This document shows positions 1 to 58,941 of a stretch of DNA of 58,941 bases, in pieces (positions within the stretch are counted from its first letter, which is position 1; every line of letters starts with the position of its first letter). This DNA comes from Candidatus Peregrinibacteria bacterium. Its GTDB lineage: Bacteria > Patescibacteriota > Gracilibacteria > UBA1369 > JABINC01. The position numbers were made by a program, and so were the translations under genes. The stretch spans positions 1 through 58,941 of the forward strand of contig JABINC010000018.1 of NCBI GenBank assembly GCA_018697675.1. Direction: 5' to 3'. Below the pieces are notes generated by a model. It ran no database searches. It saw only the letters and a list, made by a program, of their open reading frames with translations, and was not told the origin of the DNA.

Positions 1-119
1 CAGGTGGCGAACTGACTGTTACAACATCTGGTGATGGAGATCTTAGTTTTGCTACTAGAGATGAAGATGACCTGAAAGAAGAAGGACCCGATGAGAAAGG
101 AGATGAGGATAACTTGTAA
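1..119 (+). CDS. 3' end of an unidentified gene
   Basis: The reading frame is open from the window edge to a TAA at 117-119. The visible 38 residues start GGELTVTTSGDGDLSF and end in a charged tail rich in Asp, Glu and Lys. A tail like this is common at the C terminus of many cytosolic proteins, so it does not identify the family. The gene starts outside the window. A tRNA gene follows 37 nt downstream on the same strand. Confidence 0.6.
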   Translation, partial: GGELTVTTSGDGDLSFATRDEDDLKEEGPDEKGDEDNL

Positions 120-156
120 AATGGATCTGAGTGTATATAATCCTTATTGGTTTCTA

Positions 157-231
157 GTCCCCGTAGTTAAATGGATAGAATAACCCCCTCCTAAGGGGTA
201 GATACAGGTTCGATTCCTGTCGGGGACACCA
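157..231 (+). tRNA. tRNA-Arg (anticodon CCT)
   Basis: A full cloverleaf can be folded by eye. The acceptor arm GTCCCCG (157-163) pairs with CGGGGAC (221-227). The anticodon stem ACCCC/GGGGT (183-187, 195-199) holds the loop CTCCTAA with anticodon CCT at 190-192, which reads AGG (Arg). The T arm carries GGTTCGATTCC. The discriminator A is at 228 and CCA (229-231) is encoded in the DNA. No other tRNA was seen in the window. Confidence 0.95.
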
Positions 232-239
232 TCTCTCGA

Positions 240-268
240 TTGTACAGTCGGGGGTTTTGTGGTATAAT
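240..268 (+). promoter_or_regulatory. Predicted sigma70-type promoter
   Basis: A -35 TTGTAC (240-245) and a -10 TATAAT (263-268) are separated by 17 nt. The start site would fall near 275, giving a leader of roughly 95 nt for the gene at 372. That is longer than most leaders in this window. The leader has no Shine-Dalgarno sequence. Confidence 0.6.
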
Positions 269-371
269 ATGTTAAGTGATGAATTTTAGTTTAAACTTGT
301 AACTTTTTGGAGAGTTTGGAGTTTATACATACTGAGAGCTAGATTCAGAAAATGTTTATATTAAAAAAATC

Positions 372-1214
372 ATGTATCCAATCATAATCACAGCACCGCA
401 TGCATGCTCCAAGGTCACCGATCCTAGTATTCTTCGGCGGCTTGATCTAAACGAATACGAGATTTTCAAGTTTAGTGATCCTTATACTAATCAGCTTGAG
501 GAATTCACGTGTACTGATTTTAAACATGTTTCTGAAGTCCACAGATTGGTATGTGACTTCAATCGCGCCCCTGATACGAATACAGCTTTTCACATGGAAG
601 ACTTTTTTGGACGTGATGTTTTCAAACCTGGTAAAGAATTTACAAAAGCTGAGAAATTATCTCACTTGGAAAAATACTGGTGGCCGTTTCATGATGGAAT
701 TATTGAATCGATTTTCAAACTTGATGAAGAGGCGCATGAAGTGATTTTGCTTGTGGATTACCATAATACATCTGGAGATCACCCACTCGGGGATACTGGG
801 AAATATATGCCAAGTATTGTTATTTCAAATTTAGGAAAAGGTATAGATGGCGAAGATGAGAATGCACTTGTTTCATTGCCAAACAAACATTTGAAATTTT
901 TTCACAAACGGATCGAAGAGAAATTGGGAGTAAAAGTAGAGATGAACACAATATATAAAGGTGGATACAACACGATCTGGACAAAACAGCTCCGTGAGAA
1001 TTTGGATATAAATGCAAAGCTCTATGCTGTGCAGATTGAGTATAATTTAGATTATGTTTTCAATCCGATCAGCAGGAAAACTGATTTCTTGGCGTTGAAG
1101 AAAATGCAAAATGCGTTCAATGATTCGTTGATTGAACTTTATGAAATACTCTGGGCAGATGAATGCAATATGTGCATCCAAATCGAGCCAGGAGAGAAAG
1201 TGAGGAAGAAGTAG
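372..1214 (+). CDS. N-formylglutamate amidohydrolase-like protein
   Basis: A 280-residue cytosolic protein that resembles the N-formylglutamate amidohydrolase family (PF05013), Zn-dependent enzymes that release formate from N-formyl-glutamate or related N-acyl amino acids. Family-like signatures are the N-terminal APHACS segment (usually PHSG), CDFNRAPD (the family has a D-x-NR-x-P motif) and VDYHNTSGDHP in the middle. The length suits the family. It is alone on the plus strand, with gpmA convergent 47 nt away, so context does not identify the substrate. The start lacks a Shine-Dalgarno and is preceded by TTATATTAAAAAAATC. The family call is moderately sure, the exact reaction is not. Confidence 0.6.
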   Translation: MYPIIITAPHACSKVTDPSILRRLDLNEYEIFKFSDPYTNQLEEFTCTDFKHVSEVHRLVCDFNRAPDTNTAFHMEDFFGRDVFKPGKEFTKAEKLSHLEKYWWPFHDGIIESIFKLDEEAHEVILLVDYHNTSGDHPLGDTGKYMPSIVISNLGKGIDGEDENALVSLPNKHLKFFHKRIEEKLGVKVEMNTIYKGGYNTIWTKQLRENLDINAKLYAVQIEYNLDYVFNPISRKTDFLALKKMQNAFNDSLIELYEILWADECNMCIQIEPGEKVRKK

Positions 1215-1261
1215 GTGTTTGTTGTGGAGAGTGGGAATGACTGGTAGGCGCGATGGAATGA

Positions 1262-2008
1262 TTACTTGTTTTCGGCTTGGGCGGCTACTTCGGCTGCGGC
1301 TTTTTCAGCAGCCATTGGATCGCCGAGGTAGTAATGTTTGATCGGTTTCAAATCTTCGTCTAATTCGTATACGAGTGGAATTCCTGTCGGGATATTTAGA
1401 TGTGGGATTTCCTCATCTGAGACATTGTCGAGGTATTTTACGAGTGCACGGAGACTGTTTCCATGTGCTGAGATCAGAACTTTTTTACCTGCTTTAATTT
1501 CTGGGACTATTTCTTCTTCCCAATATGGGAGGAACCGCTCAACTGTATCTTTCAGACATTCTGATTCTGGAAGTTCTTCACCTGTGAGGTTTGCGTATTT
1601 AGGATCATGCGATGGATGGCGCTCATCATCCTCGGTCAGTGCTGGAGGTTGAGTATCATAGCTTCGGCGCCAAATATGCACCTGCTCCTTACCTTCTTTT
1701 TCTGCCATCTCTGCCTTGTTGAAGCCTTGCAGGGCTCCGTAATGTCGCTCATTTAATTTCCAAGAACGGCGAACTGGGATCCACATCAAATCCATCTCAT
1801 CGAGAGCGATCCACAAAGTTCGAATTGCTCGTTTGAGAACTGATGTGAATGCAATATCAAAAGTATAACCCTCTTTTTTCAGAAGTCTCCCCGCGCTGCG
1901 CGCTTCTCCGTACCCCTTGTCTGACAAATCCACATCTGTCCAACCTGTAAATTTATTTTCAAGATTCCACTGACTTTGACCATGGCGAAGTAGTACTAGT
2001 TTGTACAT
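1262..2008 (-). CDS. gpmA: 2,3-bisphosphoglycerate-dependent phosphoglycerate mutase
   Basis: A 248-residue glycolytic enzyme that interconverts 3- and 2-phosphoglycerate through a phosphohistidine. The catalytic LRHGQSQWN is at residues 7-15. [13 protein letters not shown] follows, then ERHYGALQG and the second catalytic His in [10 protein letters not shown] near residue 184. Length and motif order match the cofactor-dependent GpmA type. It lies 41 nt downstream of the MBL-fold gene on the same strand, probably in one transcript. Enolase, the next glycolytic step, is divergent and 750 bp away. The C terminus has an Ala/Glu-rich tail ([12 protein letters not shown]). Confidence 0.95.
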
Positions 2009-2049
2009 TTTTACTAAATTAAAAAGTTTTTCTTTTTCTTTAGATGCCT

Positions 2050-2616
2050 CTAAGCGACTTTTAGAAGGTGAAACTCGGTAGAGTCCATTGGGAGTTTAGA
2101 CTTGTCCACTTCCAAAACCCCTTTTGCTTCAAGCCCTGTTTTCCCAACTTCTTTCAAAAAGTCAGCCACTGGCCCGTAACCCCCTTCTGAGTGCTGCATA
2201 GGAATCACCATCTTTGGCTCGATTTCTTCATAAACTTTTGCTGCTGTCTTCGCATCTAGCCCTCCATTCCCACCTACTGGAAGAAGTACCACGTCTGCAT
2301 CTCCAACCTGCTGAATCTCCTCATCCCCTAAGACATGATCTAAGTCTGGAAGATAAAGGAATTTTACTTCATCAATTTCGAATTGAAAAATAGTTGTCTT
2401 ACTTTCACCATGTGGAACAGAAATAGCGTGAATCAAAACTTCACTAATCTCATATTCACCCGGCCAATCAACGACCCACCCAGCTTTCACATCCGCCCCT
2501 TCCTTAGAAAGAAGCGCAACATCTGCCTTCGGCATATCTTGCGTGGGATTCAAAGCGATCGATGCCTTCTTCCCCTTGATAAAAAATGATGTATTTCCGT
2601 TGTAAGTTATGTCCAT
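2050..2616 (-). CDS. Short MBL-fold protein with a degenerate metal site
   Basis: A 188-residue protein like the UlaG/COG2220 branch of the metallo-beta-lactamase fold (PF13483). Fold markers are the N-terminal [13 protein letters not shown] strand pair, the WPGEYE segment, [10 protein letters not shown] and [11 protein letters not shown]. The position where active members carry HxHxDH reads LLSKEGADV, so the main metal-binding motif is missing. The protein may therefore be non-hydrolytic, or may use a reduced site. It is first in a two-gene unit with gpmA and is divergent from eno. An ATTATA at 2648-2653 (TATAAT on the minus strand) could be its -10 box. Confidence 0.7.
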
Positions 2617-2746
2617 GTTTGAAAAATAATTAAAGTTAAATTTCTAAATTATAAGCCTAGGGGATAGTAGTATATTCTAGGGGGATTTACAATAAAACAA
2701 TTAGCCTTGTCTCCATCGATGAGTTCTGGCATTTTCTGATTGATGA

Positions 2747-4039
<1,293 letters not shown>

Positions 4040-4531
4040 TCAACAAGCTACTTGGAGAGGACGCCTATCTATAACATTACCCACCTCTTTTCTGAATTTA
4101 GCTGATGTAGCAGCAATAGTTTCACCATGCTCTAACATAAATTCTACTGGCGAACATTCGCTTAGCATTGCATGGGCTCTTAGCCTTAACAAAGCTTCTC
4201 CTTCAATACCTAATTTTTCTGCTAAACCTACAAATTCACACCACGCTGTCAATCTATCTGCATCATCAGAAATTGATAAATCTTCCCCTTCACACCAGTC
4301 TGCAAGTTTTTCTCTAGAACCCTTCACTCCTTGCAAATACTCAGCTAAAATTGCAATCAATTCTGCCAGATCGTTACGCCGACCCTCTAATGCATTACAA
4401 GTATCAACTTCTTTTTCCCCACGATTAAAACCAAGTGGATTCATCAGATGAGCATTAGATCCCACACCAGTTGGCCCAACTGTTTCAGAACTGACTTCCC
4501 ATGGTTTGCTATCAAAAACTTCATCAAACAT
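4040..4531 (-). CDS. Orphan cytosolic protein, 163 aa
   Basis: No family is recognised. The protein is acidic and mostly helical, without membrane segments or a signal peptide. It contains three Cys (one each in NALEGRR-proximal DTCNALE, ADWCEGED and TAWCEFVG) plus one at the C-terminal end, and a helical stretch LAELIAILAEYLQG. The gene has its own TTGACA promoter and ends in TGA at 4040-4042, which supports UGA being a true stop here. It ends exactly where enolase ends, on the other strand. Confidence 0.7.
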   Translation of the reverse strand: MFDEVFDSKPWEVSSETVGPTGVGSNAHLMNPLGFNRGEKEVDTCNALEGRRNDLAELIAILAEYLQGVKGSREKLADWCEGEDLSISDDADRLTAWCEFVGLAEKLGIEGEALLRLRAHAMLSECSPVEFMLEHGETIAATSAKFRKEVGNVIDRRPLQVAC

Positions 4532-4562
4532 CGTAAATAGCTTATTTAAATATTAGTGGTGT

Positions 4563-4590
4563 ATTTTACGCATTACAGAGATTTTGTCAA
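4563..4590 (-). promoter_or_regulatory. Predicted promoter of the 163-aa orphan gene
   Basis: Read on the minus strand, -35 TTGACA (4590-4585) and -10 TAAAAT (4568-4563) are 16 nt apart, both near consensus. The expected start near 4556 leaves a leader of about 25 nt. It lies back to back with the plus-strand promoter at 4609-4636. Confidence 0.75.
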
Positions 4591-4608
4591 CCCTCATTGA
4601 TAAACGCA

Positions 4609-4636
4609 TTGACATACCCAGGGGGTCGCGTATGAT
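4609..4636 (+). promoter_or_regulatory. Predicted promoter of the 148-aa orphan gene
   Basis: A -35 TTGACA (4609-4614) and a -10 TATGAT (4631-4636) are 16 nt apart. The expected start near 4643 is about 23 nt before the ATG at 4666. The two -35 boxes of this divergent pair are only 18 nt apart, so the promoters could compete or share a regulator. Confidence 0.75.
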
Positions 4637-4665
4637 TCCGTACTGAATTCTTAACCAACATAATT

Positions 4666-5112
4666 ATGGGCCTTAACGAACGTCTTTTTGAAGAACTAAC
4701 AACTGCTCCAGAAAATGGGGCCGACAGTGATTGGGCGACTTTTGTCACGCTTCCCAACGGACTATATGAAAATGATAATACAAACGCTGACACCGATGAA
4801 GGTTTTGATCCTGATGTCGAACCTGATCTTTTTGAACTTATGGAGGCAGGAGTGATTTTCAACCTTGATGAAAACCCCGATGGAAGTGAAGACGTAGTAG
4901 AGCCCATTTCATTCTCAAGAACAGAAGAAGGAGTGATTGAACGCTTTCTAGAGTTAGCAGGAGGCTTACGTGTAAGCGTATCTGCTTTACATGAAGATGC
5001 CGAGGATGCAGATGAGGATGTGGAAAATCCCCCTCTTGTTTATGATGGGCAAAATGTAATAATGATACAGCCTGGGGAACTCGCTGAACTAATGGAAGGA
5101 CTTCTACAGTAA
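4666..5112 (+). CDS. Orphan acidic protein, 148 aa
   Basis: No family is recognised. The 148 residues are very acidic, with Asp/Glu clusters around residues 40-52 (NADTDEGFDPDVEPD) and 108-120 (HEDAEDADEDVE). There is no signal peptide or membrane segment. A hydrophobic end (VIMIQPGELAELMEGLLQ) may form a final strand and helix. A near-consensus promoter 23 nt upstream suggests solid expression. It is divergent from the 163-aa orphan and convergent with the 144-aa one, 6 nt away. Confidence 0.75.
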   Translation: MGLNERLFEELTTAPENGADSDWATFVTLPNGLYENDNTNADTDEGFDPDVEPDLFELMEAGVIFNLDENPDGSEDVVEPISFSRTEEGVIERFLELAGGLRVSVSALHEDAEDADEDVENPPLVYDGQNVIMIQPGELAELMEGLLQ

Positions 5113-5118
5113 CAATTC

Positions 5119-5553
5119 CTAAGCCATCTGCTCGAAATTTCCGTTTAGTTTATCGTCGTTTTTTTTGTAGATCGCAAATAATCTAGTGAAGGCAGCGTCT
5201 ACGCGGCCTCCTGGCATTATCATTTTGAAACGTTCTTTTCTGGCTTCTCTTTTTATCTTTGAAGGCTTGATACCTTTTTCACCTTCTACTTTTTGTTGAA
5301 TTGTATTGTCTTGTTCTTTTAAATGAAGAAGTGCTTCGAGCATCTCATGGATTGCTGCAAAAGCTTCTTCTTTGTCTGGGTCTCCTTCTGGAAGGTTCAG
5401 AGCAAGCTCGTATACCCTTGAACTCATGCGTGAGCCCATTTGGTAATGTCTGCGATCTGCTATTTCTGCCAATGCGTCTATTTTTTCTCTGGCTTCTGCA
5501 ACTTCAGCCCCTTTGTTTGGGCCTCCCTGTGATGTGGTACCATATTGAACCAT
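5119..5553 (-). CDS. Orphan basic protein, 144 aa
   Basis: No family is recognised. The N-terminal half is helical with charged surfaces (VAEAREKIDALAEIADRR). The middle carries LPEGDPDKEEAFAAIHEMLEALLHL. The C-terminal half has a basic stretch (KPSKIKREARKERFKMI) that could touch nucleic acid, though nothing shows this directly. There is no signal peptide or membrane segment. It has its own promoter (5585-5613) divergent from that of the DUF1385 gene. Confidence 0.7.
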   Translation of the reverse strand: MVQYGTTSQGGPNKGAEVAEAREKIDALAEIADRRHYQMGSRMSSRVYELALNLPEGDPDKEEAFAAIHEMLEALLHLKEQDNTIQQKVEGEKGIKPSKIKREARKERFKMIMPGGRVDAAFTRLFAIYKKNDDKLNGNFEQMA

Positions 5554-5584
5554 TTTTAATCGTTTTTATTTGATTTTTCGTCTA

Positions 5585-5613
5585 AGTATACCAAAAAATA
5601 GCTTTTCCAACAA
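5585..5613 (-). promoter_or_regulatory. Predicted promoter of the 144-aa orphan gene
   Basis: On the minus strand, -35 TTGTTG (5613-5608) and -10 TATACT (5590-5585) are separated by 17 nt. The expected leader is about 25 nt. Confidence 0.6.
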
Positions 5614-5640
5614 GGAGCAGAGAGTTGATAAGTTAAATGA

Positions 5641-5698
5641 TTTGTTTTGTTATGTGTTTTTAGTATAATGGGCCAGCTTTTAATAGCTTTAGAGCTAT
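5641..5698 (+). promoter_or_regulatory. Predicted promoter and leader hairpin of the DUF1385 gene
   Basis: A -10 TATAAT (5664-5669) has a weak -35 (TTTGTT, 5641-5646) 17 nt upstream. The transcript would begin near 5676 and include a small hairpin, ATAGCT-TTAG-AGCTAT (5683-5698), just before the AT-rich leader of the ATG at 5714. The hairpin has no U tract, so it is not an obvious terminator. Confidence 0.55.
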
Positions 5699-5713
5699 CC
5701 TAATAAATTTGAA

Positions 5714-6697
5714 ATGAAAAACAAAAAGAAATGCTGCCCATTGGCAAGTGAGAATGGGAAAGACAAGTTTGATTTTGCTGTTGGGGGGCAGGCGGTGATG
5801 GAAGGAGTAATGATGAGATCCCCGAATCACATCGTAATCTCGGTACGAAAACCGGATGGCACTATTCTTGTTAAAGAGGAAAAGTTTGTTCCATGGGTAA
5901 AAAGATTGGGACTTACCAAAGTTCCGATTGTTCGCGGAATGATTGGGCTTGTAGAATCACTTTATATAGGTATTCGTTCGCTTAATTTTTCGAATGATGT
6001 TTTTCTGAGCACTGAGACCAAAAGAACCGACAAGGAGTTACTCTCTACAGCTACCCGAACATTCAAAGAGATCTTGATTGGAATTCTCGGAATCGGAATT
6101 GGACTTGGAATGGCCTTGTTTTTATTCAAATGGCTACCTCTTTTTATCACTGATTTTCTGAGTGGGCGGTATCCTGTATTGAACGACACTTACGTATATT
6201 TCAATATTATAGATGGAGCTTTGAAAACGTTTTTCTTCTTTGTTTATCTGCTACTGGTAGCTCAAATTCCGGATATTAGAAGGCTTTTTCAGTACCATGG
6301 AGCTGAGCACAAATCTATAATGACGTATGAGCTTGAGCGACCGCTTGTTCCAAAAGAAGCGATCAAGCATTCTCGTTTCCACCCGAGATGTGGAACTAGT
6401 TTTATTATTATCGTTTTTGCATTGAGTATCCTTGTTTATACAGTTGTGCCAACTCATGATCCATTTATTTTGAAATTTTTGGAACGTATCGCAATGCTGC
6501 CTTTGATCGCTGGATTTTCTTATGAAGTGCTCAAATACAGTGCTAGACATATGGATAGCTGGCTCGTTCGCCAAATTGTAAAACCTGGCCTTTGGTTCCA
6601 ACGCATAACCACAAAAGAACCTGATTTAAAACAGATGGAAGTGGCCTTGAGCTCACTAAAGAGGGCCTTGGAGTTGGAGAGAAAGGTCTCAAAATAA
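5714..6697 (+). CDS. DUF1385 family membrane protein
   Basis: A 327-residue member of the DUF1385/COG3872 family, of unknown biochemical function and often described as a predicted metal-dependent enzyme. The hallmark opening VGGQAVMEGVMMRSP is near residues 23-37. The second conserved block, YHGAEHKSIMTYE followed by HPRCGTSF, lies near residues 195-232 and supplies conserved His, Glu and Cys. At least three hydrophobic segments are visible (around residues 115-135, 155-180 and 230-250), so it is an inner-membrane protein. The first ten residues are Lys-rich. It is monocistronic; the next gene is convergent with a 4-nt gap. Confidence 0.9.
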   Translation: MKNKKKCCPLASENGKDKFDFAVGGQAVMEGVMMRSPNHIVISVRKPDGTILVKEEKFVPWVKRLGLTKVPIVRGMIGLVESLYIGIRSLNFSNDVFLSTETKRTDKELLSTATRTFKEILIGILGIGIGLGMALFLFKWLPLFITDFLSGRYPVLNDTYVYFNIIDGALKTFFFFVYLLLVAQIPDIRRLFQYHGAEHKSIMTYELERPLVPKEAIKHSRFHPRCGTSFIIIVFALSILVYTVVPTHDPFILKFLERIAMLPLIAGFSYEVLKYSARHMDSWLVRQIVKPGLWFQRITTKEPDLKQMEVALSSLKRALELERKVSK

Positions 6698-6701
6698 AAC
6701 A

Positions 6702-8729
6702 TCAAATATTACTCCTTGCAGCATTAATCTTCTCATCAATGCCTGGGAATTCGGGGCGGAGAATTTTGATTTCTTCGTATAGCTCTAGGGCTCTTTTGAA
6801 ATCTGTGTTTGCATCCTCTGTCATACCTTTTTTGGTATAAAGATCTGCTGCGCGATATCGGTACGCTGGGTTGTTTTGACTTAATTTAAGTGCTTCTTCG
6901 TGAGCGAGCGCGGCGTATTTGTATGCTTCTTCCACTTTTACTGCATTGCCGAGCTCCTTGCTGATATCTGCTAGATAACCGTAGATGATTGCGATTTTTC
7001 CGTAAATTACTGCATGATGATTATTTAATTCTAATGCCTTATTGTATGCAATTAGAGCGGCCTCGAATTCTGCTTGAGTCTTCCCTGCCTGGCTAATTCG
7101 AATCCCTTCTTTTTCATGGAAACCAGCCGATTCTTCGTATAGTTCGTATGCGTATGGATTGTATTTTGTTGCTGTCTCAAGAATTCTTGCATGTAATTTA
7201 TACCCCTCTTCCGTTGTAAGATATTCGGTAGCACGAAGCAGGTAATCAGATTTCATGATCCTATGAGTATAATAAAGATTGAAAAAACTCAAAATAAACA
7301 TTCCAAGTATTAGAACCAATACTGACACCTTCTTTAAGGGTGAAAATTGAGTCTTTTTGGAATGGCTGTTTGGAGAAATTTTGATTTCTGATTCTCCCTC
7401 TATCCTCGAAGAATAGCTATAAGTCACACCGAGTAATAAATAAAATGGTATCATTGTGCCTGGGACGCCAAAGCTGATTAACACCTGCAATAGATATGCG
7501 AGAAGCGAAGCCACGAGCAATGCTAACACCGCTGATTCTGTTTTACTCGTCTTTGGATCGAGGGATTTTTTGATTGCTGTTTTGAAGACCAGGCCGATTA
7601 AAATAAGGTAAATTATTAACGATGGAATACCCTGGGTTGCGGCGACATTTAAATATTCATTATGTGCAGCTTCTGGAACTATTTTGTCCTGCTCCTCTCC
7701 CGGAGCACGATAATCAAGCCTTCTGTATGCGTTGTATTTATCTTTAAAAGTAGAAACTCCATGACCAAGTACCGGCGCATCTTTTATCATTGCAATTGAG
7801 CTCAGCATCCAACTGATACGATCTGGTTTCTTGCCGCTTTTTATAAATTCAATTGTTGAAGTAGTACGTTTTACGACTTCGACTTCTTGAAGCTTGTCCC
7901 AAAAAACAAAACTTGTAGCAGCCAGAACTATCGAAGCGATAAGTAGAGTTGCTAGGATTTTTTTGATCTTTGCTTTGTGTCGGATTGCGTAGATAAGAGT
8001 CAGGAATGCGGTGCACCCAAGCAGAGCAATGACCGCTCCCCTACTACTTGTTTGCAAAATTGCGAGTAGAAATGCCAGATCCAGAAACACCACGGCTCCG
8101 CGGACCACCTTGTTTTTTACCAATGCAAAAACCACTAGAGATACACAAAGTAATTGCACTATATAACCTCCAAAATGGTTTGCATGACCCATTGTTCCGA
8201 ATGCTCTATTTCCTTCTGCAGAAAAAATAAGGTCATTCATAATAAATCCGTAATGCTGCAATAGACCTATTATCACAACCACTATTCCAGACGCATAAGT
8301 ACCAACAATCAGACCAAGCTGTGCACTTCGCTCTCGCACAAAATTCCCCACAAAAAACACTAAAATAAGTAATGTAGAAAGCGCGAAAAAACCCATAAAA
8401 CGCCCGTGCGTTCCAAATAAACTCGAATAAATATTTTCAGAAAAGATCGTTGAAAATACCAATGTCAAAAAATATAACCCAAGCAAAATATTGAATGCAC
8501 TTTTCTTAATTTCAATTCTTTTTTTTACTATAAAACGAACCCCTAAAAAAGCTGTTGCTGCCAAAATCAATGCTGCCAAAGTGTATAATTTCGGCAAACT
8601 AAATGATGATTTCACACGAAATGTAAAAAGCAATGGGACCAACGCACTCACAAGTAGCAACGTATAATAAAATAACTTGTCATACCAAGGGCTATCGAAT
8701 TTCAATAATTTTTCCAACAAATGTTTCAT
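6702..8729 (-). CDS. O-antigen ligase/polymerase family protein with C-terminal TPRs
   Basis: A 675-residue polytopic membrane protein. The first 450 residues hold about a dozen hydrophobic segments. The Wzy_C/O-antigen-ligase signature (PF04932) is the periplasmic loop LGHGVSTFKDKYN followed by PEAAHNEYLNVAATQGI near residues 320-365. After the last membrane segments (about residue 470-490) come TPR-like helices, for example AALIAYNKALELNNHHAVIYGKIA. Such proteins polymerise or transfer undecaprenyl-linked glycans outside the membrane, and the TPRs suggest partner binding. It starts 6 nt after the polyprenyl sugar-phosphate transferase gene, so the two are almost certainly one operon covering the first and last steps of one glycan. 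Ligase and polymerase cannot be told apart from sequence. Confidence 0.85.
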   Translation of the reverse strand: MKHLLEKLLKFDSPWYDKLFYYTLLLVSALVPLLFTFRVKSSFSLPKLYTLAALILAATAFLGVRFIVKKRIEIKKSAFNILLGLYFLTLVFSTIFSENIYSSLFGTHGRFMGFFALSTLLILVFFVGNFVRERSAQLGLIVGTYASGIVVVIIGLLQHYGFIMNDLIFSAEGNRAFGTMGHANHFGGYIVQLLCVSLVVFALVKNKVVRGAVVFLDLAFLLAILQTSSRGAVIALLGCTAFLTLIYAIRHKAKIKKILATLLIASIVLAATSFVFWDKLQEVEVVKRTTSTIEFIKSGKKPDRISWMLSSIAMIKDAPVLGHGVSTFKDKYNAYRRLDYRAPGEEQDKIVPEAAHNEYLNVAATQGIPSLIIYLILIGLVFKTAIKKSLDPKTSKTESAVLALLVASLLAYLLQVLISFGVPGTMIPFYLLLGVTYSYSSRIEGESEIKISPNSHSKKTQFSPLKKVSVLVLILGMFILSFFNLYYTHRIMKSDYLLRATEYLTTEEGYKLHARILETATKYNPYAYELYEESAGFHEKEGIRISQAGKTQAEFEAALIAYNKALELNNHHAVIYGKIAIIYGYLADISKELGNAVKVEEAYKYAALAHEEALKLSQNNPAYRYRAADLYTKKGMTEDANTDFKRALELYEEIKILRPEFPGIDEKINAARSNI

Positions 8730-8735
8730 AGAATT

Positions 8736-10133
8736 TTAATAAGCCCCTTTCCCCGTTAAGATCACCGTAAATGTTTTTAAAATAATCACAAGATCCAAAA
8801 ACAATGAACGGTTTTTGATGTAATAAAAATCGTATTCTATATTTTCATGAAGAGGCAAATCCTTGCGCCCTAGTATCTGCCAGAGCCCCGTGATGCCGGG
8901 TTTTACATCGAGCCTACGTTTTTGCCACTCCGTATATTTCTTCACTATAAATGGCATCTCTGGGCGCGGCCCAACTATAGACATTTCCCCTTTCAGGACA
9001 TTCCAAAATTGAGGCACCTCGTCCAAACTAGTTTTGCGAAGAAAGCGCCCAACTCGTGTAACACGTTTGTCATTTAAATTTTTTGGCGCATATTCTTGAT
9101 TCCTAACATTGTGATGCATAGTGCGAAATTTCCACAGCATGAAGCCTTTCCCATGGATTCCTACTCTCTCATGTTTAAATAAAACTGGGCCTGAAGAATC
9201 AACTTTAATAGCAATCCCAAGAATTACCCAAAGCGGCATAAATATAATTATTCCAATAATCGAACCGATAATATCCATCAATCTTTTTGAAAAAAGATAA
9301 AGCAAATTATCTCCAGTTTTTCGCATATCCAAACTCGGGATTCCTTCGATCTCACTGATATCAATTCCTCCAGAAACTATCTCAAAAAGCCCTGAAACCA
9401 CCTTGAACCGAACATCTGTTTCCTCACATTGATGCATCAACCCAAGTATTGATTCATAAGACATCGCCGGATCTGAAATGAAAACTTCATGAGCCCTATA
9501 CCCTTTTATAAGCTTTCTCATATCTCTAGTTTTTCCAAGTAATTTAAATGGGCTTTTTTGTTTTAATCTCACATTATCATCTACAAATCCAATTATTTCA
9601 TAGCCAAAATGCTTATATGATTCGAGCTCACTTTTCAACTTACGACCTGTCCGCCCAGCTCCAACTATGATAACTCTTGTCATGCTCATCCCACGTTTTA
9701 TCATTGCAAGCTTGATATGCCTCACAAATAGCCGCCCAAATGTCAGCACGAATAAAGAAATTAACCAAAAAAGCATTACCAACACACGCGAATAATCATA
9801 TTTTGCAAGAAATGAAGCTGCCATTATCATTAACCAACAAAAAGTCACAGCACGTAAAATGTGATAAGTCTCGAGCATTCCATTGATACGATTTTTCCTT
9901 TCATACAATCCCGAAGTATAAAAAACTACAAGCAAAATCATAAAAACTGCCGGCAATGCACCTATATATACATTAAATGGTTGAATCTGAGCATATCCCA
10001 AGTATTCGACCATAACACCTGATCGAATATGATAAGCGATCAAAAAACTCAATAAATAACCTAACATATCGGTAAGAATCAGCACGATAACTGCTAGCCC
10101 CTTCTGATCTATAATACGAATAAATGGACGCAT
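8736..10133 (-). CDS. Polyprenyl glycosylphosphotransferase (initiating sugar-1-P transferase)
   Basis: A 465-residue WbaP/WcaJ-type enzyme that transfers a sugar-1-phosphate from a UDP-sugar to undecaprenyl phosphate and so starts a surface glycan. The N-terminal third has four to five membrane helices. A Rossmann-like domain follows with VIIVGAGRTGRKL near residues 155-167. Another membrane hairpin near residue 290-310 precedes the catalytic bacterial-sugar-transferase domain (PF02397), with FKHERVG, LWKFRTMH, RFLRKTSLDEVPQFWNV, MSIVGPRPEMP and KPGITGLWQ. The length is normal. It is first in the operon with the ligase-like gene. The donor sugar cannot be read from the sequence. Confidence 0.93.
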   Translation of the reverse strand: MRPFIRIIDQKGLAVIVLILTDMLGYLLSFLIAYHIRSGVMVEYLGYAQIQPFNVYIGALPAVFMILLVVFYTSGLYERKNRINGMLETYHILRAVTFCWLMIMAASFLAKYDYSRVLVMLFWLISLFVLTFGRLFVRHIKLAMIKRGMSMTRVIIVGAGRTGRKLKSELESYKHFGYEIIGFVDDNVRLKQKSPFKLLGKTRDMRKLIKGYRAHEVFISDPAMSYESILGLMHQCEETDVRFKVVSGLFEIVSGGIDISEIEGIPSLDMRKTGDNLLYLFSKRLMDIIGSIIGIIIFMPLWVILGIAIKVDSSGPVLFKHERVGIHGKGFMLWKFRTMHHNVRNQEYAPKNLNDKRVTRVGRFLRKTSLDEVPQFWNVLKGEMSIVGPRPEMPFIVKKYTEWQKRRLDVKPGITGLWQILGRKDLPLHENIEYDFYYIKNRSLFLDLVIILKTFTVILTGKGAY

Positions 10134-10245
10134 GTTTTTAATTTACCCGGTCAAAATCAGCCGCATTGTATCAGAAAAAGCTCAAAGTGGTAGATTAAAA
10201 TTCACCCCCTCTGTGTTATGAAAGTTCTTATGCGATGATATTTGA

Positions 10246-10575
10246 CTATGCCGATCTTATCTTTTCTATCCGACCATCTGTCATTATCATATAAAAACTT
10301 CCTTCGGGATCAAAGAATTTTGCATCAAATCCTGCTACCTCCGCTATCGCTCTTATTTGCTCTGCCTGGCCAACCCTATACTCCTCCGGTTCACTAGCAG
10401 GTTCGCCATCATCGCACAAGCGGGTCAAGCGAAACCGTGTCGTTCTTGTTATAAGTGCGAAAATTTCTGGTGGAGGTGCAAAATGTGAAAATGCTTCAAC
10501 TGTGCGTGTTTCAACTACATTACCTTCATCGCCTATAATTTCTAACCTGCGTGGCCTTCTTAACTCTCCTGACAT
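10246..10575 (-). CDS. Orphan protein, 109 aa
   Basis: No family is recognised. The start is basic (MSGELRRPRRLEII), the middle contains FRLTRLCDDGEP, and the C-terminal half reads like alternating helix and strand (EQIRAIAEVAGFDAKFF, SFYMIMTDGRIEKI). There is no signal peptide or membrane helix. Its interest lies upstream: a clear promoter at 10611-10638 and, beyond the -35 box, the dense cluster of palindromes at 10645-10806. Confidence 0.65.
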   Translation of the reverse strand: MSGELRRPRRLEIIGDEGNVVETRTVEAFSHFAPPPEIFALITRTTRFRLTRLCDDGEPASEPEEYRVGQAEQIRAIAEVAGFDAKFFDPEGSFYMIMTDGRIEKIRSA

Positions 10576-10610
10576 AACTCTGAAATTTTAATTTTTACTT
10601 GAGAGGGTGA

Positions 10611-10638
10611 ATTTTAACATTGTTTGAGTATATTGCAA
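10611..10638 (-). promoter_or_regulatory. Predicted promoter of the 109-aa orphan gene
   Basis: On the minus strand, -35 TTGCAA (10638-10633) and -10 TAAAAT (10616-10611) are 16 nt apart. The expected start near 10604 gives a leader of about 29 nt. The palindrome cluster begins 7 bp upstream of the -35 box. Confidence 0.65.
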
Positions 10639-10644
10639 ATTGAA

Positions 10645-10806
10645 TGTGCACGTGCACACGTTTCGTACGTTTTTTTGTACGAAATGTACTCTCGACGGTC
10701 GAAATTGCACAAAATCTTGTACAAAAGTTACTCCCGGGAGTAAAATTCCATGCGTTTTAGACAACTTGTCGAAAAATGCTAGGACTCTAATCTGTGCGTG
10801 CGCACA
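10645..10806. repeat. Cluster of six different short palindromes
   Basis: Six inverted repeats with unrelated sequences are packed into 162 bp of non-coding DNA. They are: TGTGCACGTGCACA (10645-10658, perfect); TTTCGTAC/GTACGAAA around an 8-nt loop (10661-10684, extendable to 11 pairs); TCGAC-G-GTCGA (10692-10702); TTACTCCCGGGAGTAA (10728-10743, perfect); GACAA-C-TTGTC (10760-10770, with TTTT/AAAA outside a mismatch); and TGTGCG-TG-CGCACA (10793-10806). A short TTGTACAA (10717-10724) also lies in this stretch. This is the only content seen between the genes ending at 10575 and 10856, apart from the promoter. Confidence 0.8.
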
Positions 10807-10855
10807 AATCAGAATTCGATTATTTGGATATATTGCCTATATTTGACTACATTGC

Positions 10856-11902
10856 TTATTTAGGCATATTGCTAAAGAAGCGAGTCATTGAATTAATCTG
10901 GCGTGTTTTTTGGATGTGATGGCGTTTCTTTAGGGCTCGTGGAAGAGCTCTTAGGAATTTAAATAGAGAAATTAGGGTCGTTGGCTCTCTCAGGACTATG
11001 TATCCGAGAGTAAGAATTTCTTTCCAAATTATTATTGGTAGAGATTTCAGAATATCTAGTGGCGTTTCATTTTTGACCTGCATTAATCTCTGATTTTTGT
11101 AGGAAAGTTTTTTTGCAAATGGAGAGATGTGAGATCTGTGCTTCATAACCTCTTTATTGGTGTATCTTTTGAGCACCGCAGTGCCCCTTTTGTGGTAGGC
11201 GATTGCTCCGGGCTCATAAACACATTTCCAACCGCGTAGATTTAGTCGCCATGAGATATCGATGTCCTCTTTGTACATAAAAAAATCTGAATCCCAAACT
11301 TCATACCTTGAGTTTTTCGTTTTCTTTTTTGAGGATTTGAAAGTTGGCAGTTCTATATCTTTGAGAGCCGCTCTTCTATAAAGAGCGATACAGCCCGACA
11401 CGCCAAAAACTTCTTCTCTTTTTTCAAACTGTCCTTCATCGGAGACTCCCTGCCCTCTATCTACAACTCGCCTGTTGCGGAATGCGAGTAGGCCCGTTGT
11501 GTCGATGATTGGCTGGGAGTCTGAATCTTGTGTCGCCTTCAAAATCTTCCCGGTAATTGCTCCGATTTTTGGATCGGATTCGAGTACCTTTATTAAGGTG
11601 TCAAAATAATCTTTTTCATAAGTTGTGTCTGGATTCACGATTGCAATGTATTCACCTTTTGTTTCGTAGAAACCTTTGTTTGAGCCGCCGCAGTAGCCCG
11701 TATTCTGGTTCCTAATTATGCGAACTTCAGGAAAGTTTTTTTCAACAAGCTCAACCGATCCATCCTTGGAATCTTGATCAATCATCACTATTTCATAATT
11801 TTTATACGCCAAGTTCTGGAGAGAACTTAGGCATTCCTTCAAAAAACCCTTTTCATTATGGGTAATTACTATAATTGAGAGTTTTGGCACATGTTCTGCC
11901 AT
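10856..11902 (-). CDS. GT2 family glycosyltransferase (rhamnosyltransferase-like)
   Basis: A 348-residue GT-A fold transferase. LSIIVITHNEKGFLKECLSSL opens the domain in the usual way (residues 8 on). IDQDSKDGS supplies the nucleotide-binding Asp, VNPDTTYEKDYF the DxD-equivalent (NPD), and FFMYKEDIDISWRLNLRGWK the catalytic ED motif plus the R-x-R-G-W/Y pattern of rhamnosyltransferase-like GT2 proteins. The C-terminal 70 residues form one or two amphipathic or membrane-associated helices (IIIWKEILTLGYIVL). It acts in the cytosol on a lipid-linked acceptor. It is upstream of the 109-aa orphan on the same strand but separated by the palindrome cluster. Confidence 0.9.
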   Translation of the reverse strand: MAEHVPKLSIIVITHNEKGFLKECLSSLQNLAYKNYEIVMIDQDSKDGSVELVEKNFPEVRIIRNQNTGYCGGSNKGFYETKGEYIAIVNPDTTYEKDYFDTLIKVLESDPKIGAITGKILKATQDSDSQPIIDTTGLLAFRNRRVVDRGQGVSDEGQFEKREEVFGVSGCIALYRRAALKDIELPTFKSSKKKTKNSRYEVWDSDFFMYKEDIDISWRLNLRGWKCVYEPGAIAYHKRGTAVLKRYTNKEVMKHRSHISPFAKKLSYKNQRLMQVKNETPLDILKSLPIIIWKEILTLGYIVLREPTTLISLFKFLRALPRALKKRHHIQKTRQINSMTRFFSNMPK

Positions 11903-11958
11903 AGATTTTTTCGTATTTAATACGCCGGCATCTTACAGAAAACACTACCAAGGTGCAA

Positions 11959-13179
11959 TTATAACTCAGGGGAATTTTGTTCCGAAATCACAACAACCTC
12001 TGCTGGCAGACCTGTCGCAGTTGTGTTGATTGGATTCGTTCCGTCTTCTAAAGGCCCTAATCTTTCTAAAAGGCCATTGTTGAATTGCATCCATGCATTA
12101 GCTATGAATCCTTCATCATGAGGATGAGTATCGTAACCTTCTACAGTTCCACTAATATTCCATGCTGCACATGCACCATTTCCATTGAACATAAGATCTG
12201 AGATTATCTCGTCGTCGTCAGGCTCTCCTGCTCCTTGAGCATTCACTATTAGGCTTTCACCCGGCGCTAGATCTACTGAAACAGATCCACTTGGACCATC
12301 CTCCCTATAATCAACTAGGGTAGGATTCCCATCAGCATCGATGTGCATCCCATAACTCGGATAGGCTCCACTTGAACCTTCTGTTAGCTCTCCCAAACAA
12401 TTCTCAGTTTCTGGAGTGGTATCATCATCGTCTGGTGAAGCGTCGTCATCGTCTGGGGAAGCGTCGTCATCGTCTGGGGAAGCGTCGTCATCATTCGCGG
12501 CATCGTCGTCATCTGGCGAATCTGTAGCATCATCGTCATCAGCTTCTACTTCTTCGCTGCCGAGTTCTGTTCTGTCTCCTCGGAAACCTACATGAACTCT
12601 CAATACAACTTCTGAACCTGGGTCATGAGTTAAGTCAAATACGCTTGCTCCATCTGGCAGACCTGCTGAAATCCAACCATGCGAATCTGCAAACCAATCC
12701 TCTACATCAAGTTCTTCTGCTTCTGCACAAGCTTGTGGAGCATTTTCTCCAGCCCTAACCCGATCACATTCCGCTACAAATAAATGAGTTGATAAATTTT
12801 GTCCATGAGCCCTATCTTGCAATCCTACTGCTACAAATTGCCCATCTCCTTCTTCTAACCCAAAAGGCTCTGCTATAACCTCAACAAGTGCATCTCTACC
12901 GGCATCAACAGTAAGTCTCACAACTTCTATAACTGTCCCATCATCCATTTCCACATCTTCAGTTCGAACACTCGGTGCTGCACTGGTTTTTTCTTTACAG
13001 GTAAGAGTTTTGTCTTCTTTTGGATCCGTGCAAGTCACAACCGTCATAGACTCTGGATCAACTCCAACTATTTGAATTGTCGGAGTAGGCGGCGGTGCAC
13101 AAGCTGTTAGTTTACCTGCAGCTGCAAGTGACAATCCAACTTTTGCTCCTGTCTCTAAGGCCTTTCTTAATCTACCCAT
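11959..13179 (-). CDS. Predicted lipoprotein with Asp-rich tandem repeats
   Basis: A 406-residue exported protein. A short signal peptide ends in the lipobox LTAC, so Cys27 would be lipidated. The N-terminal domain (about residues 30-205) has no recognised family and contains several Cys. A low-complexity linker follows (about residues 215-255), built of seven-residue SPDDDDA units that resemble calcium-binding or spacer Asp-rich regions of other bacterial surface proteins. The C-terminal domain (about residues 258-406) looks beta-rich, with two Cys. It has its own near-consensus promoter. Function is unknown, but surface location is well supported. Confidence 0.8.
   Translation of the reverse strand: MGRLRKALETGAKVGLSLAAAGKLTACAPPPTPTIQIVGVDPESMTVVTCTDPKEDKTLTCKEKTSAAPSVRTEDVEMDDGTVIEVVRLTVDAGRDALVEVIAEPFGLEEGDGQFVAVGLQDRAHGQNLSTHLFVAECDRVRAGENAPQACAEAEELDVEDWFADSHGWISAGLPDGASVFDLTHDPGSEVVLRVHVGFRGDRTELGSEEVEADDDDATDSPDDDDAANDDDASPDDDDASPDDDDASPDDDDTTPETENCLGELTEGSSGAYPSYGMHIDADGNPTLVDYREDGPSGSVSVDLAPGESLIVNAQGAGEPDDDEIISDLMFNGNGACAAWNISGTVEGYDTHPHDEGFIANAWMQFNNGLLERLGPLEDGTNPINTTATGLPAEVVVISEQNSPEL
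12425..12508 (-). repeat. 21-bp tandem repeats coding for SPDDDDA units
   Basis: Three 21-bp units (12425-12445, 12446-12466, 12467-12487) differ at a single base. A degenerate fourth unit reaches 12508. Each encodes seven residues, so copy-number changes keep the frame. The linker of the lipoprotein could thus lengthen or shorten by slippage. Confidence 0.85.
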
Positions 13180-13212
13180 AATATTTATGTTATTTAAATT
13201 TTTGAAGGAGTG

Positions 13213-13242
13213 ATTTTACGTCTTTTTGGGGTGGTTTGTCAA
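13213..13242 (-). promoter_or_regulatory. Predicted promoter of the lipoprotein gene
   Basis: On the minus strand, a consensus -35 TTGACA (13242-13237) and -10 TAAAAT (13218-13213) are 18 nt apart. The expected start near 13206 leaves a leader of about 27 nt before the ATG at 13179. Confidence 0.75.
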
Positions 13243-13339
13243 GGCTTTTGAATGAATGGGTTTTTATATTCCCTTTTAAAGGTGAAACGATTAGAGTGTC
13301 CACGCGTTTTAAAGTGCTAGATGTAAAAATTTGATATCT

Positions 13340-14296
13340 ATGAAGACTGTATTGATAACTGGAGCAGCTGGGTTTATAGGAAGTCATTTGGCGGAGCGGC
13401 TGCTGAATGAAGGTCATGTTGTAATTGGAGTGGATAATTTTGTAACTGGGTCGAAAGGAAATGTTGAAAGGCTTGGTGAATTAGGCATGGGTGAATTTGA
13501 GTTTTTTGAAATGAATGTAATTGATGGAGGCGTTATTGAAAAGTTTTCGAACATGAACATTGATGAAATCTATCATTTAGCGTGTCCTGCGTCTCCGAAG
13601 GATTTTAAAAATCTTGGAGTGGAGATTTTGGAAGTGTGTGCGCTTGGTGGGAAAAATATTCTTGAAATTGCGAAAAGAACTGGAGCGAAGTTTCTTTATA
13701 CTTCGACTTCGGAAGTTTATGGAGATCCGCTGGAGCACCCTCAATGCGAGAATTATTTTGGGAATGTGAATACTCTAGGGCCGCGGAGCTGTTATGATGA
13801 GGGAAAAAGGTTTTTGGAAAGTTATATTATGAATTTTTCCGAGAAGCATGGTGTGGACTTTAGGATTGCGCGAGTTTTCAACACTTATGGGCCGCATATG
13901 AGAAAAGACGATGGAAGAGTTATTCCGAATTTCATAGAACAATTTTTAAATGGAGAATCTGTTACAATTTATGGTAATGGCACTCAGACCAGGTCATTTT
14001 GTTATGTTGGAGATTTAGTGGATGGACTTATTAAGTTGATGGGACATGATGGATTTGGAGACAGCGCGCGAGATAGAGTTTTCAATATTGGAAATCCTCA
14101 TGAAATTACAATTAATGAATTGGCGGAAACTTTGGCGAAAGTGATGGACAAGGATTTGAATGTGGAGTACAAGGAGCTACCAAAAGATGACCCTCTGCAG
14201 CGTTGTCCAGATATTTCTAGGGCAAAAGAGATGTTGGGATTTGAACCGAAGATAACTTTAGAAGAAGGACTCAGGTGGACATGTGAGATGTGGTAA
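13340..14296 (+). CDS. UDP-glucuronate decarboxylase-like extended SDR
   Basis: A 318-residue extended short-chain dehydrogenase that resembles UDP-glucuronate decarboxylase (UDP-xylose synthase). The NAD site is TGAAGFIGSHLAERLL at the N terminus. The family-typical block HLACPASPKDF lies near residue 80. TSTSEVYGDPLEHPQ, the catalytic SCYDEGKRFLE (YxxxK), ARVFNTYGPHMRKDDGRVIPNF and GNGTQTRSFCYVGDLVDGL follow. A TTG at 13331 opens the frame, but the ATG at 13340 fits the family start. It lies 45 nt before UDP-glucose dehydrogenase, so the pair would turn UDP-glucose into UDP-xylose. A different UDP-sugar epimerase or decarboxylase role is possible. Confidence 0.85.
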   Translation: MKTVLITGAAGFIGSHLAERLLNEGHVVIGVDNFVTGSKGNVERLGELGMGEFEFFEMNVIDGGVIEKFSNMNIDEIYHLACPASPKDFKNLGVEILEVCALGGKNILEIAKRTGAKFLYTSTSEVYGDPLEHPQCENYFGNVNTLGPRSCYDEGKRFLESYIMNFSEKHGVDFRIARVFNTYGPHMRKDDGRVIPNFIEQFLNGESVTIYGNGTQTRSFCYVGDLVDGLIKLMGHDGFGDSARDRVFNIGNPHEITINELAETLAKVMDKDLNVEYKELPKDDPLQRCPDISRAKEMLGFEPKITLEEGLRWTCEMW

Positions 14297-14341
14297 AGGT
14301 GGTGGTGTACTTGTAAAGTTAATGTGATTTTTAAGAAAAAT

Positions 14342-15724
14342 ATGACACATAAAATTACAATTGTAGGGACTGGGTATATCGGACTAACTGCCGGAGTGTG
14401 TCTGGCGAATGCGGGAAATAGGGTGACGTGTCTGGATATAAATGAAGAGAAAATCGAAATGCTGAAGGCTGGAGGATGTCCTATTTTTGAACCTGGACTC
14501 AAGGAGCTTCTTGAAAAAAATCTTTCTCATCTGCATTTCACAACTGATTATGAAGAGGCTTTGAAAGATGCGGAAATTGCTTTTATAGCGGTGACCACAC
14601 CGTCTGCGCCGAATGGTGAAGCAAATATAAATTATGTTAAATCTGCGGCGACTTCGATCGGGAAGGCGATGCAAGGAGATCTAATAGTGGTCAATCGGAG
14701 CACTGTGCCGGTTGGGACTGGGCACAAAGTTGAGAAAATTATTCAAAAGGAAACCGGACATAAAGTTTCTGTGATTTCATGCCCTGAATTCCTCCGCGAA
14801 GGATCTGCGATTTATGATTTCATGAATCCTGACAGAGTTGTTATCGGTGCAGATGATGAACACAAGTCTGCCGTAGAACTTTTGCAAGAAATTTATAATG
14901 GAGTTACAAAAAACGATCCCCAGTTTGTAATCACAGATCTGCGGAGCGCTGAGATGATAAAGTACGCTTCGAATTCTTTTCTCGCCACTCAGATTTCATA
15001 CATAAATGATCTGGCAAAATTATGTGAAGAGGTGGATGTTGATGTGACAGAGGTAGCTAGAGGGATGAGACTGGATAAGAGAATTGGCGAACGCGCTTTT
15101 CTCGATGCTGGACTCGGATATGGAGGCTCTTGTTTTCCAAAAGATGTGCGTGCACTCGTGGCACTTGGCAAAAAAAGAGGGAATCGATTAACCCTCCTTG
15201 AGAAAGTTGGCAAATTAAATGACCAACTAATTGAGAGAGGTTTTTCTAAAATTAAAAAATTGCTTCGAGCTAGCGACATCAGCTTGAGCGAGGCGAGAAT
15301 CACAATTCTAGGACTTAGTTTCAAACCAAATACTGATGATATTCGCGAATCACAATCTGTGCACCTTATCGATTTTCTTCTTCAAAAAGGGGCGGAGGAT
15401 ATCAGAGCTATTGACCCAATAGTTGACTGGGAGCGTGAAATTGAGAGAGGAATTATGTTGCCAAAAAGAATCAGGAAAAATAAGAAAGAACTTGAAAAAA
15501 TACGAAAAATAAATGGAGGAGACATCTTGGAATCAATCGAAAAAGCCGTCAAAGATTCAGATATTATTGTACTTGCTACCGAATGGAATGATTTCAGAAA
15601 TTTGGATTTTGCAAAGCTCGGGAAATCCATGCGAAACAAGTGTTTTGTAGACCTTCGAAATGTTTATTCTAAATCAGAAGTTGAAGGATTCGGATTCAAG
15701 GTCGAGAATGTTGGCCGGAGATAA
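14342..15724 (+). CDS. ugd: UDP-glucose 6-dehydrogenase
   Basis: A 460-residue NAD-dependent enzyme that oxidises UDP-glucose twice to UDP-glucuronate. The N-terminal Rossmann domain has VGTGYIGLTAGVCLANAG. STVPVGTGHKV, CPEFLREGSAIYDFMNPDRVVIG and the catalytic-Cys segment GYGGSCFPKDVRAL follow. The C-terminal domain has GLSFKPNTDDIRESQS. A GTG at 14324 would add six residues; the ATG at 14342 fits the conserved start better. It works with the adjacent decarboxylase. A second, distantly related nucleotide-sugar dehydrogenase sits at 44812-46086. Confidence 0.93.
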   Translation: MTHKITIVGTGYIGLTAGVCLANAGNRVTCLDINEEKIEMLKAGGCPIFEPGLKELLEKNLSHLHFTTDYEEALKDAEIAFIAVTTPSAPNGEANINYVKSAATSIGKAMQGDLIVVNRSTVPVGTGHKVEKIIQKETGHKVSVISCPEFLREGSAIYDFMNPDRVVIGADDEHKSAVELLQEIYNGVTKNDPQFVITDLRSAEMIKYASNSFLATQISYINDLAKLCEEVDVDVTEVARGMRLDKRIGERAFLDAGLGYGGSCFPKDVRALVALGKKRGNRLTLLEKVGKLNDQLIERGFSKIKKLLRASDISLSEARITILGLSFKPNTDDIRESQSVHLIDFLLQKGAEDIRAIDPIVDWEREIERGIMLPKRIRKNKKELEKIRKINGGDILESIEKAVKDSDIIVLATEWNDFRNLDFAKLGKSMRNKCFVDLRNVYSKSEVEGFGFKVENVGRR

Positions 15725-15731
15725 AAAGGGG

Positions 15732-15759
15732 TTGTCAAGTTTCGGAAAGACTGTATAAT
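15732..15759 (+). promoter_or_regulatory. Predicted promoter of the HD-domain gene
   Basis: A -35 TTGTCA (15732-15737) and a perfect -10 TATAAT (15754-15759) are 16 nt apart. The start would be near 15766, only about 15 nt from the ATG at 15781. It begins 8 nt after the ugd stop codon. Confidence 0.75.
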
Positions 15760-15780
15760 AGCAGCTCTTAACTTAAAGAT

Positions 15781-16689
15781 ATGGATGCTGTTTGTTTCGA
15801 TAAATACGAAGATGCACTAAGAGATATCAGTCCCAATGCGGTAAATATTGTCTCCCCAGAATTACGCCAGGCTATCCTTGATGCCGATGGGGTGAAAGAC
15901 GAAGGGCATTTAGTAATGGATGATAGGAAACTTGATGATCTGATTGAGCTTAACCTCAAATGGATGTCAGACCTCTACGATGACCCCGCTCATCCGTATC
16001 ACAACATACCTCACACTAGAGAGGTTGTTGAGAATACCAAGAAATTACTCGCTTTATATGAAGATGAAGATGGGAATCCACTTCCTAAACATATCAGTCA
16101 AGTTGTGATACTTGCCGCTTTATTCCATGATTTAGAACATTGTGGGAAAACGATAAAACAAGCCGAAAGTGGACTTAGTAATGAACAGCATGCCGTCTTA
16201 ACTGCCGATGGGATATTAGAAGCTTATGGCTTTTCTGTTTGGCAAAGAGTTCTTTTCCAAGGACTTATTATTGGAACTAGTTTTGATGATAGAACGAATG
16301 AAGAATTACCTGAAGGAATGAGGCCATCAGATAAACCAAAACCAGAAACACGTCTTGAAGAAATAGTTGCTATAGCGGATTTGGCCGCCGGAGCTCTATC
16401 GGAAGACTTAGAAGAATTCATGGGTAAAACTGCTGCTGTATTTGCAGAAAAAGACAATTCGAAGAAGCCAACTAGTGTTCAGGATTGGCTAAATAAAATG
16501 TGTGGATTCTGGGGTTACCTTCGAAGTCGTTTCACTCCTGAGGCAGAGCAAGTCTGGGGAGGAATTGCAGATACTAGAGGAGCTGTGCTTACACTTCTAA
16601 AAGATGATGAAGGGGCTAGGAAAGCTCCTGAGCATGCTGAATTCATGCGACTTGTTCATGAAAAGATTGTGCCAGTGTTGGCAGCTTAA
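15781..16689 (+). CDS. HD-domain phosphohydrolase with cyclic-nucleotide-PDE-like signature
   Basis: A 302-residue cytosolic protein with an HD metal site. PYHNIPHTREVV (H78) resembles the YHN-x-x-H-x-x-DV motif of class I cyclic nucleotide phosphodiesterases. LAALFHDLEHCGKT (H116, D117, H120) resembles their AA-x-x-HD-x-x-H-x-G motif. A later Asp is offered by IAIADLAAGALSED-like text near residue 200 (VAIADLAAG). The first 50 residues and the C-terminal 80 do not match a known domain. The gene has its own promoter and no partner gene, so the substrate is open: cyclic nucleotide, nucleotide or another phosphate ester. Confidence 0.75.
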   Translation: MDAVCFDKYEDALRDISPNAVNIVSPELRQAILDADGVKDEGHLVMDDRKLDDLIELNLKWMSDLYDDPAHPYHNIPHTREVVENTKKLLALYEDEDGNPLPKHISQVVILAALFHDLEHCGKTIKQAESGLSNEQHAVLTADGILEAYGFSVWQRVLFQGLIIGTSFDDRTNEELPEGMRPSDKPKPETRLEEIVAIADLAAGALSEDLEEFMGKTAAVFAEKDNSKKPTSVQDWLNKMCGFWGYLRSRFTPEAEQVWGGIADTRGAVLTLLKDDEGARKAPEHAEFMRLVHEKIVPVLAA

Positions 16690-16732
16690 GGCCGGGCCGG
16701 GCATTGGTTATTTGTTGGGCTCTTGCCAAAAC

Positions 16733-16761
16733 GTCACCCGATAACTAGAATCAGGGCGATT
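16733..16761 (+). promoter_or_regulatory. Predicted promoter of the AftB-like gene
   Basis: A -35 TTGCCA (16733-16738) and a -10 TAGAAT (16756-16761) are 17 nt apart. The expected leader is about 17 nt, ending in the AT-rich TTTAATTTTAAAAAT just before the TTG start at 16785. Confidence 0.55.
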
Positions 16762-16784
16762 TTTATATATTTAATTTTAAAAAT

Positions 16785-18548
16785 TTGGCAGCAAAAACTA
16801 AAGAAAATACCACCAAAGGACTTTTTAGTACTCTCGAGAATAAGTTAATCCTGATTTTGCTTTTTGCAGTATTTACGTATGTACTTGTGAAGACTGCATG
16901 GGTGTCTGATGATGCATATGTCACTTTTCGAGTGCTTGATAATTTCGTGAATGGATATGGGCTCCGGTGGAATGTTATGGAGCGTGTACAGGCTTTCACT
17001 CATCCGCTTTGGCTGTTTCTACTTGTGCCTTTTTATCTGTTTACAAGTGAGATATTTTTTACGAGTATTTTTGTTTCGATGGGACTTTCCTTGCTTGCAC
17101 TTTTTGTTTTAACAAATAAGATCTCTAGTTCTATGAAGGGAGCTGTGATAGCCGCATTGCCCCTTATTCTTTCGAAAGCCTTTATAGATTATTCCACTTC
17201 TGGACTTGAGAATGCTCTGACTCATGTGATTTTAGTATGGTTTTCTTATCTGTTTTTGACGAAGAAAATGTCACTCAAAATATTTGGACTTATGACATTG
17301 GCAACATTCCTTGGAGTACTAAATAGAATGGATATTCTTTTACTTTTTGCACCTGCGCTAATTTGGGGAGGGTTAGAATTAAGAAAAGGAGATGAAAATG
17401 GCAAAAACACGGTGTCTTGGAAAAAGTTGATTGGCGTGGCAGCTCTTGGAGCTTCCCCTTTTATACTTTGGGAAATATTTTCGCTGATTTATTATGGCTT
17501 TCCGTTCCCAAATACAGCTTATGCGAAGCTCGGGGCTGGGGTGCCTACACTCGAACTAGTCCAGCAAGGATTTCTTTATATTATGAATTCTATAAATTGG
17601 GATCCGATAACTATGGTGACAATTACACTTGGAGCGCTGTTACCAATTTTGATGAAAAATAAAAAACTTATGATGCTATCCATAGGGGTGATGCTGTATC
17701 TGCTTTATGTTTTGAAAATCGGTGGAGGCTTCATGAGTGGTCGGTTCCTCACGGCCCCTCTGTTCGTTTCGGCTATAATTTTGAGCAGATTAATTAAGCC
17801 TTCCTTCAAAGCTATGCCAGCATTGCTTATTACAATATTGATACTCGGAATTATGCCTAGCCGCTCTCCAATACGAGCCACTGAAAGTTATACAGTGCCA
17901 AAAACTAAATCTGGCGTACTTTTTATTCCACCGAATGGAGTCGCTGATGAAAGGGGATACTATTTCCGAGAATCTGGCTTGATTCATGCTACTCGTGGGA
18001 CTGAGATGCCTACTTTTGAATGGGCAGAGGTTGGCAAGGAAATGCGACTTGAGGGTAAGGTTGCACTGATGACTGGAGCTATTGGGATGATAGGATATTT
18101 CGCAGGACCGAATGTTTTATTCATGGATTATCATGCTTTGAGTGACCCCCTCCTCGCACGCCTGCCAGCCATGACAGAAGATGATTATTGGCTTGCTGTT
18201 GCTGGAGAGCCCGGGTGGAGAATCGGGCATTTCCGTAGAAATTTTCCAAAAGGATATCCAGAGACATTGTTAAATAGCGTAAAGGAAAACTTGATCGAAA
18301 ATCAAGATATCAAACTTTATTATGATAAATTGCATTCAATTGTCGGAGGACCTATCTGGTCAGGTGAACGTTTTTCAAACATAATTGCAATGAATCTCGG
18401 TGAATATGATTACCTACTTGAGAGTTTCGATCCTGATGACACCGTTACTGCAGATTATTATGCGGATTTACTTAAAAACGAACGGGCTAATGTCTCTTAT
18501 AGCTCAAATCTTGAGAAAGAAGAGGTTGGTGAAGATAAGAAAGAGTAG
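16785..18548 (+). CDS. AftB-like GT-C membrane glycosyltransferase
   Basis: A 587-residue protein with about nine to ten hydrophobic segments in the first 370 residues and a C-terminal extracytoplasmic domain. The first loop has the pattern SDDAYVTFRVLDNF, G-Y-G-x-R-W-N and ERVQAFTHPLW. It follows the DD-x4-R-x3-N-x3-G-x-G-x3-N-x2-ERV-x-A-x-T-x3-W layout of mycobacterial arabinofuranosyltransferase AftB, with the GT-C catalytic DD. Such enzymes use polyprenyl-phosphate sugars outside the membrane. The start is a TTG: the family motif begins at residue 44 and the AT-rich leader fits. It converges with the operon encoding a matching lipid-linked pentose pathway. Donor specificity is inferred only. 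Confidence 0.75.
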   Translation: MAAKTKENTTKGLFSTLENKLILILLFAVFTYVLVKTAWVSDDAYVTFRVLDNFVNGYGLRWNVMERVQAFTHPLWLFLLVPFYLFTSEIFFTSIFVSMGLSLLALFVLTNKISSSMKGAVIAALPLILSKAFIDYSTSGLENALTHVILVWFSYLFLTKKMSLKIFGLMTLATFLGVLNRMDILLLFAPALIWGGLELRKGDENGKNTVSWKKLIGVAALGASPFILWEIFSLIYYGFPFPNTAYAKLGAGVPTLELVQQGFLYIMNSINWDPITMVTITLGALLPILMKNKKLMMLSIGVMLYLLYVLKIGGGFMSGRFLTAPLFVSAIILSRLIKPSFKAMPALLITILILGIMPSRSPIRATESYTVPKTKSGVLFIPPNGVADERGYYFRESGLIHATRGTEMPTFEWAEVGKEMRLEGKVALMTGAIGMIGYFAGPNVLFMDYHALSDPLLARLPAMTEDDYWLAVAGEPGWRIGHFRRNFPKGYPETLLNSVKENLIENQDIKLYYDKLHSIVGGPIWSGERFSNIIAMNLGEYDYLLESFDPDDTVTADYYADLLKNERANVSYSSNLEKEEVGEDKKE

Positions 18549-18551
18549 GCG

Positions 18552-19622
18552 TTAGAAGAATTTCTTCGCAACCCCGAGGATTCCTTGTTTCCATGGAACT
18601 CTGTGTGAGACTCCTGATCGGCCTTCGAAGGTTTTTAGATTTTCCAGGTACCATTTGTAGTTTCGGAGCAATGCATCCTTGTTTGAATATTTCGGTTTAA
18701 AATCTAGGATTCGCTCTGCCTTTTCGATAGAGACAAATGAATCTTCACATGCTGTCTCATACACCCATTTATAAAGTGGTGAAATTTTCAATGCCTCGAG
18801 TATACGAAGAGTCCAAATCATCGGAGCTGCCGGGAAACCTTTTATCTTTTTCCCGAACCCTGCTTTATCTAGAACTACTTGGTAGTCTTCTTTCATAGTT
18901 GTGAATTCTTTGGCTCCGATGTTGAAAGTGTCGTTTACGATTTTCTTGTCTTTTGTGGCACAGAGATAGATAGCGTCGCAGAGATCCTCAACGTCTAGAA
19001 ATTGATATCTGTTGTGACCGCTCCCGATCATTGGGAAGCCATGACCATCTTTTGCCCAGTCATAGAAAAGCGCGAAAACTCCGAGCCTCTCCGGACCAAT
19101 AAATGATTTAGGACGAATTATTGAAATACACATTCCTTTTTCTTGGAATTCCGCACAGACTTTCTCAGCTGCAACTTTTGCTTCGCCATATGGCCCTACT
19201 CCAACTAATTTATCATTTTCTACAAGTGGATGATGATCTGGGATCCCATATACGGCAGTCGATGAGATGTGAACTACGCGATCAACTTTGTGTTTGTAGG
19301 CGGCTTCCATAACTCGGCGACTCCCTTCTATATCTGTAGAATAAATTTCTTCCGGCGGATACAGAGGTAGCGCGGCAGCACAGTGAATCACAATATCTAT
19401 TCCTTCTGTTACTCTATCCATCATGGCAGCATCTCGAATATCTCCAAGTACATGATCGATTTGATCTTTCTCTGGATAATCAAATGGCTCTTTGTCGAGA
19501 GAGCGGACATAGTGCCCATGCCCCATCAAATGACGAATTAAATTGATTCCGAGAAAGCCCGAACCCCCTGTCACTAAATATTTTTTCTTTGTCCCCGTTG
19601 GCACATTTTTCATTTCGTTCAT
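18552..19622 (-). CDS. NAD-dependent epimerase/dehydratase (extended SDR)
   Basis: A 356-residue extended SDR. The NAD-binding VTGGSGFLGINLIRHL is near residues 18-33, HCAAALPLYPP near 90, HISSTAVYGIPDHHP near 115-130, the catalytic VGPYGEAKVAAEK (YxxxK) near 145, and IRPKSFIGPERLG near 170. The substrate is probably a nucleotide- or lipid-linked sugar. It is last in the minus-strand operon UbiA-HAD-SMR-epimerase. Its position suggests it edits the sugar of that lipid carrier, or makes an activated sugar for the same glycan. It is not a DprE1- or DprE2-type protein. The start at 19622 is preceded by AATTTTAATTGCATTAAAAC. Confidence 0.8.
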   Translation of the reverse strand: MNEMKNVPTGTKKKYLVTGGSGFLGINLIRHLMGHGHYVRSLDKEPFDYPEKDQIDHVLGDIRDAAMMDRVTEGIDIVIHCAAALPLYPPEEIYSTDIEGSRRVMEAAYKHKVDRVVHISSTAVYGIPDHHPLVENDKLVGVGPYGEAKVAAEKVCAEFQEKGMCISIIRPKSFIGPERLGVFALFYDWAKDGHGFPMIGSGHNRYQFLDVEDLCDAIYLCATKDKKIVNDTFNIGAKEFTTMKEDYQVVLDKAGFGKKIKGFPAAPMIWTLRILEALKISPLYKWVYETACEDSFVSIEKAERILDFKPKYSNKDALLRNYKWYLENLKTFEGRSGVSHRVPWKQGILGVAKKFF

Positions 19623-19673
19623 GTTTTAATGCAATTAAAATTTATTTTTTATGTGACAATCATTATGAGAAAA

Positions 19674-20027
19674 TTATGCTTTGGTTGTTACGAGAATTAT
19701 TCCAACTAAGAGAAATAAAAGCCCTATCATCTGACCTGCACTCAAACTCTCTTTCAAGAAAAGTGTCGAAATAAGTACGATTATAAAAATCCCTCCGGCA
19801 GTCATGATCGGATATGCGATTGAAAGATTTATCTTGGAAAGCGCCATCGTGTAAAAAACCACATTGACCGCAAAAAGCCCAAGGCCAATTACCAAAATAT
19901 AGTTTTTCATGAGGCCTTTTATGAGGCCGTATTCTGTAAGATAAGACAGATTCCCTGAACCGATTTTCATCAAAATGTTTGCTGCAGCATTGAATACCAG
20001 TGCTGTAATTAAGAAAAGATACCCCAT
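19674..20027 (-). CDS. SMR/EamA-type four-helix membrane protein
   Basis: A 117-residue protein with four hydrophobic helices of about 20 residues each. It opens with an LFLITALVFNAAANILMKIG segment and ends in the SMR-like pair AYPIMTAGGIFIIVLISTLFLKES and GLLFLLVGIILV. The size suits small multidrug resistance-like proteins and the ArnE/ArnF type that flip undecaprenyl-phosphate aminoarabinose. Its start overlaps the end of the HAD gene by 19 nt, which implies coupled expression. In this operon a flippase for a polyprenyl-phosphate sugar is the most natural role, but a drug/metabolite exporter cannot be excluded. Confidence 0.8.
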   Translation of the reverse strand: MGYLFLITALVFNAAANILMKIGSGNLSYLTEYGLIKGLMKNYILVIGLGLFAVNVVFYTMALSKINLSIAYPIMTAGGIFIIVLISTLFLKESLSAGQMIGLLFLLVGIILVTTKA

Positions 20028-20473
20028 AGTTTGAAAAATTTAAAAGCTATATCATCTACTGAATTGTATAACTTGATATGAAATCGATCGTTACCAAGTT
20101 TTCGTTTTACTTTTATAAAATTCGCTTTGATACGGAAAGCGAAAAATCCATCCGTTAGAACTTTATCACCTATTACCACCATTTTTAAGTCGAGTGAGGC
20201 CTTTGGCACACAGGTTAATATTTTTTTATTTGGTTTCCTGTAACCTTTGATCATTGGAAGACTGGTCGCTTTTTTGACAGCCACATTTCTCTTGTGATTT
20301 AGACTATTCGAGCATAACCAGACTTCATTTTGTTCTGCTAGTTCTTTTGTTTTTTTAATAACGTCTGCTGTCGGCACGTCTTCATTGTCAGCGACTAGCG
20401 TTCCATCTATGTCTAAAAAAATTAGACATTTTTTAAATAGTTTCACGTCAAGATTTTCGAAAGATTGATACAT
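20009..20473 (-). CDS. HAD-family phosphatase
   Basis: A 154-residue HAD protein without a cap domain. All four motifs are visible: FLDIDGTLV (DxDGT, residues 18-26), LCSNSLN (motif II Ser), YRKPNKK (motif III Lys) and IGDKVLTDGFFAF (motif IV Asp). It is YqeG-like in size. It follows the UbiA-like gene by 15 nt and overlaps the SMR gene. In that setting it may remove the 5-phosphate from polyprenyl-phospho-5-phosphoribose, a job done by a different phosphatase family in mycobacteria. That role is an inference from order. Confidence 0.8.
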   Translation of the reverse strand: MYQSFENLDVKLFKKCLIFLDIDGTLVADNEDVPTADVIKKTKELAEQNEVWLCSNSLNHKRNVAVKKATSLPMIKGYRKPNKKILTCVPKASLDLKMVVIGDKVLTDGFFAFRIKANFIKVKRKLGNDRFHIKLYNSVDDIAFKFFKLWGIFS

Positions 20474-20488
20474 ACTTCTGTTGAATTT

Positions 20489-21346
20489 TTAACCGAAATA
20501 ATAAAATACACCGAATACATAAGCCGCCCAAAGAACGACTGTTATGAGTAGCCACATGTCTTTGAAAATAAGTTTATCTGGGGCCTCTCCTTTGCCTTCT
20601 ACATAAATTAAATAGACATATCGGAACATTCCGAAAAATACGAAAAATGATGAATACAGCAGGTAAGAAATCTCCATAGAAACCGTGTATAAACTGTAAC
20701 CGATAACGGTAGCACTGATCACTACAACAAGGCAATAATCCAGGAATTGTTCGTTATAACTCTTGAGTACTTCACGTGTTGAATGTCCGCTTTTTGAAGT
20801 AAGCTCTGCCCTTCTTTTACCAATTATGAGGAATAGTGCTAAGAAAAATGTAACAAGTACTAGCCATTCTGACACTTCGATATCAAATAATTCTCCACCT
20901 GCTTTGATACGTATCAAATACATCAGCGCAACGAGGAAAATGTCGATAATGGCGACTGATTTTAAACCGTTTGAATATAAAAGGTTCAATACTAGGTAGC
21001 CGCCAAGTAAGATATTCGTTTTTAAGTTGAATTGTGTCATCAAAAACCCTGTGATGGCGAGAAAAATTGCCATTATCAGGTAGCCCTCCCAAAGTTTTAT
21101 TTTACCAGCTGCGATTGGACGATTTTTCTTCTTTGGATGAAGCCTATCGACATGCCTATCATTGATGTCATTGAGTATGTACATCGAGCTTGCAAGTAGT
21201 GAGAAAGCCATAAAAAGCTCTCCGGCCATGGATAATTTATCGAGCATGAAAAACTGCCCAACAAAAAAAAGTGGCGCAAAAACCAGGACGTTCTTCACCC
21301 ACTGATGGACACGAATTTGTTTTAGAATTAATCTCAAATGTTGCAT
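20489..21346 (-). CDS. Decaprenyl-phosphate phosphoribosyltransferase-like UbiA protein
   Basis: A 285-residue UbiA-superfamily membrane enzyme. It matches the phosphoribosyl branch closely: QWVKNVLVFAPL at residues 15-26, then the prenyl-diphosphate-type motif YILNDINDRHVDRLHPKKK followed by RPIAAG (residues 56-80), YLIRIKAGG (second Asp-equivalent region), IGKRRAEL and an R-x-x-L-x-SY segment. Eight or nine membrane helices are visible. Enzymes of this type move phosphoribosyl from PRPP to polyprenyl phosphate, the first step towards lipid-linked D-arabinose or ribose. It is first in the four-gene minus-strand operon and divergent from metK. A TTGTGA/AATACT promoter (17-nt spacer, -10 at 21373-21378) is possible. 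Confidence 0.88.
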   Translation of the reverse strand: MQHLRLILKQIRVHQWVKNVLVFAPLFFVGQFFMLDKLSMAGELFMAFSLLASSMYILNDINDRHVDRLHPKKKNRPIAAGKIKLWEGYLIMAIFLAITGFLMTQFNLKTNILLGGYLVLNLLYSNGLKSVAIIDIFLVALMYLIRIKAGGELFDIEVSEWLVLVTFFLALFLIIGKRRAELTSKSGHSTREVLKSYNEQFLDYCLVVVISATVIGYSLYTVSMEISYLLYSSFFVFFGMFRYVYLIYVEGKGEAPDKLIFKDMWLLITVVLWAAYVFGVFYYFG

Positions 21347-21382
21347 TTTTGTTTTTTAATAATTTCTGGAGAAGTATTCCAG

Positions 21383-21425
21383 AAAGGAGGTTTTTTCACA
21401 AGTAATATATAAAGGAGGTATTTTC
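21383..21425 (+). repeat. Pair of direct repeats between ubiA-like and metK genes
   Basis: AAAGGAGGTTTTTTC (21383-21397) recurs as AAAGGAGGTATTTTC (21411-21425), a 15-bp unit with one mismatch and a 28-bp period. Each looks like a perfect Shine-Dalgarno sequence, yet neither precedes a gene start at the right distance and real starts here lack such sequences. They lie just upstream of the metK -35 box, so a protein-binding role is possible. A small inverted repeat, TCTGGA/TCCAGA, precedes the first copy. Confidence 0.6.
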
Positions 21426-21427
21426 TA

Positions 21428-21456
21428 TTGAAGAAATGCCCAATAGTCCCTAAAAT
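21428..21456 (+). promoter_or_regulatory. Predicted metK promoter
   Basis: A -35 TTGAAG (21428-21433) and a -10 TAAAAT (21451-21456) are exactly 17 nt apart. The leader would be about 29 nt, too short to hold a SAM riboswitch. Confidence 0.65.
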
Positions 21457-21491
21457 CAATACGCTCTGGCCGTTTTTGAATTATTTATTGT

Positions 21492-22613
21492 ATGAAAACC
21501 ATGACTTATCTCTTCACATCTGAATCGGTGACCGAAGGACATCCTGATAAGATCGCAGATCAAATATCTGACAGCGTATTGGATGCTATTTTGGAGCAAG
21601 ACCCGAATGGGAGAGTGGCTTGTGAGACGTTGGTGAATACCGGCTTGGTATTGGTGGCTGGGGAGATTTCGACAGATTGTTATGTGGATATTCCTGGGAT
21701 TGCACGAGGAGTTATTGAGGAAATTGGATACAGTGATGCAACTTATGGATTTGATTTCAAAGCATGTTCTGTGCTGACTGCTATAGATGAGCAGAGCCCG
21801 GATATTGCACTCGGGGTTGATACTGGGGGCGCGGGTGATCAAGGGATGATGTTTGGATTTGCTTGCGATGAAACCCCGGAGCTGATGCCACTGCCGATCA
21901 TGTGTGCACATAAACTGGCTATGCGGTTATCGAAAGTTCGTCGTGACGGCACCTTGAAATATCTACGGCCCGATGGCAAAACCCAAGTAACTGTTGAATA
22001 CAGCGATGAGGGAAAACCTCTTCGAATTCACACTGTTGTGCTTTCAACTCAGCACAATCCGGAAATTGAGCAAAAGGAGATAAAAAATGATGTTATGGAA
22101 CATGTGATCAAGCCAGTTCTCGAAGATTTGCTCGATGAAAATACGATTTTTCATATTAATCCGACTGGAGTATTTATTATTGGGGGGCCGCCGGGGGACT
22201 CTGGGCTAACTGGACGAAAAATCATAGTAGATACTTATGGCGGGATGGGGCGCCATGGAGGAGGCTGTTTCTCTGGAAAAGATCCTTCAAAAGTTGATAG
22301 AAGCGGAAGTTACATGGCTAGGTTTATTGCTAAGAATTTAGTTGCAAACGGCTACGCTACTCGCTGTGAAGTTCAGATTTCATATGCAATTGGCGTTAAA
22401 GAGCCTATTAGTATTTTTGTGGACAGCTTCGGCACTGGAAATCTGTCTCAAGATGAATTTGTGAAGTTAATCCGCGAAAATTTTGATCTAACTCCCGATG
22501 GAATAATTAAAACCCTTGATTTGAAAAGGCCTATTTACAAGCGTACTGCAGCTTTTGGGCATTTCGGAAGAGAGGAATTTCCTTGGGAAAAAATAATTGA
22601 TTTAAAAAAATAG
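21492..22613 (+). CDS. metK: S-adenosylmethionine synthase
   Basis: A 373-residue enzyme that makes SAM from methionine and ATP. Motifs are [20 protein letters not shown] at the N terminus, the [10 protein letters not shown] block (residues 116-125), the second metal/ATP segment [21 protein letters not shown] (P-loop-like) and [21 protein letters not shown]. The C terminus has [16 protein letters not shown]. All key regions are intact. Two in-frame ATGs (21492, 21501) are possible starts. The SAH hydrolase gene follows 12 nt later, and a methyltransferase fusion lies three genes on, so the local context is a complete SAM supply and recycling unit. Confidence 0.97.
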
Positions 22614-22625
22614 CATTTATCTAAT

Positions 22626-23876
22626 ATGGCTTATAAAGTTAAAGACATTTCGCTTGCACCTCAAGGAGCGCTAAACCTGGAATTGGCTGAACGTAATATG
22701 GGAGCACTTATGAAAGTTCGTGAGCGTTTTGAGAAAGAGAAACCGTTTGAAGGCCTGCGAATTGGGCTGGCTCTACATATCACAAAAGAAACTGGGATTT
22801 TGGTTCGAACTCTTATCGCTGGCGGAGCGGAAGTTGCTATAACTGGTTGCAATCCACTTTCGACTCAAGATGATGTTGCTGCCGCTTTGGCAGAGGAGGG
22901 AGTGCATGTATATGGGCATAAAGGAGAATCAAATGAGCAGTATTATGAATTTTTGAATGAAGTTATTAATTTTGAACCGCATATCACAATCGATGATGGA
23001 TGTGATTTGATCACGGAGCTCCATACCAAGCACACAGATAAATTAGCAGGTGTGATTGGAGGTTGTGAGGAAACCACAACCGGGATTGTTCGCCTTCGAT
23101 CTATGGCAAGTGAAGGCGCTTTGAAGATTCCGATGATCGCTGTGAATGACAACAAGACAAAGCATTTGATGGATAATTATTATGGTACTGGTCAGTCAAC
23201 TATCGACGGGATACTTCGCGCAACCAATACTCTGATCGCAGGGAAGACATTCGTAGTTCTGGGCTATGGGAGCTGCGGAAAAGGAGTTGCCATGCGAGCA
23301 AAAGGGCTCGGTGCAAATGTCATAGTTACCGAAGTTGATAATTTTTGCGCACTTCAAGCTAAAATGGATGGATTTAGGGTTATGAAGATGGCCAAGGCCA
23401 GTGAGATTGGTGATATATTTGTAACCGTTACGGGAAATCTCCATGTTATTTCAATTGAACATATGAAGTTGATGAAAGACGGAGCAATTCTCGCGAATAG
23501 CGGACATTTTGATAATGAAATTGATGTCACCCGGCTCGAAGAGACGGCTTCTAATAAAAAACGTATTCGTCCTTTCTTGGACGAATATACTTTGGAGGAT
23601 AAAAAAATCTTCCTCTGCGCTGAAGGCAGACTCGTAAACCTCGGGGCTGCTGAGGGGCACCCAAGCGAAGTAATGTCACTTTCGTTCTGCGGTCAGGCAC
23701 TAGCTTGCGAATATCTCGTGAAAAACAAAGATAATCTCAACGCCGGAGTGCACATGCTCCCACCTGAGATCGATGATCATATTTCCGCGCTTCAACTGGA
23801 AGCTATGGATATAGAAATTGATGAACTAACTGAAAAACAAAAAGCCTATCTTGCGAATTGGCAAGAAGGAACCTAG
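22626..23876 (+). CDS. ahcY: Adenosylhomocysteinase (SAH hydrolase)
   Basis: A 416-residue enzyme that splits the methyltransferase product S-adenosylhomocysteine into adenosine and homocysteine. Catalytic and NAD motifs are visible: the N-terminal RIGLALHITKETGILVRTL substrate loop, IDDGCDLI, EETTTGIVRL, MIAVNDNKTKHLMDNYYGTGQST, the NAD site VVLGYGSCGKGVAMRAKGLGA and the C-terminal LPPEIDDHIS. The length fits the shorter archaeal/bacterial form. It is 12 nt downstream of metK and probably co-transcribed. Confidence 0.97.
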   Translation: MAYKVKDISLAPQGALNLELAERNMGALMKVRERFEKEKPFEGLRIGLALHITKETGILVRTLIAGGAEVAITGCNPLSTQDDVAAALAEEGVHVYGHKGESNEQYYEFLNEVINFEPHITIDDGCDLITELHTKHTDKLAGVIGGCEETTTGIVRLRSMASEGALKIPMIAVNDNKTKHLMDNYYGTGQSTIDGILRATNTLIAGKTFVVLGYGSCGKGVAMRAKGLGANVIVTEVDNFCALQAKMDGFRVMKMAKASEIGDIFVTVTGNLHVISIEHMKLMKDGAILANSGHFDNEIDVTRLEETASNKKRIRPFLDEYTLEDKKIFLCAEGRLVNLGAAEGHPSEVMSLSFCGQALACEYLVKNKDNLNAGVHMLPPEIDDHISALQLEAMDIEIDELTEKQKAYLANWQEGT

Positions 23877-23920
23877 AGATATCAAACTCTTTTCGAATAG
23901 ATTTTTAATGTTTATGTCAG

Positions 23921-23926
23921 TATAAT
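23921..23926 (+). promoter_or_regulatory. Possible -10 box before the ABC exporter genes
   Basis: A perfect TATAAT lies 28 nt before the ATG at 23955, but no good -35 is seen 16-18 nt upstream. Transcription from here would start near 23933, which favours the ATG at 23955 over the TTG at 23937 as start of the permease. The exporter may also be read from the metK promoter. Confidence 0.4.
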
Positions 23927-23954
23927 CATCGGGAATTTGCTTAAAGCGCAGTAC

Positions 23955-24770
23955 ATGAGGATATTCAAAGTAATTTGGCAGTTTTTAAAAGATATCTACA
24001 AAAATAGATACACTATATATCAACTCACAAAGCGTGATTACAAATCCAAATATATTGGTTCTAATTTAGGATTTGCATGGTCTATAATCCAGCCTTTTGT
24101 GATGATTACCGTTCTATGGTTCGTATTTACTAAGGGTTTGAAAGTCGGACCAATGGGCGGAGGAGACGTGCCTTTTGTAGCATGGCTAACTATTGGAATA
24201 ATTGCATGGGATTTGTTTGCAACTACATTAATGGGTGCTACTAATGTATTCCAGGAATATTCTTATTTGGTGAAAAAAATCAATTTTCGGTTTTCAATCC
24301 TGCCAATTGTCAAACTTCTTTCTTCTTCTATAACCCACTGCTTCTTACTTATAATCGGTATGGTTGTCTTGCTTTCCAATGGTATATCTTTTTCTTTTTA
24401 TTGGTTCCAAGGGATCTACTACTTTTTTGCAAGTCTAGTTTTACTACTTGGACTTAGCTGGATCACCTCTTCTATTCAAGTTTTTCATAAGGACATTTCT
24501 CAGATCGTAACTACGGTATTGCAAGTTGGCTTCTGGGCAACCCCGATCTTCTGGGATTTTTCTATGGTACCTGAAAAGTATCAATTCTTATTCAAACTCA
24601 ACCCTATGTTCTATATCGTTGAAGGTTACCGAAGAAGTTTTATCTACCATGCCCCCTTTTGGGAGGCTCGTGATATAGGACTTTATTTTTGGATAACCAC
24701 CTTAACAATACTTATTCTAGGTATTGTAACATTCAAGAAACTTAAGCCTCATTTCGCTGACGTACTATAA
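23955..24770 (+). CDS. wzm: Polysaccharide ABC transporter permease (Wzm-like)
   Basis: A 271-residue ABC-2 permease with six hydrophobic segments. The family opening YQLTKRDYKSKYIGSNLGFAWSIIQPFVM is near residues 23-51. Later segments are LLGLSWITSSIQVFHKDISQIV, GFWATPIFWDFSMVP and NPMFYIVEGYRRSF, all typical of Wzm/TagG/KpsM exporters of undecaprenyl-linked polymers. A TTG at 23937 is an alternative start. The ATPase gene follows 10 nt downstream. Confidence 0.93.
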   Translation: MRIFKVIWQFLKDIYKNRYTIYQLTKRDYKSKYIGSNLGFAWSIIQPFVMITVLWFVFTKGLKVGPMGGGDVPFVAWLTIGIIAWDLFATTLMGATNVFQEYSYLVKKINFRFSILPIVKLLSSSITHCFLLIIGMVVLLSNGISFSFYWFQGIYYFFASLVLLLGLSWITSSIQVFHKDISQIVTTVLQVGFWATPIFWDFSMVPEKYQFLFKLNPMFYIVEGYRRSFIYHAPFWEARDIGLYFWITTLTILILGIVTFKKLKPHFADVL

Positions 24771-24780
24771 AAATCAAACT

Positions 24781-26076
24781 ATGTCTGACTTCGCAATAAA
24801 AGTTAACAACCTATCAAAATCATACAAATTGTATGATGATCCTATAGATAGATTGAAAGAATCTTTCCATCCTTTTCGTAAAAAATACCATCATAATTTT
24901 CATGCTTTGCGTGGCATAGATTTTGAAGTTGAGAAAGGTAAAACAATTGGAATTATTGGAGCAAATGGAGCTGGGAAATCCACTCTTCTAAAAATTCTCA
25001 CTGGAGTATTGACTCCGTCCGGTGGCACATATTCTGTTAAAGGAAGGATTTCCTCTCTTCTTGAGCTTGGTTCAGGGTTCAATCCTGAACTCACAGGCCT
25101 TGAAAACGTATATTTCAATGGGACAATACTTGGATATTCGAAAAATGAGATCGATGCAAAAATTGATGACATTATTGCATTTGCAGATATAGGTGAGTTC
25201 ATTCATCAATCAGTTAAAACATATTCTAGTGGAATGCAGGTAAGACTTGCCTTTGCAGTCGCAATCAATACAAACCCTGATGTTTTAATTATTGATGAGG
25301 CTCTCTCGGTCGGAGATATTAAATTTCAACTTAAGTGTTTTCGCCGACTTCAAGAATTTCAAGATGCTGGCAAAACTATTGTTCTGGTCACACATGACAC
25401 TGGGGCAATTATCAATTACTGTTCTAAGGCAATTTGGCTTCATAATGGAAAGATGAAAGAGATAGGGAATCCCGAAGAAATTTGCAAAAAATATGCTGCA
25501 TTTATGATATATGATGCAAAGGGAATGGATGGAGGATGCTCAAAGAAGTTAAAAAACAAAGTGGGGAATCATGGTAATGGCACATTGGAGGATGTACTAT
25601 TTGAAGATGTTTCGAAGTGCCCATCTTTTGGTGAAGGTGGAGCGGTGATTACTGGCGTTGCTCTTTATGATCCAAAAACATTTGAGCCTCTTAAAATTTT
25701 GACAGGAGGGGAGAATTTAGTTTTTGCAGCAAGAGTGAAGGCGTTGGCAGATATTTCAGAATTTATTTTTGGGTTCATGATCAATGATTCCTACGGCAAC
25801 CATCTCACTGGCATGAACACTCATCTGATGAAAGAAAAAATTAAAATGCATAATGGAGAGGAAACAATTTATCGATTCTCATTTACACTTCCTAAATTCA
25901 AAAATGGCCGATACACTGTAACAACTTCTGTTGCAGAGGGATCGCAGCTGAATCATCTTCAGCATCATTGGATCCACGATGCATATGATTTTCAAATAGC
26001 TAGCAATGAAGGTATATCAAAATTGGATATATTGCTCAACTTGGAAGATATCAAATTCAGTAAGAATGATAAGTAA
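24781..26076 (+). CDS. wzt: Polysaccharide ABC transporter ATPase with C-terminal glycan-binding domain (Wzt-like)
   Basis: A 431-residue ATPase. The nucleotide-binding domain (residues 1-240) has the Walker A GANGAGKST near residue 61, the signature YSSGMQVRLAFA near 142 and the Walker B VLIIDEAL near 162. The extra C-terminal domain (about 280-425) is beta-rich and matches the Wzt_C type (PF14524), with the segment FIFGFMINDSYGNHLTGMNT. In known systems this domain recognises a capped glycan end before export. Its stop at 26074-26076 is one nucleotide before the start of the methyltransferase fusion, so the three proteins are made together. Confidence 0.93.
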   Translation: MSDFAIKVNNLSKSYKLYDDPIDRLKESFHPFRKKYHHNFHALRGIDFEVEKGKTIGIIGANGAGKSTLLKILTGVLTPSGGTYSVKGRISSLLELGSGFNPELTGLENVYFNGTILGYSKNEIDAKIDDIIAFADIGEFIHQSVKTYSSGMQVRLAFAVAINTNPDVLIIDEALSVGDIKFQLKCFRRLQEFQDAGKTIVLVTHDTGAIINYCSKAIWLHNGKMKEIGNPEEICKKYAAFMIYDAKGMDGGCSKKLKNKVGNHGNGTLEDVLFEDVSKCPSFGEGGAVITGVALYDPKTFEPLKILTGGENLVFAARVKALADISEFIFGFMINDSYGNHLTGMNTHLMKEKIKMHNGEETIYRFSFTLPKFKNGRYTVTTSVAEGSQLNHLQHHWIHDAYDFQIASNEGISKLDILLNLEDIKFSKNDK

Positions 26077-26077
26077 A

Positions 26078-29000
26078 ATGAAAAAAAATGCATTAAATCT
26101 TTGTTCTGATCTATATTCTCGTAATTATATTATTTCCGAGGGGATAAAGACTTATAAAAAAGATCGTAAATTAGAAAAAGTAAAGATTCTGGATATTGGT
26201 GGTCGAAATGGCAAGTTAGAACTTTTCTTGGACCCAGCTGACAACCTCACGTTGCTAGATATTCGTGATGGCGATGAGCCGAATCTGATTGTTGGAGATG
26301 CAACAAATATGCATATGTTCAAAGATAATTCTTTTGACATTATCACCTCTGGAGATGTATTTGAACATATTGCACCTAGTAAAAGAAAAAAATTCCTAGA
26401 GGAGTGTCTGCGCGTCTCAAAAGGCCTAGTAATTATTGCAGCACCGTTCGATAGTCCAGAGGTAAGAAAAAGTGAAAAAATTACTAGCAAGTTTTTTAAA
26501 GATTTAACTGATAAAGAACATGAATGGCTCAAAGAACACGTGGAAAATGGCCTCCCTGACAAGGATGGTCTTATCGGACTCTTGGAACAGAAATCATTGT
26601 TTTTCCAGGAATTTGTCTCAAACGATTTAGAAAATTGGGAACTATTACAACTTTTTGCATTTTATGCATACAAATTTGGGATACCTGAAGATCTGGTTTT
26701 AAAATTCTATTCTTTATATAATGAAAATTTAACCACATGTGAAAATCCTAATGTGAATTTTTATCGGCATGTATTTTTTATTACACAAAATAGTACTTTT
26801 TCTTTTGATTTTACGTATAAATATAATCCACTTAAAAAACGTGAACTACAATATGAAGCATTTAACGTTCTAAGTCAGTTCATAAATATTGACCGAGAAA
26901 AAACAGGTCAACATATACAAAATATTACTGCATCTTTAGGAGAACAAATTACTCATGTGCAAAACCTCCAGACGGCCGTAGGTGAAAAAGATGAAATTAT
27001 GGTGAACCTTAACCTAAAGGTCGTAGAACAAGTTGAAGTTATAAAAGATAAGGATGTGCACATAAAAAACCTTGATAGTTCCTTAGAGGAGAAAGATGAA
27101 ATTATGGAAAGCCTTAACCTAAAGGTCGTAGAACAAGTTGAAGTTATAAAAGATAAGGATGTGCACATAAAAAACCTTGATAGTTCCTTAGAGGAGAAAG
27201 ATGAAATTATGAAAAGCCTTAACCTAAAGGTCGTAGAACAAGTTGAAGTTATAGAGGAGAAAGATGGAATTATGGAAAGCCTTGATCTAAAGGTCGTAGA
27301 ACAAGTTAAAGTTATAGAGGAGAAAGATGAAATTATGGAAAGCCTTGATAAGATGATAAGGGATAAGGATCGACATATAGAAAACATAGAACCTGCTTGG
27401 CGCGCATGGAAAGCTTTCCAAAAAAAGAAGATTTATAAAATCTTGCTCCTAAACAAACGTATTCTTCAAAAACTGCTGCATATATTGCGAAGAATAAAAA
27501 TATTTTTCATACACATGTATTTAGGACTAAAGATTTTGTTTCGCAAGGGACCGATCGTCTTCTTTAAACGACTTGTATTATATACAAAAGGAATAAATTC
27601 AGATCCATTACGACAGTATGCTTATCAAAAATTTCTAGCTAGGGCTAAAGATGCCGCGCCTTCTATTTCTAACGTAAAAAAAGAAATTCAGACATTTAAA
27701 TTATCTCCCAAAATTTCAATTATCGTTCCAGTTTATAACGTGGAACCTAAATGGCTTAACAAATGTATAAAGTCAATCACGAAACAATACTATGAGAATT
27801 GGGAATTATGTCTTCATGACGACGCCTCAACAAACCAAGATACAATCAAATGCCTAAGAAAATGGAAGAAAAAGGATCCAAGAATTAAAGTGCAATTTGG
27901 GGAAAAGAATCAACATATATCTGGCGCATCAAATGACGCTTTGAAGTTAGCTTCTGGAGATTTTATTGGACTGCTTGATCATGATGATGAGCTAACTTTA
28001 GATGCTTTGTATGAAGTTGTGAAAGCTCTCAACAATAAACCTGAATTAGATTTCATATATAGTGATGAAGATAAAATTAGTGTTGATGACGTACTCACAG
28101 GTCCATATTTCAAGTCAGATTTTAATATAGATCTATTTTTGTGTCATAACTATATATCTCACTTTTCTGTTATAAGAAAATCATTAGGAGATAAGGTTGG
28201 CTGGTTCCGAAAGGGATATGAAGGTTCCCAAGATTATGATTTATTTTTACGAATAATTGATAAGACGGAGAAAATCCACCACATTCCTAAGGTTTTGTAT
28301 CATTGGAGAACCATAGCTGGGAGTACGTCATCAGAATACGATGAGAAGTCTTATTGTCACACAACTTCTATCAAGGCTCTGGAAGATTATTTAAAGCGAA
28401 ATAAGATTGAAGGATCAATAAAAAAAGGGCTTGCGAAAGGTACTTTCAAAGTTGATCGGAAAATCATAAAAGAAGAACTTGTCAGTATTATTGTTCCATT
28501 TAAAGACACTCCTGACCTTATAGAGCAACTGCTAAAGAGCTTGAAAAATACAACTTATAAAAACTATGAGTTATTATTGGTTTCAAACAATAGCAAAGAT
28601 GAATCTGTATTCTCAATTATTAAAGAATATCAAAAAAATGATACACGAATTAAACTCCTCGAATATAATGTCCCTTTTAATTTCTCTCAAATAAACAACT
28701 GGGCTGTCCGAAAAGCCAAGGGGGATTATCTCTTACTCCTTAATAATGATATTCAAGTTATTGAACCGGAATGGCTTAAGGAAATGATGTCGCATATTCA
28801 AAGAGATGAAGTAGGTGCCGTTGGAGCGAAATTATTATATCCAAATAACACCTTACAACATGCTGGAATTATTGCAGGACTGGGAGGTATCGCCGGACAT
28901 TCGCATAAACACCTACCAGACAAGGCAGCTGGCTATTTCTTCCGCCCACATTTAATCCAAGATCTTTCTGGTTGTACGGCAGCTTGTCTACTTACTAAGC

Positions 29001-29296
29001 GAGCAGTTTATAATAAGGTTGGTGGTCTCAATGAAAAAAAACTCAAAATCGCATTTAACGATGTGGATTTCTGTCTGAAGATTCGCAAGGCTGGTTATTT
29101 AATTGTGTATACCCCTTATGCAAAACTATATCATCATGAGTCTGTCAGCCGTGGCTATGAAGACACCCCAGAAAAACAAGAGAGATTTCAAAGAGAGTGT
29201 GAATATATGTACAAAACATGGGGGAAAGCACTCAAAGACCCTTATTACAATGTGAATCTTAGTCTAGCCTATGAAGACTTCAGACTTGATGTTTGA
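26078..29296 (+). CDS. Methyltransferase / coiled-coil / double GT2 fusion protein
   Basis: A 1072-residue cytosolic protein. Residues 1-220 form a class I SAM methyltransferase (ILDIGGRNG; GDATNMHMFKDNSFDIITSGDVFEH). Residues about 285-425 are a coiled coil made of near-identical 35- and 21-residue repeats. Two GT2 domains follow. The first begins IIVPVYNVE near 547 (LHDDAST, LLDHDDE, SQDYDLFLR). The second begins IIVPFKDTPD near 802 (LLNNDIQV, FNDVDFCLKIRKAGY). Upstream in-frame ATGs at 26006 and 26066 exist, but 26078 directly follows the wzt stop. The design recalls WbdD, whose methyltransferase caps a glycan and whose coiled coil sets its length. Here the polymerising GT domains seem to be in the same chain. 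This function is inferred. Confidence 0.85.
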   Translation: MKKNALNLCSDLYSRNYIISEGIKTYKKDRKLEKVKILDIGGRNGKLELFLDPADNLTLLDIRDGDEPNLIVGDATNMHMFKDNSFDIITSGDVFEHIAPSKRKKFLEECLRVSKGLVIIAAPFDSPEVRKSEKITSKFFKDLTDKEHEWLKEHVENGLPDKDGLIGLLEQKSLFFQEFVSNDLENWELLQLFAFYAYKFGIPEDLVLKFYSLYNENLTTCENPNVNFYRHVFFITQNSTFSFDFTYKYNPLKKRELQYEAFNVLSQFINIDREKTGQHIQNITASLGEQITHVQNLQTAVGEKDEIMVNLNLKVVEQVEVIKDKDVHIKNLDSSLEEKDEIMESLNLKVVEQVEVIKDKDVHIKNLDSSLEEKDEIMKSLNLKVVEQVEVIEEKDGIMESLDLKVVEQVKVIEEKDEIMESLDKMIRDKDRHIENIEPAWRAWKAFQKKKIYKILLLNKRILQKLLHILRRIKIFFIHMYLGLKILFRKGPIVFFKRLVLYTKGINSDPLRQYAYQKFLARAKDAAPSISNVKKEIQTFKLSPKISIIVPVYNVEPKWLNKCIKSITKQYYENWELCLHDDASTNQDTIKCLRKWKKKDPRIKVQFGEKNQHISGASNDALKLASGDFIGLLDHDDELTLDALYEVVKALNNKPELDFIYSDEDKISVDDVLTGPYFKSDFNIDLFLCHNYISHFSVIRKSLGDKVGWFRKGYEGSQDYDLFLRIIDKTEKIHHIPKVLYHWRTIAGSTSSEYDEKSYCHTTSIKALEDYLKRNKIEGSIKKGLAKGTFKVDRKIIKEELVSIIVPFKDTPDLIEQLLKSLKNTTYKNYELLLVSNNSKDESVFSIIKEYQKNDTRIKLLEYNVPFNFSQINNWAVRKAKGDYLLLLNNDIQVIEPEWLKEMMSHIQRDEVGAVGAKLLYPNNTLQHAGIIAGLGGIAGHSHKHLPDKAAGYFFRPHLIQDLSGCTAACLLTKRAVYNKVGGLNEKKLKIAFNDVDFCLKIRKAGYLIVYTPYAKLYHHESVSRGYEDTPEKQERFQRECEYMYKTWGKALKDPYYNVNLSLAYEDFRLDV
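26984..27350 (+). repeat. In-frame tandem repeats coding for a coiled coil
   Basis: Two 105-bp units (26984-27088, 27089-27193) are almost identical. Two 63-bp units (27194-27256, 27257-27319) are shorter versions of the same sequence, and a partial fifth runs to about 27350. The protein units begin EKDEIM and contain LNLKVVEQVEVI. The units are 35 and 21 residues long, that is five and three heptads. The short form lacks the DKDVHIKNLDSSLE half of the long one. Confidence 0.95.
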
Positions 29297-29312
29297 GCAT
29301 GAGGGTTTCAGC

Positions 29313-30722
29313 TTAAGATAATGTTGTTAAATAACGTAAGCTCACGACCGCAGTTTTATCTATTGTGGGCTGGGTTTTCATAAGCTGAATCCTTGCTTCA
29401 AATGAATCCCTATTTTCATGAAAATAGTAGGAAGGAAATGCCATATAAATAAACATAATTGCCAAAACAATACCGACTATCACCCTCGATCTTTTCCCAA
29501 ATAAAGCCATCATATAATATGTAAAAATCATCACTATCAACGGTAGAACTGGGAAGATATACCTCCCCTGCACTCCAGCGTGATATATACCGTTAAATAG
29601 ATAGCCTTTATAGTTGACTTCAAATGCAAGAAATAACGTATAAGATAGAGCTACTAATATCGCTATATCTAAAGGCTTCTTTCTTTTCCTTATTTGCAAA
29701 ACAAAGAATATAAAGAAAATTGCTAATAAAGTTCTGACTGTGGACATAGCTTGTTTTTCAGGCTGTATTGTTTGATGCGCAAAAATTCCAAATGTTCTTT
29801 CAAGCATAAGATTACTCCATGTTTTGAAATACTCATATGGCTTCATTGGAGTAAATTCTGCCTGTGGGGCCACATTATAGATTGCGTAGTTATCTGATTC
29901 CTCAAGACATTCCTCCATAGAATACATCTGATGACACTTAGGGAAAAACGCATCGTATTGTACGTAGTTACTAGAATATAAAATTACGTTCGCACTAAGA
30001 GTTGCGATAAATAATCCCAAAATAATAATATGATTTCTTTTTTTCTTTTTAATAAAAACTATTATTGCTTTGAAAAAAATCATAGCATCCTTACGGTGGT
30101 GTACAACTAATATGAGAAACAAAATCACCATCAGTGGACCAAAAGATATTTTTGTTAACATTCCAAGGCATACGCAGATACCAGCTATGAGTAGACTTTT
30201 TATTTCACCAGATTGAATATGTTTTAATACAAAATATATACTGCCGATTGCTAGTAAATTCACCAAATTATCATAGTTAATACTTGCTGATAAAAAGGTG
30301 AACATAATAATATTTGTCTGAATAGCGAAAGTAGTCAGTATGAGCCATTTTTTTTCCTTGAAGAATAATTTGAGAAGCTTATAAAACATCACAAGATAAC
30401 CAAGTGAAAAAACTACATTTAAACCTCTGAGGAACATATAGTTTTCGATTCCAAAGAAATTCAGATGCAGCAATTTTCCCATAAACATATGATAGAAGAA
30501 GCGACTCTGATTTAGAGTTCCATACGTTGCATCTAAATTCTCATGTGAAAGAAAGAAAGATGAACTATTAAAATAGTTCATTATCTGTTGATAGTGCTCT
30601 CCTTCGTCTGGAGGAATGCCGAATTTGACATGTAGAACAAAATAACTGGCTTTTAATAGAAAATAACTCGCTAAAGCGAATATAATCAGCCAAAAGTAAT
30701 GTTTTTTTAGGAATTTGATCAT
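29313..30722 (-). CDS. GT-C type membrane glycosyltransferase-like protein
   Basis: A 469-residue protein with about eleven hydrophobic segments. The first extracytoplasmic loop carries GIPPDEGEHYQQIMNYF, like the P-DE-x-x-HY motif of DUF2142/PMT-like GT-C proteins, where the acidic pair is catalytic. A long loop near residues 235-300 contains three Cys (FPKCHQMYSMEECLEE). It probably transfers a sugar from a polyprenyl-phosphate donor on the outer face. It lies on the minus strand between two plus-strand runs and may be an independent insertion in the locus. Donor and acceptor are unknown. Confidence 0.7.
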   Translation of the reverse strand: MIKFLKKHYFWLIIFALASYFLLKASYFVLHVKFGIPPDEGEHYQQIMNYFNSSSFFLSHENLDATYGTLNQSRFFYHMFMGKLLHLNFFGIENYMFLRGLNVVFSLGYLVMFYKLLKLFFKEKKWLILTTFAIQTNIIMFTFLSASINYDNLVNLLAIGSIYFVLKHIQSGEIKSLLIAGICVCLGMLTKISFGPLMVILFLILVVHHRKDAMIFFKAIIVFIKKKKRNHIIILGLFIATLSANVILYSSNYVQYDAFFPKCHQMYSMEECLEESDNYAIYNVAPQAEFTPMKPYEYFKTWSNLMLERTFGIFAHQTIQPEKQAMSTVRTLLAIFFIFFVLQIRKRKKPLDIAILVALSYTLFLAFEVNYKGYLFNGIYHAGVQGRYIFPVLPLIVMIFTYYMMALFGKRSRVIVGIVLAIMFIYMAFPSYYFHENRDSFEARIQLMKTQPTIDKTAVVSLRYLTTLS

Positions 30723-30781
30723 CTTGGCGTCAGTCTAATTATTAAGAGAAATATTTACAAGTTTATTGTTATAAGGTTGCA

Positions 30782-30807
30782 AAACTGCTATTGATTAATA
30801 GCAGTTT
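30782..30807. promoter_or_regulatory. Perfect 11-bp inverted repeat in a divergent intergenic region
   Basis: AAACTGCTATT (30782-30792) and AATAGCAGTTT (30797-30807) pair perfectly around a GATT loop. It lies between the divergent genes starting at 30722 and 30834, so it is either an operator or a hairpin in the leader of the long plus-strand operon. A-rich and T-rich flanks would also allow weak termination. Confidence 0.65.
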
Positions 30808-30833
30808 AATAATTAAAAATAACTGCGTTACAT

Positions 30834-31358
30834 ATGAAAAAAATTCAAGAAAAATTTTGGGGCAATATTCCTATCAGCAAGTCATCAAAGGGGTGGCGTA
30901 TTTTCCCTGCTTTTCTTAAAAGACTACTTCATGCATTCACGCGATACTTCCCTATGCTACCAAGCATGAGGGCCTCATTACATCGCTGGAGAGGTGTTAA
31001 GGTAGGTAAGAACGTTTTTATCGGAGCTGAGGTTTTTATAGATGATGCTGAGCCTTCTTTTGTTACAATTGAGGATGAAACAACTATTCTCGCGCGATCA
31101 ACTATCCTGGGACATGCATACTATCCAAAACATTTTTCTAAAATCTTAAAAGCTGCTGGAGATAAAAAGAAAGTAGAAGTGAAAAAAGGTGCATATGTAG
31201 GGCTTGGCTGTATCGTTCTCCCAGGTGTAACAATAGGTGAGTATTCTATTATTGGAGCTGGCAGCATCGTTACCAAAGATATCCCAGCTTACTGCGTTGC
31301 TTTAGGTGCACCCGCAAAGGTAGTACGTAAATTTAGCAAAAAAGACTTAACAATCTAA
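30834..31358 (+). CDS. Left-handed beta-helix acyltransferase
   Basis: A 174-residue hexapeptide-repeat protein. Hexad runs are visible at VKVGKNVFIGAEVFIDD and KGAYVGLGCIVLPGVTIGEYSIIGAGSIVTKDIP, with the usual ending APAKVVRKF. The family uses acetyl-CoA or similar donors to acylate sugars. The first 40 residues are basic and amphipathic. It heads the 13-gene plus-strand operon; the amidotransferase fusion follows 14 nt later. The two resemble the WbpD/WbpG pair of acetamido-sugar pathways, but the acyl acceptor is not known. Confidence 0.85.
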   Translation: MKKIQEKFWGNIPISKSSKGWRIFPAFLKRLLHAFTRYFPMLPSMRASLHRWRGVKVGKNVFIGAEVFIDDAEPSFVTIEDETTILARSTILGHAYYPKHFSKILKAAGDKKKVEVKKGAYVGLGCIVLPGVTIGEYSIIGAGSIVTKDIPAYCVALGAPAKVVRKFSKKDLTI

Positions 31359-31372
31359 CCTATCTCTATTAT

Positions 31373-33367
31373 ATGTGTGGTATCTTGGGCCTTGTTTCAA
31401 AAGTAAATGCTTCTGTTACTGGCAAAAAAATAAAGCAACTTACAGATCAACTTTTTTTACTTGCAGAGTCGAGGGGAAAAGAGGCGTCTGGTTTCGCTGC
31501 GAGTGAAGGTAAAGAGATATTTATATATAAAACTGCTAAACGTGCATCGACACTGCTCAAGACTAGCAGCTATAAAAAAATACTTACTTCGAATAAAAAT
31601 GGGACATGCATTATTGGGCATTCTCGTTTGGTTACGAATGGAGCTGCGGCTCTGAATGTGAATAATCAGCCTTTCATCAAAGAAGAAATTATAGGAGTGC
31701 ATAATGGTATTATTGTGAACCAAAAAGAGTTATGGGGGAAATATCCTGATGAGAAAAAACAATCTGATTTGGATAGCGAATTGATCCCGACACTTTTAGG
31801 ACGTTTTTTTAAAGAAAATGGAGATATGTCAGGCGCGCTTGAGAAAATGTACTCTGATATCTATGGGATGACTTCTATCGCTCTACTTTTCTCGAATTAC
31901 AATCGTCTACTTCTCGCTACTAATAATGGAGCGCTTTACTATTTACCAAGTAGGGATGGATCTGTGTTTATTTTTTCTTCGGAGAAAATCATGCTCGAAC
32001 AAGCAGTGAAAAAAACAGGTCTTTCAAATTCATTTGATGTGAAAGCAATTGTTCATCTAACTCCTGGACGCGCATGCAGCGTGAATCTTGAAACATTGAA
32101 AATTAAGGATGCGGATTTTGAGAAAAGTGAAAAGCTTGAAAGTTGGAATAAATTAGAAGAAGCATATTCTATAGAAGATATCTCCCCTCCAGATTCGAAA
32201 AAGCATATAGTCTTACCAATGAATGAAGGATTCGATCCTGGATCTGAGTTCCTCGAGTATTTCGAAGGATGCAAAGAGAGGATAAAAAATATGAAAAGAT
32301 GTAAGAAATGTTTATTGCCTGAAACTTTCCCATTTCTAAAATATAATGCAGATGGTATTTGCAATTTTTGTGAGAATTATAAAAAACTTGAGTTCAAAGG
32401 ACCTAGCTCATTCAAAGATGAACTTCAGAAACATAAGAAAAATGATGGGAGCCCTGACTGTATCGTGGCTTTTAGTGGGGGACGGGACAGCTGCTTCGCA
32501 TTGCACTACGTGAAGAACGTACTTGGCATGAATCCACTCGCATACTCATATGATTGGGGGATGATCACTGATCTCGCACGGAGAAATCAAGCTCGATTGT
32601 GTGACAAGTTAGGAGTGGAGCATATCTATATCTCAGCTGATATCCCAAAGAAACGAAAGAATATACAAAAAAATGTTTTAGCATGGTTAAAACGTCCAAA
32701 TTTGGGCACTATTCCGCTTTTTATGGCTGGAGACAAACAATACTTCTACTATGCAAACAAGCTCATGAAAGATTATAAAATCGATGCGCTCATCATGGGG
32801 GATAACATGCTGGAGGCAACTAATTTCAAAGGTGGATTTTGTGGGATCCAACCAGTTTTTGATAGACAAAGAAATTATCATATTCCGCTTAGTGGGAAAC
32901 TAAAGATGCTTGGGTTCTATGGGAAAGAGTATTTGTTGAATCCGAGTTATCTGAATAGGTCGTTGATTGATACTGTGAAAGCATTCTTGTCATACTATGT
33001 GATTCCACATAATTTCATCAATATTTTTGACTACATTGAATGGAAGCAAGAAATGGTTGAAGAAATTCTTTTTGGGCAGTATGATTGGGAAACTTCTCCA
33101 AGTACCGTAACTACATGGCGCATCGGAGATGGGACTGTGGCGTTTTATAATTATATCTATTATATTATTGCTGGTTTCACCGAGAACGATACGTTCCGAA
33201 GTAATCAAATTCGAGAAGGACAGATCACACGCGAAGAAGCTCTCAAAGACATTGCACTTGAAAACAAAGCACAATGGGGTGGCATCAAGTGGTATTTAGA
33301 TACTATTAATGTTGATTTCGAAAAAACCATGCGAACGATTAATAAAATCCCAAAACTTTACAAATAA
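31373..33367 (+). CDS. Fusion of class II glutaminase and N-acetyl-sugar amidotransferase
   Basis: A 664-residue protein. Residues 1 to about 240 are an Ntn-type class II glutamine amidotransferase: MCGILGLV with nucleophilic Cys2, GHSRLVTNGA, GVHNGIIVN and SDLDSE. Near residue 308 a Zn-binding CKKCLLPETFP...CNFC segment starts the second half, followed by the PP-loop SGGRDS near 367, YDWGMITDLARRNQ and IMGDNMLEATNF. The second half is the WbpG/PseA-type amidotransferase that converts a sugar N-acetyl group to acetamidino. Known WbpG proteins receive ammonia from a separate HisH-like glutaminase; here a different glutaminase type is fused on. The GT4 gene starts at the next base after the stop. 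Confidence 0.88.
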   Translation: MCGILGLVSKVNASVTGKKIKQLTDQLFLLAESRGKEASGFAASEGKEIFIYKTAKRASTLLKTSSYKKILTSNKNGTCIIGHSRLVTNGAAALNVNNQPFIKEEIIGVHNGIIVNQKELWGKYPDEKKQSDLDSELIPTLLGRFFKENGDMSGALEKMYSDIYGMTSIALLFSNYNRLLLATNNGALYYLPSRDGSVFIFSSEKIMLEQAVKKTGLSNSFDVKAIVHLTPGRACSVNLETLKIKDADFEKSEKLESWNKLEEAYSIEDISPPDSKKHIVLPMNEGFDPGSEFLEYFEGCKERIKNMKRCKKCLLPETFPFLKYNADGICNFCENYKKLEFKGPSSFKDELQKHKKNDGSPDCIVAFSGGRDSCFALHYVKNVLGMNPLAYSYDWGMITDLARRNQARLCDKLGVEHIYISADIPKKRKNIQKNVLAWLKRPNLGTIPLFMAGDKQYFYYANKLMKDYKIDALIMGDNMLEATNFKGGFCGIQPVFDRQRNYHIPLSGKLKMLGFYGKEYLLNPSYLNRSLIDTVKAFLSYYVIPHNFINIFDYIEWKQEMVEEILFGQYDWETSPSTVTTWRIGDGTVAFYNYIYYIIAGFTENDTFRSNQIREGQITREEALKDIALENKAQWGGIKWYLDTINVDFEKTMRTINKIPKLYK

Positions 33368-34537
33368 ATGAAATTATTTTTCTGTACAAGTTCATATCCC
33401 GCTAAATCAAAAATTAGTATTGGGAGTCTTGGTTCATTCCAAAGAGACTGGGTGCTGCAGCTTATCAAGCATGGCATTGAGGTATTTGTAATTACTCCCG
33501 CACAACCAGGAGACGACTTCGATGAAACTGAGGAGAATCTCCATATCATAAGATATGAATGGGCTGGATCGAAAAAAGGTGCCGAACTTTCTTCTTTGAA
33601 TATTTTTAATCCTAAAGATCTGTATTTTGCTTTCTCAATTTTCTGGAAAGGCACATGGGCGGTTTTGAAACTCGCAAAAAAAGAACGTCCTGACTTTACA
33701 TTTGCACTTTGGGCAGTTCCTTGTGGATTTTTTGCATGGATTTGTAAAAAGATATATAAAACGCCTTATGCTGTTTGGACACTTGGATCTGATATTTGGG
33801 TATATGGACGGAAATTTTATACTCGCCCACTGCTCAAGACTATTTTGAAATCTGCTGACAAGCTTTATTCGGATGGTTTTTTGCTAGGAGAGGAGACTGG
33901 CAAACTCGGAGGTCAGAAATGCGACTTCCTACCATCTACTCAAAAACTCACTACTCAAAATTTGGAGAAAGTTGAGTTGCCTTATATAGATGGAAAGATT
34001 AATTTCCTTTTTATTGGGCGATACCATCACAACAAAGGCCCAGATGTACTTCTAGAAGCTATTAATATTTTGCCAAAAGAAATAGGCGAGAAGTGCCATT
34101 TTCATATGTTCGGTGGAGGAGATTTGGAACCGAAACTACGTGAACAAATACAAGAATATGACTTGAAGAACGTCACACTCAATGGATTTGTTAACACCAC
34201 TGAATGTTCAGCTCTGCTACGCAGTGCTCATTTTTTCATTGTACCTTCTCGTGAAGATAGCATTCCAGTTATTTTGTCTGATGGATTGCAATGCTTCCTC
34301 CCAGTGATTGCAGCACAGGTTGGAGATATGACTAAGTTGTTAAATGACTACAAAGTTGGTTATTCATTTCCAAAAGAAGACGTGAAAATGCTTGCGCAGT
34401 GCATACAAAAGGCTGTAAAAGATGATAAGCAAAGTTTCAAGCCTGAGATTGATCGAATTTTAAATATATTTGATATATCAAAAGCAGTTGATACACTTGC
34501 CGCAGATATCCAATCACTAATCAAACATGAGAGATGA
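33368..34537 (+). CDS. GT4 family glycosyltransferase
   Basis: A 389-residue GT-B fold transferase. The N-terminal half opens KLFFCTSSYPAKSKISIGSLGSFQRDW. The C-terminal half has the GT4 signatures FLFIGRYHHNKGPDVLLEAI near residue 215, MFGGGDLEPKL, GFVNTTECSALLRSA and PSREDSIPVILSDGLQ (the EX7E region). It is cytosolic or membrane-associated and adds one sugar to a lipid-linked glycan. Its ATG is directly adjacent to the upstream stop, and its own stop overlaps the start of the aminotransferase gene by 11 nt. Confidence 0.92.
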   Translation: MKLFFCTSSYPAKSKISIGSLGSFQRDWVLQLIKHGIEVFVITPAQPGDDFDETEENLHIIRYEWAGSKKGAELSSLNIFNPKDLYFAFSIFWKGTWAVLKLAKKERPDFTFALWAVPCGFFAWICKKIYKTPYAVWTLGSDIWVYGRKFYTRPLLKTILKSADKLYSDGFLLGEETGKLGGQKCDFLPSTQKLTTQNLEKVELPYIDGKINFLFIGRYHHNKGPDVLLEAINILPKEIGEKCHFHMFGGGDLEPKLREQIQEYDLKNVTLNGFVNTTECSALLRSAHFFIVPSREDSIPVILSDGLQCFLPVIAAQVGDMTKLLNDYKVGYSFPKEDVKMLAQCIQKAVKDDKQSFKPEIDRILNIFDISKAVDTLAADIQSLIKHER

Positions 34538-35684
34538 TTTCCTAATCTTCGGACAACCACTTATTGAACAGCCTGAAATGGATGAGGTAGTAGCTTCGAT
34601 GAAGGCCTCTTGGCTTGGGACTGGACCAAAGGTCAGAGAATTTGAACAAAGGTTTGCAGCCTACAAAGGAGTGCCAAATGTTGCAGCAGTTAATTCTTGT
34701 ACCGCAGCTCTTCACCTTGCCGCTCTTGCGCTCGAACTTGGCCCTGGTGATGAAGTGATTACAACGGCTATGACATTCTGTGCGACTATTAATTCAATTA
34801 TCTATGTGGGAGCGACTCCAGTACTTGCAGATATTGATCCTGACACTTTTAATATTGATCCTGTAGATATTGAGAGGAAAATCACTGATAAAACGAAAGC
34901 TATTTTGATAGTTCATTTTGCAGGACGTGCATGTGACATGGATGCGATCATGGCTATCGCAGAGAAACATAATTTGAAGGTAATTGAAGATTGTGCTCAT
35001 GCAATTGAAACTGAGTACAAAGGAAAAAAAGCTGGTACATTTGGAGATGTTTCTTGTTTCAGTTTTTATGCTACGAAAAATATCGTCACTGGAGAAGGTG
35101 GGATGCTGATGAGTAATCACAAACCATATATTGATACTGCGAAAATCAAGGCTTTGCATGGACTTAGTGTAGATGCTTGGAAACGTTTTTCTGACGATGG
35201 ATACAAGCACTATTATGTGGAAACCCTCGGATTCAAATACAACATGATGGATCTACAAGCAGCTATAGGTATGCATCAGATAGAAAGAGTTGATCGATAC
35301 TGGACCCGACGGCAAGAAATATGGGGGAAGTACCAGGAAGCATTTAAAGATATGCCTTTTAGAACACCAGCCCCTGATGAAGAAAATACTCGCAATGCTT
35401 ACCATCTTTATACAATTCAAGTCTCAAAAGAAGAATGTGGCGTAGACCGAGATGATTTGCTCGTATTCATGAAGAAAAACAACATTGGAGTTGGAGTGCA
35501 TTATCTTGCTATAGCAGAGCATCCTTTCTATCAAAAAACTTTCAATTGGTCGCTCGAAGATTTCCCACATGCTGTGAAGTATGGCCGGGAAACACTGAGC
35601 CTCCCGCTCTCACCTAAACTGACCGATCAAGACGTCGAAGACGTAATTGAAGTCGTTAAGGGAGCATTTAAGAAAATAACTTGA
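34527..35684 (+). CDS. DegT/DnrJ/EryC1/StrS family aminotransferase
   Basis: A 385-residue PLP enzyme that aminates a keto-sugar or keto-cyclitol. LGTGPKVREFEQRFAAYKGV opens the fold. NSCTAALHLAALAL binds the phosphate, VIEDCAHAI gives the PLP-ring Asp, and CFSFYATKNIVTGEGGML carries the Schiff-base Lys near residue 186. GFKYNMMDLQAAIGMHQIE is conserved. The look is closest to ArnB/perosamine-synthase type sugar aminotransferases. In this operon the acceptor could be a UDP-keto-sugar for the amidotransferase fusion, or a keto-cyclitol from the cyclase. Confidence 0.93.
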   Translation: MRDDFLIFGQPLIEQPEMDEVVASMKASWLGTGPKVREFEQRFAAYKGVPNVAAVNSCTAALHLAALALELGPGDEVITTAMTFCATINSIIYVGATPVLADIDPDTFNIDPVDIERKITDKTKAILIVHFAGRACDMDAIMAIAEKHNLKVIEDCAHAIETEYKGKKAGTFGDVSCFSFYATKNIVTGEGGMLMSNHKPYIDTAKIKALHGLSVDAWKRFSDDGYKHYYVETLGFKYNMMDLQAAIGMHQIERVDRYWTRRQEIWGKYQEAFKDMPFRTPAPDEENTRNAYHLYTIQVSKEECGVDRDDLLVFMKKNNIGVGVHYLAIAEHPFYQKTFNWSLEDFPHAVKYGRETLSLPLSPKLTDQDVEDVIEVVKGAFKKIT

Positions 35685-35692
35685 GACAACCT

Positions 35693-36895
35693 ATGACAAA
35701 TATTCTAATTGCCACAGGTTCATTCAAGGATGTGTATTCTCCGATGGAAGCGTGTGAAATGTTTAAAGGTATTTTGGGTGAGATTCAGCCAGATGCAACG
35801 ATCACTACTATCCCAATGATTGATGGAGGGGAGTATTCGTCAGAAGTTTTGCAAAGCGTTTTTAGATATGAAAAAAAAGTTGTTGTTGAGGTAGTAAATC
35901 CACGTGGAGAAAAAATCACATCACATTATTTAAAAGTGGATGAACAAACTGTATTTATTGCGACTTCGTCAATTTTGAAACTTCCGGATTCTCAAGAGAT
36001 GTATTTAAATCCTTTAAAATTGACTAGTTATGGTTTTGGGCAACTTATATCTCATGCAATTAAGAATGGTTATAAAAAGCTGATACTTGGGCTTGGTGGA
36101 ACTCATACAGTAGATGGTGGAATTGGAATGGCTCAAGCTTTGGGAGTAAAATTTGTAGGGAAAGATGGTGTCGCTCTCGCGCCACTTGAAGGTGACTTTT
36201 TCGCGGGACAAGACATGATAAATATTGGCGGTATGCTTTTGGATAATTTCATTGATTTTGTAGGGGACGTAGAAGCGCTGTGTGATGCAACTGCAAATCT
36301 CATTGAGATGAGGGTACCTACAAATCAAAAAATAAGTTCCAGTTTTGATGCTGAGAGAAATGAGATTGCAGCTACGCTTGAGAATGGTGCATTTAGTTAT
36401 GCAAGCCTACTTGGTATATCTACTGATGATAATTATTTTGGAACCGCAGGAGCCATACTTCTCAGTCTAATTGCTCTTTTTGATCCTGAGACTATGCTCG
36501 GAAGTAAATATTTTGCAGAAAAATTTGAGTTAGCAAAACATATTGCTGAAACTGATCTCGTAATCACTGGGGAAGGGAAGATTGACAATAGCCTACTTGG
36601 CAAATCCCCAATCGGTGTAAGCAGACTTGCAAAAAAATATGGGAAAAAAGTTGCTTATGTCGTTGGAACTGTAGAGGAAGATTTGAAAAAATATTTTTCA
36701 GCTGGCTCATATTTAGCTAAGGAGGTTCCGGAAGATTTTTCCAATAATGGGGTTACAGAAATAATAAGCGGGCATCAATTTTATGATATTCATGATTTGC
36801 CCCAGGATTACATGAAAAGGATCGAGTTTTTTCAGGAAAATAATCCAGGTGTTTTTGAGCAAGGATTGGTTGATTTTTTCAGCAAATACTCATAG
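35693..36895 (+). CDS. Glycerate-kinase family protein
   Basis: A 400-residue protein of the GarK/GlxK family (PF02595). FKDVYSPMEACEMFKGIL is the N-terminal signature. MIDGGEYSSEVLQ, ILGLGGTHTVDGGIGMAQALGVKF and DLVITGEGKIDNSLLGKSPIGVSRLAKKYGK follow. The family phosphorylates D-glycerate, usually to 2-phosphoglycerate. Inside a glycan operon it might phosphorylate glycerate for a phosphoglycerate-decorated glycan, or have moved to another polyol. A TTG at 35681 overlaps the upstream TGA; the ATG at 35693 is the more usual start and fits the conserved N terminus. Confidence 0.85.
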   Translation: MTNILIATGSFKDVYSPMEACEMFKGILGEIQPDATITTIPMIDGGEYSSEVLQSVFRYEKKVVVEVVNPRGEKITSHYLKVDEQTVFIATSSILKLPDSQEMYLNPLKLTSYGFGQLISHAIKNGYKKLILGLGGTHTVDGGIGMAQALGVKFVGKDGVALAPLEGDFFAGQDMINIGGMLLDNFIDFVGDVEALCDATANLIEMRVPTNQKISSSFDAERNEIAATLENGAFSYASLLGISTDDNYFGTAGAILLSLIALFDPETMLGSKYFAEKFELAKHIAETDLVITGEGKIDNSLLGKSPIGVSRLAKKYGKKVAYVVGTVEEDLKKYFSAGSYLAKEVPEDFSNNGVTEIISGHQFYDIHDLPQDYMKRIEFFQENNPGVFEQGLVDFFSKYS

Positions 36896-36930
36896 ACTGC
36901 GTGGGCCTTAGCTATTTAAGTTTAAACTTC

Positions 36931-37674
36931 ATGAAAGTAGCCTTTTTACTCGCGGGAATGAGTCGTCGAATGGGTGAGCTCACAAAGGATAAGCCAAAGT
37001 CTTTGGTTGAATTATCTGGCGCACCTCTTTTGGGGCACTTACTTGAGAGATTTGTTGCAAATGGCATCACTGATTTTGTTCCAGTTATTGGATATAAAAA
37101 AGAGGGGATTTTAGATTTCATTAAAGAAAAATATGGAGGCCAAGTTACAGTCACTCCTGCAGTAAATGAAAAATACAATGAAACGAATAATATGTATTCA
37201 CTTTATTGTGCTGCGAGTCTACTTCGTGGAAAACCATTTATTCTTTGCAATGGTGACACTTTACTTAATAAAAATATTATTAAATCTTTGAATGAACTCC
37301 CTGAAGCTGAATCAGCAATTGCATTGGATATTGAAAATAAAGACATTTATATAGATTCCCCCGGAACAATAATAAAAGATGGGAGGGTTTTTGATATTGG
37401 ACGACATGTATCTGCAGAAGAAAATGGAGGATATGCAATTGGATTATATAAATTTAATGCAGAACTATCTGAGGCCTTCTTCACAGAGATTGAAAAAATG
37501 CTGGAGAAAGGGCAATATAATGCTGGATTTCATGACCCACTTATGACGCTTTTCGCTAAATACCCTATGAGTGCGCATAGTACGGCCGGACTGTCTTGGA
37601 CTGACCTAGATACCCCTGAAGATATTCCAAAAATAGAAGCTGTACTTTCACAAATTATATCTGAAGAAAATTAA
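36931..37674 (+). CDS. Sugar/alcohol-phosphate nucleotidyltransferase
   Basis: A 247-residue NTP-transferase. KVAFLLAGMSRRMGELTKDKPKSLVEL is the nucleotide-binding opening (G-x-x-R-x-G...KPK). VNEKYNETNNMYSLYCA resembles LicC-type cytidylyltransferases. FILCNGDTLLNKNII contains the metal-binding Asp, and SWTDLDTPEDI closes the active site with the second Asp. A CTP-dependent enzyme is likely because a CDP-alcohol phosphotransferase is encoded in the same operon, but base specificity is not readable. A GTG at 36901 opens the frame; the family start is the ATG at 36931. The SDR gene follows 2 nt after the stop. Confidence 0.87.
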   Translation: MKVAFLLAGMSRRMGELTKDKPKSLVELSGAPLLGHLLERFVANGITDFVPVIGYKKEGILDFIKEKYGGQVTVTPAVNEKYNETNNMYSLYCAASLLRGKPFILCNGDTLLNKNIIKSLNELPEAESAIALDIENKDIYIDSPGTIIKDGRVFDIGRHVSAEENGGYAIGLYKFNAELSEAFFTEIEKMLEKGQYNAGFHDPLMTLFAKYPMSAHSTAGLSWTDLDTPEDIPKIEAVLSQIISEEN

Positions 37675-37676
37675 TT

Positions 37677-38426
37677 ATGAATAAAGACTTGGCAAACAAA
37701 ACAGTTCTCATCACTGGAACATCACGCGGGATTGGCAAAGCAATTGCACAGGCATTTCTTGAACAGGGAACAAAAGTTATTGCACTTTATCGAGAAGAAA
37801 AACCTGAATTTGAAGGGAGCCATGAAGTGATATTTTTGAAAGCTGATATTCAGGATTTGGATACGATACGCACATGGCTTAGTGAGTTTGAAAACGATGG
37901 TGGCAAGATTGATGTGCTTGTAAACAATGCTGGGGTTTATTCAAAATGTGATCTGCTCAATGTTACAGAAGAAGATTTTGATAGAACTATGAGTATTAAT
38001 CTGAAAGGAACTGTTTTCTTATCACAACTCATCGCGATTCACATGAAAAAAAACGGTAGTGGCTCAATAGTGAATGCGGCTTCTTTTGCAGCACAACTTG
38101 CCTCTCGAGGATTTGGTATCTATGCGGCGACGAAGACGGCAATTATATCACTCACAAAAAGCATGGCAGCAGAGTTTGCTCCGTATGGTATACGCGTAAA
38201 TGCATTTAGTCCTGGAGTTACACCTACTCGCATGACACAGCCTGCAATTGATGCAAATGAAAAAGGTATGTTGGATACAATTGCTTTGCACAGATTTGGA
38301 GGAGCTGATGAAGTTGCAAATGCTGTTCTCTTCCTTGCATCTGATGCTTCATCTTATATCACTGGAACGAACCTTGATGTAAGTGGCGGTAAATTTGCAA
38401 ATCAAAATCCAGGTGCATCTTGGTAA
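37677..38426 (+). CDS. Short-chain dehydrogenase/reductase
   Basis: A 249-residue classical SDR. The cofactor site TGTSRGIGKAIAQAF is near residues 14-28, NNAGVYSKCD near 85, the catalytic Ser lies in VNAASFAAQLASRG, and YAATKTAIISL is the YxxxK motif. It ends with the usual ITGTNLDVSGGKF. It probably interconverts an alcohol and ketone in the pathway encoded by its neighbours. Its TAA (38424-38426) is in the same frame as the next gene, which stays open right back to this stop. Confidence 0.93.
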   Translation: MNKDLANKTVLITGTSRGIGKAIAQAFLEQGTKVIALYREEKPEFEGSHEVIFLKADIQDLDTIRTWLSEFENDGGKIDVLVNNAGVYSKCDLLNVTEEDFDRTMSINLKGTVFLSQLIAIHMKKNGSGSIVNAASFAAQLASRGFGIYAATKTAIISLTKSMAAEFAPYGIRVNAFSPGVTPTRMTQPAIDANEKGMLDTIALHRFGGADEVANAVLFLASDASSYITGTNLDVSGGKFANQNPGASW

Positions 38427-38516
38427 CCATTATTAAACCCCTCTCAAATAGATAGTTTACAATTACAATACGAATCTAAAAATACGCTTAATTTTCATAT
38501 AAGTGATAATCATGAT

Positions 38517-39581
38517 TTGGAATGGATTGGGAAATTCGATGGGGGAAAATACAAACGGTTTTTCGTGGTTTTTGACGAAAATGTATATGACATCTGGGGA
38601 AAGAAAATTGTCTCACAACTTGAAAAGCATGGAAAAGAAATTTTTATATTCAAAGTAAAACCTGAAGAAAGAAGTAAATCACTGGAATTCTACCCAGAGA
38701 TTTTAGAATTTTTTGAAGACCATGCATGTAGCAGATATGACCTTGTAATCGGAATTGGTGGCGGGATCATTTTGGATCTTGTGAGTTTTTTCTGTTCGAC
38801 ATATATGAGAGGTCTTCCTCTCTATGCAATTCCTACAACCCTAATTGGACAAGTTGACGCAATTACTGCAGGTAAGACATGTCTCAATACTGGTAAAGCG
38901 AAAAATGTTCTTGGAACTTTTTATTACCCACTTGAGGTTTATAATAATATTCATATTCTCAAAACAAATCAGCCTTATTTTGAACGCCAGGGTTTATCTG
39001 AAATTTTTAAATATGGCCTACTTGCATCGCGTGAATTACTTGAAGTGCTCGATAGATATATGAAGGGCAAATCTGAAGAAGATTTGAAAGAGGTAATTAA
39101 ACTGACTATTCAAGCCAGAGGTGTGATTCGCAAAAAAGATCCTCTCGCGAGCAATCTTGGTCATACTTTCGGACATGCACTTGAAAAGATGTCTGGGCAC
39201 GCGCTCCTCCACGGAGATGCAATTACCGTTGGGACCGTGATGGCGTTTCAATTCGCCGTTGAGAAAGGATTGATGACTCAGGAAAAGGCCTCTGAACTTA
39301 CGAAGAAAATGAAAGAATATAGATTGAATGTATATCTTGAAAAAAATCTTGATCTGGATGCAATGATTGAATACATGTTGCATGATAAGAAATCGTCTGT
39401 AGATATGATAAACCTTGTGCTGCTCGAAGATATCGAAAGGCCGTATGAAAAAGATGGCAGTCTGTTTTATGGGGTCTCTCCTAGTGAAATGAAGGAATTT
39501 TTGGAGAGATTTATTAAAAATTATGAATATATGAAGGATGGCTGCTGGGAATTCATTCGAACTGATGATATTAATTATTAA
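38517..39581 (+). CDS. Sugar-phosphate cyclase (3-dehydroquinate-synthase-like)
   Basis: A 354-residue member of the DHQ synthase superfamily. The NAD site reads IGIGGGIILDLVSFFCSTYMRG, followed by PTTLIGQVDAITAGKTCLN and KNVLGTFYYP. The metal site has GLSEIFKYGLL, NLGHTFGHALE and LLHGDAITVG. The stretch before NLGHT is shorter than in housekeeping DHQ synthase, and HGEA has become HGDA, so it is a divergent branch like those making cyclitols. The only standard start is the TTG at 38517. The frame is open to 38427 and the sequence LNFHIS-x-NHDLEWIG before that TTG looks like the family's first strand. An ATA at 38448 is a possible true start. Confidence 0.85.
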   Translation: MEWIGKFDGGKYKRFFVVFDENVYDIWGKKIVSQLEKHGKEIFIFKVKPEERSKSLEFYPEILEFFEDHACSRYDLVIGIGGGIILDLVSFFCSTYMRGLPLYAIPTTLIGQVDAITAGKTCLNTGKAKNVLGTFYYPLEVYNNIHILKTNQPYFERQGLSEIFKYGLLASRELLEVLDRYMKGKSEEDLKEVIKLTIQARGVIRKKDPLASNLGHTFGHALEKMSGHALLHGDAITVGTVMAFQFAVEKGLMTQEKASELTKKMKEYRLNVYLEKNLDLDAMIEYMLHDKKSSVDMINLVLLEDIERPYEKDGSLFYGVSPSEMKEFLERFIKNYEYMKDGCWEFIRTDDINY

Positions 39582-39593
39582 TCTGAAATAATT

Positions 39594-40043
39594 ATGGGAA
39601 TACAAAGTATGAATCACGTGAGTTTCACTGTAAGTGACCTCGGTCAATCAGTTGCTTTTTATACAGATGTCCTTGGGCTTGAACTCATGGATAGGGCTGG
39701 TAGAGATGCTGAGTTTTCTGAAGCTGTAACTGGAGTACCTGGTGCAGAATTAGAGATAGCATATATCAAAGGTCCTGGAGATTGTAATCTCGAATTAATT
39801 CAGTATCTAACTCCCCAAGGAGAAAAGCTTCCAACGAGTATGCATCATGTGGGAAGAGCCCATATTTGTTTCGTTGTTACTGAATTTAAGCAGGAGCTTG
39901 CACGCTTAAGAGAGCTTGGTGTAAACTTCGTGAGCAAAGATAATTGCATTGTTCCTGCTGGCCCAAATAAGGGTAAAGGAGTTGTATATTTCCACGATCC
40001 AGATGGATATACTATTGAATTCTTTTCGGAAGAAATCTTATAA
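39594..40043 (+). CDS. VOC-superfamily (glyoxalase/epimerase-like) protein
   Basis: A 149-residue vicinal-oxygen-chelate protein with both beta-alpha-beta-beta-beta modules. The four expected metal ligands are visible: His in MNHVSFTV, Glu in CNLELIQY, His in RAHICFVV and Glu in YTIEFFSE. VOC enzymes include methylmalonyl-CoA epimerase, glyoxalase I, dioxygenases and the C7-cyclitol epimerase CetB of cetoniacytone synthesis. Directly behind a sugar-phosphate cyclase, a cyclitol epimerase role is attractive but unproven. Confidence 0.88.
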   Translation: MGIQSMNHVSFTVSDLGQSVAFYTDVLGLELMDRAGRDAEFSEAVTGVPGAELEIAYIKGPGDCNLELIQYLTPQGEKLPTSMHHVGRAHICFVVTEFKQELARLRELGVNFVSKDNCIVPAGPNKGKGVVYFHDPDGYTIEFFSEEIL

Positions 40044-40068
40044 AAAATTACTAATTAAATATTAAAAA

Positions 40069-41115
40069 ATGAAAAAAATCAGGGTAGGTATAAATGGTTT
40101 TGGACGAATTGGAAGGGCGATCTTCCGTATAAACCAGCAAAAACAATTTTTTGAAGTAGTTGCGATCAATGACATAAATCCTGAGATTAAAAATATGGCA
40201 TATCTACTACGATATGATACAACTTATGGACGGTTCGATGGACATGTTGATCATACAGACACTCATCTTGTAATAAATGATGAAAAAGTACGTGTTTACC
40301 ATCAACCAAAAATCACTGATGTACCATGGGATGATCTAGATATCGATATAGTTATTGATTCTTCTGGTATTAAGGCGAATTTAGATCTTATGCTGGCGGA
40401 TGATTCTGGTGTGAAGAACTACATTGTTACAAATGCACCACAGGATTATATGGATCGCATCCAGACAATTATCTTTGGAGTAAATGATGAAGAATGTGCC
40501 CCTGATAAATATAAAATATTTTCTTCAAGTATCTGCGACACTATTTCAATGTCACCAATACTTAAATTGATCCAAGAAACTCATAAAATTGAGAGTGGCT
40601 TTTTGACTACTCTGCATCCTTGGCTCGCTTATCAAAACCTCGTTGATGGACCATCTAAATCATGGTCACAACCTGGTGATATTTATTCCAATTATTCGCT
40701 CGGACGCGCCTCTACACAAGTGCTTATCCCTAAATCAACTTCAGCTGTTATAGCTGCTGAGGCTGTTTACCCTGGACTATGTGACCGGTTGCAGTCTTTC
40801 TCATATAGAGTCCCTACAGCGATCGTTTCTAGCGCCGTGCTTATCCTCCAACTTGATAAAGAAATTGAAAAAGATGAAATAATGAAGAGATTCGAAGAAT
40901 ATGAAAGAACACAAGAATACAATGTTATAAAAAATAGCATGGAGCCACTTACTTCTATTGATTATGCTGGCGAAGAAGCTTCTGTTATCATTGATCAACG
41001 TTGGACTAAGGTTGAGAATAAAACACATTTGAAGATGGTGTATTGGTATGACAATGAATGGGGATATAGCTGCCGAGCAGTTGATCTAGTTCGAAAAATA
41101 GCAGAAAGCTACTAA
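40069..41115 (+). CDS. Divergent glyceraldehyde-3-phosphate dehydrogenase paralogue
   Basis: A 348-residue GAPDH-fold protein. The NAD domain opens VGINGFGRIGRAIFRI and has AINDIN and YDTTYGRF. The usual active-site block SASCTTNC reads SSSICDTIS; the catalytic Cys (residue 156) is kept but its neighbours differ. The catalytic His (residue 183) is kept in TTLHPW, which replaces TTVHAYT. The C terminus WYDNEWGYSCRAVDLV is normal. It is likely an oxidoreductase on a phosphorylated aldehyde other than, or besides, the glycolytic one. It lies inside the surface-glycan operon with a glycerate kinase, so a role in glycerate or cyclitol metabolism is plausible. Confidence 0.85.
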   Translation: MKKIRVGINGFGRIGRAIFRINQQKQFFEVVAINDINPEIKNMAYLLRYDTTYGRFDGHVDHTDTHLVINDEKVRVYHQPKITDVPWDDLDIDIVIDSSGIKANLDLMLADDSGVKNYIVTNAPQDYMDRIQTIIFGVNDEECAPDKYKIFSSSICDTISMSPILKLIQETHKIESGFLTTLHPWLAYQNLVDGPSKSWSQPGDIYSNYSLGRASTQVLIPKSTSAVIAAEAVYPGLCDRLQSFSYRVPTAIVSSAVLILQLDKEIEKDEIMKRFEEYERTQEYNVIKNSMEPLTSIDYAGEEASVIIDQRWTKVENKTHLKMVYWYDNEWGYSCRAVDLVRKIAESY

Positions 41116-41124
41116 TTGATTTTT

Positions 41125-42222
41125 ATGTCAGAAATTTGTGTCCTTTTCGGAACAAATGCCGTCGCTTACAATATTGCGAGTGCATTTAGTAAATCTGATT
41201 ACAACGTATTTACTTTTATTCCAAAAGGAGAGAGTAAAGTTTTCTGTCATAGTAAATTTTGGGGAGATGTGCATAAATCACGCTATAAGTTTGATGACGA
41301 TATGCTCGCCAATGATATTATTGAGCACGTAAAAAAGGGGAATTTATCTGGCAAAATTCTAACTTTCTTGGCCAATGATCAAGCTGTGTATTTTTGGATA
41401 AAGTATCAAGACAAACTGTCGAAGTATTTGACTGTGCAAATAGATAATATTGAAACTTTTTACAATAAAAATCTCTTTTTCAAGAAACTTGGCGATGCTG
41501 AATTTTGTCCTAAAACGTGGGAAGTGTCTGAAGTTGGATCTTTCCCGTGCATTGTAAAACCTGCCTACAAAGACTTTGACAATAAATTCTACAATAAGTT
41601 CAAAAGTAAGGTGCGAATTGCTGAGGGGATTGATGAGCTGGATCAATTTCGAGATTTTGATAAGGGGGAACTTGTTTGCCAGGAAGTGCTTGATTTTGAC
41701 CTTGGAAATGAATTTAGTTTTTGGGGATATAGAGGTCTGGATGGAGAGATCGTCTCATTTGTAGGACAGCATATGAATAAATATCCTGATAAAACTGGAC
41801 GAATTTCGCATACTAAATTGGTGGAAAATTCTGGCATTCAAAAAATTGGGAGAACTATTATGAATAATTTGAATTATGTCGGGATTTTGGATGTTCAAAT
41901 TATTTTTGATAAGAATTCCAAGAGTTATAAGGTTATCGAAGCAAACCCTCGTCTTTGGTGCAGTCATGAGGTGCTACTGATGAATGGAATTAATTTACTG
42001 CAAATCTGTGCCAATAATTTCTATGAAGTGAAAAGCGCTATGCCAACCGCAGAACTCAAAGGAAAAGAATGGTTTAGCTCACTGTATAGCATTGAACACA
42101 AACGCCCTCTGGCCAAAAACACTGAGTTTTACGCTCTAAGTTCGGATAACTTTCTTACGAAAGTGTGGATTGGACTTTATTTAAAAGCAAAATATCTGTA
42201 CTATCGCATACGTAAATTTTAG
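41125..42222 (+). CDS. ATP-grasp ligase
   Basis: A 365-residue protein with the ATP-grasp fold. FPCIVKPAYKDF gives the ATP-binding Lys near residue 148, ELVCQEVLDFDLGNEFSFWGYRG the middle strand pair, and NYVGILDVQIIFDKNS...YKVIEANPRLW the metal ligands (Asp, Glu, Asn). Such enzymes join a carboxylate to an amine, often an amino acid, through an acyl phosphate. It follows the GAPDH-like gene by 9 nt. It could attach an amino acid to a sugar, uronate or cyclitol. A TTG at 41116 precedes the ATG at 41125. Confidence 0.85.
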   Translation: MSEICVLFGTNAVAYNIASAFSKSDYNVFTFIPKGESKVFCHSKFWGDVHKSRYKFDDDMLANDIIEHVKKGNLSGKILTFLANDQAVYFWIKYQDKLSKYLTVQIDNIETFYNKNLFFKKLGDAEFCPKTWEVSEVGSFPCIVKPAYKDFDNKFYNKFKSKVRIAEGIDELDQFRDFDKGELVCQEVLDFDLGNEFSFWGYRGLDGEIVSFVGQHMNKYPDKTGRISHTKLVENSGIQKIGRTIMNNLNYVGILDVQIIFDKNSKSYKVIEANPRLWCSHEVLLMNGINLLQICANNFYEVKSAMPTAELKGKEWFSSLYSIEHKRPLAKNTEFYALSSDNFLTKVWIGLYLKAKYLYYRIRKF

Positions 42223-42239
42223 AAGCTATTTTTTTCTAT

Positions 42240-42956
42240 ATGAATGATTCTACGCGAGGGTGCCCTACGAATGTAGCAGCTGGAACAGCTTATAAATTGG
42301 CGAAGAAGAAAAACAATGGAATCGTTTATGGAATCTATTGGGATCTCGGATTTGTGATGGCTCATGTCTTCAAGTTTCTGCGGTTCTCACCAAATTTTGT
42401 TAGTTTTCTGTCATTAGTTTTCTATGTCATCATGGGATATCTATTTCTCAATTCTTTTTTTGTTTGGGGAGGCATATGTTTCTTCCTTGGGATTTTGATG
42501 GATTGCACTGATGGGAAGCTTGCACGTATGACCAATAATACATCGAGGCTCGGAGTGTGGCTGGATTACAATTTTGATAACGTTCGACCACTCTTCCTCT
42601 ATCCACCAATTGGGATCGCACTATTCGGCAGTACTGGTGACATCAGATTTGTTCTATTGGCATTTGTTGCAGTCGTTGCGACCTTGGTTTTTGTTATTGT
42701 TAGTATGGTGTGGGATGGATTTGATTTTGCTAAGTCCGTCAAAGAAAAACATGTGGGAAAATCTAAATGGCATCCAATTTTGAAACAATTTTACTTTTAT
42801 GAAGGAATCGAACCTTTGGCAGTTATCCTACTTGCAGCCCTTAGTCTGATTAATTGGTATCTTATAATTTGGGCATTCGGGATGACTGCAATGTATTTAC
42901 TCATGGCCTTCTACGGAGGATTTGTTATTAACAGAAAAGATAAAAATGAAAATTAA
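42240..42956 (+). CDS. CDP-alcohol phosphotransferase family membrane protein
   Basis: A 238-residue integral membrane enzyme. The full family motif DG-x2-AR-x8-G-x3-D-x3-D is present from residue 91 (DGKLAR, then G-VWL-D-YNF-D). Five or six membrane helices follow the usual pattern. The enzyme moves an alcohol phosphate from a CDP-alcohol to a second alcohol, as in phospholipid or di-inositol-phosphate synthesis. Its natural partner is the nucleotidyltransferase at 36931. Its stop overlaps the next gene by 11 nt. Confidence 0.92.
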   Translation: MNDSTRGCPTNVAAGTAYKLAKKKNNGIVYGIYWDLGFVMAHVFKFLRFSPNFVSFLSLVFYVIMGYLFLNSFFVWGGICFFLGILMDCTDGKLARMTNNTSRLGVWLDYNFDNVRPLFLYPPIGIALFGSTGDIRFVLLAFVAVVATLVFVIVSMVWDGFDFAKSVKEKHVGKSKWHPILKQFYFYEGIEPLAVILLAALSLINWYLIIWAFGMTAMYLLMAFYGGFVINRKDKNEN

Positions 42957-43869
42957 TAAGTGGTTCTCATATATACTCGCTTTTTTACTCATTGGAGTTG
43001 TTTTTTATTTTTCAAAAGACCAATGGCAGTATTTCTCTAAGATCAAAGATGTATCATTGTATGGATTTTGTTTTGTATCTTTGTATTTTATATTGAGCCA
43101 AATCATCCAAGCTTTTCAATTGAAGTGGTATATGAAGATTTTTAAAATTGATCTCACAAACCATGAGGCTTTTGGCCTGATTTGTTTACAAGCTTTTGGA
43201 AACTATCTTCCTCTGAGCGGAGGGGTTGTCTCGAACATGGCTTATCTGAAAGCAAAACGGGAACTTCCTGTTGCGAGGTATTTCAGTTATTTACTCGGTG
43301 ATACTATCCTGAAGTTCTTTATTTACGGATTACTTGGCATCATCCTACTACTAAGCGGAAGCTTTATCTTTCATATGTTTGAAATAAATTGGATGGTTAT
43401 TCTATTTTTAGTTTGCCTTATCCTCTCATCTGCACTCTGTATTTTTTTCCCGACAGTAGAGAGGAAATCCGAACATAAAGTTATTGCATGGCTTCACCAT
43501 ATGCACGAAAGCTGGGCACTACTCCGAAAGAACAAAAATCTGATGTTAAAAAATACACTGACCCATATCTTGGTTTTGGTTCTAATTGCTTTACAGTTCT
43601 CAGTACTTTTTGATGAAATAGGGATTAAAATGAGCTTCTCTGCAATATTAATACTGACGATAATTACAAATATCATCAAAATCACTTCGTTATTTCCAGG
43701 CAACTTAGGTCTCAGAGAAACCGTCTCTGGAGGCGTAACAAAGATGTTCGGATTTAATTTTGCCAGTGGCTTCGCCGCATCTTTACTCGGTAGGGTGATT
43801 ACTATGATTTGGATTTTTCTCTTTGGAATTTACTTCTCGTTCTCGTTCAGTCGAGTACTACGAAAATGA
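42946..43869 (+). CDS. LPG-synthase-type membrane protein (possible lipid flippase)
   Basis: A 307-residue polytopic protein of the lysylphosphatidylglycerol-synthase membrane-domain family (PF03706, AglD-like). About eight hydrophobic segments are visible. QAFGNYLPLSGGVVSNMAYLK near residue 84 and the conserved FPGNLGLRETVSGG near 255 mark the family. Members without the soluble aminoacyl-transfer domain, as here, are thought to flip or translocate lipid-linked sugars. Start is the ATG at 42946, inside the end of the CDP-alcohol transferase gene. Its last 40 bp overlap the convergent GT2 gene. Confidence 0.83.
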   Translation: MKINKWFSYILAFLLIGVVFYFSKDQWQYFSKIKDVSLYGFCFVSLYFILSQIIQAFQLKWYMKIFKIDLTNHEAFGLICLQAFGNYLPLSGGVVSNMAYLKAKRELPVARYFSYLLGDTILKFFIYGLLGIILLLSGSFIFHMFEINWMVILFLVCLILSSALCIFFPTVERKSEHKVIAWLHHMHESWALLRKNKNLMLKNTLTHILVLVLIALQFSVLFDEIGIKMSFSAILILTIITNIIKITSLFPGNLGLRETVSGGVTKMFGFNFASGFAASLLGRVITMIWIFLFGIYFSFSFSRVLRK

Positions 43870-44819
43870 TCTTTCTTTTGCAAATAAAGCATCTGTTCTT
43901 GATTGGTTCGTATACGCCCGAGCATATCTGCGATGAGTGCTAGGATTATTGTGAGTACTCCAATTAGATTTAGGAGCCCCCCGAGGAATCCGAAAACTTT
44001 GAATGGAGAGAATGTGCCAACTTGTATGTAGTGGATCACAAGCCAAATATCGAGGCCCAGCCCCATAAGGAAAATTGCAATCCCTGATAATCCAAAAAAT
44101 CTCAGTGGTTGATAATCACGGTATGATCTAATTATGATAAGGAATGTATTGAGAGCATATTTAAATATACTGCTCGCCACACGAGATTTGCGATCTGCAA
44201 AATACTTTACTGAGATCGGCACTTCAGTGAGCCTGAATTCTTTATAAGTTAAATTTAAAATTGTCTCCTGTGTATAAGTAAATGTCCCGCTTAAGTTGAG
44301 ATTAAGCAGTACCTCTCTATTATATGCGCGGAAGCCACAAGCTACATCTCGGATCTTGTGTCCGGCCATTGTAGAAACCAAACGTGCGATTTGTTTATTC
44401 CCCCAATATTTCACACGAGACATGAATTCTGGCCTATCGCCTTCTTTGTGAAAACGATTACCTGTTGTAAAGTCTGCTCTATTTTTTAAAATTGGCTCAA
44501 GCAGGCTTGGGATATTATTAACGTCAAATTGGCCATCAGCATCTATGCTTAACATTATATCCGCTCCCATATGTAGAGACTGCTCTACCCCACTATGAAA
44601 TGCTGCCCCAACCCCTTTATTTGTACCGTGCGAAAACACTTTCGCCCCACATTCTCTTGCGATTTTCTTTGTATTGTCTGTACTTCCATCGTCTACTACC
44701 AAAACTTCAATTTCATCGACCCCATTCAATTTCTTCGGCAAAGATCTGAGTGTATCACCTATTCTCTCCTCTTCGTTGAGAGCAGGCATGTAAATAACTA
44801 GTTTTATTTTATTATCCAC
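43830..44819 (-). CDS. Polyprenyl-phosphate glycosyltransferase (DPM1/GtrB-like GT2)
   Basis: A 329-residue protein. The GT2 domain has IYMPALNEEERIGDTLRSLP, VVDDGSTDNT and SIDADGQFD (DxD) in the first 110 residues, and ACGFRAYNREVL near 165. Two hydrophobic segments near residues 235-260 and 270-300 anchor it. Such enzymes load a sugar onto polyprenyl phosphate for GT-C transferases outside the membrane, and several GT-C proteins are encoded in this window. Its start overlaps the end of the UDP-sugar dehydrogenase gene by 8 nt, so the two are coupled. Its last 40 bp are coding on both strands. Confidence 0.9.
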   Translation of the reverse strand: MDNKIKLVIYMPALNEEERIGDTLRSLPKKLNGVDEIEVLVVDDGSTDNTKKIARECGAKVFSHGTNKGVGAAFHSGVEQSLHMGADIMLSIDADGQFDVNNIPSLLEPILKNRADFTTGNRFHKEGDRPEFMSRVKYWGNKQIARLVSTMAGHKIRDVACGFRAYNREVLLNLNLSGTFTYTQETILNLTYKEFRLTEVPISVKYFADRKSRVASSIFKYALNTFLIIIRSYRDYQPLRFFGLSGIAIFLMGLGLDIWLVIHYIQVGTFSPFKVFGFLGGLLNLIGVLTIILALIADMLGRIRTNQEQMLYLQKKDHFRSTRLNENEK

Positions 44820-46086
44820 GTCCTATACCTTTATATATTATTAAAGAATTTTCAAATGATTTTTTGTCCCAGATGTTTTTCCCATCTACTAAACATGAGA
44901 TATTGTGTTTTTCAAAATCGTCAACTGTTAATTGTTTGAAATCGCTGTGCCCTGTAGCCAAAACAATTGCATCCGCTTTTTCCAATAACTCATCTATTGA
45001 TTGAACCGTCGAATCATCCAAGCAATATGGATCGAACACTTCTACCGCCTTTGCTTTTTCTTCCAGAATTGAAATGATTTTCAAGGCTGGACTTTCTCTT
45101 TTATCACCAATATCTGGCTTATAAGCTACTCCCAAAACACCTACTACCATCTCTTTTATTACTTTGTTTTTTTCGGTAAGAATTTTTTCTAAAACTTTTA
45201 TTGTATATGCCGGCATGGAATTATTTATTTCGCGAGCAGTTCTAAGAAATCTGTGATCAAAACCAATGTGCCGAGCCTTCTCTATCAGGTAATAAGGATC
45301 TACCGGAATGCAATGACCGCCTACTCCACAACCAGGGAAATGTGGCATAAAGGCGAATGGCTTATTTGAAGCGCCTTTGATCACATTTTGCAGATCAATT
45401 CCCATTGCATCGAATGACTGCGCTAACTCATTCACGTATGCGATGTTAATATCTCGGAAAGTATTCTCAATTATTTTTGTCGCCTCAGCTTCTTTTAGTG
45501 TTGCCATCTCATTGACTTCTGCATCGAGAAATGAACGATAAAAATCTGCCGTACGCTTACACCCTTCTAAAGTCGTCGCACCAACATTTCTAGGAATATT
45601 GTATACATTCCATTTTGGATCACCTGGATTAATTCTCTCTGGACAATGAGCAATATCAAAATCTACACCCGCCTTCATTCTCGTCTCAAATTCTAAAAGT
45701 GGAGCAACTATATCATCGCAAATACCTGGATTGATTGTCGATTCTATAACTACAATACTGCCTTTTTTCAGATATTTCGCACAAGTTTTTGTCGCACCTT
45801 TGACTGGACCCAAATCTGGCAAATAACCATCGGTGATCGGGGTTGGCACACATACTATAAAAATATCTGCACCCTCTAATATAGAGTCATCTAGTGAGAC
45901 TTCAAATGACACCTCTTTGATATCTTTCTCCGCCTGTTCATCTTCTATTGGAGCCTTCCCATTTTGTATAAAATCAATTTTCTCTTCACTTAAATCAAAG
46001 CCTACAACTTCGTTCTTCGAATTTTTAGCTATAGCACAGGCAAGTGGGAAACCTACATATCCGAGGCCAATAACTGCAACTTTCAT
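44812..46086 (-). CDS. UDP-N-acetylhexosamine 6-dehydrogenase (WbpA/WecC type)
   Basis: A 424-residue NAD-dependent dehydrogenase. MKVAVIGLGYVGFPLACAIAK opens it. FIVCVPTPIT, VVIESTINPG, AHCPERINPGDP, the Lys/Asn region EATKIIENTFRDINIAYVNELA and the catalytic Cys in PGCGVGGHCIPVDPYYL follow. The ER-x-x-PG and GVGGHCIPVDP signatures place it with enzymes oxidising UDP-GlcNAc, UDP-ManNAc or UDP-GalNAc to the uronate, unlike the UDP-glucose enzyme at 14342. A TTG at 46110 is less likely than the ATG at 46086. With the DegT aminotransferase, acetyltransferase and WbpG-like amidotransferase it supplies most of a 2,3-diamino-uronate pathway. Confidence 0.92.
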   Translation of the reverse strand: MKVAVIGLGYVGFPLACAIAKNSKNEVVGFDLSEEKIDFIQNGKAPIEDEQAEKDIKEVSFEVSLDDSILEGADIFIVCVPTPITDGYLPDLGPVKGATKTCAKYLKKGSIVVIESTINPGICDDIVAPLLEFETRMKAGVDFDIAHCPERINPGDPKWNVYNIPRNVGATTLEGCKRTADFYRSFLDAEVNEMATLKEAEATKIIENTFRDINIAYVNELAQSFDAMGIDLQNVIKGASNKPFAFMPHFPGCGVGGHCIPVDPYYLIEKARHIGFDHRFLRTAREINNSMPAYTIKVLEKILTEKNKVIKEMVVGVLGVAYKPDIGDKRESPALKIISILEEKAKAVEVFDPYCLDDSTVQSIDELLEKADAIVLATGHSDFKQLTVDDFEKHNISCLVDGKNIWDKKSFENSLIIYKGIGRG

Positions 46087-46238
46087 TTGAGAGAGGGTTT
46101 TTAGTGACAAAATATTGTTTTGTCGTTTTAAGTGGCGTCAAGGTATCAAAAATACTTATCAAAAGCAACTTAACGACTTTTCGTATATGAAATTTTAAAA
46201 TGAGATGTTAAAATCTCACCTGATTTATTATTGCTTAC

Positions 46239-47291
46239 ATGTTTAAAAAATTAAGAAAAAACCTAGTAACGATACTAATTATCGTAAATATTATCTTTAC
46301 TATTCTTTTTACGTTGTGGTTTTTTGTTGAAGTACCAGTGAAAAAGTTTCACGATACAGAGATTACAAGTCACAATATTTTTGAAGCCGCTTATTATGCT
46401 ACAAGAGATCGTCGTTGGAATGCAGCTCTAGAAAAAATAAAGGTCATCGAAGATGCCGAAGAGAAAAAAACAGAATTGCATAATTATATCGAGGATATCC
46501 CCGTTACTCAGTGGTTCAACCTGCTCTACCCTTATCAAAATAAGGCCTTTGGAGAATTGAGCACTCTCTATAAGGATGATGAGCAATGGCCAGAGCTTAG
46601 AGAACTTTCTCAGAAATACATAGAAATTGATCCACGAAATGCAAAATATTATTACCTAATAGGATTAAGCTACTTTCATGAAGGAGGGTTAGAAAAAGCG
46701 GAAACTGCATACTATGAAACTTTGGAAATCGATGCCACACATGTAGGGACTTTGAAACAGTTGGGCTCTTTATTGATTTCAAAAGGCCAGTACTACAAGA
46801 TAAGACGAATTTTGGAACCATATGTTGTGAGTAGCTCATATCTCACTAATAAAATGTGTTTTTTCTGGGGGGAGACTGGATTCACTGGTACTCAGAAAAA
46901 ATGTCAGACCATTCAACTTGATGATAACCAAAGAAAAACTGTAACGCATTGGCCTGGAGAAATACTTAATAATATCAACCAATTAAAGTATGTCCGTATC
47001 GACCCTCCACAAGGCACCTTTAAAGTAGAAAGTGTTAAAATCAATATTCGTAATGCACCTGTCCTAAATTACACTACCTTTTCTAACTGGAATCGTTCTG
47101 CTGACGTAAAACACCTTGAAGCGAATGAATTTACAACAGTCGGAAATGACCCATACATCTACACTATACTCAAAAGTGGAATTGCCGTCGAAGAAATCGA
47201 ATCTGTTGAATTTGATCTCACTTATACAGCTGTAGGCACGGACAAAGAAATTATCCAATTTATTCAAATGATTGATACGAAAAATTTATAA
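46239..47291 (+). CDS. Membrane-anchored TPR protein
   Basis: A 350-residue protein with one N-terminal membrane helix (about residues 9-30, TILIIVNIIFTILFTLWFFV) and an extracytoplasmic body. Residues 110-190 have TPR-like helices (YYYLIGLSYFHEGGLEKAETAYYETLEID). The last 150 residues are beta-rich with two Cys and no recognised family. Its TAA overlaps the ATG of the CotH-like gene (TAATG), so the two are translationally coupled and probably act together at the cell surface. A small hairpin (TGAGAT/ATCTCA) lies in its leader. Confidence 0.8.
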   Translation: MFKKLRKNLVTILIIVNIIFTILFTLWFFVEVPVKKFHDTEITSHNIFEAAYYATRDRRWNAALEKIKVIEDAEEKKTELHNYIEDIPVTQWFNLLYPYQNKAFGELSTLYKDDEQWPELRELSQKYIEIDPRNAKYYYLIGLSYFHEGGLEKAETAYYETLEIDATHVGTLKQLGSLLISKGQYYKIRRILEPYVVSSSYLTNKMCFFWGETGFTGTQKKCQTIQLDDNQRKTVTHWPGEILNNINQLKYVRIDPPQGTFKVESVKINIRNAPVLNYTTFSNWNRSADVKHLEANEFTTVGNDPYIYTILKSGIAVEEIESVEFDLTYTAVGTDKEIIQFIQMIDTKNL

Positions 47292-50200
47292 TGAAAAAAT
47301 ACTCTCGATTTAAAATAGGAATTTTGATTACCTTATCGCTTATCAATATATCGATAGTGATTGTATTTATCATGAGTTTTTCTTACACAATTGCAAATGA
47401 AAGGAAATGCTGTGAAGGGCTCACAAGTCTGTTGCAAGCAAAAGAACTGGAGTATCGAAATACACGTAAGCACTTCCCATTGATGCTGTATAAAATTGGT
47501 AAAGCTTTTTCAAAACCATCTATAAAAAAAGTTAAAAAAACTCTCGATAGTAACCAAATATCTTACTTGGAAGTAGAGATCGAATCAGATTCACTAAACC
47601 TTTTGCATAGCGATATGCCTATAAGTGGCAAGCAATATGTACCAATTCGAATGGAGTCAGGGGGTGATTGGATAGATGCAGAATTAAAATACAGAGGGGA
47701 CTCTTATTACCACTGGGGATTTGAGAAGAAGTCTTATACTATAAAACGTGAAAATGGAGCCAAGCTCAACCTTATTAATCCAAAGAACTCCAACTTTATC
47801 GCAGACCGTGTTGCAATGACTGTCGCAAATGATTTCGGATTACTGAATCCAAAATATGACTGGATTGGGCTTTTTGTTAATGATGAATTCAAAGGAGTCT
47901 TCTCCTTGGTTGAAGGCTTGGATGATAAATTTGCTACGGCAAATGACTTGGACTTCATCCTAGAAGGTGAAAGACTCTCGTTTTCACTAACAACGGGGCA
48001 ACCATTGTTTTTTGATACAAAAAAATGGAGCCTTGCAGCTGGACAAATGGTAGATGATAAACAGTTTTCAAATTTTCTCAAAGCTATCAATACGAAAGAC
48101 TACAAAGCTTTTTTTGGAATGGTTGACCTTGATTATATGGCGAGATTTTATACTTGGGCCAGTCTGATTAAAAACCATAATTACGACAGTACTCATAATT
48201 GGCGACTTGGGCACAAACAAGGAACTTTTTATCCAACTGCATGGGACCCTGTTGCATGGCTTTTTGTAGGAGAAGGTATTGAGGAAGTTAACTCACCGGT
48301 CTCATCTCTACTTCGAAGAAACTCATACTTTAATCAACTTTTTGTAGAAACACTATGGCATCAAATAAATTCTGATCTGTCGGAAAAAATAATGACTTAT
48401 ATTGATGAGAATCAAAACCAATTAAAGGATTTATTACAATATGATGATTTCAAAGGAGGTGCTTATCACAATCCAAAACGTATGCGCTTCCCGCAAGAGA
48501 CAGGGCAAATTTTAGAATCTATGGATGAATTGAAAACTACTGCGCAAAAAAGAATTGATACTCTCAAAACAAAACTTCAAAACAATACCCTGTTCTATAA
48601 AGTGCGAGACAACTATCTGTACATTGAATACAATGGTATTGCAGGGTCATATTTAGATTCAATATACAATGACCAAATATTTGAGGGTTTCGGTGCAGTT
48701 GAGACATTTAATGACTCTCAGTACGAAACTTTGCCAACCTTTTTAGCTAGCAAACGTTTACTAGTAGGTGGAAGAGTAATCGCTGGTGCTTATGCAACAT
48801 ACTGCCCCTTAGTTTACCGAATACCAATTGACTCAAACCGTCCTTTAGATATTGTCTTTAGACATTCGCTTACTGATGAAACTATGTCACCAGAGGTGAA
48901 AGATTTTGAAATTTCTGATTGCCACATGAATTTTGATATTCCTCAAATACATTCCACATCAACAGCCCCATCTAAAAATCCAATCCTAAAATTAGACTTT
49001 AAGCAAATAGGTGTCGCTGAGTTCTTTGACTTCAATGAAAAATCTAAAGAAAAAATACAAATTAAAATTGATGATTTAGATACAAAAGGTAAGTTCGAAA
49101 AGGATAAATACTCTGACCTTATTACAATGAAATTTGATGACTATTATTTGAATAATGATGAGTTCTCCTTGATTGAGCGGCTACATGAAAGTGAGAATTT
49201 TGTCCGCGCACAGGCAGAGGCAAAGAGCTTGCATCTACCTACTCCATCAGCACATCTCGTCTCTGTCGAAGCCAATAACTTCCACATAGGAGATTACTAT
49301 TTGATCGAAGCTCCTAGTAAAGCATTTATAGAAAAAAATAAACTCACTTCTGACACAGATATATATCGTAAAACTGGATTCGACACCTTATCTGTTGAGA
49401 ATTGGGACAAGATAACTACGGATCCACGTGTCGACGAAGATAGTAAAGATATCCTTGCTGACTTACTTGAAAAAGCTCAGGAACAAAAAGATCTTGAGAA
49501 GTACATAGATACAGACAATTTTACAAATTTCTATAATTTCATAAAACATACTGGAAATGAGAATCTGGACTACTTAATTTATTACGATAATACACAAGGT
49601 AAATACCTATTCATTCCTTATTATTATTCTTATTATAAATCTGATAATTTCGAAATCCGAGATCCATTAATTATGAATATCTTTAATTATATGGAAGGAT
49701 CAGGCAAGGTTGCCGTTCTAGGAAAATCCAATTTGGGTCCTCTAGCTAAGTATCAAAAAGGAGATCAAATAATCCTTAAAAAGGATATAAATATAAAGGA
49801 TACTGTGACAATCCCCTCAAATCTGGAACTAATTATAAAGCCAGGAGTGCAGATTGAAATTGCAAAAAAGGAATCAATTATTTCTTATGGGAAGATTATC
49901 GCTGAAGGAACGAAAAATAATCCTATTGTCATAAAGTCCAAAGGGAAGAAGCCATTTGGTGTTTTTGCTTTAATTGGAGAAGGGGCTAATGACAGTGTCA
50001 TTAAATTTGTTAACGTGAAAAATGGAAGTGAGACTTTCTATAACAATGTTTATATTTCTGGGATGTTCTCTGCTTATCATGTCGGAAATATAACTGTCGC
50101 AAACTCTAAATTTGAAGGCTCTCAATCTGATGATGGGCTTAACATTAAATATGCAACTGCGACTATTGTAGATTCGGTATTTGAAAATAATTCTGCAGAT

Positions 50201-50620
50201 GCAATCGATTTGGATTTTGTTGTGGGAACTGTGAAAAATAGTACATTTGATGGGAATGGAAATGACAGTATCGACACTTCAGGATCCACTGTAGTTATAC
50301 GCGAAAATATTATCAAGAAGTCAGGTGATAAATGTATAAGCGTCGGTGAAAATAGCTCTGCCACTGTCGAAAACAATTTACTTTCACAATGCAATATAGG
50401 TATTGAGGCGAAGGATCTTTCGAAAGTTACCGCTACTAACAATATTTTTGACGGCAATAAAACTGCACTTAATGCTTACCAGAAAAAAGAGTTTTTTGGA
50501 GGGGCTACAATAAATGTGATTGATTCTGTATTCAAAGATAATCTCAAAAAATCAACTCTCGAAAATACATTCAAAGGTAAAAAACTCAAAACTGATGACT
50601 CAAAGATCGAGATAAGATGA
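47291..50620 (+). CDS. Surface CotH-like kinase with beta-helix domain
   Basis: A 1109-residue membrane-anchored protein (helix at about residues 8-30). Residues 95-420 form a CotH kinase-like domain (PF08757): ELKYRGDSYYHWGFEKKSYTIK, WIGLFVNDEFKGVFSLVEGLDDKF and HNWRLGHKQGTFYPTAWDPVAW. Residues about 590-790 look like a second, degenerate CotH-like copy (TMKFDDYYLN, GDYYLIEAPSKAFIEKN, KYLFIPYYYSYY). The last 290 residues are a right-handed beta-helix with repeats such as NSKFEGSQSDDG and DSVFENNSADAID. CotH proteins phosphorylate surface proteins. Substrate and activity here are unknown. The final 35 residues are basic. Confidence 0.82.
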   Translation: MKKYSRFKIGILITLSLINISIVIVFIMSFSYTIANERKCCEGLTSLLQAKELEYRNTRKHFPLMLYKIGKAFSKPSIKKVKKTLDSNQISYLEVEIESDSLNLLHSDMPISGKQYVPIRMESGGDWIDAELKYRGDSYYHWGFEKKSYTIKRENGAKLNLINPKNSNFIADRVAMTVANDFGLLNPKYDWIGLFVNDEFKGVFSLVEGLDDKFATANDLDFILEGERLSFSLTTGQPLFFDTKKWSLAAGQMVDDKQFSNFLKAINTKDYKAFFGMVDLDYMARFYTWASLIKNHNYDSTHNWRLGHKQGTFYPTAWDPVAWLFVGEGIEEVNSPVSSLLRRNSYFNQLFVETLWHQINSDLSEKIMTYIDENQNQLKDLLQYDDFKGGAYHNPKRMRFPQETGQILESMDELKTTAQKRIDTLKTKLQNNTLFYKVRDNYLYIEYNGIAGSYLDSIYNDQIFEGFGAVETFNDSQYETLPTFLASKRLLVGGRVIAGAYATYCPLVYRIPIDSNRPLDIVFRHSLTDETMSPEVKDFEISDCHMNFDIPQIHSTSTAPSKNPILKLDFKQIGVAEFFDFNEKSKEKIQIKIDDLDTKGKFEKDKYSDLITMKFDDYYLNNDEFSLIERLHESENFVRAQAEAKSLHLPTPSAHLVSVEANNFHIGDYYLIEAPSKAFIEKNKLTSDTDIYRKTGFDTLSVENWDKITTDPRVDEDSKDILADLLEKAQEQKDLEKYIDTDNFTNFYNFIKHTGNENLDYLIYYDNTQGKYLFIPYYYSYYKSDNFEIRDPLIMNIFNYMEGSGKVAVLGKSNLGPLAKYQKGDQIILKKDINIKDTVTIPSNLELIIKPGVQIEIAKKESIISYGKIIAEGTKNNPIVIKSKGKKPFGVFALIGEGANDSVIKFVNVKNGSETFYNNVYISGMFSAYHVGNITVANSKFEGSQSDDGLNIKYATATIVDSVFENNSADAIDLDFVVGTVKNSTFDGNGNDSIDTSGSTVVIRENIIKKSGDKCISVGENSSATVENNLLSQCNIGIEAKDLSKVTATNNIFDGNKTALNAYQKKEFFGGATINVIDSVFKDNLKKSTLENTFKGKKLKTDDSKIEIR

Positions 50621-50624
50621 TTAA

Positions 50625-51191
50625 TTACATTTCGATTTTTATGTAATCCATATCAGCGTTTACTGCGGCTTCGATTCCAAAAGTTGAGTCTTCGAAAACC
50701 AGGCAATCTTCCGGCATCGCTCCAAGATGAGTAGCGACTTTCAAGAAACATTCTGGATCTGGCTTAGCTTTTTCTACATCGTCTCGGGTCACTATATAGT
50801 CAAAATAATCTGTGAGTCCAAAATGATCTAGGAGAGACATTGCGTTCTTTTTGCTACCCATTGTCGCAAGCCCAATTGAGTGAGTGTGCATTGCTGATTT
50901 TAGAAGCTGAATAAGTGGCCGATTTAATTTTATAGATTGGAATGTTTTTTTGTAATACTCTGTTTTTAATTTGCGAAGATTTAGAGCTTCCTGCTCAGTC
51001 ATATCCGGTGCAAGCTCTTTTATAAGTTCTGGCGTACCCAGCCCGAAATATTGCTCATATTCCTCCTCTGTGATCTCTACCCCCATATCAGAAAATGCAT
51101 GGATATATGCGAGTGCATTGGCTCTTTCTGTGGCCGCCAAAGTCCCATCCAAATCGAAAATCAGGCATTTTTTATGAGAGATGTCGTACAT
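50625..51191 (-). CDS. HAD-superfamily hydrolase, beta-phosphoglucomutase-like
   Basis: A 188-residue HAD protein with a helical cap. Motif I is FDLDGTLAATE, the cap spans about residues 20-80, motif II is LATMGSKKN, motif III is KAKPDPECF and motif IV is VFEDSTFGIEAA. It resembles the phosphatase/phosphomutase branch acting on small sugar phosphates. It lies 10 nt after rmlA on the same strand, so it probably serves the same nucleotide-sugar pathway, for example by managing glucose-1-phosphate. Confidence 0.87.
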   Translation of the reverse strand: MYDISHKKCLIFDLDGTLAATERANALAYIHAFSDMGVEITEEEYEQYFGLGTPELIKELAPDMTEQEALNLRKLKTEYYKKTFQSIKLNRPLIQLLKSAMHTHSIGLATMGSKKNAMSLLDHFGLTDYFDYIVTRDDVEKAKPDPECFLKVATHLGAMPEDCLVFEDSTFGIEAAVNADMDYIKIEM

Positions 51192-51201
51192 CGTGATGTT
51201 T

Positions 51202-51939
51202 TTAGTTTTTGTTTAATTCTATATCTCTGACTATACTTGCAGCTTCAAACATACTTTCAAATGTTCCAGTGTCTTGCCAAACACCTTTTACCAAACTTGC
51301 TTTGAGAGCATCTTTTTCAAGATAGATTTTATGCAAGTCCGTAATCTCAAGTTCGCCACGAGGTGATGGAGTCAGCTGATCTATATAATCAAATACATGT
51401 TCGTCATAAATATAAAGGCCTGTCTGTGCATAATTTGATTTTGGATGCTCTGGTTTTTCTTCAATTGAAATTGCATCCATATTTTCATCAAATTCAATAA
51501 CTCCAAATCTGTGAGGATCTGGAACCTCTGTTGCAAAAATTACAGCTCCCTGCCCTGACGCATCAAACTCATCGAAGTCAGCTTTGAATGTATCGATAAA
51601 AAGATTGTCACCGAGGATCAGCGAACATTTGTGTCCGTAGGCAAAGCTGCGAGCGAGGCCGAGACCGTGAGCGAGGCCGAGCGGCTTATCTTGAACCTCA
51701 TAAGAAAAATTTATGTCCTCTCCAAATCCTTTTCCACTACCCAGTAGATTTATAAAATCCCCCGCATGTTCAGGCGCCACAATTATCAAAATATCCTTCA
51801 CTCCCGCATCCAGCAAAGTCTGGATTGGGAAATAAATCATTGGTTTATTATAAAGTGGTAACAATTGTTTACTAGTCACCTTTGTCATCGGCCGAAGCCT
51901 TGTCCCAGAACCTCCCGCAAGTATTACACCTTTAATCAT
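51202..51939 (-). CDS. rmlA: Glucose-1-phosphate thymidylyltransferase
   Basis: A 245-residue nucleotidyltransferase making dTDP-glucose. KGVILAGGSGTRLRPMTKVTSKQLLPLYNKPMIYFP is the classical RmlA opening, followed by LILGDNLFID, the EKPEHPKSNYAQTGLYIYDE block and SPRGELEITDLHKIYL. It is shorter than the 290-residue tetrameric RmlA of enterobacteria, as in the short-form group. It is divergent from rmlC with facing promoters and an operator-like repeat between them. Confidence 0.93.
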   Translation of the reverse strand: MIKGVILAGGSGTRLRPMTKVTSKQLLPLYNKPMIYFPIQTLLDAGVKDILIIVAPEHAGDFINLLGSGKGFGEDINFSYEVQDKPLGLAHGLGLARSFAYGHKCSLILGDNLFIDTFKADFDEFDASGQGAVIFATEVPDPHRFGVIEFDENMDAISIEEKPEHPKSNYAQTGLYIYDEHVFDYIDQLTPSPRGELEITDLHKIYLEKDALKASLVKGVWQDTGTFESMFEAASIVRDIELNKN

Positions 51940-51966
51940 TGTTTTTTGGTTAAATCAGCACCGAGA

Positions 51967-51995
51967 TTCTAGTGCATTTGAGAAGTGTAGGCAAT
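51967..51995 (-). promoter_or_regulatory. Predicted rmlA promoter
   Basis: On the minus strand, -35 TTGCCT (51995-51990) and -10 TAGAAT (51972-51967) are 17 nt apart. The expected leader is about 21 nt. Confidence 0.65.
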
Positions 51996-52022
51996 GCCTC
52001 TTAGAGGTTGTCTTAGAGGCAA
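51996..52022. promoter_or_regulatory. Operator-like inverted repeat between rmlA and rmlC
   Basis: TGCCTCT (51996-52002) and AGAGGCA (52016-52022) are inverted copies. Inside lies the palindrome CCTCT-T-AGAGG (51998-52008), and CTTAGAGG occurs twice. The element fills the gap between the two opposed -35 boxes and overlaps the rmlC -35, a good place for a shared repressor. Confidence 0.55.
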
Positions 52023-52037
52023 CAAAACAATATAATC
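52009..52037 (+). promoter_or_regulatory. Predicted rmlC promoter
   Basis: A -35 TTGTCT (52009-52014) and a perfect -10 TATAAT (52032-52037) are 17 nt apart. The leader to the ATG at 52062 would be about 18 nt, with no Shine-Dalgarno. Confidence 0.75.
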
Positions 52038-52061
52038 CCTTTGCTAATCTAAATTATATAT

Positions 52062-52652
52062 ATGAAAATTGAGCCAACTAAATTTCCAGATGTGTATGTA
52101 TTAACTCCGAATGTCTATGGAGACAGTCGTGGGTATTTTCATGAAGTGTATCAAAAAGAGCGTTTTCATGCATTTGGGCTAACTTCTGAATTTGTGCAGG
52201 ATAATCTTTCGAAATCTGCAAAAAGGGTGCTACGCGGCCTACATTTTCAATGGAATCCTCATCAAGGAAAATTAGTTCGAGCAGTTAAGGGGAAAATATT
52301 TGATGTGGTCGTAGATATCAAACGGGGCTCACCAACTTTTGGACAATGGACATCTGTCGAGCTATCGGAAGAAAACCATAAAATGTTCTGGATTCCACCG
52401 GGCTACGCACATGGATTTTTGACATTGTCTGACGAAGTAATTCTCGAATATAAATGCACCGGAACATGGAATGGAGACTCCGAAGCAAGCATTCGTTATG
52501 ATGATCCGGAGATAGGCATTGTTTGGCCTCTCTCAGACGCTATCGTATCCGAAAAGGACCTGGAGGGTATGTCTCTCCGTGAATGGGCTGAAAACGAGAA
52601 TTTTGGCGTTTTTAACGATACTTTACCTCCAATTTTGAAATTAGAGAGCTAG
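52062..52652 (+). CDS. rmlC: dTDP-4-dehydrorhamnose 3,5-epimerase
   Basis: A 196-residue cupin-fold epimerase. DSRGYFHEVYQKERF, FVQDNLSKSAKRVLRGLHFQW (catalytic His), KGKIFDVVVDIKRGSPTFGQW and PPGYAHGFLTLSD are all classical RmlC segments. The acidic YKCTG-x-W block and the ending near PEIGIVWPL are also present. The end is 24 nt from the end of the convergent rmlB. Confidence 0.95.
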   Translation: MKIEPTKFPDVYVLTPNVYGDSRGYFHEVYQKERFHAFGLTSEFVQDNLSKSAKRVLRGLHFQWNPHQGKLVRAVKGKIFDVVVDIKRGSPTFGQWTSVELSEENHKMFWIPPGYAHGFLTLSDEVILEYKCTGTWNGDSEASIRYDDPEIGIVWPLSDAIVSEKDLEGMSLREWAENENFGVFNDTLPPILKLES

Positions 52653-52676
52653 GTTTTGTCTTATGGCAGGTTTGGC

Positions 52677-53669
52677 CTATTCTTTGTTGTGCTGTGCCTC
52701 TAAATTCTTCCACCAAGCTTCATTTTCGTCGAACCATTTTAAAGTTTTTTCGATACCTTCTTCGAAGGTTACCGAAGGAGACCATCCGAGCTCACGTTTA
52801 ATTTTTGAAGCATCGATTGCATACCGAACATCATGCCCAGCTCGATCTTCCACAAAAGTTATCAAGTCGTACGGCTTCCCAAGATAATCAAGAATCGTTT
52901 TCACTACTTCTATATTTTGTTTTTCATTATTCCCACCTACACAATACATCTCCCCGATCTTACCTTTCTGCAAAATTGCGTCTATGGCCGTACAATGATC
53001 CTCTACATATAGCCAATCCCTGATTTGAGTACCATCTCCATAAATTGGGAGATTCTGCCCCTGCCTGGCACGCTTATAAAAATATGGAATTAGTTTTTCT
53101 GGAAAATGATAAGGTCCGTAATTATTGGAGCAATTGCTGATAGTCACAGGTAGGCCGTATGTTCTGAAATATGCACCACAGAGCATATCTGCAGATGCCT
53201 TAGAGGCCGAGTACGGCGAACTTGGGTCATACGGGGTTTCCTCTGTGAAATACGTCCCTACGGTGTCCCCTAGGTCGCCAAAGACCTCATCAGTTGATAT
53301 TTGATGGAATCGTATCATTCCGTTGTCCTTACAGGCCATAAGAAGGTTATTTACACCGAGTACATTGGTTTCGATGAAAATTCCTGGCTCTTCAATGCTT
53401 TTGTCCACATGACTCTCAGCAGCGAAATTCACAACCACATCGAATTTTTCTTGCTCAAATAAATCGGCTACGAATTTCTGATCTGCGATATCTCCTTCTA
53501 CAAATTTATAGCGAGGCTGGCCTTCCAGGATCGCAAGATTTGCTAAATTACCGGCATATGTAAGCTTATCCAAAACTACAATTTCATCCTCAGGATGAGC
53601 ACCATAATAATAATGTACAAAGTTCGAACCTATGAATCCTGCCCCTCCTGTTATAAGTATTTTTGCCAT
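52677..53669 (-). CDS. rmlB: dTDP-glucose 4,6-dehydratase
   Basis: A 330-residue extended SDR. ITGGAGFIGSNFVHYYY binds NAD, NFAAESHVDKSIE and HQISTDEVFGDLG carry the dehydratase Asp/Glu, and PYSASKASADML is the YxxxK motif. SNCSNNYGPYHFPEKLIP and GDGTQIRDWLYVEDHC are specific to this family. With RmlA and RmlC it leads to dTDP-4-keto-L-rhamnose. The last reductase, RmlD, was not found in the window. Confidence 0.96.
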   Translation of the reverse strand: MAKILITGGAGFIGSNFVHYYYGAHPEDEIVVLDKLTYAGNLANLAILEGQPRYKFVEGDIADQKFVADLFEQEKFDVVVNFAAESHVDKSIEEPGIFIETNVLGVNNLLMACKDNGMIRFHQISTDEVFGDLGDTVGTYFTEETPYDPSSPYSASKASADMLCGAYFRTYGLPVTISNCSNNYGPYHFPEKLIPYFYKRARQGQNLPIYGDGTQIRDWLYVEDHCTAIDAILQKGKIGEMYCVGGNNEKQNIEVVKTILDYLGKPYDLITFVEDRAGHDVRYAIDASKIKRELGWSPSVTFEEGIEKTLKWFDENEAWWKNLEAQHNKE

Positions 53670-53742
53670 GATTATTCATTAGTTTTTTTATGTCTTTTTG
53701 ACTGTGCGAGAGTACCGTTTTTTGGGTTAATTTTCAAGAGAG

Positions 53743-53764
53743 GATTCCGCCTTCCGGCGGAATC
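53743..53764. other. Stable hairpin after the rml genes
   Basis: GATTCCGCC (53743-53751) and GGCGGAATC (53756-53764) form a perfect 9-bp stem with a TTCC loop. It lacks a U tract on either side, so it is not a classical terminator. It may be a repeat element or an RNA-stability hairpin. Confidence 0.6.
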
Positions 53765-53773
53765 TAGTTAAAC

Positions 53774-53811
53774 AAAAACACCCCTCCCGGTTTCCCGGGA
53801 AGGGTGTTTTT
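53774..53811 (-). terminator. Strong bidirectional terminator of the S-layer gene
   Basis: AAAAACACCC (53774-53783) pairs with GGGTGTTTTT (53802-53811), and an inner CCCGG/CCGGG stem closes a TTTC loop. The A-rich and T-rich ends make it a terminator in both directions. It lies 46 bp beyond the S-layer stop codon on the minus strand. Confidence 0.9.
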
Positions 53812-53856
53812 TATCAGGCTGTAAACTTTCGCTCAAAGCGAATAGTTAGAAAAGTA

Positions 53857-56800
53857 CTAAGAACCAGTACCTTGGTAACCAACGTTTACAGTTTCTACGT
53901 CGAATGAATCAACTTCGTAACCGTCCGTCCAGTCGTCTGTAGAAGTAGTATGAGACTGAGCAGCTCTATCAGACCATAAGAAGTCTGAAGCAGCGTATAG
54001 GTCTCCTACTGAATCACCAGAAACTAGAGCAGTGTCGTCTTGAGCAGTTAGTTCAACAGACAGAGTCTGTGATTGTGCTGAAGAGTTGATCGTGATATCA
54101 GCCTTAAGTACGTAAGTAGTAGACTGACCCCTAGGAATTGACTGGATAGAACTTGGATCAATTATTACCTCACTCGATGCAACAGTAGTTGCCGAGTTAA
54201 TAGCAGAAGATTCTCCTTCTACGTATAGGTAGTAATTAGCTGAAGTCATACCAGCAGTCTCTGATACATCGAAAGTAAGTCTTTCCCATTCAATGTCTCC
54301 AGCTTCGTCAGCTGCAACAGTGAATTTGTAAACTTCTTTGTTTGTTACTGTACCAGTGATAGTAGTAGTAACTTCGTCATTGTTGTAAGTAATATATGGT
54401 ACTGATCGACGAGCGATGTGAGTCTGAAGGTAAGAATCAGTCTCATCAGCGTTGTTGATGATCAGTGTCGTGTCAGTTACATCAATGTCTGAACCAGTAG
54501 CATCAGAGGTAATCTGTAGAACATCACTTCCCATATCAGTTTGATCTAGGAATAGTTTTAGGAATTTACCAGTCTGTGCTGCACGAGTGATGTTGTTGAT
54601 CTCTGCAAGTACATTTAGGTTGTAGTACTCGTCCTTAGGTAGGACATAAGAGAATCCATCAAACGTTACGTATCCATCGTCGTCATCATCAGAAAGTGAA
54701 CCTGTGTCTAGAACGTCACCAGTAGCTTCATCAACTAGGAAGAATGTTCCAAATCGTTGAGAGTAGTCTTCTGTGTCGTCAGCGTTATCAAGTACAAGTT
54801 TCTTCAAGATTACGTCGTCGAATACTGGGTGGAATTCAAGTTGTGCAACACGTACTGCACAAGATCCGTCTGAACATGATCCAGTTGGAACTTGTAGCTC
54901 TACGTAGTCACTATCGTTACGTGCATCAAATGCAATTGTAACTTGCGCACCAGCGTTAACATCAAAGTTAGCGAATGCAAGTGCGTCATTAGTACCACCA
55001 GTACAACTTGCTAGACAAAGTGGGTAAGTAATAGTTGCTGTGTTGTTGTTCACATCATCAGCTTCTACACCAGAAACGTATAGTTGAAGGTCATCTGTTA
55101 CTGCCCATGAAGTAGAGAGTGAACCTCTTACATCGAAGAGTGCAAATCCTCCACTTGGAACTACGTATGATAGACCATCAAACTGAGCCGTGTCATCAGA
55201 ACCTAGGTCTTGTAGAGAATCTACAACTAGGTTATCTGTACCTGCTTCGTATACACCAAGTCCTGTAATAAGTGTTCCATCTACATCTGTAGTTGCGTCT
55301 TGGATGTCAAGATCTGTAAGAGTTACATCTCCTGCATCGTTATTTTCAAGCTTGAATGTTAGGAAAACAATATCATCAGAACCTACTACGATATCTTCAT
55401 CATCTGGGTAACCATCTTGACGAGATATAGTAAGTGTTGCTGCTTCAATAGTAAATGTTGAACCTGAAGCAGAACCGTTAACATCTCCTGAGTCTACATC
55501 ATCTCCTGATGCTAGATATTCAGATGATAGCCAGTCAGATGGAAGAGCTCCTGAGCCTCCTTCAAATGAAAGTGAGAAAGTCTCGCTTGCAGATGCAGCG
55601 TTACTTATGTCACCAGTAATTGAAAGTAAGTGAGTACCAGAAGTTAGATCGTAGTTATCGCTAAAGCTGTAGTATGCATTAGCAATTGTACAAGTTGGCG
55701 ATGAGAATGTTCCAGCAGCGATAGTATTAAGCGTGTTAGCTCCTCCTGCCGCAAGACGTGAACCGTCCCAAATCTTAACATCATCAACCTTAGCTGCTAC
55801 CACACTACTCATTGTAGCTGTAGCGGCACAGTTAGCAGATGTAAGAGCTGTCGTACCATCTGTATTAGTTCTAAGTGCAGCATCTAGGTATACCCTTGAT
55901 TCTGTAACTTTAAGGTCTTCACCAATTGTAACTTGTGCTACTAGGAATGTAACACCGTCGATATCATCAGTAATTTCAGTTGCTGAAGGTGATGATGCAT
56001 GTCGAGCGAATGTTACCGTACCTGCATTGATTGTGTAAGTAGAAAGAGTACCAGTGTTAGCAGTACCTCCACTGTTTTCTCTATTTACATCAACCGCATA
56101 GTTTTGATCAGTGTTTGTAACGTAAACTGTGAAGTCATTGTCATCGTCTAGTTGTAGGTAGATAGTGTCGTTATCATCTCCCTTAACGATGTCAGCTTTC
56201 ACGTCGAAGTCTCTAGTTTCACCATCCTCAATTAGGAATCCTCCGTCAGAGAAAGTGAATCTTAGATGATCATCTAGTGGAGTAAGTACATTTGAAACCG
56301 GTTCTCCAAGGTAGTAAAGTGTAGCATTAGCAAGACTGTCGTAGTTAGCAGAACCATTGATCTCAAGATCAATTGTAGCTAGTAAGAAGTCTTCATTGTT
56401 AGTGCTTTCGTTTTCAACCTCGAATTCACCGATAACTGTCTGAACGTCTCCTACGTCAACTGTAGTTGCCGATCCATCATTGTTGAATCGAGCGTTACCA
56501 ACTGAGTAAGAAGATGTAGTCATGTAGTTACCATACATTGGGAATGTTCCTGATACTTGCACTGCATTAGTGTCAACATCAGCTGCAGAACGTAGACCTA
56601 GTCTGTTTGTTCTGTTTGCCCCAACACTTGTTCCCATAGATGCTTTAAGATCTACAAGTACAGTTTCTCCTGAAGGAACTACGATGTAGTCTCTCGAAAG
56701 AGTAAGTACTGCATTTTGGTCTGAGTTAATAGATCTCTCAGATCCAACCTTAAATCCATCTATTGAAAGCCAGATTTCTGAGAAATCATCCTCAGAACCT

Positions 56801-57615
56801 AGACCATCTCTCCATAGAGTTAGCCCGTTAACTGCTATATCGTCACCCACTGCTGTGAATGCAAATGTAGTATAGTCAACAGAAGCTGCATCTGAAGGGA
56901 TAGTTGATGGAAGTGGAGTTGATGGTGATACCGCCAACATTAATGATCCATCTGAAGCTGGCACTTCTACAACTTCTTCCTCTTCAACAACCTCTTCCTC
57001 GGTTGGAGCTTCGTAGTTCGCTGCTCTTTCAAGCATCGTTAGAAACTCTGCACGAGTTACTAGGTCACCTGGGCGACCTTGAGTAAGGATGCCGTAGCTA
57101 CATGATGCGTCCATGTAAGGACCGTACCATGCACTGTAATCTACGTCAGAGAAAGTTGTCGCACATTCTGCGAGCTCGAATCCATATGCTAGGATAAGAA
57201 CCTTTGCCACAGCTGCACGAGTTGTGTAGTCACCAGGTCCGTAGTAACCAGTAGGTAGTCCGTCTGCATCTGTATAACCAGAAAACAGTCCGTTAGCTAC
57301 CCCAGTTTCTACGTCACCGTAGTACCACGCTCCTTCTGCAACATCCACAAAGGATGGTCCTGCAGAGGTGTCCGTCGGAACTCCCAGACCCTGAACGACC
57401 ATTTTGGCCATTTCAGCTCTGTTCATATTGTCCGCAGGACGAAAGTAATCCGCGTCATCTACAACGCCTTCCGCTACTGCCCAGTTTAGAGCGTCTTCAT
57501 ACCAGACACCCCCTGGAACATCAACGAAAGCGCTAGCAATCGTGTTGATGCCCGTAATCGCGAAGATTAGAGCAAACACACTGACACTAGCTATAAGCTT
57601 ACGTAGTGAACCCAT
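53857..57615 (-). CDS. S-layer protein with three SLH domains
   Basis: A 1252-residue exported protein. A signal peptide (SLRKLIASVSVFALIFAITGI...ASA) precedes three SLH domains: FVDVPGGVWYEDALNWAVAEG (about residues 30-78), FVDVAEGAWYYGDVETGVANG (92-150) and FSDVDYSAWYGPYMDASC (155-200). An acidic EEEVVEEEEVVEV linker follows. The remaining 1000 residues are Ser/Thr/Asp-rich beta repeats, with recurring patterns like SGTHLLSITGDI and GGFALFDVRGSL. SLH domains bind a secondary cell-wall polymer. An upstream in-frame start at 57702 would add 29 residues before the signal peptide; the ATG at 57615 is right. The terminator at 53774-53811 follows. No paired promoter is convincing. Confidence 0.93.
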   Translation of the reverse strand: MGSLRKLIASVSVFALIFAITGINTIASAFVDVPGGVWYEDALNWAVAEGVVDDADYFRPADNMNRAEMAKMVVQGLGVPTDTSAGPSFVDVAEGAWYYGDVETGVANGLFSGYTDADGLPTGYYGPGDYTTRAAVAKVLILAYGFELAECATTFSDVDYSAWYGPYMDASCSYGILTQGRPGDLVTRAEFLTMLERAANYEAPTEEEVVEEEEVVEVPASDGSLMLAVSPSTPLPSTIPSDAASVDYTTFAFTAVGDDIAVNGLTLWRDGLGSEDDFSEIWLSIDGFKVGSERSINSDQNAVLTLSRDYIVVPSGETVLVDLKASMGTSVGANRTNRLGLRSAADVDTNAVQVSGTFPMYGNYMTTSSYSVGNARFNNDGSATTVDVGDVQTVIGEFEVENESTNNEDFLLATIDLEINGSANYDSLANATLYYLGEPVSNVLTPLDDHLRFTFSDGGFLIEDGETRDFDVKADIVKGDDNDTIYLQLDDDNDFTVYVTNTDQNYAVDVNRENSGGTANTGTLSTYTINAGTVTFARHASSPSATEITDDIDGVTFLVAQVTIGEDLKVTESRVYLDAALRTNTDGTTALTSANCAATATMSSVVAAKVDDVKIWDGSRLAAGGANTLNTIAAGTFSSPTCTIANAYYSFSDNYDLTSGTHLLSITGDISNAASASETFSLSFEGGSGALPSDWLSSEYLASGDDVDSGDVNGSASGSTFTIEAATLTISRQDGYPDDEDIVVGSDDIVFLTFKLENNDAGDVTLTDLDIQDATTDVDGTLITGLGVYEAGTDNLVVDSLQDLGSDDTAQFDGLSYVVPSGGFALFDVRGSLSTSWAVTDDLQLYVSGVEADDVNNNTATITYPLCLASCTGGTNDALAFANFDVNAGAQVTIAFDARNDSDYVELQVPTGSCSDGSCAVRVAQLEFHPVFDDVILKKLVLDNADDTEDYSQRFGTFFLVDEATGDVLDTGSLSDDDDDGYVTFDGFSYVLPKDEYYNLNVLAEINNITRAAQTGKFLKLFLDQTDMGSDVLQITSDATGSDIDVTDTTLIINNADETDSYLQTHIARRSVPYITYNNDEVTTTITGTVTNKEVYKFTVAADEAGDIEWERLTFDVSETAGMTSANYYLYVEGESSAINSATTVASSEVIIDPSSIQSIPRGQSTTYVLKADITINSSAQSQTLSVELTAQDDTALVSGDSVGDLYAASDFLWSDRAAQSHTTSTDDWTDGYEVDSFDVETVNVGYQGTGS

Positions 57616-58024
57616 AAAATTTGGGTTAAGAAATAAATAGGAAAAGTAAGGAAAATAAATTTTGTATATATAATAAGGTATAGTACGACCGAGTCGCACC
57701 ATGAGTCTTTCGGCTCTTATTCATCTAATGATTAGTTTATTCATGACACCTGATTGTAAAGGAGCAAAATTAAGTCTGAAAATTCTTTTTAAGCACATCC
57801 CTGGCGGACACAGTCCCCCATTCACGCTTTAAAACGATATGTTACTAAAAACGTTACAAGTTTTTTTACGGTTTTTGTTTTGTCTGTGCGGTTTACAACT
57901 AGTTATAAAGTTACCTGGAGTAGGTTATATTCTTTGAAAAGATAAATCAACCTAATTTGCAACTACTCGGGCTTCGTTTTTTTGGGCTTTTTTCGACAAG
58001 TGTGCTTTTTTGATGAAATTTAAT

Positions 58025-58320
58025 GTATAGGCGACCTTGGATTTTTCGCTACATACAGCTGATTTTCAAGGGTTTTTATTTTGCATTTTTAGTCAGCCGA
58101 CTAGTCAAAATTTTATTCGAGTAGTCAAATTAAATTTTTCATTTTTCATGTTTTTTACATAAAAAACTTTGCATAATCAAAATCACCTTCTTGGCTTTTA
58201 TATACATTTTTTACGCGTATACATTTGATTGAAATCCTGGATGTCCGACTATCCACACGACTAGTCGGCTATACAAACGATTAATCAACACTGATTTTTT
58301 GTTTTTTTCTGTATAGGCGA
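58025..58320 (+). repeat. Direct repeat pair GTATAGGCGA
   Basis: The 10-mer GTATAGGCGA occurs at 58025-58034 and again at 58311-58320, 286 bp apart, flanking the GACTAGTC elements. The flanking sequences differ, so this is not a simple duplication. Confidence 0.6.
58096..58269. repeat. Inverted GCCGACTAGTC elements
   Basis: GCCGACTAGTC (58096-58106) occurs inverted as GACTAGTCGGC (58259-58269). Each contains the palindrome GACTAGTC. A third, imperfect copy, GAGTAGTC, is at 58119-58126, and the first and third are both followed by CAAA(A)TT-like tracts. The arrangement suggests binding sites for one dimeric protein. Confidence 0.6.
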
Positions 58321-58463
58321 TGCCTAGCTTGTGGCTTGGAAAGGCCTTTTTTCGATTATCAGCCTATTTAAATTGACTTTATGGTATTTTTCTGGTGTAA
58401 ATCAACTTGCATTTAGAGGGGAGGGGAATTAGAATCTTTTGGCTTCAAGACACGTTTTTTACT

Positions 58464-58492
58464 ACATTCCACTGAAGAGAATGTGATATAAT
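58464..58492 (+). promoter_or_regulatory. dnaJ promoter with CIRCE-like inverted repeat
   Basis: An extended -10, TG-A-TATAAT (58484-58492), sits 41 bp before the dnaJ ATG. Directly upstream, ACATTC (58464-58469) and GAATGT (58479-58484) form an inverted repeat with exactly nine bases between. The heat-shock operator CIRCE has the same nine-base spacing, with arms ending in GCACTC/GAGTGC. The arms here differ at two core positions. Confidence 0.5.
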
Positions 58493-58532
58493 GGATAGGA
58501 AGCGAGGTATATTACTTAAAAAAATACACAGG

Positions 58533-58941
58533 ATGGACTTTTATAAAGTACTCGGCATCGACAAGGGGGCTTCGGAATCTGAGATAAAGAAAGCTTATCG
58601 AAGGATTGCGCAAAAGAATCATCCGGATAAAAATTCTGGGGATAAAGGAGCTGAAAAAAAATTTAAAGAGGCTACGGAGGCTTACGAAGTACTTTCTGAT
58701 AAACAAAAGAGGCAGCAATATGATGCTTTTGGATCGGCTAGCGGGCCCGGTGGATTTGGAGGAGGAGCTGGAGGATTTGGTGGAGCGAACTTCAATCAAG
58801 GCTTCGACTTCTCTGACCTAGGAGGCTTCTCTGACGTATTTGAATCGTTCTTTGGGGGCGGAGGTCGCCGATCGGGGTCAAAACGCCGAGGAGGACCGCT
58901 TCGCGGAAATGATATTGAGGCAATTGTGACTTTAGATTTCA
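58533..58941 (+). CDS. dnaJ: Chaperone DnaJ (5' part, runs off the window)
   Basis: The first 136 codons are visible. The J domain (residues 1-70) starts [23 protein letters not shown] and has the essential HPD motif in [10 protein letters not shown] Gly/Phe-rich region follows ([14 protein letters not shown]) and then [17 protein letters not shown]. The last visible residues, [12 protein letters not shown], begin the substrate-binding domain. Zn-finger repeats, if present, lie outside. DnaJ stimulates the ATPase of DnaK. The start is preceded by AAAAAAATACACAGG and a possible heat-shock operator. Confidence 0.95.

Follow-up and report, generated by a model that had tools for sequence, protein, structure and literature searches.

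The window, by which we mean the whole stretch of 58,941 nucleotides analysed here, includes a sugar-phosphate cyclase and a GAPDH-like dehydrogenase that, in their sequences, differ from all characterised ones compared here. We put it at roughly an even chance that they belong to a surface-glycan cassette in which a carbocyclic unit would be made from a phosphorylated sugar, CDP-activated and transferred as a phosphodiester. A more specific reading, possible rather than probable, is that a new cyclase activity and a repurposed GAPDH-like oxidoreductase yield an undescribed carbocyclic hydroxy acid, CDP-activated and phosphodiester-linked in bacterial and archaeal surface glycans. To our knowledge, sugar-phosphate cyclases with known products cover few activities (DHQ, aminoDHQ, DOI, EEV, EV and DDG); a cyclase clade with an active site divergent from all those compared here, adjoined by a dedicated GAPDH paralogue in every testable locus and often also by kinase, cytidylyltransferase and phosphotransferase genes, suggests that surface glycans across domains involve a new kind of carbocycle chemistry. 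Since nearly all of the steps would be carried out by soluble enzymes, in vitro testing is directly possible.

The preliminary description had listed a tight plus-strand run of genes, and Pfam/NCBIfam profile searches confirmed every one of them, closely spaced (Table 1), with intergenic distances mostly <40 bp in the cassette run. The cyclase frame opens past the SDR stop; ATG, GTG and TTG are absent at the homologous start, the first of these codons being a TTG at 38517, and the true start is near 38445, without a standard start codon. The host of the cassette is a small, ultra-reduced bacterium.

Table 1. Genes of the cassette run and its flanks, with window positions and supporting matches
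Feature	Positions	Strand	Evidence
DegT/PseC-like aminotransferase	34527..35684	+	PF01041, 420 bits; TIGR03588, 356.7 bits (cut-off of 423.5 not reached)
Glycerate-2-kinase-family kinase, GarK type	35693..36895	+	PF02595; TIGR00045, 184.4 bits (above cut-off of 168.45)
LicC/IMPCT-like nucleotidyltransferase, predicted cytidylyltransferase	36931..37674	+	Nearest solved relatives
SDR oxidoreductase	37677..38426	+	PF13561
Sugar-phosphate cyclase, new clade	38430..39581 (open frame)	+	PF01761 + PF24621
Predicted VOC-superfamily metal isomerase/epimerase	39594..40043	+	PF00903
GAPDH-like dehydrogenase	40069..41115	+	252.9 bits vs GAPDH cut-off of 367.2
ATP-grasp carboxylate ligase, accessory, window only	41125..42222	+	PF02786 (weak)
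CDP-alcohol phosphotransferase	42240..42956	+	PF01066 and full motif
LPG_synthase_TM/flippase-like membrane protein	42946..43869	+	PF03706, TIGR00374

In its fold, its three metal ligands and the Lys/Asn/Arg/His of its phosphate site, the cyclase belongs to the sugar-phosphate cyclase superfamily: E191, H245, H261, K149, N159, R127, N242 and H249, which make up the metal ligands and phosphate site, are invariant in its family, and its AlphaFold2 model (pLDDT 89) has a fold of the DHQS/DOIS/EEVS type, matching DHQS, DOIS, EEVS and DDGS structures with a Foldseek probability of 1.00. Its top NCBIfam match is TIGR01357 (aroB), at 245.6 bits below the cut-off of 305; a separate, true aroB elsewhere in the window's genome (on C65) scores 374.6 bits. 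In the tree, the cyclase and eight homologues from Pacearchaeota, Woesearchaeota, Nitrospinia, Gemmatimonadaceae, Solobacterium, Epsilon- and Gammaproteobacteria and Woesebacteria form a clade of their own with 100/100 support. All nine members have a deletion of a 7-8-residue active-site stretch that in DHQ synthase holds E260 and R264 (A. nidulans numbering), residues which we take to lie near the carboxylate end of the substrate. E260 is retained in all EEVS, DOI and EboD sequences compared, and R264 in 71/71 of the next-best DHQ-synthase-like proteins.

Membership of the EEVS, DOI or EboD groups was rejected on tree position: EEVS lies on one side of a 98/94 branch, with the cyclase family elsewhere at 100/100, and the family is also outside the EEVS+EboD grouping (100/99). 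The region of the EEVS signature (NLWEHxLxR..DFGHSFSP) is absent from the family alignment. For 2-deoxy-scyllo-inosose (DOI) synthase, the cyclase forms no clade with BtrC and also fails the SxKQ motif test. Membership of TIGR04425, the AroB-related putative phospholyase, was rejected as well (180.3 bits vs a cut-off of 400). L124, an additional cyclase encoded by the L034 genome, is of another type. No close relative of the cyclase or of the ATP-grasp protein was found in the plasmid collection (best cyclase match 31-36%), no relative in viral contigs, and no further member in 281 genomes of the G413 class.

Searches of three cyclase hosts (G413, G749 and G751; completeness is known for G413 only, 98%) found neither a class I or II DAHP synthase nor another aroB-family protein. 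With both absent, DHQ synthesis is excluded in those hosts. G413 and the L029 genome encode a transketolase as well as the cyclase but no DAHP synthase or other aroB-family protein, so that DAHP is not the substrate in these two; some other cyclase hosts carry a separate aroB. Its own clade, its active-site deletion, the aroB elsewhere in its genome and the hosts without DAHP synthase rule out housekeeping AroB as the identity of the cyclase. The earlier view of it as a divergent enzyme is upheld: rather than grouping with AroB in a genome with no other aroB, it stands apart from AroB in a genome that has one.

The GAPDH paralogue likewise forms a separate clade (100/100) and fails the curated-score test for GAPDH (Table 1); two true GAPDHs are also encoded in the window's genome. 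Catalytic Cys149 and His176 are retained as C156 and H183, invariant in 8 aligned sequences, and the residues that we take to form the GAPDH phosphate site (T150, T179 and D/T181) are changed in all 8, to D, L and Y, respectively. The paralogue was found in 8/8 testable cyclase loci and, among 380 genomes of the phylum, only in the same 2 as the cyclase: by this distribution it is tied to the cyclase and specific to the cassette.

The same cassette of kinase, cytidylyltransferase, SDR, cyclase, VOC protein and, usually, GAPDH paralogue occurs in six loci, and the recurrence of six genes together in unrelated genomes excludes chance clustering. In the stretches fetched for L028, L030 and L034, cyclase and GAPDH paralogue occur without the kinase or nucleotidyltransferase. 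Pairwise distances of the cassette proteins were not significantly correlated for most pairs in a mirror-tree test, so strict co-inheritance lacks support from it. In the preferred reading, the cassette, which is scattered among bacteria and archaea, would have spread horizontally. No description of this gene combination was found in the open-access literature.

Two of the slots are filled by different protein types in different loci. The kinase slot holds an unrelated DUF4147-MOFRL kinase of a glycerate-2-kinase family in L025, L027 and L029; the window kinase and that of L033 (201.1 bits) are above the TIGR00045 cut-off and that of L032 (150) below it. A CDP-alcohol phosphotransferase, which in the window matches the full motif D-x2-DG-x2-AR-x8-9-G-x3-D-x3-D (DCTDGKLARMTNNTSRLGVWLDYNFD), is also present in L025 and L027, with a TagF-like PF04464 protein instead in L033. 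The nearest solved relatives of the nucleotidyltransferase are phosphocholine cytidylyltransferase (1jyk), glucose-1-P cytidylyltransferase and IMPCT (4jd0), and it would, by analogy with them, use CTP; in L033 it and the SDR are one fused protein. SDR orthologues occur in L025, L027, L030, L032 and L033, and a different SDR in L029 and L034. In the VOC protein, H8, E67, H90 and E142 are placed at a glyoxalase-type metal site, the H/E/H/E set being conserved across complete homologues. Because kinase and transferase types are swapped and cytidylyltransferase and SDR are fused, a CDP-activated product transferred as a phosphodiester is supported, which strengthens that part of the preliminary description.

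The sequences directly show which genes are present, their synteny, the new clades, how the active sites have changed and that both kinase and transferase are replaced in some loci; the pathway proposed from them, largely conjectural, is as follows. The cyclase would act on a sugar phosphate other than DAHP, by oxidation, phosphate elimination and ring closure, and the VOC protein would epimerise a position adjacent to the ring ketone. The SDR, predicted to interconvert ketone and alcohol once the ring has formed, and the GAPDH-like dehydrogenase would adjust ketone, alcohol and aldehyde groups, the latter probably yielding a carboxylate and hence a hydroxy-acid-like product. This may then be phosphorylated by the glycerate-2-kinase-type kinase and converted to CDP-X by the nucleotidyltransferase, and X-phosphate may be placed on a glycan or lipid by the CDP-alcohol phosphotransferase (elsewhere the TagF-like protein), the predicted final, phosphodiester-forming step.

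The main rival to this pathway is that the kinase, nucleotidyltransferase and transferase handle glycerate 2-phosphate via CDP-glycerate, and that the cyclase, VOC protein, SDR and GAPDH-like enzyme build a different unit, unconnected with the first, for the same glycan. We consider this unlikely, if far from negligible. Both kinase-slot families are glycerate-2-kinase families, and their product may be nothing more than 2-phosphoglycerate; glycerate would then be the CDP-linked unit, separate from what the cyclase makes. Few kinases would be expected to act on a tertiary hydroxy acid. CDP-glycerate is formed by CpgD, of the COG1213 type, with D-2-phosphoglycerate preferred (PMC12275187). The P. 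alvei S-layer glycan bears glycerate-2-phosphate, its attachment being tentatively attributed to a TagF-like domain (PMC2943079), the type seen also in the PF04464 protein of L033. However, the L033 nucleotidyltransferase is fused to the cassette SDR, and the cyclase is present in 6/6 of the kinase/nucleotidyltransferase loci, although these were located via the cyclase. A dedicated kinase would moreover be superfluous, 2-phosphoglycerate being a glycolytic intermediate. The CDP-glycerate alternative offered by the preliminary description gains from the two kinase families.

There is a slim chance of an EEVS-type C7-cyclitol or aminocyclitol pathway, like those for acarbose, validamycin and cetoniacytone: the gene classes agree (cyclase, VOC, SDR, kinase, nucleotidyltransferase, DegT nearby), but the cyclase lacks both the clade and the signature of EEVS, DegT is not a conserved cassette member, and AcbR prefers GTP (PMC9200736), whereas the nucleotidyltransferase here is nearest to CTP enzymes. 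The cyclitol-type product first suggested is still likely; the EEVS and aminocyclitol labels are not supported. Slightly slimmer is the chance of a diverged DHQ synthase making quinate- or shikimate-like units from DAHP: the shared fold, the retained metal and phosphate-site residues and the top TIGR01357 match have to be set against the loss of E260 and R264 in 9/9, the separate clade, and hosts with either no DAHP synthase or a separate aroB. An inositol-phosphate phosphodiester pathway resembling di-myo-inositol phosphate synthesis is scarcely credible: the IPCT/DIPPS model gives weak matches to the nucleotidyltransferase (66.4 bits) and CDP-alcohol phosphotransferase (25.3 bits; cut-off 580), but inositol-1-phosphate synthase was not found in G000 or G413, and for the window's genome this explanation was rejected.

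Compared with the EEVS-based clusters, which also group a cyclase, VOC protein, SDR, kinase and nucleotidyltransferase, the proposed carbocyclic-unit cassette has a cyclase of a different clade with an active-site deletion, a glycerate-kinase-type kinase, a CTP-type nucleotidyltransferase, a GAPDH-like enzyme, and a phosphodiester transferase in place of the pseudoglycosyltransferase. The CpgD/ceramide diphosphoglycerate pathway of Caulobacter resembles the cassette in having a COG1213-like cytidylyltransferase with a phospho-hydroxy acid as substrate, both predicted here, but no cyclase, VOC protein or GAPDH paralogue is described there, and its product is a sphingolipid headgroup rather than a glycan. 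Nucleotidyltransferase and SDR pairs produce CDP-alditols (PMC10918830); such pathways (e.g., CDP-6-D-glucitol in C. jejuni HS:5) resemble the cassette in this pairing, fused in L033, and in phosphodiester transfer by TagF-like or CDP-alcohol transferases, whereas here the polyol apparently comes from a sugar-phosphate cyclase, and the HS:5 nucleotidyltransferase is of another family (PF01128). The mycosporine pathway (DDGS, O-methyltransferase, ATP-grasp) is similar, in the window only, in joining a cyclase and an ATP-grasp ligase, but the cassette has no O-methyltransferase and its cyclase is outside the EEVS+EboD branch, DDGS being compared by structure search only.

At E 1e-5, none of the other cassettes has a homologue of the ATP-grasp protein. 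The DegT gene is probably a neighbour outside the conserved cassette: beside the L025 and L033 cassettes it is paired with an FdtA-like gene, an arrangement known from pathways for dTDP-amino sugars. A homologue of the LPG_synthase_TM/flippase-like protein lies downstream of the GAPDH paralogue in L028.

The cyclase of this gene run represents a new sugar-phosphate cyclase (SPC) clade. Eight matches at 67-76% identity emerged when 84,980 species genomes were searched with an active-site stretch of 63 residues; after them comes a gap down to 50% and lower. The eight belong to Pacearchaeota, Nitrospinia, Woesearchaeota, Gemmatimonadaceae, Woesebacteria, Solobacterium, Epsilonproteobacteria and Gammaproteobacteria. 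A maximum-likelihood tree that included DHQS (AroB), EEVS (including ValA), DOIS (including BtrC) and EboD sequences places the nine cyclases on one side of a branch of length 1.65 with 100/100 support, and does not tie them to any one of these other groups. Their alignment shows metal ligands and phosphate-site residues kept in all nine, and 7-8 residues directly before the N-x-G-H-T motif missing in all nine. The deletion takes out the positions that correspond to A. nidulans DHQS residues E260 and R264; E260 is present in every EEVS, DOIS and EboD sequence compared, and R264 in the next-best DHQS-like proteins (71/71). An AlphaFold2 model (pLDDT 89.3) matches DHQS, DOIS, EEVS and DDGS structures equally.

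The possibility, raised in the preliminary description, that the cyclase is simply a housekeeping AroB is ruled out by its separate clade, the active-site deletion, its sub-cut-off AroB score (245.6 bits), and a second family member on contig C65, which scores 374.6 bits for AroB, well above the cut-off, and adjoins a DAHP synthase. Three genomes hosting cassette cyclases (G413, G749 and G751; the 98% completeness figure is for G413 only) showed neither a DAHP synthase of class I or II nor any further aroB-family protein; transketolase was found in G413 and G751.

The sole irregularity in the run is the cyclase start. The reading frame opens immediately past the SDR stop, and homologues begin at about window position 38445; within 38430-38517 there is no in-frame ATG, GTG or TTG before the TTG at 38517, where a start would cut roughly 25-29 residues alignable with homologues. 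This could reflect a non-standard start, a change upstream or an error in the sequence.

The cassette is real, with every gene first described found in place, in order and on a single strand, and its distribution is wide but sparse. It also occurs on contig 5 of G413, which appears to be MGFR01000005.1 (Candidatus Woesebacteria RBG_13_46_13), from the same phylum as the window genome (1.46 Mb, 94.6% complete), of which the window is contig C71. Across loci, all collected through the cyclase and hence with one-sided ascertainment, SPC and GAPDH form the constant pair (the L027 contig ends after VOC), VOC is present in eight of nine, and kinase and nucleotidyltransferase (NTase) in six; neither of the latter was seen in L028.

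Gene order at the nine cyclase loci, and coordinates of other features (CDPOH, CDP-alcohol phosphotransferase; GarK and MOFRL, kinase families)
Locus	Position	Genes or feature
Window	35693-42956 (+)	GarK-NTase-SDR-SPC-VOC-GAPDH-ATPgrasp-CDPOH
Window	26006-29296	methyltransferase and two GT2 domains, linked by repeated coiled-coil-like EKDEIMxSLNLKVVEQVEVI stretch
Window	31373-33367	single protein: glutamine amidotransferase domain, then stretch resembling WbpG-type sugar amidotransferase
Window	47291-50620	large protein: CotH kinase domain, C-terminal beta-helix
L025 (Woesebacteria)		NTase-MOFRL-SDR-SPC-VOC; GAPDH-CDPOH divergent
L025	5973-8396	FdtA-like, DegT, methyltransferase
L027 (Pacearchaeota)		CDPOH-NTase-MOFRL-SDR-SPC-VOC, contig end
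L028 (Nitrospinia)		HIT-SPC-VOC-GAPDH-flippase-like
L028	2325-2786	HIT-domain gene, overlaps cyclase start
L029 (Woesearchaeota)		SPC-VOC-MOFRL-SDR-NTase-GAPDH
L030 (Gemmatimonadaceae)		GAPDH near SPC-VOC-SDR
L032 (Solobacterium)		GAPDH-GarK-NTase-SDR-SPC-VOC
L033 (Epsilonproteobacteria)		GarK-(NTase+SDR fused)-SPC-VOC-GAPDH; TagF-like protein two genes further
L033	8094-9608	fused NTase+SDR, 504 residues
L033	15725-18011	FdtA-like, DegT, methyltransferase
L034 (Gammaproteobacteria)	6737-18804	SDR-SPC-GAPDH, adjoining MATE exporter, TauD-type oxygenase, adenylating enzyme, NRPS
L124 (L034 genome G755, contig C55)	9602-10735	other cyclase, TIGR04425-like (307 bits, cut-off 400), in O-antigen-type cluster; outside the cassette-cyclase family

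The GAPDH paralogue is dedicated to the cassette. It is the third in its genome (two true GAPDHs are on contig C59), belongs with its counterparts to a separate clade (100/100), and among 380 genomes of the phylum occurs only in the two that also carry the cyclase. Cys149 and His176 are invariant in the eight aligned proteins; in all eight, D stands in place of T150, L in place of T179, and Y at position 181. In GAPDH these three positions bind the substrate and inorganic phosphates, and because they are changed the enzyme probably oxidizes an aldehyde other than G3P, or runs in reverse.

Glycosyltransferases, a Wzt-type ABC transporter, a UDP-sugar dehydrogenase and a glutamine amidotransferase-type protein surround the window cassette, placing it in a surface-glycan locus. 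The kinase is of GarK type in three loci and of the unrelated DUF4147-MOFRL type in three, both glycerate-2-kinase families; the transferase is a CDP-alcohol phosphotransferase in three and a TagF-like glycerophosphotransferase in one. Two independent replacements with unchanged chemistry suggest a glycerate or glycerate-like kinase substrate, and transfer of the activated compound together with its phosphate; the phosphodiester logic proposed earlier is well supported by these swaps. The swapped parts fit CDP activation: CpgD activates 2-phosphoglycerate in this way (PMC12275187), and NTase-SDR pairs produce CDP-alditols (PMC10918830). Glycerate-2-phosphate is thought to be added to the P. 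alvei S-layer glycan by a TagF-like domain (PMC2943079).

The favored possibility is that VOC, SDR and GAPDH would modify what the cyclase makes and that the result would itself be the kinase substrate. Another is that kinase, NTase and transferase handle plain glycerate, with the cyclase unit separate; this is less favored, since 2-phosphoglycerate requires no dedicated kinase, L033 carries NTase and SDR as one fused protein, and some cassettes adjoin carboxylate-activating enzymes (an ATP-grasp protein beside the window cassette, adenylation domains beside that of L034). None of these arguments for a single route through the cyclase product is proof, and most pairs of cassette proteins showed no significant correlation of their distances.

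Of the cyclitol pathway originally predicted, the cyclitol chemistry is likely, with no sign of the EEVS-type enzyme of a C7-cyclitol route or of an aminocyclitol: DegT is missing from most cassettes, and beside L025 and L033, from unrelated organisms, it lies in the same flanking gene set with an FdtA-like protein and a methyltransferase, a dTDP-amino-sugar pattern. An inositol phosphate product is unlikely, because no inositol-1-phosphate synthase was found in the window genome. The L034 cluster may make a natural product with the same carbocycle as the cassette.
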